Shown one piece after another: positions 1 to 37,068 of a stretch of DNA of 37,068 nucleotides (positions are counted from its first letter, which is position 1; each line of letters opens with the position of its first letter). The stretch comes from Roseovarius bejariae (lineage in GTDB: Bacteria; Pseudomonadota; Alphaproteobacteria; Rhodobacterales; Rhodobacteraceae). The position numbers were made by a program, and so were the translations under genes. A model generated the notes under the pieces. It saw only the letters and a program-made list of their open reading frames with translations. It had not been told where the DNA came from and did no database searches. The DNA lies in assembly GCF_009669325.1 (NCBI RefSeq), contig NZ_SZWE01000003.1:1-37068 (forward strand), in the 5' to 3' direction.

Positions 1-127
1 CGCGTGTCCCCAAAGGGCAAGAGAAGCCGGTGACGGATATAAAACCTCTCGATATCTCGAACTTCCCTGATATCGCGCGCACCGTCGCCTATGAGAAGCT
101 GGAACCATCGGAACAGAGGGAAACGGC
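1..127. repeat. Terminal direct repeat (circular contig overlap), copy 1
   Basis: These 127 bases are identical to 36942-37068. The overlap lies inside one open reading frame that continues in phase across the join, so the window is best read as a circular molecule of 36,941 bp with an unmerged assembly overlap, not as a genuine terminal repeat. Confidence 0.93.
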
Positions 128-407
128 CGAACCGGATCGTGAAGCCTTCCGGCGGGAAGTGGAGGAGGTTCTGGGAAAAGACAGGCTCTCGGCCGTCAGA
201 CGCGGCGAGGCCAGTGCTTTCGACAGTTTCCTGGAAAACCCGTTGGACCGTCTCTACGCCACCAAGGCCTACATGCAGTCCGACCCGGAACACGCGGTTG
301 CTCACGGCGACGCGGTGCGCGAGGTGCTTTCCGAGATTGTCGACATCGAGTTCGAGAACAGGAAGCTCGCGACCGGCGAAGTCGAGCGGCGCGGTCTGAC
401 GCATTGA
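1..407 (+). CDS. Backbone relaxase, C-terminal end (continues from 35027-36941)
   Basis: This is the last part of the VirD2-like relaxase that starts at 35027. The frame enters the window open and matches the frame that leaves it at 37068. Joined over the circle, the gene is 2,322 bp and encodes 773 residues. This end of the protein has no recognisable motif; it is charged and predicted helical, as is common in relaxase tails. The stop codon at 405-407 overlaps the TTG start of the HNH gene at 404, so the two genes are probably translationally coupled. A GTG at 30 could give a separate 125-residue product, but it has no need to exist once the circle is closed. Confidence 0.88.
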   Translation, partial: RVPKGQEKPVTDIKPLDISNFPDIARTVAYEKLEPSEQRETAEPDREAFRREVEEVLGKDRLSAVRRGEASAFDSFLENPLDRLYATKAYMQSDPEHAVAHGDAVREVLSEIVDIEFENRKLATGEVERRGLTH

Positions 408-1585
408 CGAACCGGGACGATTTTCCGGAGCGGGTCAAACGGGCATTGGCCGGACGCGCGGGACACCGCTGCTCGATGTGCAAGACGCCGACAATCGGCC
501 CAAGCGACGAAGGTCCTCACGCGGTCACAAATATCGGCATCGCGGCGCATATCACGGCAGCAGCGCCGGGACGCGGTGCCAGGCGGTACGATCCATCGCT
601 GACCCCGGAACAGCGGTCCGGGATCGAGAATGCTATCTGGCTTTGCCGCATCTGCGACGGGATAGTCGATCGGGACGAAGTGCGGTTTCCCGCGCACACC
701 CTGAAGCACATCCGTCGCAATCACACCGAATTCGTTCGCTTGGGAACACAGGTCGAAACGGCTGTCGGACTCATCGCCATTGGCCCTGCCATCGTGGCCG
801 GGGGACAAGTCGTCAGGTCCGACGCTTCCTGCTTGGTCGTCAGGTTGACCTTTTTTCTTGAAGGATCAGCGGACGATCTCCTCGCCTTCGTCAATCGCTT
901 CGAAGCGCATCCCCACCTTTCTCGCTATGTTCTCCTGAGCGAACTCGGCTTGGGCGGTCTTCTTGACAGTGCGCCCGGTGTCGAACGCGAAGGAGCAGCA
1001 TGGCAGATGACCTTCCGCTGGCAACCTGAAGCGCCCCGTTTGGCGGCAACCGATCTTGCCGGGATGTGCCGCCAAACGGGCGAGCTGATCTCGGGTGCTG
1101 AATACTGGGTGCAGTGTTTCGAGATGGCGCTGGAACAACCACCGGGCACCTGGTTCGCCGACATGGATGGCGGAAGCCACCTGTCCGAGCTTTACGATAC
1201 GTTGCGCGGCTCGACCTGGTTCGAAGCTCTGGTGACATGTGAACTCATCCGACTTGCGTGTATCCCGGCACCGCCCAAACTTGGAGACCGTACCGAAAGC
1301 CATCCGCCAATTCCCTTCGTCCGGCGCGTTCGCGGCGTAAGCGTGCCCAAAACCGAGCTGAACGATGGCCGGTTGACCATCGAAGTCGATGCCGATCTTG
1401 AAGGTTATGGCCGCTGGACCGGTCCGCTGAGCCTTTTCATCTACACTCCAGAAGCTTTGGGCATTCAGCGCGCCAAGGCGCAATGGATGACCGAGAACAA
1501 GCGTCGGATTGAGAACGGTGAACGGGCGCTGCCCGGTCTGGTCCCTCCGGCAGACTGGAAGCCGGACGACGGATTTCCCGAATAG
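404..1585 (+). CDS. HNH-domain protein with uncharacterised C-terminal domain
   Basis: A 393-residue protein. The first ~110 residues carry a zinc-type HNH nuclease pattern: a CxxC pair at C23/C26, the AAHIT segment with its histidine near residue 49, a conserved asparagine before IWLC, a second CxxC, and IVDRDEVRFP. The same arrangement is known in the HNH half of Cap5 (HNH-SAVED) CBASS effectors and related defence nucleases. Residues ~135-393 are not recognisable to me; they may form an alpha/beta ligand-binding or targeting domain, but I cannot confirm SAVED. The TTG start overlaps the relaxase stop, which gives a relaxase-HNH transcription unit. The usual HxxxID histidine of related proteins is a cysteine context here (CDGIVD). 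The protein could be a plasmid-borne defence or competition nuclease. The fold call is good; the role is inference. Confidence 0.72.
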   Translation: MTNRDDFPERVKRALAGRAGHRCSMCKTPTIGPSDEGPHAVTNIGIAAHITAAAPGRGARRYDPSLTPEQRSGIENAIWLCRICDGIVDRDEVRFPAHTLKHIRRNHTEFVRLGTQVETAVGLIAIGPAIVAGGQVVRSDASCLVVRLTFFLEGSADDLLAFVNRFEAHPHLSRYVLLSELGLGGLLDSAPGVEREGAAWQMTFRWQPEAPRLAATDLAGMCRQTGELISGAEYWVQCFEMALEQPPGTWFADMDGGSHLSELYDTLRGSTWFEALVTCELIRLACIPAPPKLGDRTESHPPIPFVRRVRGVSVPKTELNDGRLTIEVDADLEGYGRWTGPLSLFIYTPEALGIQRAKAQWMTENKRRIENGERALPGLVPPADWKPDDGFPE

Positions 1586-1607
1586 GCCGCGGCCGCCCTG
1601 GCTCCAT

Positions 1608-1634
1608 GACCGGCCGATGCGCCCGCGGCCGGTC
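1608..1634 (+). terminator. GC-rich hairpin after the relaxase-HNH unit
   Basis: A perfect 9-bp inverted repeat, GACCGGCCG and CGGCCGGTC, with a 9-base loop starts 22 bases after the HNH stop codon. There is no following T-run, so it is either a weak or factor-dependent terminator or an mRNA-end stabiliser. Confidence 0.45.
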
Positions 1635-1747
1635 CATCGGTTATCTGGCGGAAGGCGGCTTTTCTGTCGGCTGAAAGTTTCCCGTCTCGCTCGACCTTCT
1701 CGCCTTCATCTTCCCCCATACATCCTCGGGGGAATGCCCGCAGGGCA

Positions 1748-1764
1748 GGGGGCAGACAGCCCCC
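1748..1764. terminator. Hairpin in the convergent intergenic region
   Basis: GGGGGC and GCCCCC form a 6-bp stem with a 5-base loop, between the plus-strand HNH gene and the minus-strand gene ending at 1794. Four A residues follow on the plus strand. A modest candidate for separating the convergent transcripts. Confidence 0.3.
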
Positions 1765-1793
1765 AAAACCTCCAGGTGACGAGGCGCGCGCCG

Positions 1794-2084
1794 TCAGGTC
1801 GAAGAGCTGCCTTGTTCATAACGTTCGTTGGTGATGAGGACAAAATCGCCGTGGTCCATGTCTCTGACGAAGACAGGTCCGGCCTCGGCCAAGCTCAAAA
1901 GATCCTCGGGACGGTTTCGGAGCAGAACGCTCGAAAGCGGCTCCTCTTTCGAAGAGGTGTTTACCCCAAGCCCGACGGCGATGATTTGACGAACGAGGTG
2001 TTCAGGTTCGATCTCGCCAGAGGCCGCGACGGCAACAAGGCGTTCGTAAACATCGTCCGACAATTCTATTGTGATATCGACCAT
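1794..2084 (-). CDS. Small antitoxin-like protein (RHH start, Phd/YefM-like end)
   Basis: A 96-residue protein. The N-terminus (VDITIELSDDVYERLVAVAA) looks like the strand-helix start of a ribbon-helix-helix DNA-binding domain. Residues ~60-92 (AEAGPVFVRDMDHGDFVLITNERYEQ) resemble the C-terminal part of Phd/YefM antitoxins, where a GPV strand is followed by a DFVLIT strand and a YE pair. No toxin gene is adjacent, so it is an orphan or a plain repressor. It is the third of three minus-strand genes (3290 to 1794) and sits about 120 bases after the membrane-protein gene. Coding is likely; the exact role is a guess from weak similarity. Confidence 0.5.
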   Translation of the reverse strand: MVDITIELSDDVYERLVAVAASGEIEPEHLVRQIIAVGLGVNTSSKEEPLSSVLLRNRPEDLLSLAEAGPVFVRDMDHGDFVLITNERYEQGSSST

Positions 2085-2205
2085 GCCTACCCTTTAGCCT
2101 CTGTGCGTGTGCCTTCAAAAGTGCCCTGCTGTTCTTCACCGGTTTGAAGACGCCCGTCCGCGATCCCCGTTTTGCCCGGGGCCAACGGGCACCAGCCTCC
2201 CCCTT

Positions 2206-2487
2206 TCAGAGATCGAGCCCTTCGGTTGCCGCAAGGGTCGTCAGAGGACAGTCTGTCACCATGTAGCGCTTCAGCGTCAGATCGCCCGTCACCACCTGCG
2301 CGGCGAGCTGACCGCAGTAGTGTTGCGCAGCGGCGCGTCTTTCCTGCATCGGCGGTCCGACGATGGCGGCGACGGCGATGGTGCTGCCGGCGATGACGCA
2401 GAACGTGCCGAAGAGGTAGCCATAGCCTTTCCAGCGTTCCAGTTGCCGCTCGCGCGCGAAGTCCCTGACTATCGGGGTATGGCTCAT
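2206..2487 (-). CDS. Small single-pass membrane protein of unknown function
   Basis: 93 residues. A charged N-terminal ~20 residues is followed by one clear hydrophobic segment at ~22-45 (GYLFGTFCVIAGSTIAVAAI) and a mostly soluble tail with two cysteines. That suggests an inner-membrane protein with the tail probably in the periplasm. The start at 2487 lies 17 bases after the stop of the upstream gene, with a GGAGG-like Shine-Dalgarno in between (AGGAGGACCAACCG before ATG), so the two are one operon. I do not recognise the family. Confidence 0.6.
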   Translation of the reverse strand: MSHTPIVRDFARERQLERWKGYGYLFGTFCVIAGSTIAVAAIVGPPMQERRAAAQHYCGQLAAQVVTGDLTLKRYMVTDCPLTTLAATEGLDL

Positions 2488-2504
2488 CGGTTGGTCCTCC
2501 TGTG

Positions 2505-3290
2505 TTACGCGCGCCGCTGGCGGCGCGGTTTCAGCTGCATCCGCACCGGCGGTTGTGCGATCCGCCTGACCTCGGGTGGCTCATCACCAGTATACCAGTT
2601 TTTCGCGCAAGTGATGCGGGAGGCGTAAACACCCAGAAAAGCCTGCTCTTCGATATAGTATTCCGTCACGACCCGTTCCCACTCGGGGATGGCGCCCGCA
2701 TCGAGCGGCATGATGTTTTCCAACTCATCCACCATCCTGACCGTGGCCTCACCGGCTTTCGTCAGGGCTATGCCCTCCATCCTGTGCCAGTAGTCGCCAT
2801 CTGGCAGGACATGCAGCGTAATCGGCCTGGCATAACCTGCCTCGACCAGCTCGGGGGCCTGCCGCGCGGAGACGAAGCCATGATACGACAGACACAGCAG
2901 TCCGGATTTCACGGCATCGAGGGAGACGGGGGCGTCAGGCTCGGCCGAGAGGGTTTTTCCGCCGGTAGCAGCGGGTGCCTTGCCCAGACAGTGCGAGGCC
3001 GAGCCGCCTTCCTCCATCGGAATGCAAATATCGCGGAAGCCCAACTCGTGCATCAGGGAGACAACCCCATTCGTCGTCTTGCAGATCCGCATCTTCGGTG
3101 CCGTGCCGCGCCCTGTCGCCACAAGGAAGCGTTCCGTCTCCCCGCGCTGCTCGGGCACCTGGATCACCCATTCGCCATACCAGACGGCTGAGGTTTTTCC
3201 AGCGTTCGCCAGCGAGACCACGTCGATCGCGTAGCCGTCCTCGATCAGGGCTACGAGCTGACGTTTTGAGATGTATGGGACTGAATGCAC
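2505..3290 (-). CDS. Conserved-looking plasmid protein of unknown function
   Basis: I chose the GTG at 3290 (VHSVPYISKRQLVALIEDGY) because GGAG sits six bases upstream of it and a TATACT -10-like box at 3357-3362 overlaps the alternative ATG at 3365. The GTG start gives 261 residues; the longer start would give 286. The protein is soluble, with a basic tail (MQLKPRRQRR), which might bind nucleic acid. No catalytic motif is recognisable. It is divergent from the XRE-type regulator at 3413 and probably controlled by it. First gene of a small minus-strand operon with the membrane protein at 2206. Confidence 0.6.
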   Translation of the reverse strand: MHSVPYISKRQLVALIEDGYAIDVVSLANAGKTSAVWYGEWVIQVPEQRGETERFLVATGRGTAPKMRICKTTNGVVSLMHELGFRDICIPMEEGGSASHCLGKAPAATGGKTLSAEPDAPVSLDAVKSGLLCLSYHGFVSARQAPELVEAGYARPITLHVLPDGDYWHRMEGIALTKAGEATVRMVDELENIMPLDAGAIPEWERVVTEYYIEEQAFLGVYASRITCAKNWYTGDEPPEVRRIAQPPVRMQLKPRRQRRA

Positions 3291-3398
3291 GGGCTTCTCC
3301 AAAAATGTTTTGCCAAAACGAGCTTCTGACGCGGGTTCACATCGGTTCTCTTGATCAGTATACATATTTTAGTTGATAACATTAAAGTATGTAACCGG

Positions 3399-3434
3399 CG
3401 ATCAGCTTGTGCATGGATATGCGCAAGCTGATCG
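3399..3434. promoter_or_regulatory. 16-bp-arm inverted repeat over the XRE start codon
   Basis: The arms CGATCAGCTTGTGCAT (3399-3414) and ATGCGCAAGCTGATCG (3419-3434) are separated by GGAT. Only one position differs, and in RNA it becomes a G-U pair, so the transcript could fold into a 16-bp stem holding both candidate start codons. It could be a dimer operator for the XRE protein, a translation-blocking hairpin, or both. Confidence 0.6.
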
Positions 3435-3634
3435 GGCGGAACTTTGCCCGCTTGAGAAAGGAAAAGGGTCTGACGCAGGAGCAGCTGGAAGAGCGCTCCG
3501 GGTTCAGTCAGCAGTATTTAAGCGGACTGGAACAGGGCCGGCGCAACCCGACCATCATAACGCTGTACGAACTGTCACAGGCGTTGGATGTCAATTTCAT
3601 GGATCTGGTCAGGCCCGATGATGGACAACGGTAG
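3413..3634 (+). CDS. XRE-family (Cro/CI-type) transcriptional regulator
   Basis: A 73-residue protein that is almost only a helix-turn-helix domain: IGRNFARLRKEKGLTQEQLE followed by the recognition-helix region SGFSQQYLSGLEQGRRNPT, the standard Cro/CI layout. The ATG at 3413 and another at 3419 are both possible, as is TTG at 3407. None has a convincing Shine-Dalgarno, and all lie in the inverted repeat at 3399-3434. It is divergent from the gene starting at 3290 and likely represses that operon and itself. It is downstream neighbour to an ORF cut by the IS3 insertion. Confidence 0.75.
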   Translation: MDMRKLIGRNFARLRKEKGLTQEQLEERSGFSQQYLSGLEQGRRNPTIITLYELSQALDVNFMDLVRPDDGQR

Positions 3635-3701
3635 ACAATCCATTTGCCAGGCTGAGCAGTAGAAACGAAACCAAGCGATCGTGCTTCCAGCACCGAAGGA
3701 G

Positions 3702-3839
3702 ATGAACTTCCCCGATCAGTTTACCGAACCAGAAAATTACCCCAGCCTCGACGACCTACCCTCACCGGCCGAGAATGGTCCCGCGCGAGAGGTCATGATG
3801 GCCGATCACCTGAGCTACCCCCTGAATCTCGGACACTGA
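3702..3839 (+). pseudogene. N-terminal gene fragment cut off by IS3 insertion
   Basis: An ATG at 3702 directly after GAAGGAG opens a frame of 45 codons. About 36 codons (MNFPDQFTEPENYPSLDDLP onward) precede the IS3 end at 3811; the remainder reads through the IS end to a TGA at 3837-3839. It looks like the start of an acidic, proline-rich backbone protein whose remainder is not seen elsewhere in the window. The family is unknown, and its coding status is uncertain because the Shine-Dalgarno spacing is very short. Confidence 0.4.
3811..3839 (+). mobile_element. Left end of an IS3-family element, split by the Tn3 transposon
   Basis: TGAGCTACCCCCTGAATCTC and the following GGACACTGA form the left end of an IS3-type element. 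Removing 3840-12934 (transposon plus one target copy) joins this end directly to the IS leader and orfA at 12935-13279, so the transposon landed between the IS end and its transposase gene. Confidence 0.65.
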
Positions 3840-3886
3840 GGGGTGGATTCCGGTAGGGGGCAGGATTGTATCACAAGGCTCTGACG
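3840..3886 (+). repeat. Tn3-family transposon inverted repeat, left
   Basis: The outer end at 3840 starts GGGG, as in other Tn3-family ends. It differs from the right copy at three positions (6, 23 and 41 of 47). About 130 bases separate it from the tnpA stop codon at 4014. Confidence 0.9.
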
Positions 3887-4013
3887 CCCCCTACACCCCT
3901 TCAATTTGAGCCCTGTGGTTGCCTTCATTGTGGTGATGAGCGTGGTGCGCCCGTTTCGTGGCTGTGAAGGTGGCAAGAAATTGGGGGTGATTACTTCACA
4001 ACTTCACCCCGGC

Positions 4014-6899
4014 TTACCGCCGCCACCGGTATTCGCCGGTGAGCAGGATGTGGGCCCATCCGAGCGGGGAGATATGCGCCAGCAGAGCGGGGGCGCAATT
4101 CCGCCCGGCCCGCTGCCGCGCAGCGACGGCCTGACCGAGGTGCTTGGTGTTCCAGTAGATGATAATGGCAGCGAGCAGGTTGAGACCGGCCATGCGGTAG
4201 TGCTGCCCTTCAGCGGTACGATCCCGGATTTCGCCCTGCCGCCCGATGCGCAGGGCGTTTTTCAGAGCGTGATGTGCCTCGCCCTTATTCAGGCCAATCT
4301 GGGCCCGCCGCTGCATGTCGGCGTCGAGGAGCCACTCGATGATGAAGAGGGTGCGCTCGACGCGGCCGATTTCGCGGAGCGCCAGAGCTAACTCGTGCTG
4401 GCGCGGATAGGCGGCGAACTTCTTGAGCAACTGACTGGGCGGTATGACACCCGTCACCATCGTGGCGGCAGACCGCAGCACACCGGGCCAGTTCTGGACC
4501 ACAACGCCCTCGCGGATCTTGCCACCGATCAGGCTGCGCAATTCGTTTGGCGCTGACGCCGGGTCGAAGAGGTAGATCCGTCTGGATGGCAGGTCACGGA
4601 TACGCGGGATGAACCGGAACCCAAGCAGCGAGGTTACGGCAAAGACGTGATCGGTGAACCCGCCGGTGTCAGCATATTGCTCTGTGATCTTCCGCCCCGC
4701 CTCGTTCATCAACAGCCCGTCCAGGATGTAGGGTGCCTCGCTCACGGTGGCGGGAATGTTCTGGGTCGCGAAAGGGCCGAACTGATCGGAGACATGGGTG
4801 TAGGCTTTAAGCCCCGGCTCGGAGCCGTATTTCGCGTTGATGAGGTTCATGGATTCGCCCTGCCGAGCGGCGGGGAAGAATTGCCCGTCGCTGGAGGCGG
4901 TCATGCCACCGCCCCAAAACCTTGCCATGGGCAGCCGGGATTGCGCCTCGATCACCATGGCGAGGGCCTGATTGATGGCGTCGCTTTCCACATGCCATCG
5001 TGACAGACGGGAAAGCTGGAAGTAATCATGGGTATTGGTTGCCTCGGCCATCTTGCTGAGCCCGAGGTTCAAACCCTCAGCCAACAACACCGTCAGCATG
5101 CCGATCTGGTCTTTGCAGGGAGCGCCGGTTTGCGCACTGATGAAGGTTTCCGTGAAGCCGATATCCGCATCGACCTCCTGCATCAGCTCGGTGATCCGTA
5201 TGGCGGGCAGTCGGTCGTAGAGATCGAGCACCAGCTCGTCCGCCTCGTCCGGCACCGCAGCGCTCAGGCGGTCGAGTTTCAGGATACCGTTTTCGATCGA
5301 TCCACCGGGGATGGCTCCGGCACGCGCCGCCTTGGCCAACCGCGCCAGGCCGTCGGTCATGCGTGCCTTGCGGTCAGAAAGCCAGGCTTCCGGATCAAGC
5401 GGCACGGCCAGTCCTGATATGTCCTTCACCGCCTCGGCGGGAACAAAAGCCTGATTCAGATCGCTGTAGCGCCGGGAGTGAGGCACCCAGACATCGCCAG
5501 AGCGGAACGCTTCCCGCAGATGGAACAACACCGCCACTTCCCAGAGGCGGTGGCCATCTTCCTCCTGGGCATTCAGATGGCGATGCCATTTGGAGCCGCG
5601 CCGCAGGAAGCCAACCGGTCGTTCCCCGGGTCTCTGATCGTCCGCGATCAACGTACTGGCCTGCAGCAAGGACGCAGTGGCACCCGCCGCCTGGATACCC
5701 AACGTGCGCAGCATGCGCGGGGCATAGCGCCGGAACCGGTGATAGCCTTGGCCAACATGGGCCAAGGGGTCAGCGGCCATCGTGTCGGTCAGCTCGGCGG
5801 CGGTGGCAACCAACCCTTCAAGCCGCTCCCACCCGCAGGCCAGCTCCGTCGCCTGATCCAAGGGCGCGCCATCGCTTCTGGCGTCGAGCAAGGCGGCACC
5901 AAGGGACTTGAAGGCGCGCAGGGTGTCCTGCACCGCCGTCTTTGCGTCAACGATCTTGGCCTCGCAGAGCTTTTTGGCCCCCTGCCATGTCCTGCCGACA
6001 ATCCGGTCGTGGGTCTCGATCACTGCATCTGCAAGCGCCGCACGCCATGCGATCACGCAGACCGCGATGATGGCCAGTCGGCGATTACTACTGATGTCGC
6101 GGAGGCCATCGGCAAAATAGCGTTCCCCCTGACGTTGCAGGCGGGTCACCCGATGGGGTGGAACCCCCGCGAGGATATCAGTCGAAAGGTTTATCTCCTG
6201 CAGGAATTCCAGCCGGTCGAGCAGGCGGGTGGCATCGGCCGAGTTCTGACCCACCTCGAATTGGCGCAGCCAGACGAACCGGCTGACCTTGCCCTCGACC
6301 ATATCCGTAAGCAGGGCATCAAGGCGGGCTTTCATCGGCTCCTCCAGCCGGGCTACGATGGTGCTGTCGATCTGGCGTTCCGCCGCGACAAGCGCATCCG
6401 CGCAGAGGCGCTCGATGACGGATATACCCGGCAGGACAGTTTTGGTCTGGCGGCACTCATCGACCAACCGGCAGGCCAAATCATGATTGGTGGTCGCGTT
6501 CTCTGCCTCACCCGCCAGCCAGGCCTTCAGCTCGCGTGCGCGGTGACCGGAGAACATCCTGAAGCCATAGACCTGACGCAAGTCGACCAGATGCCTTCGC
6601 CGCGTTACGTCGGTCTCGGCGTAATGGGAAAGCTCTTCCATCTCTTCGCCAAGCTGTGCGGCGATGAAGCGACTGACGGCCTCCGGAATGACTTCACCCG
6701 ACGCCAGCAGTCGGCCAGGATACCGGAACGCACAAAGCTGAAGGGCAAAGCCGAGGCGATTGCGTGCATGGCGACGGGTTCGAATGAATTCGAGGTCATC
6801 GTCCGCCAGTGTGTAGTGGTAGAGGATGGTGGCTTCGTCTGTTGGCAGATCGAACAGCGCCGCACGTTGGCGCGCGGTCAGAATAGAGCGTCTTGGCAT
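4014..6899 (-). CDS. tnpA: Tn3-family transposase TnpA
   Basis: A 961-residue DDE transposase of normal Tn3-family length. It starts with the DUF4158-type N-terminal DNA-binding region (MPRRSILTARQRAALFDLPT) that recognises the inverted repeats. The catalytic C-terminal half has the motifs FWGGGMTASSDGQFF (first Asp), YADTGGFTDHVFAV (second Asp region), and NKGEAHHALKNALRIGRQGE (Glu). It ends with the family-typical LGWAHILLTGEYRW. It works with cointegrate resolution by TnpR. It is transcribed away from tnpR across the 129-bp gap at 6900-7028. No frameshift is visible, so it should be active. Confidence 0.96.
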   Translation of the reverse strand: MPRRSILTARQRAALFDLPTDEATILYHYTLADDDLEFIRTRRHARNRLGFALQLCAFRYPGRLLASGEVIPEAVSRFIAAQLGEEMEELSHYAETDVTRRRHLVDLRQVYGFRMFSGHRARELKAWLAGEAENATTNHDLACRLVDECRQTKTVLPGISVIERLCADALVAAERQIDSTIVARLEEPMKARLDALLTDMVEGKVSRFVWLRQFEVGQNSADATRLLDRLEFLQEINLSTDILAGVPPHRVTRLQRQGERYFADGLRDISSNRRLAIIAVCVIAWRAALADAVIETHDRIVGRTWQGAKKLCEAKIVDAKTAVQDTLRAFKSLGAALLDARSDGAPLDQATELACGWERLEGLVATAAELTDTMAADPLAHVGQGYHRFRRYAPRMLRTLGIQAAGATASLLQASTLIADDQRPGERPVGFLRRGSKWHRHLNAQEEDGHRLWEVAVLFHLREAFRSGDVWVPHSRRYSDLNQAFVPAEAVKDISGLAVPLDPEAWLSDRKARMTDGLARLAKAARAGAIPGGSIENGILKLDRLSAAVPDEADELVLDLYDRLPAIRITELMQEVDADIGFTETFISAQTGAPCKDQIGMLTVLLAEGLNLGLSKMAEATNTHDYFQLSRLSRWHVESDAINQALAMVIEAQSRLPMARFWGGGMTASSDGQFFPAARQGESMNLINAKYGSEPGLKAYTHVSDQFGPFATQNIPATVSEAPYILDGLLMNEAGRKITEQYADTGGFTDHVFAVTSLLGFRFIPRIRDLPSRRIYLFDPASAPNELRSLIGGKIREGVVVQNWPGVLRSAATMVTGVIPPSQLLKKFAAYPRQHELALALREIGRVERTLFIIEWLLDADMQRRAQIGLNKGEAHHALKNALRIGRQGEIRDRTAEGQHYRMAGLNLLAAIIIYWNTKHLGQAVAARQRAGRNCAPALLAHISPLGWAHILLTGEYRWRR

Positions 6900-7028
6900 G
6901 TGGGGTTGTCCTTGTTAGTCATTAGTCTGTTCAGGACAAAATCCGCACCAGCAATATCAAAGGCTTGCAAGGCCAAATTCCGAGGGGGTTCAACTGGGAC
7001 ACATCCTCAAGCAGCAGAGCGATAGGAT
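6900..7028. promoter_or_regulatory. Probable res site and divergent tnpA/tnpR promoter region
   Basis: This 129-bp gap between divergently oriented transposase and resolvase genes is the expected place for the resolution site and shared promoters. TTGTCC and GGACAA form an inverted pair near the tnpA side. I cannot define the individual resolvase subsites by eye. Confidence 0.5.
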
Positions 7029-7634
7029 ATGAACAACCGTGCAGCCATCTACGCCAGAGTTTCTACTTCTGATCAGTCCTGTGAGCGGCAGGTCGCGGAA
7101 CTGACCGCATTTGCGGAACGCGGCGGCTATGACGTTGTCGGCATGTTCAAGGAAACGGCCTCCGGGGCCTCAGCCAATCGCGCCGCCCGCAATCAGATCC
7201 TCAATCTCGCGCAGGCCCGGCATATAGACGCCATTCTGGTCAGCGAGCTTTCCCGGTGGGGGCGCTCCACTCAGGACCTGCTCGATACCCTCAATCGGCT
7301 CGCAGGCTGGAAGGTCTCGGTCGTGGCTATGAACGGCATGACCTTCGAACTCGACACGCCACATGGGCGGATGATGGCCACAATGCTCGCAGGGATTGCC
7401 CAGTTCGAGCGCGACCTTCTCAGCGAGCGTGTGAAATCCGGTCTCGCCGCTGCACGGGCCCGCGGCAAAAAGCTTGGGCGACAGCCGGGACAGCGACCCA
7501 AGTCTGATAAGCTAGCCCCGAAGGTGCTGCAGGCCGTTCAAGACGGCAGATCATACCGATGGATTGCGCGCGATCTCGGCATTTCCAAAAACACCGTCAC
7601 TGACATCGTTAAACGGCACAGAGATCACGCTTAG
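7029..7634 (+). CDS. tnpR: Serine recombinase, Tn3-family resolvase TnpR
   Basis: A 201-residue resolvase. The N-terminal catalytic domain contains AIYARVSTSDQ with the active-site serine, the ELSRWGRS arginine segment, and FERDLLSERVKSGLAAARARG forming the E-helix. The C-terminal helix-turn-helix (SYRWIARDLGISKNTVTDIVKR) binds res. Its role is to resolve the cointegrate formed by replicative transposition. It is divergent from tnpA. The ATG at 7029 follows GATAGGAT, a weak Shine-Dalgarno. Complete and apparently functional. Confidence 0.95.
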   Translation: MNNRAAIYARVSTSDQSCERQVAELTAFAERGGYDVVGMFKETASGASANRAARNQILNLAQARHIDAILVSELSRWGRSTQDLLDTLNRLAGWKVSVVAMNGMTFELDTPHGRMMATMLAGIAQFERDLLSERVKSGLAAARARGKKLGRQPGQRPKSDKLAPKVLQAVQDGRSYRWIARDLGISKNTVTDIVKRHRDHA

Positions 7635-7959
7635 GGCGTCATCTAGGGTCTGCCCCAAAATGGTGCCCGCCGAAGCCCATCTCCCGGTCCATCGGTACAA
7701 GACCTGTTTCTCCTTGTGTTATTCTCTCTTCCCCTACTGCCCCAAACGCACCGCGGAGAAGCCCCCGGCGCCGACAAGTTGCACCATCCTGCGAGAAGAA
7801 GACACCTCCGTGTCGCCGCCGCTGCAGGATCAGGGGGGACGGTTTACCGTCGCCATACCCTGCTAAGGATCGGGTGATCAGGGAAGGGGATTCTGGAGAT
7901 TTATTTTCGTATTTTCACGGTCATGAAAGATACTCGGCGCGTAGCATGAGGATAACACA
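7635..7959. other. 325-bp non-coding region with candidate oriT of the transposon (nic-like site 7785-7792)
   Basis: No convincing gene is present. CATCCTGC at 7785-7792 matches the YATCCTGY nic consensus of IncP-like (MOBP) origins, and the region lies directly upstream of a traK-like gene, as oriT does in RP4. ATCCTGC is repeated inverted as GCAGGAT at 7824-7830, and between them GACAC and GTGTC form a small stem. Another inverted repeat, GACGGT TT ACCGTC, follows at about 7838. The leader of the traK-like gene occupies the last part. Confidence 0.45.
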
Positions 7960-8346
7960 ATGGCACTTAAACGAGAACATCTAAAGGAGGCAAAGTCAGC
8001 CCTCAAATCCATGTCGACGCGGCGGGAGAAAAAGCTGACGAGGGCTGATTTTGTCACCAGCCTGATCCAGGACATCCACGCAAAGATGACGGCTGGGTTC
8101 TCTCTGGAGGAGATCTGCGCGGAACTCAACAAGACCCTTCCGGACGGCGAACAGCTCAACATGAACACATTCAAAACATACGTTCGCCGCGCTCGGACCC
8201 AGGCCGGAATTGCGCCGACCAGGTCATGGACGCGCCGGGTCAGTACCGCAGAAACAAAGATACAGACCACCCCCAACAAGGGGAGAACAAAGGTTCAGAA
8301 AGAGGACCCCGCATCGGATTTTCGTGATCAAGGAGGTGAACTATGA
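7960..8346 (+). CDS. TraK-like oriT-binding accessory protein
   Basis: A 128-residue basic protein. Residues ~28-80 form a helical domain (SLIQDIHAKMTAGFSLEEIC ... LNMNTFKTYVRRAR) whose pattern, an 'I...G.S..EI...L' helix followed by 'TFKTYVRRAR', resembles the helix-turn-helix of TraK-type accessory proteins that wrap oriT in IncP-like relaxosomes. The tail is low-complexity and basic. Context supports the call: a TraL-like ATPase, a TraM-like membrane protein, MobC and a relaxase follow in order. Its stop overlaps the next start by four bases. Similarity is to a pattern, not a recognised sequence. Confidence 0.55.
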   Translation: MALKREHLKEAKSALKSMSTRREKKLTRADFVTSLIQDIHAKMTAGFSLEEICAELNKTLPDGEQLNMNTFKTYVRRARTQAGIAPTRSWTRRVSTAETKIQTTPNKGRTKVQKEDPASDFRDQGGEL

Positions 8347-9053
8347 AGCGTATTTTTTTCATACACGGCGACAAGGGGGGCGTCGGCAAAACCGAGGTCG
8401 CAAAGCGCATGGCCGCCGTGATGCTCCAAGCCAAAGAACCGGTCACCCTGATCGATGGCGACAATAAAAACCCGGGCCTTCACGCCGCCTTCCAAAACGG
8501 TGAACTGGATGTTCACTGTATCAACGTCATGACCCCCGCTGGCCGCGATGCCCTCTTTGACATCATTGCGGAAAGTCCCGGCGATGTCCTAATTGATCTT
8601 CCCGCGCGCGGCTCTGACGTCACGGAGAGGCTGACCGAGGACGGTGCTTCCGAGGACGGGTTCAGCCTCGAACTGCTCTTGTCGGAAATCGAGGCCGAAC
8701 TGACCATCATCTTCGTCATCGATCAGACCCGGTCGCCGCTCGTGGCGCTCAAGGATGAACTGGCAGCCCTACCGGACGCTACGCGCTGGATCATCGTGCG
8801 CAACTGGCGCGAGGACCGCGATTTCACATTGTTCGACACGACCAAGGTCAAAGCCGATCTCGAAGCGCGCGGGGCCGCCGTTATCGACATGGTCCGGCTC
8901 GACCCCAGAGTGAATGACAGTCTTGAGAACGCTGGCCTCAACCTGATCACGGCGCAGACCTCGGATAAGCTTTCCATGCTCCAGAAGATGCGCGTAAAGG
9001 CAGCGGTCCGGTCGTGGTCCGAACAGATGAAGATCGCAGGGCTACTTGAATGA
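8343..9053 (+). CDS. TraL/MobD-like ParA-superfamily ATPase
   Basis: A 236-residue P-loop ATPase. The deviant Walker A motif GDKGGVGKTEVAKR is at residues ~9-22, and DVLIDLPARG supplies the Walker B-like strand. This is the ParA/MinD fold used by TraL of IncP plasmids and MobD-type mobilisation proteins, not by typical partition ParA: there is no ParB partner or parS-like array here, and it lies between traK- and traM-like genes. It has a good Shine-Dalgarno (AAGGAGGTGAACT before ATG). It overlaps the next gene by ATGA. Its precise role in transfer is unclear even in IncP systems. Confidence 0.7.
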   Translation: MKRIFFIHGDKGGVGKTEVAKRMAAVMLQAKEPVTLIDGDNKNPGLHAAFQNGELDVHCINVMTPAGRDALFDIIAESPGDVLIDLPARGSDVTERLTEDGASEDGFSLELLLSEIEAELTIIFVIDQTRSPLVALKDELAALPDATRWIIVRNWREDRDFTLFDTTKVKADLEARGAAVIDMVRLDPRVNDSLENAGLNLITAQTSDKLSMLQKMRVKAAVRSWSEQMKIAGLLE

Positions 9054-9568
9054 CCGGCCTTCCGGAAGACCTGTTCACCCAGATCTACCGCCGCGCACCA
9101 ACGGAGCAAGACCGCGCGCGCCTGATGGCGGTCAAGGCGGGGCTGGGGCTTTCCCCTCGCGACGAGCTCTGGCCTGTAATCCTAGTGCTCGATCACTATG
9201 ACCGCGCGATCAGAGCGGGCCGGGTCGCCTCCTTGCGCGACGTCCAGCGCGTCCTGGACGCAATGAACGACATTCCGGACCGCGCCGGGCCGATAGCGGC
9301 AGCCGAAGCCAGGAAGGCCATCGCACGGATCATCGAGGAGGCATCCGACAAGATCGCCCGGGCCTCGGCGCAGAAATCGATTACCACGGCCGATCACATC
9401 TCCCGACGGCAACTTATTGTCGCGGCCGTTGTCGGCGCACTCAGTGCCGCCTGTCTCGCCGCTGCCGCAGCTTGGGGCACGTATGTCGTCCTCGACGCGC
9501 GCGGTATCTGCGCCGAGCCGCCCGGTCGGGCCCGGGATGGCTCCATCGTGTGCTTCGTTCAGCGGTAA
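9050..9568 (+). CDS. TraM-like mobilisation membrane protein
   Basis: 172 residues. The N-terminal ~110 residues are soluble, with the segment LGLSPRDELWPVILVLDHYD that resembles TraM-like proteins of IncP-type transfer regions. A single strongly hydrophobic helix at ~120-150 (LIVAAVVGALSAACLAAAAA) is followed by a short cysteine-containing tail. It is a likely inner-membrane protein linking the relaxosome to the membrane. It starts inside the stop of the TraL-like gene (ATGA overlap), so translation is coupled. The K-L-M order mirrors the IncP Tra1 region. Confidence 0.6.
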   Translation: MTGLPEDLFTQIYRRAPTEQDRARLMAVKAGLGLSPRDELWPVILVLDHYDRAIRAGRVASLRDVQRVLDAMNDIPDRAGPIAAAEARKAIARIIEEASDKIARASAQKSITTADHISRRQLIVAAVVGALSAACLAAAAAWGTYVVLDARGICAEPPGRARDGSIVCFVQR

Positions 9569-9571
9569 TGG

Positions 9572-9645
9572 GCTGATCTCCTTCTCCGCCGGATGGCGTC
9601 GGCGGGATCAGCTATGGGCGTTAGGGGAGAAGGTGTGCGTTAGGG
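9572..9645 (+). promoter_or_regulatory. Bulged hairpin and 19-bp-spaced direct repeats before mobC
   Basis: GCTGATC (9572-9578) pairs with GATCAGC (9606-9612), and CCGCCG (9586-9591) pairs with CGGCGG (9600-9605), giving a bulged stem right after the traM-like stop. GCGTTAGGG then occurs twice (9618-9626 and 9637-9645), 19 bp apart. These are possible MobC binding sites or part of oriT; the stem may instead end the upstream transcript. Confidence 0.4.
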
Positions 9646-9700
9646 ATTTTCAGGGCGGGGTCATAAAAACGAAAGAGGACTAAATTGGGGTTGAGCAGGC

Positions 9701-10069
9701 ATGGCACGCGCAGGAGACGGAAAGCAGAGGTCAAACCGCCGGAGGCGGCACAACCTCCTTCAGCAGCGGGTGGATGATGAGGAACTGGCCGGGTTCATCG
9801 CGCGGGCGCGCAAGGCAGGGTACGAAGACCACCGCGAGTTCCACGGCGCTCTGATCTCCGGCGATGCAGGCTTTGATCGCCGCGAGCGCCATGACCTCCT
9901 GCGCATCCACGGCGAGCTGGGAAAGCAGGGTTCAAACCTCAACCAGCTTACATACGCCGTAAATGCAGGGCGCCTCACCGCGGTGTCGGCTGACGATCTT
10001 CGGGTAATCGATCAGGCGCGCATCGCGGTTGAGGCCGCCACCGCGCTAATCCGGGCCCTGCTGGCATGA
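9701..10069 (+). CDS. mobC: MobC-type relaxosome accessory protein (transposon copy)
   Basis: A 122-residue protein with an arginine-rich start (RSNRRRRHNLLQQRV) and the MobC hallmark near the C-terminus, HGELGKQGSNLNQLTYAVNA, equivalent to the 'GNNLNQIA' segment of MobC/TraJ-like proteins. Members bind oriT and help the relaxase open the strand at nic. The stop overlaps the relaxase start by four bases, the standard arrangement. It is distinct in sequence from the backbone MobC at 34465, so it should serve its own oriT. Confidence 0.82.
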   Translation: MARAGDGKQRSNRRRRHNLLQQRVDDEELAGFIARARKAGYEDHREFHGALISGDAGFDRRERHDLLRIHGELGKQGSNLNQLTYAVNAGRLTAVSADDLRVIDQARIAVEAATALIRALLA

Positions 10070-12777
10070 TCGGCGAGGCCATCAAGAAAGAAGGGGAGAA
10101 AGGGTCCGGTGGCGGCGCAGATGCCTTCAAGCCCGGCGTGGCATATGTCTGCGGCAAGGCCACCCGGGTCGCACTGCGCAACCTCGCCTCACGCGACTGG
10201 CAGAACGCGGCTGGGGACATGCGCCTCACGTCAGAGCTGAACAGCAGAGTCCGGAAACCATATTACCATTTGGTCCTCAGTTGGCATGAGCTGGAGCAGC
10301 CGACGGATGACCAGATGGTCGCGGCGGCCGACCATATGATCCGAAGCCTCGGGCTGGAGGAACATCAGATCGTCATCGGGACACATCACGACACGATGCG
10401 GCGGCATGTGCATCTGGTCTGCAACACGGTTCACCCCATCACCGGAAAGGTATGGTCGAAATCCAACGACCATCTTCGGATCGAGAAGGCCTGCCGGGAA
10501 ATCGAGCTGGCACAAGGCTGGTCACATGACCGGGGCCGGTTCGTGTTCGATGTGTCTGCCGATGGCGCGGTCGAGTTGAAGCCCAACCCGGCGGCCTGGG
10601 ACAAGAAGAAGGCTGCCCGGGACGCCGGGCAGAGGCCAAAAACCTCCGGCGCCCGAAAGTTTGAGAAATCAACCGGGATCGAGACATTCGAGCACAGCAT
10701 CCCGGCCGCTCTGAAGGCTCGATTTGCACAGGTCGTTGGTACCGCGCAGGACTGGGAGGGTCTTCACGCGGCCCTCGGAGAGCTTGGGTTGCGCTATTAC
10801 AAGGCGGGGTCCGGCGCGCGGATCGGCATTCTGGGAAGCGACGAATTCGCAAAAGCGTCAGCGTTCGGATCGAAGTTTTCCATCCGTAAGATGGTGGCCG
10901 CCCTTGGGGCATATAAAGATCCGGAAGGCGCATACGTCAATGATCTCAAAGAGGATCACAAGGGCATCGAAAGCATATCCGGGGTGGTCTGGAAAGAGGA
11001 CCGCAAAGCGACCGCATCATCGGCGTTCAAGCTGACGCTCTTGCGCCGCATCTACTGCGATCTCCATCTCAATCCCGCCGTGTCTGACGCAATACGTTTT
11101 GTCGATCTGCAGGATGTGCCTCCTCAGATCACGTTCCGGGATAACGCAACATTGGTCGATCATGGCAGCCGTCTCTCGACATCGCGTAGCACCCACGAGA
11201 CGCGCGCGGCCATGATCGCGATCGCAAAAGCCAAGGGGTGGTCCTCGGTGAAGTTCTCCGGTTCACCTGACTTCGTGCGTCTTGCGTCTCTCGAGGCCGC
11301 CCGTGCAGGTCTCCCCGTGCATGGTGCCCCGCAGGACATTCAGACGCAGTGTGATGCGATCCTGGACCGGCTGGAGCGCCAACAGTGCCGGATCGAGGCC
11401 GAGGCCCGGGCCGGGCAGCAAGCGGCCCATGAGGCCACTGTAGACCGCAAGCAGGGGATCCGGGTGAATGACGCGGAGCGGGCAGAGGCCGCAGCCCGGG
11501 TCGATGTCAGGACCGCCGAGGTCAGAGCCGTGATCGATGCCATCGGCCCCGGGCGTGATCCCGTCCGGACGGCCTTGCGGACTGTGGCGCGCCAGGAAGA
11601 GAAGCGGATCAAAGCAGAGCTGCCGGATCGCCGGAGCGTCTCGAACCCGCAAGCCGCCCCGGACGCGGATCGCAGAGGCAGTAGCACACATCGTCGGATC
11701 GCAAGAGCGGTCAAAGAGAACGATCATCACGAGTTGGACCGGATGCGGACGGTCCACATCAACGAGATCGCCTCGCGCGGTGGCTGGTCCTATGACCCCA
11801 AACACAAGGACGGGCATAACGACCCGCAGGGCCGGGATCGCCGGACCTATGTGCGCGGTGGCGAGACAATCAAGGCGACGCGGAAAGGGTCGCTCTGGGT
11901 CTGGACGAATAACAAGACGGGCGCATCCGGATCGGTCATCGATCTTTGGCTATCCGACAATGCGGGATCGACACTTGGCGATGCGCGCAAGGCGTTCCGC
12001 GAGATCATGGGCACTGACACACCGATGCTCGTGCCCCCAGCAGCGCCGCGCCTGGGCGACACCCCTCAAGACCACACCGAGGCCCGGCGCCGATGGGAGG
12101 AAGCACCTTATATCGACGATCACCGGACCTACGCAGAGGATCGGGGCATCTCGAAAGCGACCCTGCACCGCTTCCAGGAGGATGTGCGCTGTGGCGCTTT
12201 TGGCGGCATATACTTCGCGCATCGCAACCCCGAGACCGGAGATATTCAGGGGTTCGAACAGCGGTGGGAGAAGGATGGTCAGAAGAACGCTGCGCGCTTT
12301 GCCAAAGGCGGCCTGAAGACCGTCTCGGTCCTCGGTAATTCAAAAACCGCGACACGCATGGTGATCTTTGAAGGTGGTCTGGACGCCCTCGCACTTGCAG
12401 AATTTGAGGACCGGCACGACACGATCTACGTCAGCACAGGCGGCGGGTTCGGGCCAAAGACGGAGGCCGCCCTTCTCAAGCTCGCTGAGGGCCTGCAGGC
12501 GCTGTCAGGCTTCGATAATGACGCGGCAGGGGAGGCACTTCACAGGCGGCTCACCGGGCTCCTGCCCCGCGCCACGCGTCTTGCGCCGCCATCGCAGGTC
12601 GAGGGCGCAAAGAAGGTCTGTAAGGACTGGCTCGATGTTCTCAATGCGTCCAAGGGTGTACTTTCGCCAACCATGTCGTCGAGCGGTCTTGCGGCTCACA
12701 GTGAAAGTGCGGGCCTTGCCGAGCAGTCGGTGCAGGCACCGCATTTGCGTGAACCCGAGATGCCGGAATTTGGCTGA
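10066..12777 (+). CDS. Relaxase with C-terminal DUF3991/TOPRIM-like region (transposon copy)
   Basis: A 903-residue relaxase. The metal-binding motif HHDTMRRHVHLVCNTVHP (~residues 104-121) is the H...HxHLVxN pattern of MOBP-type relaxases; VAYVCGKATR near residue 25 is the likely motif I region with the nicking tyrosine. Residues ~600-850 carry DUF3991/TOPRIM-like features: YAEDRGISKATLHRF, GFEQRWE, MVIFEGGLDALALAEF (the Glu strand) and LSGFDNDAAGEAL (the DxD-type Asp). Related Rhodobacterales and rhizobial relaxases share this build, in which the C-terminal part may act in primase-like priming. Coupled to mobC by ATGA. It is the last gene before the right inverted repeat. Complete. Confidence 0.88.
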   Translation: MIGEAIKKEGEKGSGGGADAFKPGVAYVCGKATRVALRNLASRDWQNAAGDMRLTSELNSRVRKPYYHLVLSWHELEQPTDDQMVAAADHMIRSLGLEEHQIVIGTHHDTMRRHVHLVCNTVHPITGKVWSKSNDHLRIEKACREIELAQGWSHDRGRFVFDVSADGAVELKPNPAAWDKKKAARDAGQRPKTSGARKFEKSTGIETFEHSIPAALKARFAQVVGTAQDWEGLHAALGELGLRYYKAGSGARIGILGSDEFAKASAFGSKFSIRKMVAALGAYKDPEGAYVNDLKEDHKGIESISGVVWKEDRKATASSAFKLTLLRRIYCDLHLNPAVSDAIRFVDLQDVPPQITFRDNATLVDHGSRLSTSRSTHETRAAMIAIAKAKGWSSVKFSGSPDFVRLASLEAARAGLPVHGAPQDIQTQCDAILDRLERQQCRIEAEARAGQQAAHEATVDRKQGIRVNDAERAEAAARVDVRTAEVRAVIDAIGPGRDPVRTALRTVARQEEKRIKAELPDRRSVSNPQAAPDADRRGSSTHRRIARAVKENDHHELDRMRTVHINEIASRGGWSYDPKHKDGHNDPQGRDRRTYVRGGETIKATRKGSLWVWTNNKTGASGSVIDLWLSDNAGSTLGDARKAFREIMGTDTPMLVPPAAPRLGDTPQDHTEARRRWEEAPYIDDHRTYAEDRGISKATLHRFQEDVRCGAFGGIYFAHRNPETGDIQGFEQRWEKDGQKNAARFAKGGLKTVSVLGNSKTATRMVIFEGGLDALALAEFEDRHDTIYVSTGGGFGPKTEAALLKLAEGLQALSGFDNDAAGEALHRRLTGLLPRATRLAPPSQVEGAKKVCKDWLDVLNASKGVLSPTMSSSGLAAHSESAGLAEQSVQAPHLREPEMPEFG

Positions 12778-12882
12778 CCTAACAAGCGCTGCAGCGCGAC
12801 AAACAGAGATGAGGTCGCGTCAGATCCCATCGTCGCCACAAAAGTGATCACAGCGCTTCTTAAAATGAAGAAAAGAAGAGGA

Positions 12883-12929
12883 CGTCAGGGCCTTGTGATA
12901 CAATCCGGCCCCCTACCGGAATCTACCCC
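12883..12929 (-). repeat. Tn3-family transposon inverted repeat, right
   Basis: Reverse complement of the left end, with three mismatches in 47 bases. The outer end at 12929 is CCCC and is followed by the target duplication ACTGA. Confidence 0.9.
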
Positions 12930-12985
12930 ACTGACGTAAGCTACGATTTGTTGTCTGCTGATCTTCGACAAAAAGGAGATCAGAG

Positions 12986-13279
12986 ATGTCGAAACGGAAG
13001 AACCATTCGCCCGAGTTCAAAGCGAAAGTCGCGCTTGAGGCTTTGAAGGGTGAGCGGACTGTTGCTGAGCTGGCGAGCCAGTTTGGCGTTCACCCAACGA
13101 TGATCCACAGCTGGAAACGGGCGCTTCTGGAAGGCGCGTCCGGCGTGTTCGAGCGTGGCGGAAAGAAGCCCCCAGAGATCGACGAGGAGCAAGTCAAAGA
13201 ACTGCACGCGAAGATCGGGGAGCTGGCCGTCGCCAACGATTTTTTGTCACGAAAGCTCAAGCCGTGGATCGGCAAGTGA
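12986..13279 (+). CDS. IS3-family transposase OrfA (helix-turn-helix subunit)
   Basis: 97 residues, with the typical OrfA start MSKRKNHSPEFKAKVALEAL, a helix-turn-helix at ~24-46 (TVAELASQFGVHPTMIHSWK), and a coiled-coil/leucine-zipper region (EEQVKELHAKIGELAVANDF) used to dimerise. An AAGGAG Shine-Dalgarno lies at the right distance before the ATG. It would normally be fused to OrfB by programmed frameshift, but here OrfB is destroyed; what remains is a DNA-binding subunit that could act only as an inhibitor. Confidence 0.92.
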   Translation: MSKRKNHSPEFKAKVALEALKGERTVAELASQFGVHPTMIHSWKRALLEGASGVFERGGKKPPEIDEEQVKELHAKIGELAVANDFLSRKLKPWIGK

Positions 13280-13287
13280 GGCGCAAG

Positions 13288-13341
13288 ATGGTCGAGCCTG
13301 CCAATACCAACCTGTCGATTGGTAAACAGTGCAAGCTGACA
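13288..13341 (+). pseudogene. IS3-family orfB, 5' remnant
   Basis: The frame starting MVEPANTNLSIGKQCKL is the standard beginning of an IS3-type OrfB (DDE integrase subunit). It is broken after about 17 codons, where the 19-bp Tn3 end remnant begins; the catalytic DDE region is absent from the window. Confidence 0.75.
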
Positions 13342-13360
13342 CCCTACCGGAATCTACCCC
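13342..13360 (-). repeat. 19-bp remnant of a Tn3 transposon end
   Basis: CCCTACCGGAATCTACCCC is identical to the outer 19 bases of the right inverted repeat at 12911-12929 and in the same orientation. It marks the exact left edge of the biosynthetic cluster segment, and suggests that a second copy of the transposon, or a one-ended event, took part in joining the cluster to the IS. Confidence 0.8.
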
Positions 13361-13399
13361 GTGCCGTCCGGCCCGGTAACCTACACCCGCCACCTCAGC

Positions 13400-13840
13400 C
13401 TAGCGCTGGTACTTGATGAAGGGCGTCACGGTCGCGATGCGGTCATAGAGCTTGCGCGCCGTTTCGTTGAAATCCTGCGTCATCCAGTAAACGCTTGGGG
13501 TACCATTGGCATCCGCCGCGTCATAGACCGCTTCGATCAGCGCGCGGCCCGCGCCCGTGCTTCGCACCTTCGGATCGACATAGAGATCCTGAATGTAACA
13601 CACGTCTTCGACGCGCCAGTTGTGGGCGTGATAGACCACGTGGACCAAGCCGATCACCTCGCCGCCGGTCTCGGCGACAAAGGCGCATTGCTGCGGCCGC
13701 TCCGAATCCAAAAGCCGTTCGAACGTCGTGTCATACACCTCGTCGGGGACCGACGATCCGTAAAACTCTAGGTAGCCGGTCCAAAGCTCGCGCCAGCGGG
13801 CGTGATCCTCGCGACGGAGCGGACGCGTTGTTGCTGTCAT
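13400..13840 (-). CDS. GNAT-family N-acetyltransferase
   Basis: A 146-residue protein with a single GNAT fold: the long strand before motif A (VCYIQDLYVDPKVRSTGAGRALIEAVY) contains the RxxGxG acetyl-CoA pyrophosphate loop as RSTGAG, and FNETARKLYDRI forms the family-typical C-terminal helix. It resembles the small Hpa2-like acetyltransferases of amino groups. It is the last gene of the twelve-gene minus-strand operon, 24 bases after the FAD oxidase gene. It may acetylate the pathway product or an intermediate such as a diaminobutyrate or hydrazine nitrogen, for biosynthesis or self-protection; the substrate is inference. Confidence 0.85.
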   Translation of the reverse strand: MTATTRPLRREDHARWRELWTGYLEFYGSSVPDEVYDTTFERLLDSERPQQCAFVAETGGEVIGLVHVVYHAHNWRVEDVCYIQDLYVDPKVRSTGAGRALIEAVYDAADANGTPSVYWMTQDFNETARKLYDRIATVTPFIKYQR

Positions 13841-13864
13841 TGTGCAATCCTCGTTTATGTCGGT

Positions 13865-14863
13865 TCAGGCTGCTAAGAGCCCGGAGACCATTCGGCACAC
13901 ATCGGTAGCGACCAATGGCGCGTATTTGAAGCCTCCGCCGTTGTCGGAAGTGACGACAAGGCATCGGCCGTGACGACGAAGGCGCCGCGTGCCGTCGACT
14001 GCGGTCCAGGCATTCGTCGCCACCCGGCCCCGGTACAGGAATTCGTAGACCGGGTGGATCGCGACGTAGGCATCGGCCAAAGCTTTCCGCACCTCGTCCG
14101 CATCCGGGCCCGGCCGGCCGGCCGAATGGCTCAGGGCACCACAGCCGAATTTCGCCGGATAGCCCCTTAGCGCCGACATACCCCACATGTCACGGCCGCC
14201 CAGATCGGCCCAAGCCACAGCAGGCACCTCGGGCGCATCCGGCGGGGCATAGACCACGTGGCAGCGCCATGAGCGGACCGGCCCCAGACCGAATTGGTCC
14301 GCAAATCCGGCCAACCCCGGCCCGGCGGCCAGAACGACCGCGTCAAACCGCTCTTGCCCCGCGCCGTCGATCCGAACCGTGCCGCTTTGCGCGTCGATCC
14401 GTGTCACCGCCGCGCGTGGCATCAACCGCACGTCGCGAGAGACCAGCCAACGGACAAGCGCGGTCTGGATTTCGGCGGCCATGAGAACGCCGAACGTCGG
14501 AAACAGCCGCCGCATCGCGAACCGGTCACTGCCCGGCAACCGGTCGGACGGCGCGGCTGCCGCACCGTGCCCGACCGGACCCGGGCCGGCCACCAGGACT
14601 CCGGTTTCCTCGAACCCGTCACAGTCTACCTCGGACAGAAGGTCACGCCAAAGCGCCAGTGCGCGGGCGACTTCCGGCGCCATGTCACCGTTCTGCCACG
14701 GGTGTATCAACCGGTGCGCGCCGTGCGAGGCGTTGGCGGTGTTGGGGATGTCGTCGGCATCACAGAGCGTGACCCGCGCCCCCGCGCGGGTCAGCATGAA
14801 TGCCGACAACAGGCCGTTGATCCCCGCACCGGCAACAAGCACGTTCAAGACCGGCACCGGCAC
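13865..14863 (-). CDS. FAD-dependent amine/D-amino-acid oxidase (DAO family)
   Basis: A 332-residue flavoprotein. The Rossmann fingerprint VAGAGINGLLSAF lies at residues 10-22 (G12, G14, G17), and the C-terminal DAO-type glycine-rich segment SDNGGGFKYAPL lies near the end. In hydrazine pathways such as s56-p1 (Spb36) and triacsin, a glycine-oxidase-like member of this family oxidises the N-N-linked dipeptide-like intermediate and releases the smaller hydrazino acid. It starts four bases after the upstream N-hydroxylase stop, so the two are co-translated. The family is certain; the substrate is inferred from the operon. Confidence 0.85.
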   Translation of the reverse strand: MPVPVLNVLVAGAGINGLLSAFMLTRAGARVTLCDADDIPNTANASHGAHRLIHPWQNGDMAPEVARALALWRDLLSEVDCDGFEETGVLVAGPGPVGHGAAAAPSDRLPGSDRFAMRRLFPTFGVLMAAEIQTALVRWLVSRDVRLMPRAAVTRIDAQSGTVRIDGAGQERFDAVVLAAGPGLAGFADQFGLGPVRSWRCHVVYAPPDAPEVPAVAWADLGGRDMWGMSALRGYPAKFGCGALSHSAGRPGPDADEVRKALADAYVAIHPVYEFLYRGRVATNAWTAVDGTRRLRRHGRCLVVTSDNGGGFKYAPLVATDVCRMVSGLLAA

Positions 14864-14867
14864 GCGC

Positions 14868-16187
14868 CTAACCGACCTCGGCAGGTTGCCTGACCGCCGG
14901 AGCGGCGCGGATCTCGGGCGCCATCATGTCCTCAAGGATCCAGCCGGACCGATCGGCAAGCAGGCTGAAGCTCTGCGCGTCGCTGATCCCGTGCGAATGC
15001 TCGCACTGCCCGTTCAGGTAAATCTCCGCGCCCATGCTCGGTTTGGTGGCAACCTTGTAGGCGCGGCTCACGACGGGCATGCCGTCGGCGTCAAGCTCGA
15101 TATGTTCGGCCAGGTCCCCCAACGGCCCCGCCATCGGATCGACCCGGAACCCGGTCGCGATCACCACCAGGTCAAAGCTCAGCGACTTGCCCTCGCCGGT
15201 ATGCGGATCGCGGAGCGACAGCACCACATTCTGACCTTCGACATCCACGGCGGTGACGTGCGTGCGTTTTTCCATGAAGATGCGCGGGCGGCCTTCGACC
15301 TCGTCGAGATACATCGTGTTGTACAGTTCCGAGCTGCCGTCGGCATCGAGCCCGGCATAGTTCGTCTGCCAGGACTCGGCCAGGATCGCCTTGCGTGCTT
15401 CACGCGGCAAGCCGTGCACGTAGTCGGTCTCGGCCGGCGAATAGACTTCCGAGGAAAAGTTGCTCAGGTCATTCAGCCGGAATCCGTGCGAACGATGCAC
15501 GCAGTGCACATCCGATTCGGGAAAGCGCGTCCGGAAATCCAATGCGATCTCACCGGCGCTCATCCCAGATCCGATCACCGCCACCCTGCGCACCGTCGAC
15601 GGATCGGCGATGGCGTTCACGCGTGTGGCGAATTCCCCGGTATGGAACACCCGCGCGCCCAGATGCGGGCGATAGATTTCGGGGATGTTGGGCCGCGCCC
15701 CGGTCGACAGGACCAGCCGGCCGGCCTCGATCTCTTCGCCGGTCGATGTCCGCGCACGGATGCGGGTCCATTTTCCGTCAACCTCGGCCGACGGAGTCAA
15801 TGCGGTCACGGCGGTACCGAAAGACGTGTTGCCCGCCAACAGCTCCCCGGCCCAGGCGACATAGTCGGACCATTCGATCCGGTTCACCGGGCGTCCGGTC
15901 AGACCGAAAGAATACAGCCGCCCCTTTTTCTTGAGATAGTTCGCGAAGGAATAGAAGCTGCGGGGGTTCCGCGGTGTCACCAGGTCGCGCAGCGCACTGT
16001 GATTGATATCGGCATGGCGGAACAGCAATTCGCCCTGCCAGCGGCAATCCGAGCCGGCCTCCAGGAACCGGAAACTGCCGACGGGCGACGTTCCGGTGGC
16101 TTCGATGTGGTCTTCGATCGCGGCTGCAAAGCTGATCCCTGCAGGACCGAAGCCGATGCCTAGCAGATCGACGGAAGTGTATGTCAT
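14868..16187 (-). CDS. SidA/IucD-type amino-acid N-hydroxylase, copy 1
   Basis: A 439-residue flavin N-monooxygenase. The FAD motif GIGFGPAG is at ~10-17, DLVTPRNPRSFYSFANYL at ~68-85, the NADPH motif GSGMSAGE at 206-213, and the ATGF motif (VVIATGF) near residue 350. Family members hydroxylate the side-chain amine of lysine, ornithine or a diamine. FGPAG replaces the FGPSN seen in copy 2 and in classic SidA/IucD, so the substrate may differ. The start overlaps the stop of the EamA gene by ATGA. In the hydrazine pathways, N-hydroxylation creates the electrophilic nitrogen for N-N coupling. Which of the two copies feeds that step cannot be told from sequence. Confidence 0.87.
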   Translation of the reverse strand: MTYTSVDLLGIGFGPAGISFAAAIEDHIEATGTSPVGSFRFLEAGSDCRWQGELLFRHADINHSALRDLVTPRNPRSFYSFANYLKKKGRLYSFGLTGRPVNRIEWSDYVAWAGELLAGNTSFGTAVTALTPSAEVDGKWTRIRARTSTGEEIEAGRLVLSTGARPNIPEIYRPHLGARVFHTGEFATRVNAIADPSTVRRVAVIGSGMSAGEIALDFRTRFPESDVHCVHRSHGFRLNDLSNFSSEVYSPAETDYVHGLPREARKAILAESWQTNYAGLDADGSSELYNTMYLDEVEGRPRIFMEKRTHVTAVDVEGQNVVLSLRDPHTGEGKSLSFDLVVIATGFRVDPMAGPLGDLAEHIELDADGMPVVSRAYKVATKPSMGAEIYLNGQCEHSHGISDAQSFSLLADRSGWILEDMMAPEIRAAPAVRQPAEVG

Positions 16188-17116
16188 TTGGCTATCCTCG
16201 TATTCGCTGGCTGTCGGTGCGCGCGCGACGACACGAAGACCGACATTATGATGAGACCGGCGCCAAGCAGCTTGGCCGCGCTCAGCAGCTCTCCGATCAG
16301 GACGGCCGCGACGGCGAGCGTGACGACCGGTTCGAAGTTCAGGGTCATGGAGGTGGGCGTGCTGCCGATGCTTCGGATGCTGCGGAACTGGAACAGGATG
16401 CCGATTCCGAAGAGCGCGCCGACGGCGGCCATCGTCACCAGCCCGATCGCGGCCTGCCCCGGTTCGAATACCGGCAAATGCGCGTCGCCCGATGCGGTCC
16501 AAAGCGCCAGCCCCAACACTGACGCCAACAGGTTGCCGGCCAGCCCCAGCCCGAAAACCGAAGCGGTGGCCATGCAGCGTTGCGCCAGCACGATGGATGC
16601 CGCCATGGCCATAGCGGCCAGAAGCGCCAGCCCCACTCCCTTCGGATCGGGCATGCCGACGGTGCCCGGCCCGGTCGCGATGGCGATACCGGCCAAGGCC
16701 AGAACCGGCGCCAGAAACATGCGGTACCCTGCCCGCACCCGCCCGGTCAGCATGTCGTGCAAGGTCACGAAGAGCGGGAAGGTAAAGAACAGGATCACCG
16801 TCATGCCGACCGAAATGTACTGTACCGCCCCGAGCTGGCAGAAGGCCGTCGCGACCAACGCCAGCGCCAGCCCGGCAAGGTGAAGCGGTCGGATCCGCCC
16901 AAGCGACAGGGACTGGCCGCCGATTACGGCCAGCCCGAAACAGATCACCGCCACGATGACGCCGCGCGATATGACCAGGTGTTCGACCTCGAGCCCCGCC
17001 GCATAGGACAGCGACGCGAAAGTCGTGATGCTGCCGTAGCAAACGGCGCTCAGCAGGGCGAACACGTAGCCTGCGCGTGGAAGCACCGCGGCGGGATCGG
17101 TGGAAACGTCGCTCAT
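16184..17116 (-). CDS. EamA/DMT-family membrane transporter, copy 1
   Basis: 310 residues with about ten hydrophobic helices in two repeated halves, the EamA drug/metabolite transporter build (for example GYVFALLSAVCYGSITTFAS at the start and TLNFEPVVTLAVAAVLIGE in the second half, a classic EamA signature). It is an inner-membrane exporter. It lies inside the biosynthetic operon, 20 bases after the NTF2-like gene, and overlaps the N-hydroxylase start, so it probably exports the product or an intermediate. It is only distantly like the second EamA protein at 23062. Confidence 0.88.
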   Translation of the reverse strand: MSDVSTDPAAVLPRAGYVFALLSAVCYGSITTFASLSYAAGLEVEHLVISRGVIVAVICFGLAVIGGQSLSLGRIRPLHLAGLALALVATAFCQLGAVQYISVGMTVILFFTFPLFVTLHDMLTGRVRAGYRMFLAPVLALAGIAIATGPGTVGMPDPKGVGLALLAAMAMAASIVLAQRCMATASVFGLGLAGNLLASVLGLALWTASGDAHLPVFEPGQAAIGLVTMAAVGALFGIGILFQFRSIRSIGSTPTSMTLNFEPVVTLAVAAVLIGELLSAAKLLGAGLIIMSVFVSSRAHRQPANTRIAK

Positions 17117-17136
17117 GGCGGACCCTCGTTATGAAA

Positions 17137-17601
17137 TCACTCGTAGGTGATGGGGAATTCGGGCATTGTCCAGCCGCGCTCGGCATAAGGGAAGCCGCCG
17201 AGTTCGTTGCTGCCCAGGCTGTCGTCGCGGGGCGCCGCGTAGTAGCCGCGAACCTCGGTGATCTTTCCTTCGTCGTTGAAGGTGAACCAGTCGACACCGC
17301 GATACATCTTGTTGCGGCCGGGCTTCATCGCCGTCCATTCGGCAACCGCCGTCTTGCGCTCCGGGTCGCCGAACACCGTCTCGATGTGCCAATGCGAGTT
17401 GATCTGTTCGCCCTCGCTTTTCCACAGCTCGATCAGCGGCTCGACGCCGTGGACGGGGCCGAACATGCCGCCGGGCAAGTAGTTCACTACGTCCTTGTCG
17501 AAGACGTTGCGAATACCGCTTTCGTCGCGCGAATTGCAGGCGTTGAAGTAATCCAGAACGGCGCATTCCAGCGCGTTGTGGTCTGGGATCTTGTCAATCA
17601 T
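17137..17601 (-). CDS. NTF2/SnoaL-like protein
   Basis: 154 residues with the alpha+beta cone pattern of SnoaL-like NTF2-fold proteins: the N-terminal helices ALECAVLDYFNACNSRDESG, then FDKDVVNYLPGGMFGPVHG and strand-rich YRGVDWFTFNDEGKITEVRG. Family members include isomerases, cyclases and dehydratases of natural-product pathways. A GGAGA Shine-Dalgarno lies within the end of the PhzF gene, and the start overlaps its stop by eight bases. The reaction is unknown; it is likely a tailoring or cyclisation step. Confidence 0.75.
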   Translation of the reverse strand: MIDKIPDHNALECAVLDYFNACNSRDESGIRNVFDKDVVNYLPGGMFGPVHGVEPLIELWKSEGEQINSHWHIETVFGDPERKTAVAEWTAMKPGRNKMYRGVDWFTFNDEGKITEVRGYYAAPRDDSLGSNELGGFPYAERGWTMPEFPITYE

Positions 17602-18535
17602 GAGGTGTCTCCTTGGTTTTTATGATCAGGGAAGGTGCCAGGACGGGACAGGTGACACCGCGGATCGCGGTTATGGTCCGTCCGGAAAGGGTCGGCGGGG
17701 ACGGGGGGGCCAGACGCACCCGCATCCGCCCGGGGCGCTTGGCGCCTCCGTTCTGGAGGAACGTGAAACTCTGCGCCTGCCCGCCGGACAAGAGCGCGGC
17801 AAGGGCACCGGCGCAGGACCCGCAAACCGGGTCTTCGTAGATGCCCTCGGCGGGGGCGAAGCTGCGCAGCTCCGCGTCGACGCCGGCCCGGCGTGACCGC
17901 ACGAACGGTACCAGACCGACCGACTTGCTCGCGCGGCTCCACTCGGCGATGGCCGGGTGGTCGGGGCGCACGTCGCCCAAGGCCGTATCCGCGCGCAGCC
18001 CGACCAGCAGCCAACGAACGCCCGTCGCGACCAGGTGCGGCGGCTCGGGCGTCAAAGCCTCGACCGGAAGCCCCAGCATCGCGGCGATCTCACTCGGCGT
18101 CCGCGGCGCGGGCTTGTCGAAACGCGGGGCCGGCAAGGCCACGCGCCAGTCGCCGCCCGGCCGGTCACGAACCATTTCCGTCTGCCCCAGCCCGTCGGCC
18201 TGGATCAGGTCCAGCGCGTCCGAGCCGGTCTCTTCCGCGAAAGCATGCACTGCGGCCAGTGCCGGATGGCCGGCAAAGGGGATTTCCCGCCGCGCGGTGA
18301 AAATCCTCGCGCGGTAGTCGGCGCCTTTCGTCGGCGCGAGAATGAACACCGTTTCGGACAGGTTGACTGCGCTTGCGATGGCCTGCATCGCGGCCGCGCT
18401 CAACCCGTCACCGCCGAACACCACCATCGCCGGGTTGCCGCTGCGCGGGCCGTCGCAGAACACGTCGATCTGCCGAAGGCTCAGCTCGGGATGGCGCGCA
18501 ATGATCTGCGGCAGGTCCGACAATGCCAGGGTCAT
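17594..18535 (-). CDS. PhzF-family isomerase/epimerase
   Basis: 313 residues. The PhzF fold is shown by the N-terminal IDVFCDGPRSGNPAMVVFGG, the catalytic-type glutamate in NLSETVFIL (E61), FAGHPALAA, and the C-terminal EDPVCGSCAGAL, the counterpart of EDPATGSA. Family members catalyse proton-shift isomerisations on small amino-acid-derived substrates. I chose the ATG at 18535, which overlaps the MetRS-like stop by ATGA; the frame is open far upstream, but that part is a shadow of the MetRS-like gene. Its role here, perhaps isomerising a hydrazone/imine-type intermediate, is inference. Confidence 0.88.
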   Translation of the reverse strand: MTLALSDLPQIIARHPELSLRQIDVFCDGPRSGNPAMVVFGGDGLSAAAMQAIASAVNLSETVFILAPTKGADYRARIFTARREIPFAGHPALAAVHAFAEETGSDALDLIQADGLGQTEMVRDRPGGDWRVALPAPRFDKPAPRTPSEIAAMLGLPVEALTPEPPHLVATGVRWLLVGLRADTALGDVRPDHPAIAEWSRASKSVGLVPFVRSRRAGVDAELRSFAPAEGIYEDPVCGSCAGALAALLSGGQAQSFTFLQNGGAKRPGRMRVRLAPPSPPTLSGRTITAIRGVTCPVLAPSLIIKTKETPHD

Positions 18536-20022
18536 GCGACTTCGGCGCTCCGCTCGGGCCAAGCCAAGGGACCGTTCTGACCGCATGCCGCCCACAAGCG
18601 CGCCGCCGTGTCCGGCATGATCGGGGCCATCCCGACGGCCAGCGCCGCAGCGATCTCGGTTCGCCGGGGACCGTCGCTTGCCAGCGCAAAGTCGAGTCCG
18701 TTGGCGATGGTCTGGGCCACGGTCCGCAGGCTGAAATGCTCGGGCTGGTAGGCCGAGGCAAACCGGTCCAGAACCGCGCCCGCCTCGCGCGATCCCGGAT
18801 CGACCGCACCCGTGACGGGCAGATCGGCAAAGAGGGCAGCGAACGGGCGGCGCAGTTTCTTGTCCACGACTTTTTCGAAATCGGCGACGGTGAAATTGGC
18901 CTGATTGTATTCGGGGTTGGACCAGGCCAGATAAAACCGCAGCTCGTCGCGATCGGCCTCGGCCAGCATGTCGCGCGCCCAGATCAGGTGCCCTTGGCTG
19001 GTCGAGAACTTGAAGTTCTCCATCAGGTAAAACTCGTTCGTCACGAACGCGTCCGGCAAGAGATGGTCCATCCCCGCGCGCCGGGCCGCCAACGCCAGGG
19101 CAAGTTGCGCGACACAGTAAAAGAACGAATTGTCGAACCCTAGGAACTGGACGTAGCTTGTCGCGCCGTCGTCCTTGAGCATGCCGCCGTCGCGGCCGTG
19201 CGCCTGCGACAGCCAGTAATAGTGCCCCGGCACCATTTCCGCCCAGACGTTGATGACAGAGCCTTCGGCGCCGGGAAACGGCGCGGCCTGCCCCCAATCG
19301 GAGTTGAACGTCACCGGAAAATCCGGCAGCGGACGCGCGAACAGCTCGCCGATCAGCCGGCGCAGCATCGGGCGGCGTTCCGGGATGTGCCGTGTCAGAT
19401 GCTCCCAGAGCATATCACGGTAGTTTTCCAGCGGCAGGACGTATTCGGTGATCTCGCGCGTTTCTAACGCGTCGCCGGCCATGCCCCCGGTCGGGTAGAG
19501 CCCGAACAGATCGAGGGCGTCATTGGGGTGACCGCAGGCTTCGCAAATATTGCCGTTCGTGCCCGCCAGGCACGTCGGGCACCGCCCCGATGCATAGGAT
19601 TCGAACAGGAACCGTTGACGCTCGGGATCAAAGGGCACCGCGCGCGTCTGTTTTTCCAGCGCGCCGCTTGCGTACAGATCCTTGAACCAGTCGCTGACAT
19701 AGGAGCCGTAATCGGCGTCGGGCATCCCCACGACATCGAACTCGATCCCCGACATGCCGAGCGTTTTCGATATCTCGTCATGCGAGCGGCGCGCCAGGGT
19801 GATCGGATCGGTTCTCAGCCGTTCCGCGGTGGTCACCACGTAGCTTTGGTTCAGGTCCACGCTGAGGGCGCAGACCGCGGTCTGTCCGCGCAGCTTGAGG
19901 TACCGCCGCAGCACGTCCGCCCCGAAATACGGTCCGGCGATATGGCCGACATGGAGGTCGCCATTGGGGGTCGGCGGCGGGGCCACGATGGCGTAGCGGC
20001 CGGCAAAAGTGGTATCTAGCAT
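18532..20022 (-). CDS. Methionyl-tRNA-synthetase-like protein, putative hydrazine-forming partner
   Basis: A 496-residue class I aminoacyl-tRNA synthetase homologue closest in build to MetRS. The HIGH motif is HVGH (24-27) within PPPTPNGDLHVGHIAGPYFG. A zinc knuckle is seen at C148/C151 and C160/C163. The KMSKS loop is altered to KFSTS (338-342), and a helical domain follows (~380-490). Housekeeping MetRS genes do not sit in such operons. In the s56-p1 (Spb40), triacsin and pyrazofurin pathways a cupin-MetRS fusion couples an N-hydroxylated amino acid to another amino acid to make an N-N bond. Here the cupin is a separate gene 26 bases upstream. The altered KMSKS and the operon argue for the amino-acid-activating, N-N-forming role over tRNA charging. 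Confidence 0.82.
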   Translation of the reverse strand: MLDTTFAGRYAIVAPPPTPNGDLHVGHIAGPYFGADVLRRYLKLRGQTAVCALSVDLNQSYVVTTAERLRTDPITLARRSHDEISKTLGMSGIEFDVVGMPDADYGSYVSDWFKDLYASGALEKQTRAVPFDPERQRFLFESYASGRCPTCLAGTNGNICEACGHPNDALDLFGLYPTGGMAGDALETREITEYVLPLENYRDMLWEHLTRHIPERRPMLRRLIGELFARPLPDFPVTFNSDWGQAAPFPGAEGSVINVWAEMVPGHYYWLSQAHGRDGGMLKDDGATSYVQFLGFDNSFFYCVAQLALALAARRAGMDHLLPDAFVTNEFYLMENFKFSTSQGHLIWARDMLAEADRDELRFYLAWSNPEYNQANFTVADFEKVVDKKLRRPFAALFADLPVTGAVDPGSREAGAVLDRFASAYQPEHFSLRTVAQTIANGLDFALASDGPRRTEIAAALAVGMAPIMPDTAARLWAACGQNGPLAWPERSAEVA

Positions 20023-20048
20023 CGTTCGGTTTCCTGATAGCTCGGGTG

Positions 20049-20468
20049 TCAGTTCCGGGACGCAAGGTACGCGTCCTTGCTCCGGCCCTGATCGTCCCAG
20101 TAGATGTCGATGAAGGTCAGCGGCTCGGTGCCGGGATTTGCCATCCGGTGATGCCAGTAGCGCGGCACGTACCCGACATCGCCCGGATGCAGCAGCGTCG
20201 ATTGCCCCTCCATCTCGAAACGCGCCGTGCCCGCGATCACGATAAAGGTTTCTTCCTCGTCGTGATCGTGATCGTCGGCATCGGTCATCGGGTCGACAGT
20301 GACCCAGACGGCACCGAATTCGCTGACCGGACGCTTGGTGTCGGCAACCCCGGCCCACGGGTACAACCGCCGCAGGTGGCAATTGTATTCGAAGCTCGTC
20401 GTCGCATCGGACTTGCGCTGAACGAATGTCTCGATATCGAAATCCGTGGTCGGCAGCAGATCATACAT
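20049..20468 (-). CDS. Stand-alone cupin, putative hydrazine synthetase subunit
   Basis: A 139-residue single cupin domain. Motif 1 gives metal ligands H67, H69 and E73 in DDHDHDEEETFIVIAG, and motif 2 gives H107 in GDVGYVPRYWHHRMAN, with tyrosine in place of the usual glycine. In known hydrazine synthetases the cupin half holds a metal ion and rearranges the activated N-hydroxylamine ester to the N-N product; there it is fused to MetRS. Here it is encoded just before the MetRS-like gene and overlaps the N-hydroxylase stop by eight bases, so hydroxylase, cupin and MetRS are made in the order in which they would act. The cupin fold is certain; the activity is inferred. Confidence 0.84.
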   Translation of the reverse strand: MYDLLPTTDFDIETFVQRKSDATTSFEYNCHLRRLYPWAGVADTKRPVSEFGAVWVTVDPMTDADDHDHDEEETFIVIAGTARFEMEGQSTLLHPGDVGYVPRYWHHRMANPGTEPLTFIDIYWDDQGRSKDAYLASRN

Positions 20469-21813
20469 TGGTCAGTTCCTCGGGCTGCGGGACGGTGGGC
20501 GCACCCGCCTCGGCAATGTGATCGACAAGGGCGCGTGCGATCTGTTCCGACCGCACCGACAAGAGGCTGAAAGAGCCCGCGTCGCCGAACCCGTGCGTCG
20601 TTTCGCAAAGGCCGTTGATGAAGACCGGAGCGGTCGCCGCCCCCGGAAGCGTCGCCACGCGGTAGTCGCGGGCGATCGCGATGCCGCCATCGGCCCGCGT
20701 CTCGAAACGCGTCGCCAGACCGTCCAGCAACGGGTGATACGGCTCTTGGTTCTCGGCGTTGCCGAAGTTGCGGAACCCGGTCGCCAGCACGATGCCGTCC
20801 ACCTCGAGCGTCCGGGGGGCGCCGCTCAAACGGTCGGTCACGGACATCGCGTAGGCGTCGCCGCGCTTTTCCACTCCGGCGATTTCGCAGTTGTGCACGA
20901 TCTCGATGCTGTCGCCGTTCCGCACCCGCTGCTCGTACAGCTTGAAGTTCAGCGCCTCGATCACGTCCGGATCGGCCGCGCCGTAGTTGCTGCGCCACAG
21001 CTCGCGGGTGATCTTGTGCTGGCTGCCCTCGCCTGCGTCAAAGAACATGTCGACGAAGCTGGGATAATAGATCTGTTCGGTGAAGGCACTCAGGTCCTTC
21101 TGCTTGAAGCCGAAGCCGCGCGAGATGCCTGTCAGGCGGGCCCGCCCGGCAAGATCCAGCAGGATCTCGATCGCACTCTGGCTGCCGCCGACGACAGCAA
21201 CGCGCGGCATGTCCAGACGGCCGAGCCAGCGGTCGCGGGCAAAGCGGTAGCCCGACAGGTGCACAATGTCGTCACCGAGCGCACTTTCGAATTGCGCCGG
21301 GATGTAATTCGACCGGCCCGGCGCGAAGCTGACGCTCCGCGCCAGCAGGCGGCGCCCGTCATCCAGCAAAACCGCAACCAGCGGCGTGCCCGACATGTCG
21401 GAGGTGTATGTCATCGCGACGACACGCGTGTTCAGCGAAACGTAGTCCAGGAACTGGCGACCCACCCAATTGACATAACCGGCATATTCCGTGCGCGGCG
21501 GATAGGGAGCGGACAGGTTGAGGTAGTCGAACAACCGACCCTGCGCCTTGAGGTAGGCAAGAAAGCCGTAGGGGCTGGCGGGATTGCGCGGCGTGACAAG
21601 GTCGCGCAACGGGTTGTGCTGGATGTCGGCCCCGTCCAGCAGCATACCGGGATGCCAGAGGATGTCGTCCTGCGCCTCCAGGAACAGGCAGTTGTCCAAC
21701 GCCCCGACTTCGCCTAAGGCGATCGCGAGGGCCATGTTCGACGGCCCGAAGCCGACGCCGATGCAGTCATAGATATGCGCCTCGGCGTGTCGCATGTGGC
21801 TCATGTTGGTCAT
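20461..21813 (-). CDS. SidA/IucD-type amino-acid N-hydroxylase, copy 2
   Basis: A 450-residue flavin N-monooxygenase with the FAD motif GVGFGPSN (19-26), DLVTPRNPASPYGFLAYL, the NADPH motif VVGGSQSAIE, and LATGFRNF near the end. This set matches classic lysine/ornithine N-hydroxylases more closely than copy 1 does. It overlaps the EctB-like stop by ATGA and the cupin start by eight bases. Placed between a diaminobutyrate-forming aminotransferase and the cupin/MetRS pair, it is the best candidate to hydroxylate the diamine nitrogen ahead of N-N coupling. The substrate could equally be lysine, as in s56-p1. Confidence 0.89.
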   Translation of the reverse strand: MTNMSHMRHAEAHIYDCIGVGFGPSNMALAIALGEVGALDNCLFLEAQDDILWHPGMLLDGADIQHNPLRDLVTPRNPASPYGFLAYLKAQGRLFDYLNLSAPYPPRTEYAGYVNWVGRQFLDYVSLNTRVVAMTYTSDMSGTPLVAVLLDDGRRLLARSVSFAPGRSNYIPAQFESALGDDIVHLSGYRFARDRWLGRLDMPRVAVVGGSQSAIEILLDLAGRARLTGISRGFGFKQKDLSAFTEQIYYPSFVDMFFDAGEGSQHKITRELWRSNYGAADPDVIEALNFKLYEQRVRNGDSIEIVHNCEIAGVEKRGDAYAMSVTDRLSGAPRTLEVDGIVLATGFRNFGNAENQEPYHPLLDGLATRFETRADGGIAIARDYRVATLPGAATAPVFINGLCETTHGFGDAGSFSLLSVRSEQIARALVDHIAEAGAPTVPQPEELTNV

Positions 21814-23057
21814 GCCGGTTCCTCCGTCTTGGAAAGTGTGGTGGCAAGCGCATCGGCCAGGATGTCGATCCCCTCGGCCAGTTCGTCACGCGTCAGCGTC
21901 AGCGCGGGCAAAAGCTTGATCACCTCGTCATGCGGCCCGCAGGTTTCGAGGATCAGCCCCGCCTTGAAGCAGGCCAGCTGGACGCGGCGCGCGGCGACCG
22001 GATCGTCGAAACGCAGCCCCTGCATGAAACCGCGCCCCCGGGTCGACAACCCGTGCGTTTCGGCCAGCCGCTTCAGCCGCCCGGCGATGAACAGCGCGTT
22101 TTCCTTGACCGTCTTGGCAAAGCCGAGGTCGGCCCAGAAATGGTCCAGCGCTGCCGTCGCAGTGACAAAGGCGTGGCTGTTGCCCCGGAACGTGCCGTTG
22201 TGCTCTCCGGGCAGCCACAAGTCGAATTCGCGCCGGAACAACACCATCGACATCGGCAGGCCGAAGCCCGACAGCGACTTGGCCAACGTCACGATATCCG
22301 GCGTGATCCGCAGCGCTTCGAAAGAAAAGAAGTCCCCGCTCCGACCGCACCCGGCCTGGATGTCGTCGACGATCAGTAGCGCGCCGTGCTTGCGGGCGAT
22401 CTCGGCGATGCGACGGGTCCAGCGCGGTGTCGCCATGTTCAGACCGCCTTCGCCCTGGATGGCCTCCAGAACGATTGCGGCCGGTGCCTCCAGCCCGCCG
22501 GACGGGTCCGACAGCATCTTGTCCAGCATCTCGGCGGTGCAGATGTCCGGTCCATAATAGCCGTCATAGGGCGCGCGGGTGACGCCGCTCAGCAGAGTTC
22601 CGGACTGGCCGCGATGATGCCCGCTGCCTGTCAACGCCAACGCACCCAGCGTGCAACCGTGAAACCCGTTGGTAAAGGCGATCACCTCGTTGCGGCCGGT
22701 GACCTTGCGGGCCAGCTTGATTGCCGCCTCGATGGCATTCGCGCCGGTGGGTCCGGGGAGCTGCACCACGTAGTCCAGCCTCCGCGGCTTGAGGATATGC
22801 GTCTCGAACGCCGTCAGGAAGTCGCGCTTGCGGTCGCTTTTCAGGTCCAGCGACATGGCAAGCCCGTCATCCGCGATATGCGACGTCAACGCCTGCTTCA
22901 GAACCGGGTGATTGTGCCCGTAGTTCAGCGATCCGCAGCAGGCCAGGAAATCGCGGTAGTGGCGGCCGTCGGTGGTGGTCATCGTTCCGCCCCGGCCGGT
23001 GGAGAATTCCACGTCGAAGGTACGGCAATACGACCGGACTTCGGATTCGAGTGTCAT
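21810..23057 (-). CDS. EctB-like diaminobutyrate-2-oxoglutarate aminotransferase
   Basis: A 415-residue class III PLP aminotransferase. The start ESEVRSYCRTF and LNYGHNHPVLKQAL are EctB-like. The PLP pocket shows D231 in LLIVDDIQAGCGRSGDFF and the Schiff-base lysine K260 in VTLAKSLSGFG. EctB makes L-2,4-diaminobutyrate from aspartate semialdehyde for ectoine, but no EctA or EctC is present, so the diamine is probably a building block here. I chose the ATG at 23057 because GGAG lies nine bases upstream; an ATG at 23078 would add seven residues. A 4-base gap separates it from the EamA gene. Confidence 0.86.
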   Translation of the reverse strand: MTLESEVRSYCRTFDVEFSTGRGGTMTTTDGRHYRDFLACCGSLNYGHNHPVLKQALTSHIADDGLAMSLDLKSDRKRDFLTAFETHILKPRRLDYVVQLPGPTGANAIEAAIKLARKVTGRNEVIAFTNGFHGCTLGALALTGSGHHRGQSGTLLSGVTRAPYDGYYGPDICTAEMLDKMLSDPSGGLEAPAAIVLEAIQGEGGLNMATPRWTRRIAEIARKHGALLIVDDIQAGCGRSGDFFSFEALRITPDIVTLAKSLSGFGLPMSMVLFRREFDLWLPGEHNGTFRGNSHAFVTATAALDHFWADLGFAKTVKENALFIAGRLKRLAETHGLSTRGRGFMQGLRFDDPVAARRVQLACFKAGLILETCGPHDEVIKLLPALTLTRDELAEGIDILADALATTLSKTEEPA

Positions 23058-23061
23058 GGTG

Positions 23062-24021
23062 TCAACTCCGAGGGTCAAAGGGTTTCGGTCGGACCGGCGG
23101 CGGCGCAGCGGCGGCCCGGCCCCGCATCGGCGTCGGCAGGTAGGTCGAGCCGAGTTCGCACAACAGCACGCCGGCGATGATCAGCAGTGTCATTGCACCC
23201 TGGAACAGCGTCGGCTGTTCGCCGAGCACCAGGAAAGCAAGCGTCACGCCGAAGACCGGGATCAGGTTAAGAAAGATGCTCGCCTCGACCGCCGAGGTCT
23301 GGGCGATGCCCCAGTTGTACAAAAAGTACCCGCCGAACGTGACGAACGTGGCCAGGTACAGCACGGCGATTGCGCCGGATGCCGGAATGTCTGTGCTCAG
23401 CGGTTCGCCGAAGAAGATCAGCGGGAAAAACAGCACCACACCGGCAAAGGCCTGCAAGGCGGTCAGCAGAAAGGGACTGTAGCGGTCCGACATCTTCTTG
23501 AGCAGGATCACGTAGACACCCGACGCGGCCATCGCGCCCAGCTCCAGCAGGTTGCCCAGCCACGGCATCGGCGCATACTCGGTTCCGGTCGATCCCAAGC
23601 TCAGCCCGACGGCACCGAGGATGCAGACGGCAAAGCCGGAAAGCGTCCAGAACCGGGGATATTCGCGCAGGATGACCCAGGCCAGCAGGGCCACGATAGG
23701 CGGCTGTAAGGCATTGATCGTCGCCGCCGCACCCGCGGTCGTCAGCCGCAGCGCCTGGCTTTCGAGGAAGAAATAGATCCCCGGTTCGCACAGCGCCATG
23801 ATCAGCAGATAGACCCAGTCGCCGGACCTGTATTCGAACCGGCCCCAGAACCTGTAGAGCACTAGGAAACCGATCGCCGCGATCAGCATTCGGAAAAAGA
23901 TGATCTTTCCCGGATCAAGAACCAGAACGGCCTGTTTCATCGCAATAAAGGAGCTGCCCCAGAAGAAGACCGCGCAGACAAGCGCGATCTTGGGGAGCAG
24001 ATGCGACTGCCCGGCGCTCAC
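23062..24021 (-). CDS. EamA/DMT-family membrane transporter, copy 2
   Basis: 319 residues with ten predicted hydrophobic helices in two EamA repeats. FFWGSSFIAMKQAVL near the N-terminus and FLNLIPVFGVTLAFLVLGEQ in the second half are clear family signatures. It overlaps the upstream hydroxylase stop by ATGA. Two unrelated-looking EamA exporters in one operon suggest export of two compounds, or export plus self-protection from a reactive hydrazine-type product. The C-terminus is proline- and arginine-rich and cytosolic. Confidence 0.88.
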   Translation of the reverse strand: MSAGQSHLLPKIALVCAVFFWGSSFIAMKQAVLVLDPGKIIFFRMLIAAIGFLVLYRFWGRFEYRSGDWVYLLIMALCEPGIYFFLESQALRLTTAGAAATINALQPPIVALLAWVILREYPRFWTLSGFAVCILGAVGLSLGSTGTEYAPMPWLGNLLELGAMAASGVYVILLKKMSDRYSPFLLTALQAFAGVVLFFPLIFFGEPLSTDIPASGAIAVLYLATFVTFGGYFLYNWGIAQTSAVEASIFLNLIPVFGVTLAFLVLGEQPTLFQGAMTLLIIAGVLLCELGSTYLPTPMRGRAAAAPPPVRPKPFDPRS

Positions 24022-25082
24022 AGCATCACCCGGATATTTTCGCGATCGCGCAGATCGAAATTCACCCGCCGGCCGTTGGCGATATTGACGCGCCGCATCC
24101 AGCGGTGCTTGGGGCCGTAATCCGGCTTGTAGATCGAGCGTCCGTGCGCCACGCGCAGGTTGTCCAGCAAAACGATCTCGCCCGGTTCCAGGTGCAGCGA
24201 CACCGACACGCGGTCTAGCTCCGCATGCATCGCGTTCAGCGCCGCGTCCGCCTCGTCATCGCCGTCCAGGGCCGAAACGAAGGCCTGATCGACGCACATC
24301 ATCGGCATGTCGCGACGACCGTAGATCAACGGGACCGGCTGCGAATCGTCGATCATCTGCTGGATCAGCTTGAAGGCGTCGGCGTTCAGCTTCCATTGCT
24401 CGCTCTCGTTTTCCACCGGCGTATGCGACTTGTCGGGCAAGATGATGAAACGCGGCTGACGCAGGATATCCACCGTTTCGGGCGGCAGGTCGAAATCGTC
24501 GATGCACGAGATATTGGTCGTCGCCTTTTCGCGGTTGCGATAGCACATCAGGGTGAAGAAATCCGCGCGGCCGCGGTGGAACGCCTCTTCCGTGTGCCAC
24601 ATCAGCGTCGTTGCACTGCTGCCGCCAAGTTGTTCGTCCTTGACCGACTCGATCGGAACGATGTGGCGCAGGAAACGTCCGTTTTCCTGGGTCCGCCATC
24701 CGAAGACACCGCCGACGGCGCTGGACAGCAAGAGCTGAAAGAACTCTTCGCGCAGGTACGGGCGATTGTCCCAAGGCTGATCCCAATGTTGCGGCGACGG
24801 GCCGATCGCGGCGTCATCGATGTCAAAACCGCGCACCACGAGATAGCCGCACGGCACCTCGCCGCTGGCGATCAGCTTGAGCAGTCCCAACAGGTTTTGC
24901 GGAAGTCGCGCGGCCATCAATTCGCAGGCAAAGGCCGCCTCGCTGCTTTCGACGGAATCGAATTGAGAAACCAATTCCGACAGCAGATCCTCGATGTCGC
25001 TCTTTTCGCGCTCCGACAAATTGTAGATCAGATCATCGGGCAGGAGCGGAGCAGAAACAAAGTCGCGGTATTCGAGAGTCAT
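24018..25082 (-). CDS. Fe(II)/2-oxoglutarate hydroxylase, clavaminate-synthase-like
   Basis: A 354-residue TauD/clavaminate-synthase-like dioxygenase. Iron ligands are H163 and E165 in MWHTEEAFHRGRADFFTLMC and H313 in LLDNLRVAHGRSIY; R327 or R330 in KHRWMRRV binds 2-oxoglutarate. The closest known relatives are free-amino-acid C-hydroxylases acting on arginine, asparagine or lysine. It is the first gene of the operon, so it may act early on a free amino acid, or on the final product. The ATG at 25082 faces the MocR regulator across about 166 bp. The longer open frame upstream overlaps the promoter region and lacks a better start. Confidence 0.86.
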   Translation of the reverse strand: MTLEYRDFVSAPLLPDDLIYNLSEREKSDIEDLLSELVSQFDSVESSEAAFACELMAARLPQNLLGLLKLIASGEVPCGYLVVRGFDIDDAAIGPSPQHWDQPWDNRPYLREEFFQLLLSSAVGGVFGWRTQENGRFLRHIVPIESVKDEQLGGSSATTLMWHTEEAFHRGRADFFTLMCYRNREKATTNISCIDDFDLPPETVDILRQPRFIILPDKSHTPVENESEQWKLNADAFKLIQQMIDDSQPVPLIYGRRDMPMMCVDQAFVSALDGDDEADAALNAMHAELDRVSVSLHLEPGEIVLLDNLRVAHGRSIYKPDYGPKHRWMRRVNIANGRRVNFDLRDRENIRVML

Positions 25083-25248
25083 GGCATCCGTCCAAGCAGT
25101 TAATGGTCTGGGCGAAAAAAAGTCAAAATCGCTCTGCATGAAAAGGGACGCTTGCAATTTAAAAGGGTGCACTGTACTGCTGAAACGCATGATACGCGTA
25201 GGTTTTATCTCGTATTACCAATTTGTTAGATTGTTTGAGCGGAAAACC
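25083..25248. promoter_or_regulatory. Divergent control region between the biosynthetic operon and the MocR gene
   Basis: This AT-richer stretch of 166 bp must hold both promoters. TACGCGTA at 25193-25200 is a perfect 8-bp palindrome, and GTGCAC is found at 25167-25172. On the minus strand, TTGACT followed after 16 bases by ATTAAC is a weak promoter-like pair just upstream of the hydroxylase gene. MocR proteins usually bind between divergent genes, so its operator should be here. Confidence 0.5.
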
Positions 25249-26640
25249 GTGCAACGCAAACCAAGCATTAAATCAATCGTCGAATCCTTTGCTGCGGACA
25301 TCGAAAACGGACACTGGGCGGCCAATGCGAAACTGCCGTCACTCCGAAAGCTGGCCGAAGATCGGAAAATCTCCAAGTCGTCCGCGGTCGAGATTTACGA
25401 AAGACTCCTGGCACTCGAATTGATCGAAGTGCGCGGCAATCAGGGCTTTTTCGTCAAACAGCGCAGCGCCAAACCCGATACCCCGCATCCGGTGCCGAAA
25501 ACCGTGACACCCGCCGACCCTCCTGACCGGCGCGGCCGTTTTCCGACGAAAGGATTTCACCCCAGCGGCGGCTGGCTGGGCAGCCATACATTGCCGCTCG
25601 AAGCGCTGCGGTTCGCCTTGCGGGAAACGGCACGCGCCAAGACGGACGAGCTGCTGAATTACACAGATCCGCGCGGTTTTCTGCCGTTGCGGAAACTTCT
25701 TGTCGATCGCTTTGCCACCCTCGGCATCAAGAGCCGCAGCGAATCTGTTCTGATCACCGATTCCGCTAGCATGGCAATCGACATGATCTGCCGCCTGATG
25801 CTGTCCCCCGGCGACACGGTCTTCGTGGACGATCCGACATCGCTGAATTTCACCAGCATGATCAAACTCTACGGCGTGAAAGTGGTCGGCGTGCCGTTCG
25901 CCGGAACCGAGCGCGACCTCGAAGCGCTGCGGCGTCTGGTTTCTGCGCACCGGCCGAAACTCTACCTTCTTAGTCCGGTCCTGCATAACCCGACCGGGTC
26001 CAGCATCACGACAAACCAGGCTTTCGACCTGCTGGTCCTAATGCGCGAAGCCGGGGTCTATGTCGTCGAGGACGACGTCTATGCCGATCTCGACGAGAAC
26101 GCGACGACACGACTGTCTGCATTGTCGGGCCAGGCCGGCCTCGCCTATATCGGCAGTTTCTCCAAGACGATATCGCCCAGTCTGCGTTGCGGATTCATTT
26201 CGTGCGAACCGCACATCGCCAAACAGCTTGCCGAACGGTTCGCGGCAGCGAGTTTCGGGCTGAACACCCTGACGTCGATCACCACTTACAAGCTGCTCAA
26301 CAGCGGACTTTACCGGCGCAACCTCCGATCGCTGCAAAAGACGGTCGCCGACGAACGCAAAACGGCGGTGAACCGTCTGGAGAGCATCGGTTTCGAAGTG
26401 CCTTACAAACCCAAGGGCGGCGTCTTTGTCTGGGCCCGGTGGCCCGGCCCGGCCTCTGCCCGGCTGATTTCCGACGTCGCGCTGGAAAGCGGTGTCGTGC
26501 TGGCGCCGGGCGAATCCTTCAGCCCGTCCGCGCGGTTCGGCGACCATATCCGGTTCAATTGCACGCTGATGCAGACCGGCGGCCTGTACCCGCGGCTAAA
26601 GCAGATACTGAAAGACGCCGATAAAAGGGCGCGGGCCTGA
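25249..26640 (+). CDS. MocR-type regulator (GntR helix-turn-helix plus aminotransferase-like domain)
   Basis: 463 residues from the GTG at 25249, which begins the protein where MocR proteins normally begin; ATGs at 25138 and 25189 would add an unusual N-terminal tail. Residues ~5-70 form a GntR winged helix (KLPSLRKLAEDRKISKSSAV). Residues ~100-463 form a fold-type I aminotransferase-like domain with NPTG (248-251), EDDVYADL (274-281) and the PLP lysine K306 in IGSFSKTISP. Such proteins sense amino-acid-like ligands through PLP; EnuR of ectoine metabolism responds to a diaminobutyrate derivative. It is divergent from the operon and is the likely pathway-specific regulator. Confidence 0.87.
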   Translation: MQRKPSIKSIVESFAADIENGHWAANAKLPSLRKLAEDRKISKSSAVEIYERLLALELIEVRGNQGFFVKQRSAKPDTPHPVPKTVTPADPPDRRGRFPTKGFHPSGGWLGSHTLPLEALRFALRETARAKTDELLNYTDPRGFLPLRKLLVDRFATLGIKSRSESVLITDSASMAIDMICRLMLSPGDTVFVDDPTSLNFTSMIKLYGVKVVGVPFAGTERDLEALRRLVSAHRPKLYLLSPVLHNPTGSSITTNQAFDLLVLMREAGVYVVEDDVYADLDENATTRLSALSGQAGLAYIGSFSKTISPSLRCGFISCEPHIAKQLAERFAAASFGLNTLTSITTYKLLNSGLYRRNLRSLQKTVADERKTAVNRLESIGFEVPYKPKGGVFVWARWPGPASARLISDVALESGVVLAPGESFSPSARFGDHIRFNCTLMQTGGLYPRLKQILKDADKRARA

Positions 26641-26893
26641 GCGGGCGCCGGAGCGAAATGCACACCGTGGCGGACCCGACCGCAGGTCTTGCGGGCCCTT
26701 TGGCCGGCGGCTTAAACAGGCGTGCACCCCCCGCGGCGCCGCGTTTGTCCCGCGCCCTGTCTCCGCCGGCACCGACGTTGCTAGCCACGACTCGCTGATC
26801 CTGTGGTGCCGCGCGGTGGATTCGCCGCTTGCAGAAGGCGGATTTGAGGGCTGAGCGCGCCCGGCGGTGCGCCTCAAACAGCGGAGGACAACT

Positions 26894-27013
26894 ATGCTGG
26901 ACATGTACAAGAACCACCGGGGGCGCCCGACCAATGCGCCCCCGGTGGCCCGCCGCATGGATGACATCTGGTTTCTGGCCCCATCGGAAGGTTTCTTCGT
27001 AGAACCACGCTAA
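26894..27013 (+). CDS. 39-residue small ORF with an ideal ribosome binding site
   Basis: ATG at 26894 is preceded by GGAGGA five bases upstream, the best Shine-Dalgarno in this part of the window. The 39-residue product begins MLDMYKNHRGRPTNAPPVAR, and its second half is acidic/aromatic (MDDIWFLAPSEGFFVEPR). I recognise no family. It lies about 250 bp after the MocR gene and ends 24 bases before the Tn3 remnant. It could be a small bioactive or precursor peptide, a leader peptide, or the leftover start of a gene cut by the transposon. Confidence 0.45.
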   Translation: MLDMYKNHRGRPTNAPPVARRMDDIWFLAPSEGFFVEPR

Positions 27014-27036
27014 GGGAGAACATTACATAAACATCA

Positions 27037-27565
27037 TCAAGTTCCCCAATCTCTGGCGGGCCTGATGTTCAACAGTCGTGTAATTTTACGCTCTGCCGCC
27101 CCTGAATGCCAGTCAAAGTCCCCTGACAGGATGATGTGATCCCATCCGAGTGGCGCCGTGATCCGTCGCGAACGCCGCCCTCGTAGCAATATCCTCTGCC
27201 TACTGCACATGCTCCGGCCCGAATGAAGACAAATCCAAGTGATGCATCGCGAGGGCATGGTGTTCATGCCGGGTATTTCGCCTGACGGCATATTCACCGA
27301 GAGAACAAGCATCGACCTGCAGTTGCTCTGCAAGCCAGATGATCAGTTCAGCGGGCGGCATAAGATCTTCGCACCACCCCAGGCCAGGGTGGCGCAGCAA
27401 GGAAATATGAACCGCAAGCCCAAGGTGGTTTTCGGCGCGACGCCGGGTACGGATCAGGTCAATGTCATCTCCGCTCAGCAGATAGTGACGGATCAAGGCT
27501 TCAGAATCTATCGGCACCCCGAAGAGTTCCGCATACGCGCGGGAGGAAAAAAGTCTACGGGCCAT
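27037..27565 (-). pseudogene. Tn3-family tnpA remnant with a large internal deletion (second transposon)
   Basis: The minus-strand frame from 27565 gives a genuine TnpA start (MARRLFSSRAYAELFGVPID, DUF4158-type) for about 110 residues. A different frame ending at 27037 then gives a TnpA C-terminus (LGWDHIILSGDFDWHSGAAE ... LLNIRPARDWGT). About 800 central residues, including all catalytic motifs, are missing, and the two parts are out of frame. The sequence differs from the intact TnpA at 4014, so it comes from a different Tn3-family element. Confidence 0.88.
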
Positions 27566-27623
27566 AAGGTGTCCTCAAAACGGTCGTTTTTGGAAGATCG
27601 TACACGGTGCCCTCTTGACGCCG

Positions 27624-27668
27624 CCAAAAACCCCGTTCAAAACCAAGATGGTTTTTGAAGGTTTTTGG
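27624..27668. promoter_or_regulatory. Nested palindrome before the second resolvase gene (res/operator)
   Basis: CCAAAAACC (27624-27632) and GGTTTTTGG (27660-27668) form perfect outer arms; TTCAAAACC and GGTTTTTGAA form inner arms with one extra base. It ends one base before the tnpR ATG and lies in the tnpA/tnpR gap, so it is probably part of the res site and the tnpR operator. Confidence 0.6.
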
Positions 27669-27669
27669 C

Positions 27670-28209
27670 ATGATCCTGGGATACGCACGCGTTTCGACAG
27701 AGGACCAGCATCTTGATGCTCAGATCGAGGCTCTGAAGGCAGCGGGTGCGGAGCGCATTTGGTCGGAAAAAGTCTCTGGTGCGAAGGCGCAGCGACCAAA
27801 GCTCGCGGCTATGCTTGAACAGCTCCGCGACGGCGACGTTGTGACTGTCACGAAATACGACCGCCTGAGCCGATCCTTGCAGGATTTGCTGACCATCGTG
27901 GAGGCCATCCAGAAAAACGGCGCTGGCTTTCGCTCCCTGGCTGAGGACATCGACACGACCACATCGGCAGGCCGCCTCGTGTTCCATGTCTTCGCCTCCA
28001 TCGCGCAGTTTGAGCGCGAACGGATTTCCGAGCGGACCAAGGAAGGATTGGCGTCGGCGCGCAAACAAGGCCGAATAGGTGGTAGGCCCCCTGCCCTGTC
28101 ACCGGAACGCCGGGCCGAGGTACGGCGGATGCGTGATGAAGACGGGCGCGGCATTGCGGAACTGGCGCGGCTCTTCAAGGTGAGTCCGAATACGATCAGG
28201 CGAGCCTAA
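27670..28209 (+). CDS. Serine recombinase, Tn3-family resolvase (second transposon)
   Basis: 179 residues from the ATG at 27670 (MILGYARVSTEDQHLDAQIE with the active-site serine). KYDRLSRSLQDLL carries the catalytic arginines, FASIAQFERERISERTKEGL is the E-helix, and the C-terminal helix-turn-helix is GIAELARLFKVSPNTIRRA. A possible upstream start at 27655 would add five residues inside the palindrome. It appears intact although its partner tnpA is destroyed. It could still resolve cointegrates or plasmid multimers at the adjacent site, which may explain why it is kept. Confidence 0.94.
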   Translation: MILGYARVSTEDQHLDAQIEALKAAGAERIWSEKVSGAKAQRPKLAAMLEQLRDGDVVTVTKYDRLSRSLQDLLTIVEAIQKNGAGFRSLAEDIDTTTSAGRLVFHVFASIAQFERERISERTKEGLASARKQGRIGGRPPALSPERRAEVRRMRDEDGRGIAELARLFKVSPNTIRRA

Positions 28210-28236
28210 GGTTTTGGGCGAGCCATAGGAGGCAAC

Positions 28237-28464
28237 ATGCTGCACAGCGAGTTCAAGGTTGGCGATGAGTTTCGAACGGCGACGGGACTATGGCGCTGCA
28301 CGGATATCGGCATCAGGACGATCATCGCGATCAAGATTTCTGATTATGATGATCCCTCGTGGTTCAATGGCCCGCCTTACGCTGTCGCCGAGCATGTCTT
28401 TGATGAGAACGACCTTACTGGTTTCGAGCGTCTTGCAGATGGCACGATCGCTGCGGACAGTTGA
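28237..28464 (+). CDS. Small hypothetical protein
   Basis: A 75-residue acidic protein (MLHSEFKVGDEFRTATGLWR ... GFERLADGTIAADS) with a beta-rich pattern resembling small phage- and transposon-borne proteins. A strong AGGAGG Shine-Dalgarno lies before the ATG, and the gene starts 27 bases after the resolvase stop, so it is probably co-transcribed with it. I do not recognise a function. Confidence 0.6.
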   Translation: MLHSEFKVGDEFRTATGLWRCTDIGIRTIIAIKISDYDDPSWFNGPPYAVAEHVFDENDLTGFERLADGTIAADS

Positions 28465-28476
28465 GTGCATCTTCAC

Positions 28477-28506
28477 TTGAATAACCCAACCGTTAGGTTA
28501 TATAGT
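28477..28506 (+). promoter_or_regulatory. Promoter with overlapping inverted repeat for the DUF4160/DUF2442 pair
   Basis: TTGAAT (28477-28482) and TATAGT (28501-28506) are 18 bp apart, just upstream of the ATG at 28511, so the message would be nearly leaderless. TAACC (28482-28486) and GGTTA (28496-28500), with AACC gtta GGTT inside, form an inverted repeat in the spacer, as expected for an autoregulated toxin-antitoxin-like operon. Confidence 0.5.
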
Positions 28507-28510
28507 CACC

Positions 28511-28759
28511 ATGGTTGTCATTCACCGCGCCCACGGCTTCCGGTTCGTCATCTACACGGCAGATCACGAACCGGCGCATATCCATATCACCGGGGCTGGG
28601 CAGGCGAAGGTCAACCTGACCGGCCCCGATGGCGGACCCGAACCGGTCTACTTCATCGGCATCAAGAGATCCGACCAACGGCGTCTCATGGCAGATGTGA
28701 TCGAGCGCCAAGATGAATTCTTAGCGGAATGGGAGCGTATCCATGGCAAACTTGACTGA
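28511..28759 (+). CDS. DUF4160 protein
   Basis: 82 residues. The pattern HGFRFVIYTADHEPAHIHIT is the DUF4160 hallmark (F..Y..DH.PPHVHV), with the HIH pair. DUF4160 proteins are usually encoded directly before DUF2442 proteins, and the pair behaves like a toxin-antitoxin module in gene context, though the biochemistry is not settled. The stop overlaps the start of the DUF2442 gene by 17 bases. Probably cargo of the second Tn3 remnant. Confidence 0.85.
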   Translation: MVVIHRAHGFRFVIYTADHEPAHIHITGAGQAKVNLTGPDGGPEPVYFIGIKRSDQRRLMADVIERQDEFLAEWERIHGKLD

Positions 28760-29162
28760 TGCACAATTCGAAGCGGCGGAAGCCCGAGGACGTGCCGCAC
28801 TGGAAGCAGAGCCCCGTGCTATCGCGGCCCGCTACGATCGAAAGACAGGCCGCGTTACCGTCGATCTCGCGAACGGTTGCGCTTACGTGTTTCCGGCTGA
28901 TCTCGTGCAGGACCTGAACGGGGCCAGCCCTGACGAGCTGGCAAGCGTTGACGTCGATGGCATGGGTTTCAATCTGCACTGGCCGCAGCTGGACGCCGAT
29001 GTGTATGTCCCGGCCCTCGTCGCCGGTGTTTTTGGCACCAAGGACTGGATGAGCAAGGCGATGGCGAGACAGGCGGGTCGCAAAAAATCTCCGGCCAAGG
29101 CCGCAGCATCCCGAGCGAATGGCGCGAAAGGTGGCCGGCCACGTAAACAGGCCTCGCAATGA
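28743..29162 (+). CDS. DUF2442 protein
   Basis: 139 residues. Residues ~25-100 are DUF2442: KTGRVTVDLANGCAYVFPAD, the acidic loop GASPDELASVDVDGMGFNLH, and WPQLDADVYVPALVAGVFG. The C-terminal ~35 residues are lysine/arginine-rich (GRKKSPAKAAASRANGAKGG), a probable DNA-binding tail. It partners DUF4160, and together they form a toxin-antitoxin-like pair; this member is the likely DNA-binding antitoxin because of its basic tail. It overlaps the next gene by ATGA. Confidence 0.85.
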   Translation: MANLTDAQFEAAEARGRAALEAEPRAIAARYDRKTGRVTVDLANGCAYVFPADLVQDLNGASPDELASVDVDGMGFNLHWPQLDADVYVPALVAGVFGTKDWMSKAMARQAGRKKSPAKAAASRANGAKGGRPRKQASQ

Positions 29163-29420
29163 GCGTGTTTGGCCAAAGCCTTATAAGAGGCTTGAATGAA
29201 GCAATGGCGCTATCACTGACGGAGACGCTGGAGCACAAAGGGTACTCGGCGGTCATCGTTTTCGACCGGGAAGACGCGATATTCACGGGGCGAGTTGCGG
29301 ATATTCCTGCGGGCGTGGGCTTTCACGCCAGCGATACGGACGGTTTAAGAGCGGCCTTTCCAAGAGGCCGTGGATGATTACATCGACATGCTGGCTAACG
29401 GGTCCAATCTAGCGAGATAA
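29159..29420 (+). pseudogene. HicB-like antitoxin gene with a one-base frameshift
   Basis: The frame from 29159 gives LEHKGYSAVIVFDREDAIFT and GRVADIPAGVGFHASDTDGL, a HicB-like beta domain. It then stops early at 29377. Removing one T from TTT at 29357-29359 restores AAFQEAVDDYIDMLANGSNL to a stop at 29418-29420, the normal HicB helix. No hicA is next to it. The break could be a real mutation or a sequencing error. The N-terminal MSVFGQSLIRGLNEAMA looks like a graft from another antitoxin start. Confidence 0.7.
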
Positions 29421-29457
29421 TCGAGGAAATTTCTTTCGGACAACCAGCAGAGCTGGA

Positions 29458-29901
29458 TCAGCCGCGCTCCTTTCCCGCTTTCGAACTCACGCTGTCCAGC
29501 GTTTCCTTGAACCGCGCTTTGGCGGCCGCCAGCTCCTCCTCCGTCAGCTCCGGTTTCGGTTTCAGACATTGAAGGCGCGCTGCTACGAAAGGCTCTGCAT
29601 CCTCATAGGCGCATTGTAGTTCTTTTGCGACGCTCGAAATGAAGGTGTGACGATCAAGCTCCGCGCTGTGCAAGCCGCCCAAGGTGCGCTGGAGGAAGAT
29701 GAACGCCGCAGCGATATCTTGATATCCAGCCGCCGCTGCTTTCTCGAATTGTCGATCATCGAGCAATCCATCAAGGGCATCGAGCGCCTTACGCATATCA
29801 CCGATGGCCTGGGCGACGCCGACGACTTGGCCCATTACGGCTTGATCAACCGTTTCAAGCTCACCTGCTTTTGCATCTATGACTCGGTTGGCGTCGGTCA
29901 C
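29458..29901 (-). CDS. Hypothetical helical protein, third gene of the toxin-antitoxin operon
   Basis: 147 residues from the GTG at 29901, seven bases after the antitoxin stop; a longer frame upstream only shadows the antitoxin gene. The protein is almost all helical, acidic and alanine-rich (AQAIGDMRKALDALDGLLDD; ELTEEELAAAKARFKETLDS), consistent with a helical bundle. The start has only a weak ribosome site, so translation may be coupled to the antitoxin. I do not recognise the family. Co-transcription suggests a link to the toxin-antitoxin pair, for example as a third component. Confidence 0.55.
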   Translation of the reverse strand: MTDANRVIDAKAGELETVDQAVMGQVVGVAQAIGDMRKALDALDGLLDDRQFEKAAAAGYQDIAAAFIFLQRTLGGLHSAELDRHTFISSVAKELQCAYEDAEPFVAARLQCLKPKPELTEEELAAAKARFKETLDSVSSKAGKERG

Positions 29902-29908
29902 AGCGGTT

Positions 29909-30202
29909 CTAGACCAGTTCCAGCTTGATCGTGCGACCGACAGCTTGCGCAGCGCGTGCCAAAACAGCAAGCGTGACGCTATTATTGTTCGGGTCGAGCA
30001 GGCGATCAAGCTGAGAGCGGCTTGTATCAAGACGCTTCGCCATCTCCACCTTTGAGATATGTTGTTCTTTCATCGCCGTTGTCAGCTGAAACGCCAGAAC
30101 GCGCTTCACGGCCTGTTCGGTCGTGCTTTCATAGGTGCCCTGCTCTTTCAGGAAGTCCTCAAAAAGCGGCCCTGCTTTGCCGGTTTCAGTATCGGTGCTC
30201 AT
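29909..30202 (-). CDS. HigA-like XRE antitoxin
   Basis: 97 residues. An N-terminal acidic region is followed by a helix-turn-helix at ~50-85 (HISKVEMAKRLDTSRSQLDR) and the typical antitoxin end LAVLARAAQAVGRTIKLELV. It starts within the toxin stop (ATGA overlap). It should neutralise the upstream RelE/HigB-like toxin and repress the operon at the inverted repeat 30557-30574. Confidence 0.87.
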   Translation of the reverse strand: MSTDTETGKAGPLFEDFLKEQGTYESTTEQAVKRVLAFQLTTAMKEQHISKVEMAKRLDTSRSQLDRLLDPNNNSVTLAVLARAAQAVGRTIKLELV

Positions 30203-30549
30203 CCTAGTCCTCGCATTCGTTTATCCGCGACATCCAGTTCCTTGTCCGGGGTCTTCTGGCTCTTCTTGATGAACCCGTGCAGCAAAACCATACTGCCCTC
30301 ATGGGCGAAGAAGAACACGCGGGCAATTCGACCGTCGCTCAGATTAGAGCGGATTTCCCAGAGACCCTTTCGTCCTTTGATCGACCGACAGAGCGGCATA
30401 CCGATGGGCCAGCCAAACTCCGCCGTGCGAATGTCATCACCAATCACCCTACGGTCATCTTGAGACAAGCCCAGAAGCCATTCTCGCACGGGCACCTTGC
30501 CGGTGCCGGACTCGAAAAAGCGCGCCGGTAGTCGCTTTTGATCACTCAC
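30199..30549 (-). CDS. RelE/HigB-like (Gp49 family) toxin
   Basis: 116 residues from the GTG at 30549. The pattern FFESGTGKVPVREWLLGLSQ, then GWPIGMPLCRSIKGRKGLWEIRSNL and RIARVFFFAHEGSMVLLHGFIKKSQKTP, is typical of phage-derived Gp49-like HigB toxins, mRNA interferases of the RelE fold. Toxin-before-antitoxin order fits higBA. A longer ATG start at 30606 would run through the operator at 30557-30574, so the GTG is preferred. The module likely stabilises the plasmid. Confidence 0.87.
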   Translation of the reverse strand: MSDQKRLPARFFESGTGKVPVREWLLGLSQDDRRVIGDDIRTAEFGWPIGMPLCRSIKGRKGLWEIRSNLSDGRIARVFFFAHEGSMVLLHGFIKKSQKTPDKELDVADKRMRGLG

Positions 30550-30556
30550 AGCGCTA

Positions 30557-30574
30557 TGTACCACATAAGGTACA
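30557..30574 (-). promoter_or_regulatory. Operator/promoter of the toxin-antitoxin operon
   Basis: TGTACC and GGTACA are perfect arms around ACATAA, directly upstream of the toxin start. On the minus strand TTGCAA and TACATA, 16 bp apart, form a promoter-like pair that overlaps the repeat, so antitoxin binding would block transcription. Confidence 0.6.
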
Positions 30575-30610
30575 ATTTGCAAGCCCTTTTCTCGCCCCCG
30601 GAACACCCCA

Positions 30611-30623
30611 TAACAGATAACAC
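30611..30623 (+). repeat. TAACAGATAACAC repeat, copy after the par genes
   Basis: This 13-base sequence is identical to 31594-31606 and in the same orientation. The two copies bracket the parA-small-parB genes: one touches the small gene's stop codon, the other lies just upstream of parA. Confidence 0.6.
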
Positions 30624-30917
30624 CTACCTTCGACGGCCATCAATTTCCGCCGTGTCCGGTATGTTGATCCCGCCGGCCCGTAGGCATTCATACAGCAATT
30701 CTTTCTGGGTCATTCCGCGCTTCTGCGCTTCGGATGCGAAGGCTTCCTTGATCGGCTTGGGAACGTTCGTGAAGGAAAACTGAACCCTTGGCGCGTCCCT
30801 GAGAGCAGACGATTTTGCTCTACTCACGCTTGGCAGCGGCGCGGCCAACTCCTTCAGCTTCCGGGAGTCAGCACCATCGTTCAAATCGTCATCGAGATTT
30901 ACGCTGACTTTGGCCAT
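30624..30917 (-). CDS. Small ribbon-helix-helix partition protein (ParG/ParB-like)
   Basis: 97 residues. The flexible N-terminal half is followed by a ribbon-helix-helix at ~50-90 (RVQFSFTNVPKPIKEAFASE, then RGMTQKELLYECLRAGG). It overlaps the parA stop by 19 bases, so the two are co-translated. In type Ib partition systems such a protein binds the centromere and stimulates the ParA ATPase. Its likely binding sites are the TAACAG-type repeats around the two genes. Confidence 0.75.
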   Translation of the reverse strand: MAKVSVNLDDDLNDGADSRKLKELAAPLPSVSRAKSSALRDAPRVQFSFTNVPKPIKEAFASEAQKRGMTQKELLYECLRAGGINIPDTAEIDGRRR

Positions 30918-31567
30918 GAGCCACTCCTGTAGAAACTGAGCAGGCCCCTGCCCTGCAAATCGGCCAACACGGACTTCGCAGATCGGCGTGCCGATCCTTG
31001 CGGTGACTGGCCCGTTGATGTCATTTCCTTAAAGCCCGTGCGATGCGCGCACATAGCGTTGAGACGCGGTACACCCTGTGCATCGAGCGCATCCGTGATC
31101 GCTTGGGTAATATTGGTGTTCGTGTCCACGTCCATCATCACCACGAGCGCAGGCAATTCCTTTTCCATCGTCTCGGCAACGCTTTGAACATGGGAATAGG
31201 TGCGTTTCGCGCCTTTCGCGTCCGCTTCATTCGCCTTGGAGGGGATCAGGACCAGGTTAGCGGCCGCAATGGCGTGCATCGCCATGGCCGACTTGAAGCC
31301 GGCGGTATCCACAAAGATTGCATCATACGCGGTCTCAGACTTTTTCAGTGCCTTGACCGTCGGGATCAGCTTTTCGTCGTTTTCTTCATAAAGCCAATCA
31401 AGATCTGTTTCTTCCTTCTTCGCCCATGCTTCCAAGTGGCGCTGTGGGTCGGTATCAATCACCGCAACTTTTGCTCCGTCCTCAACCATGAGGCTCGCCA
31501 AGGCCGTCAGGAGAGTTGTCTTCCCTGCCCCGCCTTTTTCCTGAACTACACTGATGACCTGTGCCAT
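30899..31567 (-). CDS. parA: ParA-family partition ATPase
   Basis: 222 residues from the ATG at 31567, which has a GAGG ribosome site; an upstream start at 31606 would add 13 residues and run through repeats. The deviant Walker A is QEKGGAGKTTLLTALA (~8-23), Walker A' is VIDTDPQRHLEAW, and Walker B is AIFVDTAGF. The short length without an N-terminal helix-turn-helix places it in the small type Ib group, which relies on the partner protein for regulation. It distributes plasmid copies at division. It is close to repA in the same orientation, separated by the 31594-31671 repeat region. Confidence 0.9.
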   Translation of the reverse strand: MAQVISVVQEKGGAGKTTLLTALASLMVEDGAKVAVIDTDPQRHLEAWAKKEETDLDWLYEENDEKLIPTVKALKKSETAYDAIFVDTAGFKSAMAMHAIAAANLVLIPSKANEADAKGAKRTYSHVQSVAETMEKELPALVVMMDVDTNTNITQAITDALDAQGVPRLNAMCAHRTGFKEMTSTGQSPQGSARRSAKSVLADLQGRGLLSFYRSGSWPKSA

Positions 31568-31593
31568 TTTCTGCCCTCGTTTTTCGGCAACTC

Positions 31594-31606
31594 TAACAGA
31601 TAACAC
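31594..31606 (+). repeat. TAACAGATAACAC repeat, copy before parA
   Basis: Identical to 30611-30623. Further TAAC(A/T)G-like units follow on the plus strand up to 31650 (TTAACAG, TCAACTGATAAC, GGTAACTGATA), giving a cluster that is a good candidate for a centromere or parA operator. Confidence 0.6.
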
Positions 31607-31636
31607 TTAACAGTCAACTGATAACGGTTAATAGGC

Positions 31637-31671
31637 AACAGGTAACTGATATTAGATATTAGTTACCTGTT
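31637..31671. promoter_or_regulatory. 35-bp palindrome between repA and parA (candidate parS/operator)
   Basis: AACAGGTAACTGATAT (31637-31652) and ATATTAGTTACCTGTT (31656-31671) are 16-bp arms with one mismatch and a TAG spacer. The right arm reaches the repA stop codon. It is AT-rich with no T-run, so a protein-binding site is more likely than a terminator. Confidence 0.6.
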
Positions 31672-32722
31672 AGGGTGCCTTTCCTTTGCGCTCATACCAT
31701 TTGCGGCAAAACCCAACGAACGCGCCATCAGGATGACGTGGTGGATCGTTCATCCACATCCGCCATTCCTGTTCTAGGAAGTAAACATCCCAAGTTGGTG
31801 CAGCCTCGCGGGCCTTCTCGTATGCTTCTGTTGAGAGCCTAACCGCTGAGTCTGGTGCCAAGGCGGGGCTGTCACCGTAAACATCAAGAAATTCAGGCTT
31901 GGGTGATACCTCAAGCACATCGTGCATCAGGCGAAACCTGTAGTCCGGCATATGCGACTGATCTTCATCCGCTTTGCAGATCGCCTTGACGAGACGCTTG
32001 AACTCTTTAGTCGTAGACGTTGAACCGGTCTTATGTTGGAGCTTGTCCAAACCAATCCGCCAGACGTCCTGCTTTCCGCAATGCTTTCTGGCAAGCTCGT
32101 AAAGACGCCGCTCCAGCGGCTTCCGAAGTTGAAAATAGGCCTTGTTGAGCGTCAAAACATTCTTGTTTTCAATGGCTTTAACGAGCCAGTCGCCCATTTC
32201 GAGCTCAACGGCAAGTAGGCGACCTGTGGAGTCTTCCTTGACAATCCGTGCATCGGTGATGAACGAGATCGACCGCCATTCGCCTAAGCCATGATCATGA
32301 ATGTTGGTTTCGATCTGGGTAAACTGAAGGCGGGTGAGGGCGCGCCGAAGGGTTGCATACGCCTGTCCGGTTGTGTGCCGGTTTGTGGCTTTCAGAAGGT
32401 CATGCGCAGAAATGCGAACACGGCGACCAATCTCTTGGCCTTCGTTCTTGGCTGCCATGAGCTGGCTGAGCACATAGATCAAAATGTCTCTGTCGAAAAC
32501 GTTCGCACGACCTTCTTTGGCCGCTGGTGTGATCTTCACTTTCACATTGCCCTGTTCGTACTCGAAAGCGGCAAGGTCTTTCTTGACCGAGAGTGAGAAC
32601 AGGGGGTGCTCCATCGAAGCACGGTCACTTTTGGGCGTCGCGTCCAGAATATCGCAAACAAACAGATCCGGCTCAGTATGCCGTTGCGGTAGCAGAGCTG
32701 TCCTTTTTCTAGGCCGTGCCAT
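31670..32722 (-). CDS. repA: Plasmid replication initiator RepA
   Basis: 350 residues, matching the RPA/RepA initiator type found on Rhodobacterales plasmids: MEHPLFSLSVKKDLAAFEYE near the N-terminus, the winged-helix region FDRDILIYVLSQLMAAKNEG and AYATLRRALTRLQFTQIETN, and LTLNKAYFQLRKPLERRLYE. It binds iterons to open the origin. Five iterons begin three bases upstream of the start codon, so RepA bound to the nearest one should also repress its own synthesis. The gene is complete and ends at the palindrome before parA. Confidence 0.9.
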   Translation of the reverse strand: MARPRKRTALLPQRHTEPDLFVCDILDATPKSDRASMEHPLFSLSVKKDLAAFEYEQGNVKVKITPAAKEGRANVFDRDILIYVLSQLMAAKNEGQEIGRRVRISAHDLLKATNRHTTGQAYATLRRALTRLQFTQIETNIHDHGLGEWRSISFITDARIVKEDSTGRLLAVELEMGDWLVKAIENKNVLTLNKAYFQLRKPLERRLYELARKHCGKQDVWRIGLDKLQHKTGSTSTTKEFKRLVKAICKADEDQSHMPDYRFRLMHDVLEVSPKPEFLDVYGDSPALAPDSAVRLSTEAYEKAREAAPTWDVYFLEQEWRMWMNDPPRHPDGAFVGFCRKWYERKGKAP

Positions 32723-32725
32723 TCT

Positions 32726-32840
32726 TCGATACTCTACACACTTTTATTCGACAGTCTGCCCACCCGAGGGGTAAGTTATTCGATAGTCTACACACCTTTC
32801 CTCGATAGTCTACCCACCTTTCTTCGATACTCTACACACC
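32726..32840. repeat. Five iterons of the replication origin
   Basis: 17-bp units of the form TCGATA(C/G)TCTAC(A/C)CACC start at 32726, 32748, 32780, 32802 and 32824. Spacing is 22 bp except for 32 bp between units two and three, one extra helical turn. Unit two (TCGACAGTCTGCCCACC) is the most divergent. This is the expected RepA binding array. Confidence 0.92.
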
Positions 32841-33079
32841 GACAGCCAAAAACAGAGATGATTTACAGTTCAATATCAATGGCTTGAGATTCCACCGATT
32901 CTCGTAACACTATATTTAACACATATATAACACTCACCGATGAGCGCCCATCTCCAGAAATCACCCATGAACGGCAGCTGTCGGACCCTGCTTAGAAAGC
33001 CGGGAAGCAATTTTTCGATTCGTCCAAGAGCTCAACCAATGGAGCGACCAGGCAAGATGCCGGAGAAACAAGGAGCCGC
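32841..33079. other. AT-rich segment beside the iterons (probable unwinding region), then leader of the next gene
   Basis: No gene is seen. About 32850-32940 is distinctly AT-rich (for example CTATATTTAACACATATATA), fitting the strand-opening part of an iteron origin. 32941-33079 is ordinary sequence ending in an AAGGAG ribosome site for the gene at 33080. Confidence 0.6.
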
Positions 33080-34333
33080 ATGACCAACCAACCGCGCATA
33101 TCGAGCAACATCAGCCGAGACGATCACCACCCGCTTAGGGTTCAAAAATACTGGCCCGGATATGCCAGTGGCGTTTCGCGTGTTTGCCGAGCATGGAAAA
33201 CCTATCCAACACCTGACCAGTTCAACGATCTGCAAGCTCTTGTTCAAAGTCTCTACAACGACGCGATCGAGATGGTTCCGCGCGGTCAGCGCCCCGAAGG
33301 CATAGGTGTTCTCATTCAACGAACCGAACAGGCCTATCGCTACGGCCAGCTCGCGCGGTGCGGCATGAACATCTACGCGCTTTCGACCCCGTTGCGGGAT
33401 GCCCTGCGCAAGACCTCCCTGGGCGATGTGCGTGTCGGGGATCTCAGGATGCCCTTCGATGTGCTCTATATCGGCTTCGAAGAGGGCAGTGGGATAGCGT
33501 TCGGCACCAGAGACCATCCCAAAGCCCTTGTCGTGGACGGAGCCTACGTCACAGCCGCTCCTGTGGACCCAGAGACAGGAACGCGCCACATAGACGTCTG
33601 TATCACCACACGGGACGCTCTGAGCACCCTGAGAGCCGATTACGGGGCGCACTGGCCGTTTTCATATGAACCGCATTTCACGTTTGCTCTTCATGGGACT
33701 GCTGACGACACGTTCGAGGCGGCCCTGGGCGAAGCGCTCGACACCAATGCCCTGGACCTCGAAGTCGATGAAGACGGGCTGCACAGATTTCGGGAAGCTG
33801 TCGTGGATTATCAGGAAGAAGCCGCGGTCTCGGGTATCAAGATCACGATCCCTACGGTTTCCGCATCCGAGGGGCTGGCAAAGTTCAAGAGCCGCAATCT
33901 GTCCGAGGCGAAGAACGCCCTGTCGCTGATCCTTGGCGCGCTCTGTGCCCTGACCGCCCGTCCGGATGACGCCGAGCTGTCGGAGACCTGGCCCGCCGAC
34001 ACACCGGAAGCCTTGATCGCCAAGGTCACATCCGCGCCCTCACCGAAGAAGCGGCGCGATGCACAGAACGCGTTGAAGAAGCGCGGTTTCGTTTCCGTCC
34101 GCCGGATCGACCTCGATGCCTTCGGAGGAGAAGCGCGCACATCCGGTGACGGGGCAGGGGGCAGTGTCACGCCCCATTGGCGGTCCGGGCACTTTCGCCG
34201 CCAGCCGGTCGGGAAGGACCGCACCGAGCGCAGATTGATCTGGATTCTGCCCACCATCGTGAACGCCTCGAAAGGCCCACCGAACAGCGGGCGTGTCTAC
34301 AAGGTCAAAGGCAGACCACCAGTCTCCGACTGA
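33080..34333 (+). CDS. AcrVA2-like protein (putative anti-CRISPR)
   Basis: 417 residues. The C-terminus has TPHWRSGHFRRQPVGKDRTE followed by RRLIWILPTIVNASKG. This is a pattern I associate with the AcrVA2-like family of plasmid and phage proteins, in which a 'P.WRRGH.R.Q..G..R..R.L.WI.P..V' block ends the protein. The N-terminal ~340 residues are soluble and less distinctive. AcrVA2 from Moraxella reduces Cas12a by targeting its message; distant homologues occur in bacteria without Cas12a, so the function here is uncertain. It has a good AAGGAG site. It lies between the origin and the candidate oriT, in what would be the leading region. Confidence 0.6.
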   Translation: MTNQPRISSNISRDDHHPLRVQKYWPGYASGVSRVCRAWKTYPTPDQFNDLQALVQSLYNDAIEMVPRGQRPEGIGVLIQRTEQAYRYGQLARCGMNIYALSTPLRDALRKTSLGDVRVGDLRMPFDVLYIGFEEGSGIAFGTRDHPKALVVDGAYVTAAPVDPETGTRHIDVCITTRDALSTLRADYGAHWPFSYEPHFTFALHGTADDTFEAALGEALDTNALDLEVDEDGLHRFREAVVDYQEEAAVSGIKITIPTVSASEGLAKFKSRNLSEAKNALSLILGALCALTARPDDAELSETWPADTPEALIAKVTSAPSPKKRRDAQNALKKRGFVSVRRIDLDAFGGEARTSGDGAGGSVTPHWRSGHFRRQPVGKDRTERRLIWILPTIVNASKGPPNSGRVYKVKGRPPVSD

Positions 34334-34354
34334 CCCGCATTTTTGCTCTTTTCC

Positions 34355-34417
34355 AACTCCCGATCCTCATAGCGAGAGTTCCGATTGTCAGAGTGGGGTT
34401 TGATTGTTAGAGTGTGG
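34355..34417 (+). other. Candidate oriT of the backbone mobilisation system
   Basis: AACTCCCG (34355-34362) and CGAGAGTT (34373-34380) form an 8-bp inverted repeat with one mismatch. GATTGTCAGAGTGGGG (34383-34398) and GATTGTTAGAGTGTGG (34402-34417) are 16-bp direct repeats with two mismatches and a 19-bp period. An inverted repeat followed by short repeats, 48 bases before mobC, is the usual build of a MOBP oriT. The nic site is not identified. Confidence 0.5.
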
Positions 34418-34464
34418 CAGGAAATAGGGTGTCTTTGTTCGCATCCTGCTCGCAAAGGAAGCCG

Positions 34465-35040
34465 ATGACCACCCGACGCCGCCTCACCCCAGAGCAACGC
34501 CGCGAGATCGTCGCGGAGGCGCGTCGTGGCGTGGCGGTTTCGACATTGGCCAAGCGCTTCGAGGTCACGCCCCGCGCCACTCAATACACGCTGCGGAAGG
34601 CCGAGCAGGGGCGGCGCGACAGCGGCATCCGGACCGAGGCCATGAGCGTGACGCTGACGCCCGAGGAGATGTCAGCCTTCGATGCGGTGCTGGCAAAGAA
34701 CGGGATCGAGACTCGCTCGGACGGGATGCGGCGGCTGGTGCAGGGGGCGGCGGGGCTGTTTCAGCCGGACGTGCATCTGGCCGACGAGCTGGCGGGGTTC
34801 CGGGCGGCGCTGAACCAGGTGGGCAACAACGTCACCCAAATCGCCAAGCGGATGAACGAGGCGAACCTGAAGGGCCAGCGCCCGCCGTTTACCGGGGACG
34901 ATCTGGCACAGATGCGGCAGCTCGCGGGGTTCGTTCTGGATTTCGCGGACCAGGTCGATCTGCTGGCGCGGCGGCGGGTCGAGGGAATTTCCATGACGGC
35001 GGGCGATGCGCTGAAGGAGCTGGCCGATGCCAAAGGTTGA
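34465..35040 (+). CDS. mobC: MobC-type relaxosome accessory protein (backbone copy)
   Basis: 191 residues from the ATG at 34465, preceded by AAGGAA. The N-terminal ~50 residues form an extra helix-turn-helix (TTRRRLTPEQRREIVAEARR, then GVAVSTLAKRFEVTPRATQY) resembling transposase-type DNA-binding domains. A ribbon-helix-helix-like part follows (RTEAMSVTLTPEEMSAFDAV), and then the MobC hallmark ALNQVGNNVTQIAKRMNEAN. The fused N-terminal helix-turn-helix is unusual for MobC. It overlaps the relaxase start by 14 bases. It should bind the oriT candidate just upstream. Confidence 0.87.
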   Translation: MTTRRRLTPEQRREIVAEARRGVAVSTLAKRFEVTPRATQYTLRKAEQGRRDSGIRTEAMSVTLTPEEMSAFDAVLAKNGIETRSDGMRRLVQGAAGLFQPDVHLADELAGFRAALNQVGNNVTQIAKRMNEANLKGQRPPFTGDDLAQMRQLAGFVLDFADQVDLLARRRVEGISMTAGDALKELADAKG

Positions 35041-37068
35041 CGCGGTCAGTGCCGTCACGGGCGATCTGTTTGCCGAAGGGTGGAGCCGCGTTCGCGGCTC
35101 GATGCAGGGCCTTACGGGAGAGCCGAAACGGTTGCAGATGGCGCGCGCCGCGCGGGGACATCGGGCGGCGGTGTTCAAGGCGATCCGCTCGGGCGGGTGT
35201 CACACGCGGGCGGAGCTGGTGCGCCAGCTCGACTACCTGACCACGAAGTCCTCGCATATCGTGGACAGCCGGGGCGTTCTGGACGGCAAGGAGACGCTGA
35301 CGGGCAAGGAGATCGAGGCGGTTGCGGATCGCTATGTGCGGCGCTGGAGCGACGGGTTCCACCCAAAGCTCGGGCAAACCACCCACATGCTGATGTCCTT
35401 TCCGATCGGCACCAAGGGCGAGGACGTGCGCGACATCGCGTCCGAGGTCTGCGAGCGGTTTTTCAGCAATGACGAGGACGGGCGGCATTTCGACTACCTG
35501 ATCGCGGTGCACGAGGACCGGGATCATCCGCACGCCCATGTCGTGCTGAACCGCAAGTCGCAGGAAGGGGAGTTCTTCTACCTGGGGCGGGATCATCACT
35601 TCAACTACGACGCTTTCCGGATCGCGATGGTCGAGGCGGCCGAGAAGATCGGTGTCAGGCTTGAGGCCACGCGGCGGGTGCATCGCGGGGTGATCGACTA
35701 TCCGCCGCGAACACGCGAGGTTTATGCGGCCCGCGAGGAGGGCAGGGCAGCCCTGGGCCGAGAGCGGTTCGGAGGTGATCTGACGGCCACACAGGCCGAG
35801 ATCAAGGCTATGGCGAGGGAATACGCGCAGCTCGGAGCGAAAGAGCCGGATGGCGAGCTGAGAGCGCCACTAATGCGGGCCGGGGGCGTGCTGGAGAGCG
35901 GCGGACAGCTGGAGCCGACAGGACATGTCTATACGGCGGAGGCACTGCGCGCCCGGTTCAATGCGGCGCACGAGCGGGCACAGGCAAGGATCGAGGCCGC
36001 TTCGCCGGCGGAGCGGCCCGGAATGCAGAAGCATGTCTATGATACCCTGAAGCCCCTTGCGCATACGAAGCCTCTCGATGAGCGATCGCATCTTCTGAAC
36101 GAACCACCATCCGATACGGAGATTTATTCCACAAGAAATATCGACCCTGCCCGTCTGGAGCGACTTCGCGACCCTGAGATAGAGTCGCATATCGGATGGG
36201 CGCTAATCGGTACGGGGATTTCTTCGGAGAGTGTCATCGCCCGGATCGAGGCCGGTGCAGATAACGAGGCGCTCGAAAACGACTGGCTCGACGAGGATGC
36301 CAGGCAGATTGCTGCCTACAAAGGGCTGAACCTGCAAGACGCTGACGACAATGCCCGCACGTGGGACATGCTCAACCGTGCTTTTGACCGTATTGCAATC
36401 AGGTTGAACAGGGAGGGGATACTTCGGACCGATGGCATCGAGGCCGAGGATCACGGTTTCCATTTCGAGAAGGAGGCCTTCGAGGACAGGTGCCGTGCCA
36501 TCCGGCAGGATTTACGCGACGAAGGGCTGAATGAAGATGATCTCGAAGCAAGGCGCGACGACATCGACGGACTTGCGCTCCACCAATTGAAGCAGGAACA
36601 GGCCGACTATCTCGCGCGTCATCGCGATATCATCGGATCGCCGGAAGACGTGTATCGCGCCAACGCTGAGGGCGAACGCGAAATCGTGGATCTTCTGCTT
36701 CTTCGCCAGTTCGCGGACGTAACTGAGGCTGTCATGAAAGACGCCGGCACCGAAACAGACCCTGTATCCACCGTGGCCGGAGCCTATCTCGAAACCTACC
36801 CGGACATGCCGAAGCATCTGGCGCGCGGACTGGGCGACACCCACGTTCTAGCCGCCGCACTTTGGGCGCAGACAGGCAAGAAAGAGTGGGAGGCCGAGCT
36901 GGAGCGCAGGGCGGAAACGCGGGCCTTGCGCGAGAGCGATCCGCGTGTCCCCAAAGGGCAAGAGAAGCCGGTGACGGATATAAAACCTCTCGATATCTCG
37001 AACTTCCCTGATATCGCGCGCACCGTCGCCTATGAGAAGCTGGAACCATCGGAACAGAGGGAAACGGC
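35027..37068 (+). CDS. VirD2-like relaxase (backbone copy), 5' part; continues at 1-407
   Basis: The ATG at 35027 opens a 773-residue relaxase once the circle is closed; the frame is still open at the window end. Motif I with the likely nicking tyrosine is LDYLTTKSS (~residue 69). The metal-binding motif III is HEDRDHPHAHVVLN (~163-176), the HxDxxHPHxHVxxN signature of VirD2-like MOBP relaxases. The long C-terminal ~480 residues are helical, charged and without recognised domains. It nicks oriT and leads the strand into the recipient. It lies in an operon with mobC upstream and the HNH gene downstream. A secretion system must be supplied in trans. Confidence 0.9.
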   Translation, partial: MPKVDAVSAVTGDLFAEGWSRVRGSMQGLTGEPKRLQMARAARGHRAAVFKAIRSGGCHTRAELVRQLDYLTTKSSHIVDSRGVLDGKETLTGKEIEAVADRYVRRWSDGFHPKLGQTTHMLMSFPIGTKGEDVRDIASEVCERFFSNDEDGRHFDYLIAVHEDRDHPHAHVVLNRKSQEGEFFYLGRDHHFNYDAFRIAMVEAAEKIGVRLEATRRVHRGVIDYPPRTREVYAAREEGRAALGRERFGGDLTATQAEIKAMAREYAQLGAKEPDGELRAPLMRAGGVLESGGQLEPTGHVYTAEALRARFNAAHERAQARIEAASPAERPGMQKHVYDTLKPLAHTKPLDERSHLLNEPPSDTEIYSTRNIDPARLERLRDPEIESHIGWALIGTGISSESVIARIEAGADNEALENDWLDEDARQIAAYKGLNLQDADDNARTWDMLNRAFDRIAIRLNREGILRTDGIEAEDHGFHFEKEAFEDRCRAIRQDLRDEGLNEDDLEARRDDIDGLALHQLKQEQADYLARHRDIIGSPEDVYRANAEGEREIVDLLLLRQFADVTEAVMKDAGTETDPVSTVAGAYLETYPDMPKHLARGLGDTHVLAAALWAQTGKKEWEAELERRAETRALRESDPRVPKGQEKPVTDIKPLDISNFPDIARTVAYEKLEPSEQRET
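36942..37068. repeat. Terminal direct repeat (circular contig overlap), copy 2
   Basis: Identical to 1-127. These bases should be removed when the molecule is closed, giving 36,941 bp. Confidence 0.93.

What the first reader, a model, noticed from the sequence alone, without database searches (positions are those of the whole stretch)
13400..26640. Plasmid-borne cluster with the parts list of an N-N bond (hydrazine) pathway
One minus-strand operon encodes two SidA/IucD-type N-hydroxylases, a cupin, a MetRS-like protein and a glycine-oxidase-like flavoenzyme. In the s56-p1, triacsin and pyrazofurin pathways these functions hydroxylate an amino acid nitrogen, couple it to a second amino acid and release a hydrazino acid. 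The added EctB-like aminotransferase, Fe/2-oxoglutarate hydroxylase, PhzF, NTF2-like protein, GNAT and two exporters match no cluster I know. I infer a new hydrazine-, hydrazone- or N-N-heterocycle-type product, on a mobilisable replicon.
Basis: partly seen in the sequence, partly recalled or inferred. Interest (0 to 1): 0.95.

Follow-up and report, generated by a model that had tools for sequence, protein, structure and literature searches.

The report
Plasmid operon for nitrogen–nitrogen bond making
A small bacterial plasmid carries a twelve-gene operon that likely joins an N-hydroxylated diaminobutyrate to a second amino acid through a rare nitrogen–nitrogen bond and is predicted to modify and export the result; five of the twelve genes found no counterpart in the 33 related loci compared, so its product may well be new.

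Summary
Twelve tightly packed minus-strand genes (13400-25082), with a divergent MocR-type regulator, sit on a closed 36.9-kb plasmid of a Rhodobacteraceae-group bacterium. The MetRS-like protein separates from tRNA-charging MetRS (100/100), lacks the anticodon residues, and its model's best PDB match is the PyrN hydrazine-synthetase domain. The cupin aligns with the N-N-forming cupin RHS1 at all four essential positions (His for Asp63, as in PyrN). A cupin-MetRS-NMO-EctB block recurs in Agrobacterium vitis, Puniceibacterium, Paenibacillus and Corallococcus llansteffanensis, the strain of the reported synthetase Cor1-Cor2. Corrections: the substrate is probably 2,4-diaminobutyrate (actinopyridazinone-like), not lysine; NMO1's clade has an acidic residue where nearly all other NMOs compared have Asn, and the window's EctB has another ancestry than its relatives', as if DABA supply had been recruited or replaced separately. 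EctB, PhzF and GNAT are not unprecedented. Unmatched in the 33 relatives (within the DNA held) are the second N-hydroxylase, the VioC/GntD-like hydroxylase, the NTF2 protein and these EamA exporters. No reaction or product has been shown. New variant of a known kind.

The parts
13400..13840 (-). GNAT acyltransferase (inferred hydrazine/amine acylation, protection or self-resistance)
   Evidence: PF00583 63.7 bits; phmmer 5.8e-33 to the GNAT of a Pantoea plasmid hydrazine-synthetase cluster (L073)
13865..14863 (-). DAO-family flavo-oxidase (inferred C-N cleavage of the hydrazine intermediate)
   Evidence: PF01266 92.3 bits; 34% identical to the DAO beside the Puniceibacterium cupin
14868..16187 (-). 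NMO2: second SidA/IucD-type flavin N-hydroxylase, substrate unknown
   Evidence: PF13434 252.8 bits; own five-row clade with Ser at the SidA Asn293 position
16184..17116 (-). EamA exporter 2
   Evidence: PF00892 77.1 bits
17137..17601 (-). NTF2/SnoaL-like protein
   Evidence: PF12680 53.0 bits
17594..18535 (-). PhzF-family isomerase
   Evidence: PF02567 171.5 bits; homologues in the Agrobacterium vitis and Puniceibacterium clusters
18532..20022 (-). MetRS-like ligase half of a predicted split hydrazine synthetase
   Evidence: PF09334; best PDB match PyrN domain 9l8v; tree and residues
20049..20468 (-). zinc-cupin half of a predicted split hydrazine synthetase (H67, H69, E73, H107)
   Evidence: aligned to RHS1 D63/H65/E69/H103
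20461..21804 (-). NMO1: flavin N-hydroxylase, inferred N4-hydroxylation of L-DABA
   Evidence: PF13434 267.4 bits; in the 20-row clade that holds the six EctB-linked NMOs, all with Asp/Glu at the SidA Asn293 position
21810..23057 (-). EctB: diaminobutyrate-2-oxoglutarate transaminase
   Evidence: TIGR02407 555.6 bits, above the 552.2 cut-off; groups with ectoine-pathway EctBs
23062..24021 (-). EamA exporter 1
   Evidence: PF00892 163.8 bits
24018..25082 (-). VioC/GntD/clavaminate-synthase-like Fe(II)/2-oxoglutarate hydroxylase
   Evidence: GntD model 313.6 bits (cut-off 345), VioC model 280 (cut-off 418.6); start from 354-aa orthologues
25189..26640 (+). divergent MocR-type (GntR + aminotransferase domain) regulator, inferred to control the operon
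   Evidence: PF00392 and PF00155

Best explanation
This plasmid operon encodes a predicted split hydrazine synthetase (a stand-alone cupin and a MetRS-like ligase) that would likely join N4-hydroxy-L-2,4-diaminobutyrate to a second amino acid through an N-N bond. Proposed steps, all inferred from homology: EctB makes L-DABA; NMO1 hydroxylates its side-chain nitrogen; the MetRS-like protein adenylates amino acid X and passes it to the hydroxylamine oxygen; the zinc cupin rearranges the ester to a hydrazine; the DAO cleaves one C-N bond to free a terminal hydrazine; GNAT acylates it. PhzF, NTF2, the Fe/2OG hydroxylase and NMO2 then tailor it (isomerisation/cyclisation, C-hydroxylation, a second N-oxidation), and EamA proteins export it under a MocR regulator. 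Shown here: gene content, operon layout, the split from tRNA MetRS, the metal residues, the conserved neighbourhood and the separate ancestry of EctB. Not shown: any catalysis, the identity of X, the order of tailoring, the product.
For: MetRS: 207.8 bits against a 553-bit MetRS cut-off. In a 73-row tree the 16 canonical MetRS rows, the genome's own chromosomal MetRS (28% identical) among them, split with 100/100 support from the other 57: window, 23 homologues, 31 loci and two unplaced paralogues, L057 and L064. Met-pocket residues differ and the anticodon residues N391/R395/P460/W461 are missing. PyrN C-terminal domain complexes (9l8v) are Foldseek ranks 1-3 (best E 1.1e-28, TM 0.82). Cupin: positions of RHS1 H65, E69 and H103 are His/Glu/His in 30 of 30 cupins compared, RHS1 included; the Ala variants of D63, H65, E69 and H103 of RHS1 were all inactive (PMC8664883, passages). 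Five of 28 cupin ORFs found are fused to the MetRS-like protein. Neighbourhood: an NMO place in 33 of 33 loci, EctB in 5 of 33, PhzF in 3 of 33. Corallococcus llansteffanensis CA051B (L009, MetRS 46% identical) is the strain of the reported Cor1-Cor2 synthetase (PMC11705231, section 15); its genome shows one such MetRS besides the canonical one and a weaker 888-aa synthetase hit. DABA: Apy11/Apy9 use N4-hydroxy-DABA; the window EctB groups with ectoine EctBs (99/99), apart from the relatives' EctBs, so the transaminase was recruited or replaced separately; NMO1 and 19 clade mates carry Asp/Glu where 44 of 45 other rows outside the NMO2 clade carry Asn.
Against: No reaction or metabolite was observed. 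NMO1 sits on a long branch (at most 44% identical to any row), so its substrate may have moved away from DABA. The acidic residue is a correlation; no DABA hydroxylase sequence (Apy11, Por9) was at hand, and the label 'next to EctB' needed 6 changes on the NMO tree, 87 of 500 shuffles being as low, because most clade mates are proteins without known context. In PyrN two of the metal-residue variants kept activity (H50A about 82%, H90A about 27%). The DAO is only 25-34% identical to DAOs of related clusters (43% over 70 residues in L036). In the cupin model search the validated 5UQP was not among the 50 rows shown; structural-genomics cupins 4mv2 and 4rd7 came first, though the sequence profile does find 5UQP (E 8e-14). 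The MetRS model is weak (pLDDT under 50) at 331-347, where KFSTS lies. The host chromosome has its own ectoine synthase and an EctB, so DABA is made there anyway. The adenylation proteins of the relatives L004, L005 and L007 are absent here (read from ORFs).
Confidence: 0.72

Rival explanations
1. A hydrazine pathway built on another amine: NMO1 or NMO2 hydroxylates lysine, ornithine or an Fe/2OG-hydroxylated basic amino acid, and EctB serves a side role (for example DABA as the partner amino acid).
For: NMO1 is strongly diverged; NMO2's best solved relative is annotated L-lysine 6-monooxygenase (5cqf, 326 bits); the Fe/2OG enzyme is nearest to arginine/enduracididine hydroxylase models; Apy9 itself is reported to accept several hydroxylamines.
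Against: NMO1 lies in the 20-row clade that holds the EctB-linked NMOs and shares its acidic residue; an EctB of separate ancestry stands next to this NMO type.
Confidence: 0.2
2. A hydroxamate siderophore cluster: the N-hydroxylases make hydroxamates and the MetRS-like protein is incidental.
For: Two SidA/IucD/PvdA-family enzymes, a GNAT and exporters.
Against: No IucA/IucC match in the genome; none of the twelve operon genes is an NRPS or an uptake receptor (NRPS elsewhere in the genome was not searched); the antiSMASH metallophore rule excludes ornithine NMOs that occur with a MetRS-like gene as hydrazine pathways (PMC12971057, passages).
Confidence: 0.04
3. The MetRS-like protein is a spare tRNA-charging MetRS (self-resistance) inside an unrelated amino-acid-modifying operon.
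For: It belongs to Pfam tRNA-synt_1g and keeps an aaRS fold.
Against: Tree split 100/100, anticodon residues lost, Met pocket changed; adjacent or fused to cupins across phyla.
Confidence: 0.02

Closest known systems
Actinopyridazinone pathway (Apy9 hydrazine synthetase, Apy11 DABA N-hydroxylase, Apy10 oxidase; Streptomyces)
   Same: Same logic by gene type: DABA, N4-hydroxylation, coupling to an amino acid, cleavage by an FAD-dependent oxidoreductase (as described in PMC11705231, section 15).
Corallococcus llansteffanensis CA051B locus (L009), very probably Cor1-Cor2
   Same: Separate cupin (43%) and MetRS-like (46%) with NMO (39%) and EctB (46%) close by.
   Different: PhzF match only 29%, and no Fe/2OG, NTF2 or second NMO in the DNA held; gene order differs.
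Agrobacterium vitis (L004) and Puniceibacterium sediminis (L005) clusters, product unknown to me
   Same: Cupin-MetRS (58-59%)-NMO-EctB-PhzF block, plus DAO in L005.
   Different: They carry an adenylation protein, alpha/beta hydrolase and rhodanese (read from ORFs) that the window lacks; the window adds Fe/2OG, NMO2, NTF2 and its EamA proteins (L004 has another transporter of this general look, by reading).
RHS1 + MetRS-like pair of Rhodococcus and PyrN (pyrazomycin)
   Same: Split architecture (RHS1) and the same metal/catalytic positions; PyrN domain is the top structural match.
   Different: Those use N6-hydroxy-Lys + Glu; the Arg at the pocket position of the Rhodococcus enzyme is Tyr in the window; beside it lies a saccharopine-dehydrogenase-like gene (L087), not a DAO.
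Spb38-Spb40 / Tri26-Tri28 (s56-p1, triacsin; Lys + Gly)
   Same: NMO, cupin/MetRS, DAO set (PMC11705231).
   Different: Lysine-based didomain enzymes; the window's are separate and EctB-linked. Their sequences were not compared.

Membership tests
Cupin/MetRS-like hydrazine synthetase | MetRS-like class-I ligase with HxGH and KxSxS ATP motifs, distinct from tRNA-charging MetRS | tested here: met
   HVGH and KFSTS present; 100/100 split from 16 canonical rows; N391/R395/P460/W461 missing
Cupin/MetRS-like hydrazine synthetase | Zinc-cupin with the metal residues and the invariant catalytic Glu | tested here: met
   H67/H69/E73/H107 align with RHS1 D63/H65/E69/H103
Cupin/MetRS-like hydrazine synthetase | Cupin and MetRS fused or adjacent, with an N-hydroxylase | tested here: met
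   Adjacent (26 nt gap) with NMO1 next door
Cupin/MetRS-like hydrazine synthetase | ATP-dependent N-N bond formation | not testable with these tools
   needs enzyme assay
DABA-type (actinopyridazinone-like) hydrazine pathway | DABA transaminase in the operon | tested here: met
   EctB equivalog above cut-off
DABA-type (actinopyridazinone-like) hydrazine pathway | N-hydroxylase specific for DABA | tested here: inconclusive
   Clade and acidic signature fit, no validated DABA-NMO sequence to compare
DABA-type (actinopyridazinone-like) hydrazine pathway | Sequence kinship to Apy9/Apy10/Apy11 | not tested
   sequences not held in what was fetched
PyrN/RHS Lys+Glu type | Glu-type MetRS pocket (Arg at E. 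coli position 301, as in the Rhodococcus enzyme) | tested here: not met
   Tyr in the window; that this Arg binds Glu is my inference
tRNA-charging MetRS | Anticodon-binding residues and Met pocket | tested here: not met
VioC/GntD arginine or enduracididine beta-hydroxylase | Score above the curated equivalog cut-off | tested here: not met
   GntD 313.6 of 345, VioC 280 of 418.6; it works like one at family level only
NIS hydroxamate siderophore cluster | IucA/IucC synthetase | tested here: not met
   0 matches in the genome; the control rang in 2 of 14 genomes
Ectoine cluster | EctA and EctC beside EctB | tested here: not met
   The genome's only ectoine synthase match is on C1, not on the plasmid; window GNAT 17.8 bits against the EctA cut-off of 120.6

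The most novel reading that the evidence does not exclude
The operon makes an unprecedented, doubly N-oxidised and C-hydroxylated DABA-derived N-N compound (for example an N-hydroxy or azoxy pyridazine, or an N-oxidised hydrazine akin to the hydrazinoacetic-acid-to-nitramine route): NMO2, whose clade has a unique Ser in the substrate pocket, would oxidise the hydrazine itself and not a free amino acid, making it a new kind of hydrazine-oxidising flavoenzyme.
Probability: 0.25. Interest if true: 0.82.

Novelty: new variant of a known kind. Interest (0 to 1): 0.62.

Why it matters
N-N bonds are rare in biology and sought after in drug chemistry. This is a compact hydrazine-synthetase operon on a small Gram-negative plasmid with a relaxase gene, with no NRPS or PKS gene among its twelve, so it could be moved whole into a laboratory host. 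It adds two oxidative enzymes (NMO2, Fe/2OG hydroxylase) that none of the 33 related loci shows, and it gives testable sequence marks for which hydroxylamine (acidic residue in NMO1's clade) and which amino acid (MetRS pocket) a pathway uses.

Tried and rejected
Fe/2OG (CAS) context: no plasmid match at 60% identity or more among 52 matching records and 1 of 394 family genomes, the window's own. NMO2: 4 of 394 family genomes at E <= 1e-60, the window's own and three only 34-40% identical. MetRS at E <= 1e-60: 2 of 390 order, 2 of 385 class and 2 of 394 family genomes, the window's own included each time (samples overlap). 187 Escherichia plasmids matching MetRS looked like a find; of the 20 rows spread over the ranking 12 are Escherichia, 22.2-23.5% identical, 10 of them annotated metG, so ordinary. 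Amino acid X could not be named: the eight-residue code that the review credits to Matsuda 2024 is not in the text I read. Genome-contig scan: one allowed, used on A1 (24 rows, 23 of the 120 listed hits); it answered 80 stretches, 33 of them confirmed, so distant clusters are missed, and flanks end at 10 kb or the contig end. Siderophore and spare-MetRS readings were rejected (see rivals). DNA near-identity of the cluster: 2 plasmid records, both over EctB stretches. Searches for prior print; none of the titles and abstract starts listed describes this cluster.
Full report
What is there. The window is contig C3 of a 3.50-Mb, three-contig genome. A genome of the same family group is Puniceibacterium sediminis (G388 and L005 both lie on a 74,927-base contig), so the host belongs to the Rhodobacteraceae of GTDB (family name recalled; Paracoccaceae in the taxonomy printed); its genus is not named by the tools. 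Bases 1-127 repeat at 36942-37068, so the plasmid reads as a 36,941-bp circle with RepA, ParA-like and relaxase genes. The operon runs from 25082 down to 13400: Fe/2OG hydroxylase, EamA1, EctB, NMO1, cupin, MetRS-like, PhzF, NTF2, EamA2, NMO2, DAO, GNAT. Neighbours overlap by up to 8 nt or lie at most 26 nt apart. A MocR-type regulator diverges at 25189. The stretch 13400-26640 has 63.6% G+C, against 60.8% (1-13300) and 57.9% (28300-37068).

The MetRS-like protein is not a tRNA synthetase. It scores 207.8 bits where the MetRS model needs 553. The genome has a separate chromosomal MetRS, 28% identical. In a tree of 73 rows, 16 canonical sequences separate with 100/100 support from the other 57: the window, 23 homologues, 31 loci and two PF09334 paralogues of unknown role, L057 and L064 (three rows dropped beforehand; the program warns of long branches, L064 and L009 among them). 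By E. coli numbering (initiator Met not counted; roles of these residues recalled), the window has P12, P13, T15, M256, V257, H260, N297 and Y301 and lacks N391, R395, P460 and W461. The AlphaFold model (mean pLDDT 82.7, under 50 at 331-347) matches PyrN C-terminal domain complexes first (9l8v, E 1.1e-28, TM 0.82), ahead of Pyrococcus MetRS (E 3.5e-26, TM 0.78), a modest margin. By sequence 9l8v and 9vq4 lead with 171 bits each, against 129.8 for the Pyrococcus and about 65 for the E. coli MetRS chains.

The cupin is of the N-N-forming kind. L087 carries WP_007299751, the protein named RHS1 in PMC8664883 (passages). Its Asp63, His65, Glu69 and His103, whose Ala variants were all inactive in that paper, align with window H67, H69, E73 and H107. 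Across 30 cupins (window, 28 loci, RHS1) the last three are invariant and the first is His in 28 and Asp in 2; PyrN has His there too. In PyrN, H50A and H90A kept about 82% and 27% activity, E56A none. Section 12 of the paper states that all cupins it studied have the invariant Glu. The cupin model is fair (pLDDT 83.8); its nearest folds are 4mv2 and 4rd7, and RHS1's own entry 5UQP is not among the 50 rows shown, though the sequence profile finds it (E 8e-14).

Neighbourhood. A scan of GTDB contigs gave 33 loci. tblastn found an NMO place in 33 of 33 and a cupin in 28 of 33. EctB lies close in 5 of 33 (L004, L005, L007, L008, L009) and PhzF in 3 (L004, L005, and L009 at 29%). DAO was found in 14 of 33 at E 1e-4. 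Cupin and MetRS are one ORF in five loci (L026, L030, L032, L033, L035), a fusion argument that they work together. The Fe/2OG, NTF2 and EamA proteins had no match in the ORFs of the 33 loci or of L072/L073 at E 1e-3, and each of the 33 shows one NMO place only; L004 6929-7978 looks by reading like another drug/metabolite-type transporter. The loci hold at most 10 kb on each side, so a gene farther off would be missed. A weak GNAT match occurs in L004, L005, L007, L008 and L026 and a strong one in the Pantoea plasmid L073. Corallococcus llansteffanensis CA051B (L009) is the strain listed for the reported synthetase Cor1-Cor2 (PMC11705231, section 15); its genome has one such MetRS besides the canonical one and a weaker 888-aa hit, so L009 is very probably that pair.

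Which substrate. The review (section 15) describes actinopyridazinone: Apy11 makes N4-hydroxy-DABA, Apy9 couples it to Ala, Apy10 cleaves. Here EctB scores above the ectoine_ectB cut-off. In a 13-row tree it falls with alphaproteobacterial EctBs, at least two of them beside ectoine synthase genes, with 99/99 support, apart from the EctBs of the other hydrazine clusters (at least two changes forced; 51 of 500 shuffles as low). So a DABA transaminase was put next to this cassette, or replaced there, more than once, which I read as a sign that DABA is the building block. NMO1 lies in a 20-row clade (SH-aLRT 99) with the NMOs of L004-L009, five of which stand near an EctB (quick tree, NMO1 on a long branch; counted as a label, 'next to EctB' needs 6 changes, 87 of 500 shuffles as low, most clade mates having no known context). 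At the position of SidA Asn293, whose change to Ala weakens ornithine binding (PMC7347517, passages), those 20 rows have Asp or Glu, the five NMO2-type rows have Ser, and 44 of the other 45 have Asn (Gln in P0318). Both window NMOs have Arg for SidA Lys107. Positions were mapped through the printed PvdA alignments, the PvdA-SidA correspondence being recalled. The Arg at pocket position 301 of the Rhodococcus enzyme, reported to use Glu, is Tyr in the window, so X is probably not Glu (inference).

Mechanism proposed (inferred beyond gene content): EctB gives DABA; NMO1 gives N4-hydroxy-DABA; MetRS-like makes the aminoacyl ester with X; cupin rearranges it to the hydrazine (mechanism as in PMC8664883); DAO frees a terminal hydrazine; GNAT acylates it, as DobB succinylates hydrazinoacetic acid in PMC13061610 (passages). 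NMO2 could oxidise the hydrazine further; PMC13274452 (passages) reports hydrazinoacetic acid as precursor of a nitramine in Streptomyces noursei, the final oxidation enzymes being called unresolved. PhzF and NTF2 may isomerise or cyclise; the Fe/2OG enzyme may hydroxylate DABA or a basic amino acid. The NMO2 type recurs: P0233 (60% identical) and MetRS homologue P0022 (56%) both come from a contig of 12,679 bases (that it is one contig is inferred; the same length test pairs the A. vitis and Puniceibacterium proteins that L004 and L005 show side by side).

Mobility. Tn3-type ends (19 nt) lie at 3840(+), 12911(-) and 13342(-), none in 100 shuffles. The first two bound a unit with transposase, resolvase and relaxase genes, and the third copy ends 40 bp from the operon's GNAT end. 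A truncated Tn3 transposase and a resolvase flank the right side (27200-28209). A 2.3-kb replication stretch is about 81% identical to Roseivivax plasmids.

Judgement. A hydrazine-synthetase operon with a strong sequence case, a probable DABA substrate and an unmatched set of tailoring enzymes. The product remains unknown.

Noticed in passing
window 1-127 and 36942-37068: Identical ends: the contig is a closed circle counted with a 127-nt overlap.
   Followed up: yes
window 3840-13360: Three Tn3-type terminal repeats; the unit 3840-12929 carries transposase, resolvase and a relaxase gene, and the third end lies 40 bp from the operon.
   Followed up: partly
window 27200-28209: Truncated Tn3 transposase (DUF4158 part only) and a resolvase-like ORF on the other side of the operon.
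   Followed up: partly
L072 (Klebsiella variicola pBM374-1) and L073 (Pantoea agglomerans): Enterobacterial plasmids carry NMO-cupin-MetRS (L072) or cupin-MetRS-oxidoreductase-MFS-ATP-grasp-GNAT (L073) hydrazine-type clusters.
   Followed up: partly
L088 (Leisingera sp. S132 plasmid): NMO and cupin genes beside an unannotated MetRS-like stretch that matches in two pieces, apparently broken; left as it is.
   Followed up: no
PDB 4mv2 (plu4264) and 4rd7: Two cupins named without a function match the hydrazine-synthetase cupin profile best (E 1.9e-40 and 8.4e-46); they may be N-N-forming cupins.
   Followed up: no
L024 and L034: NMO and cupin read as one ORF, a fusion of N-hydroxylase to cupin that differs from the known cupin-MetRS fusion.
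   Followed up: no
L087 893-3671: In the RHS1 cluster of Rhodococcus a lysine 2,3-aminomutase and a luciferase-like monooxygenase stand beside the synthetase genes.
   Followed up: no
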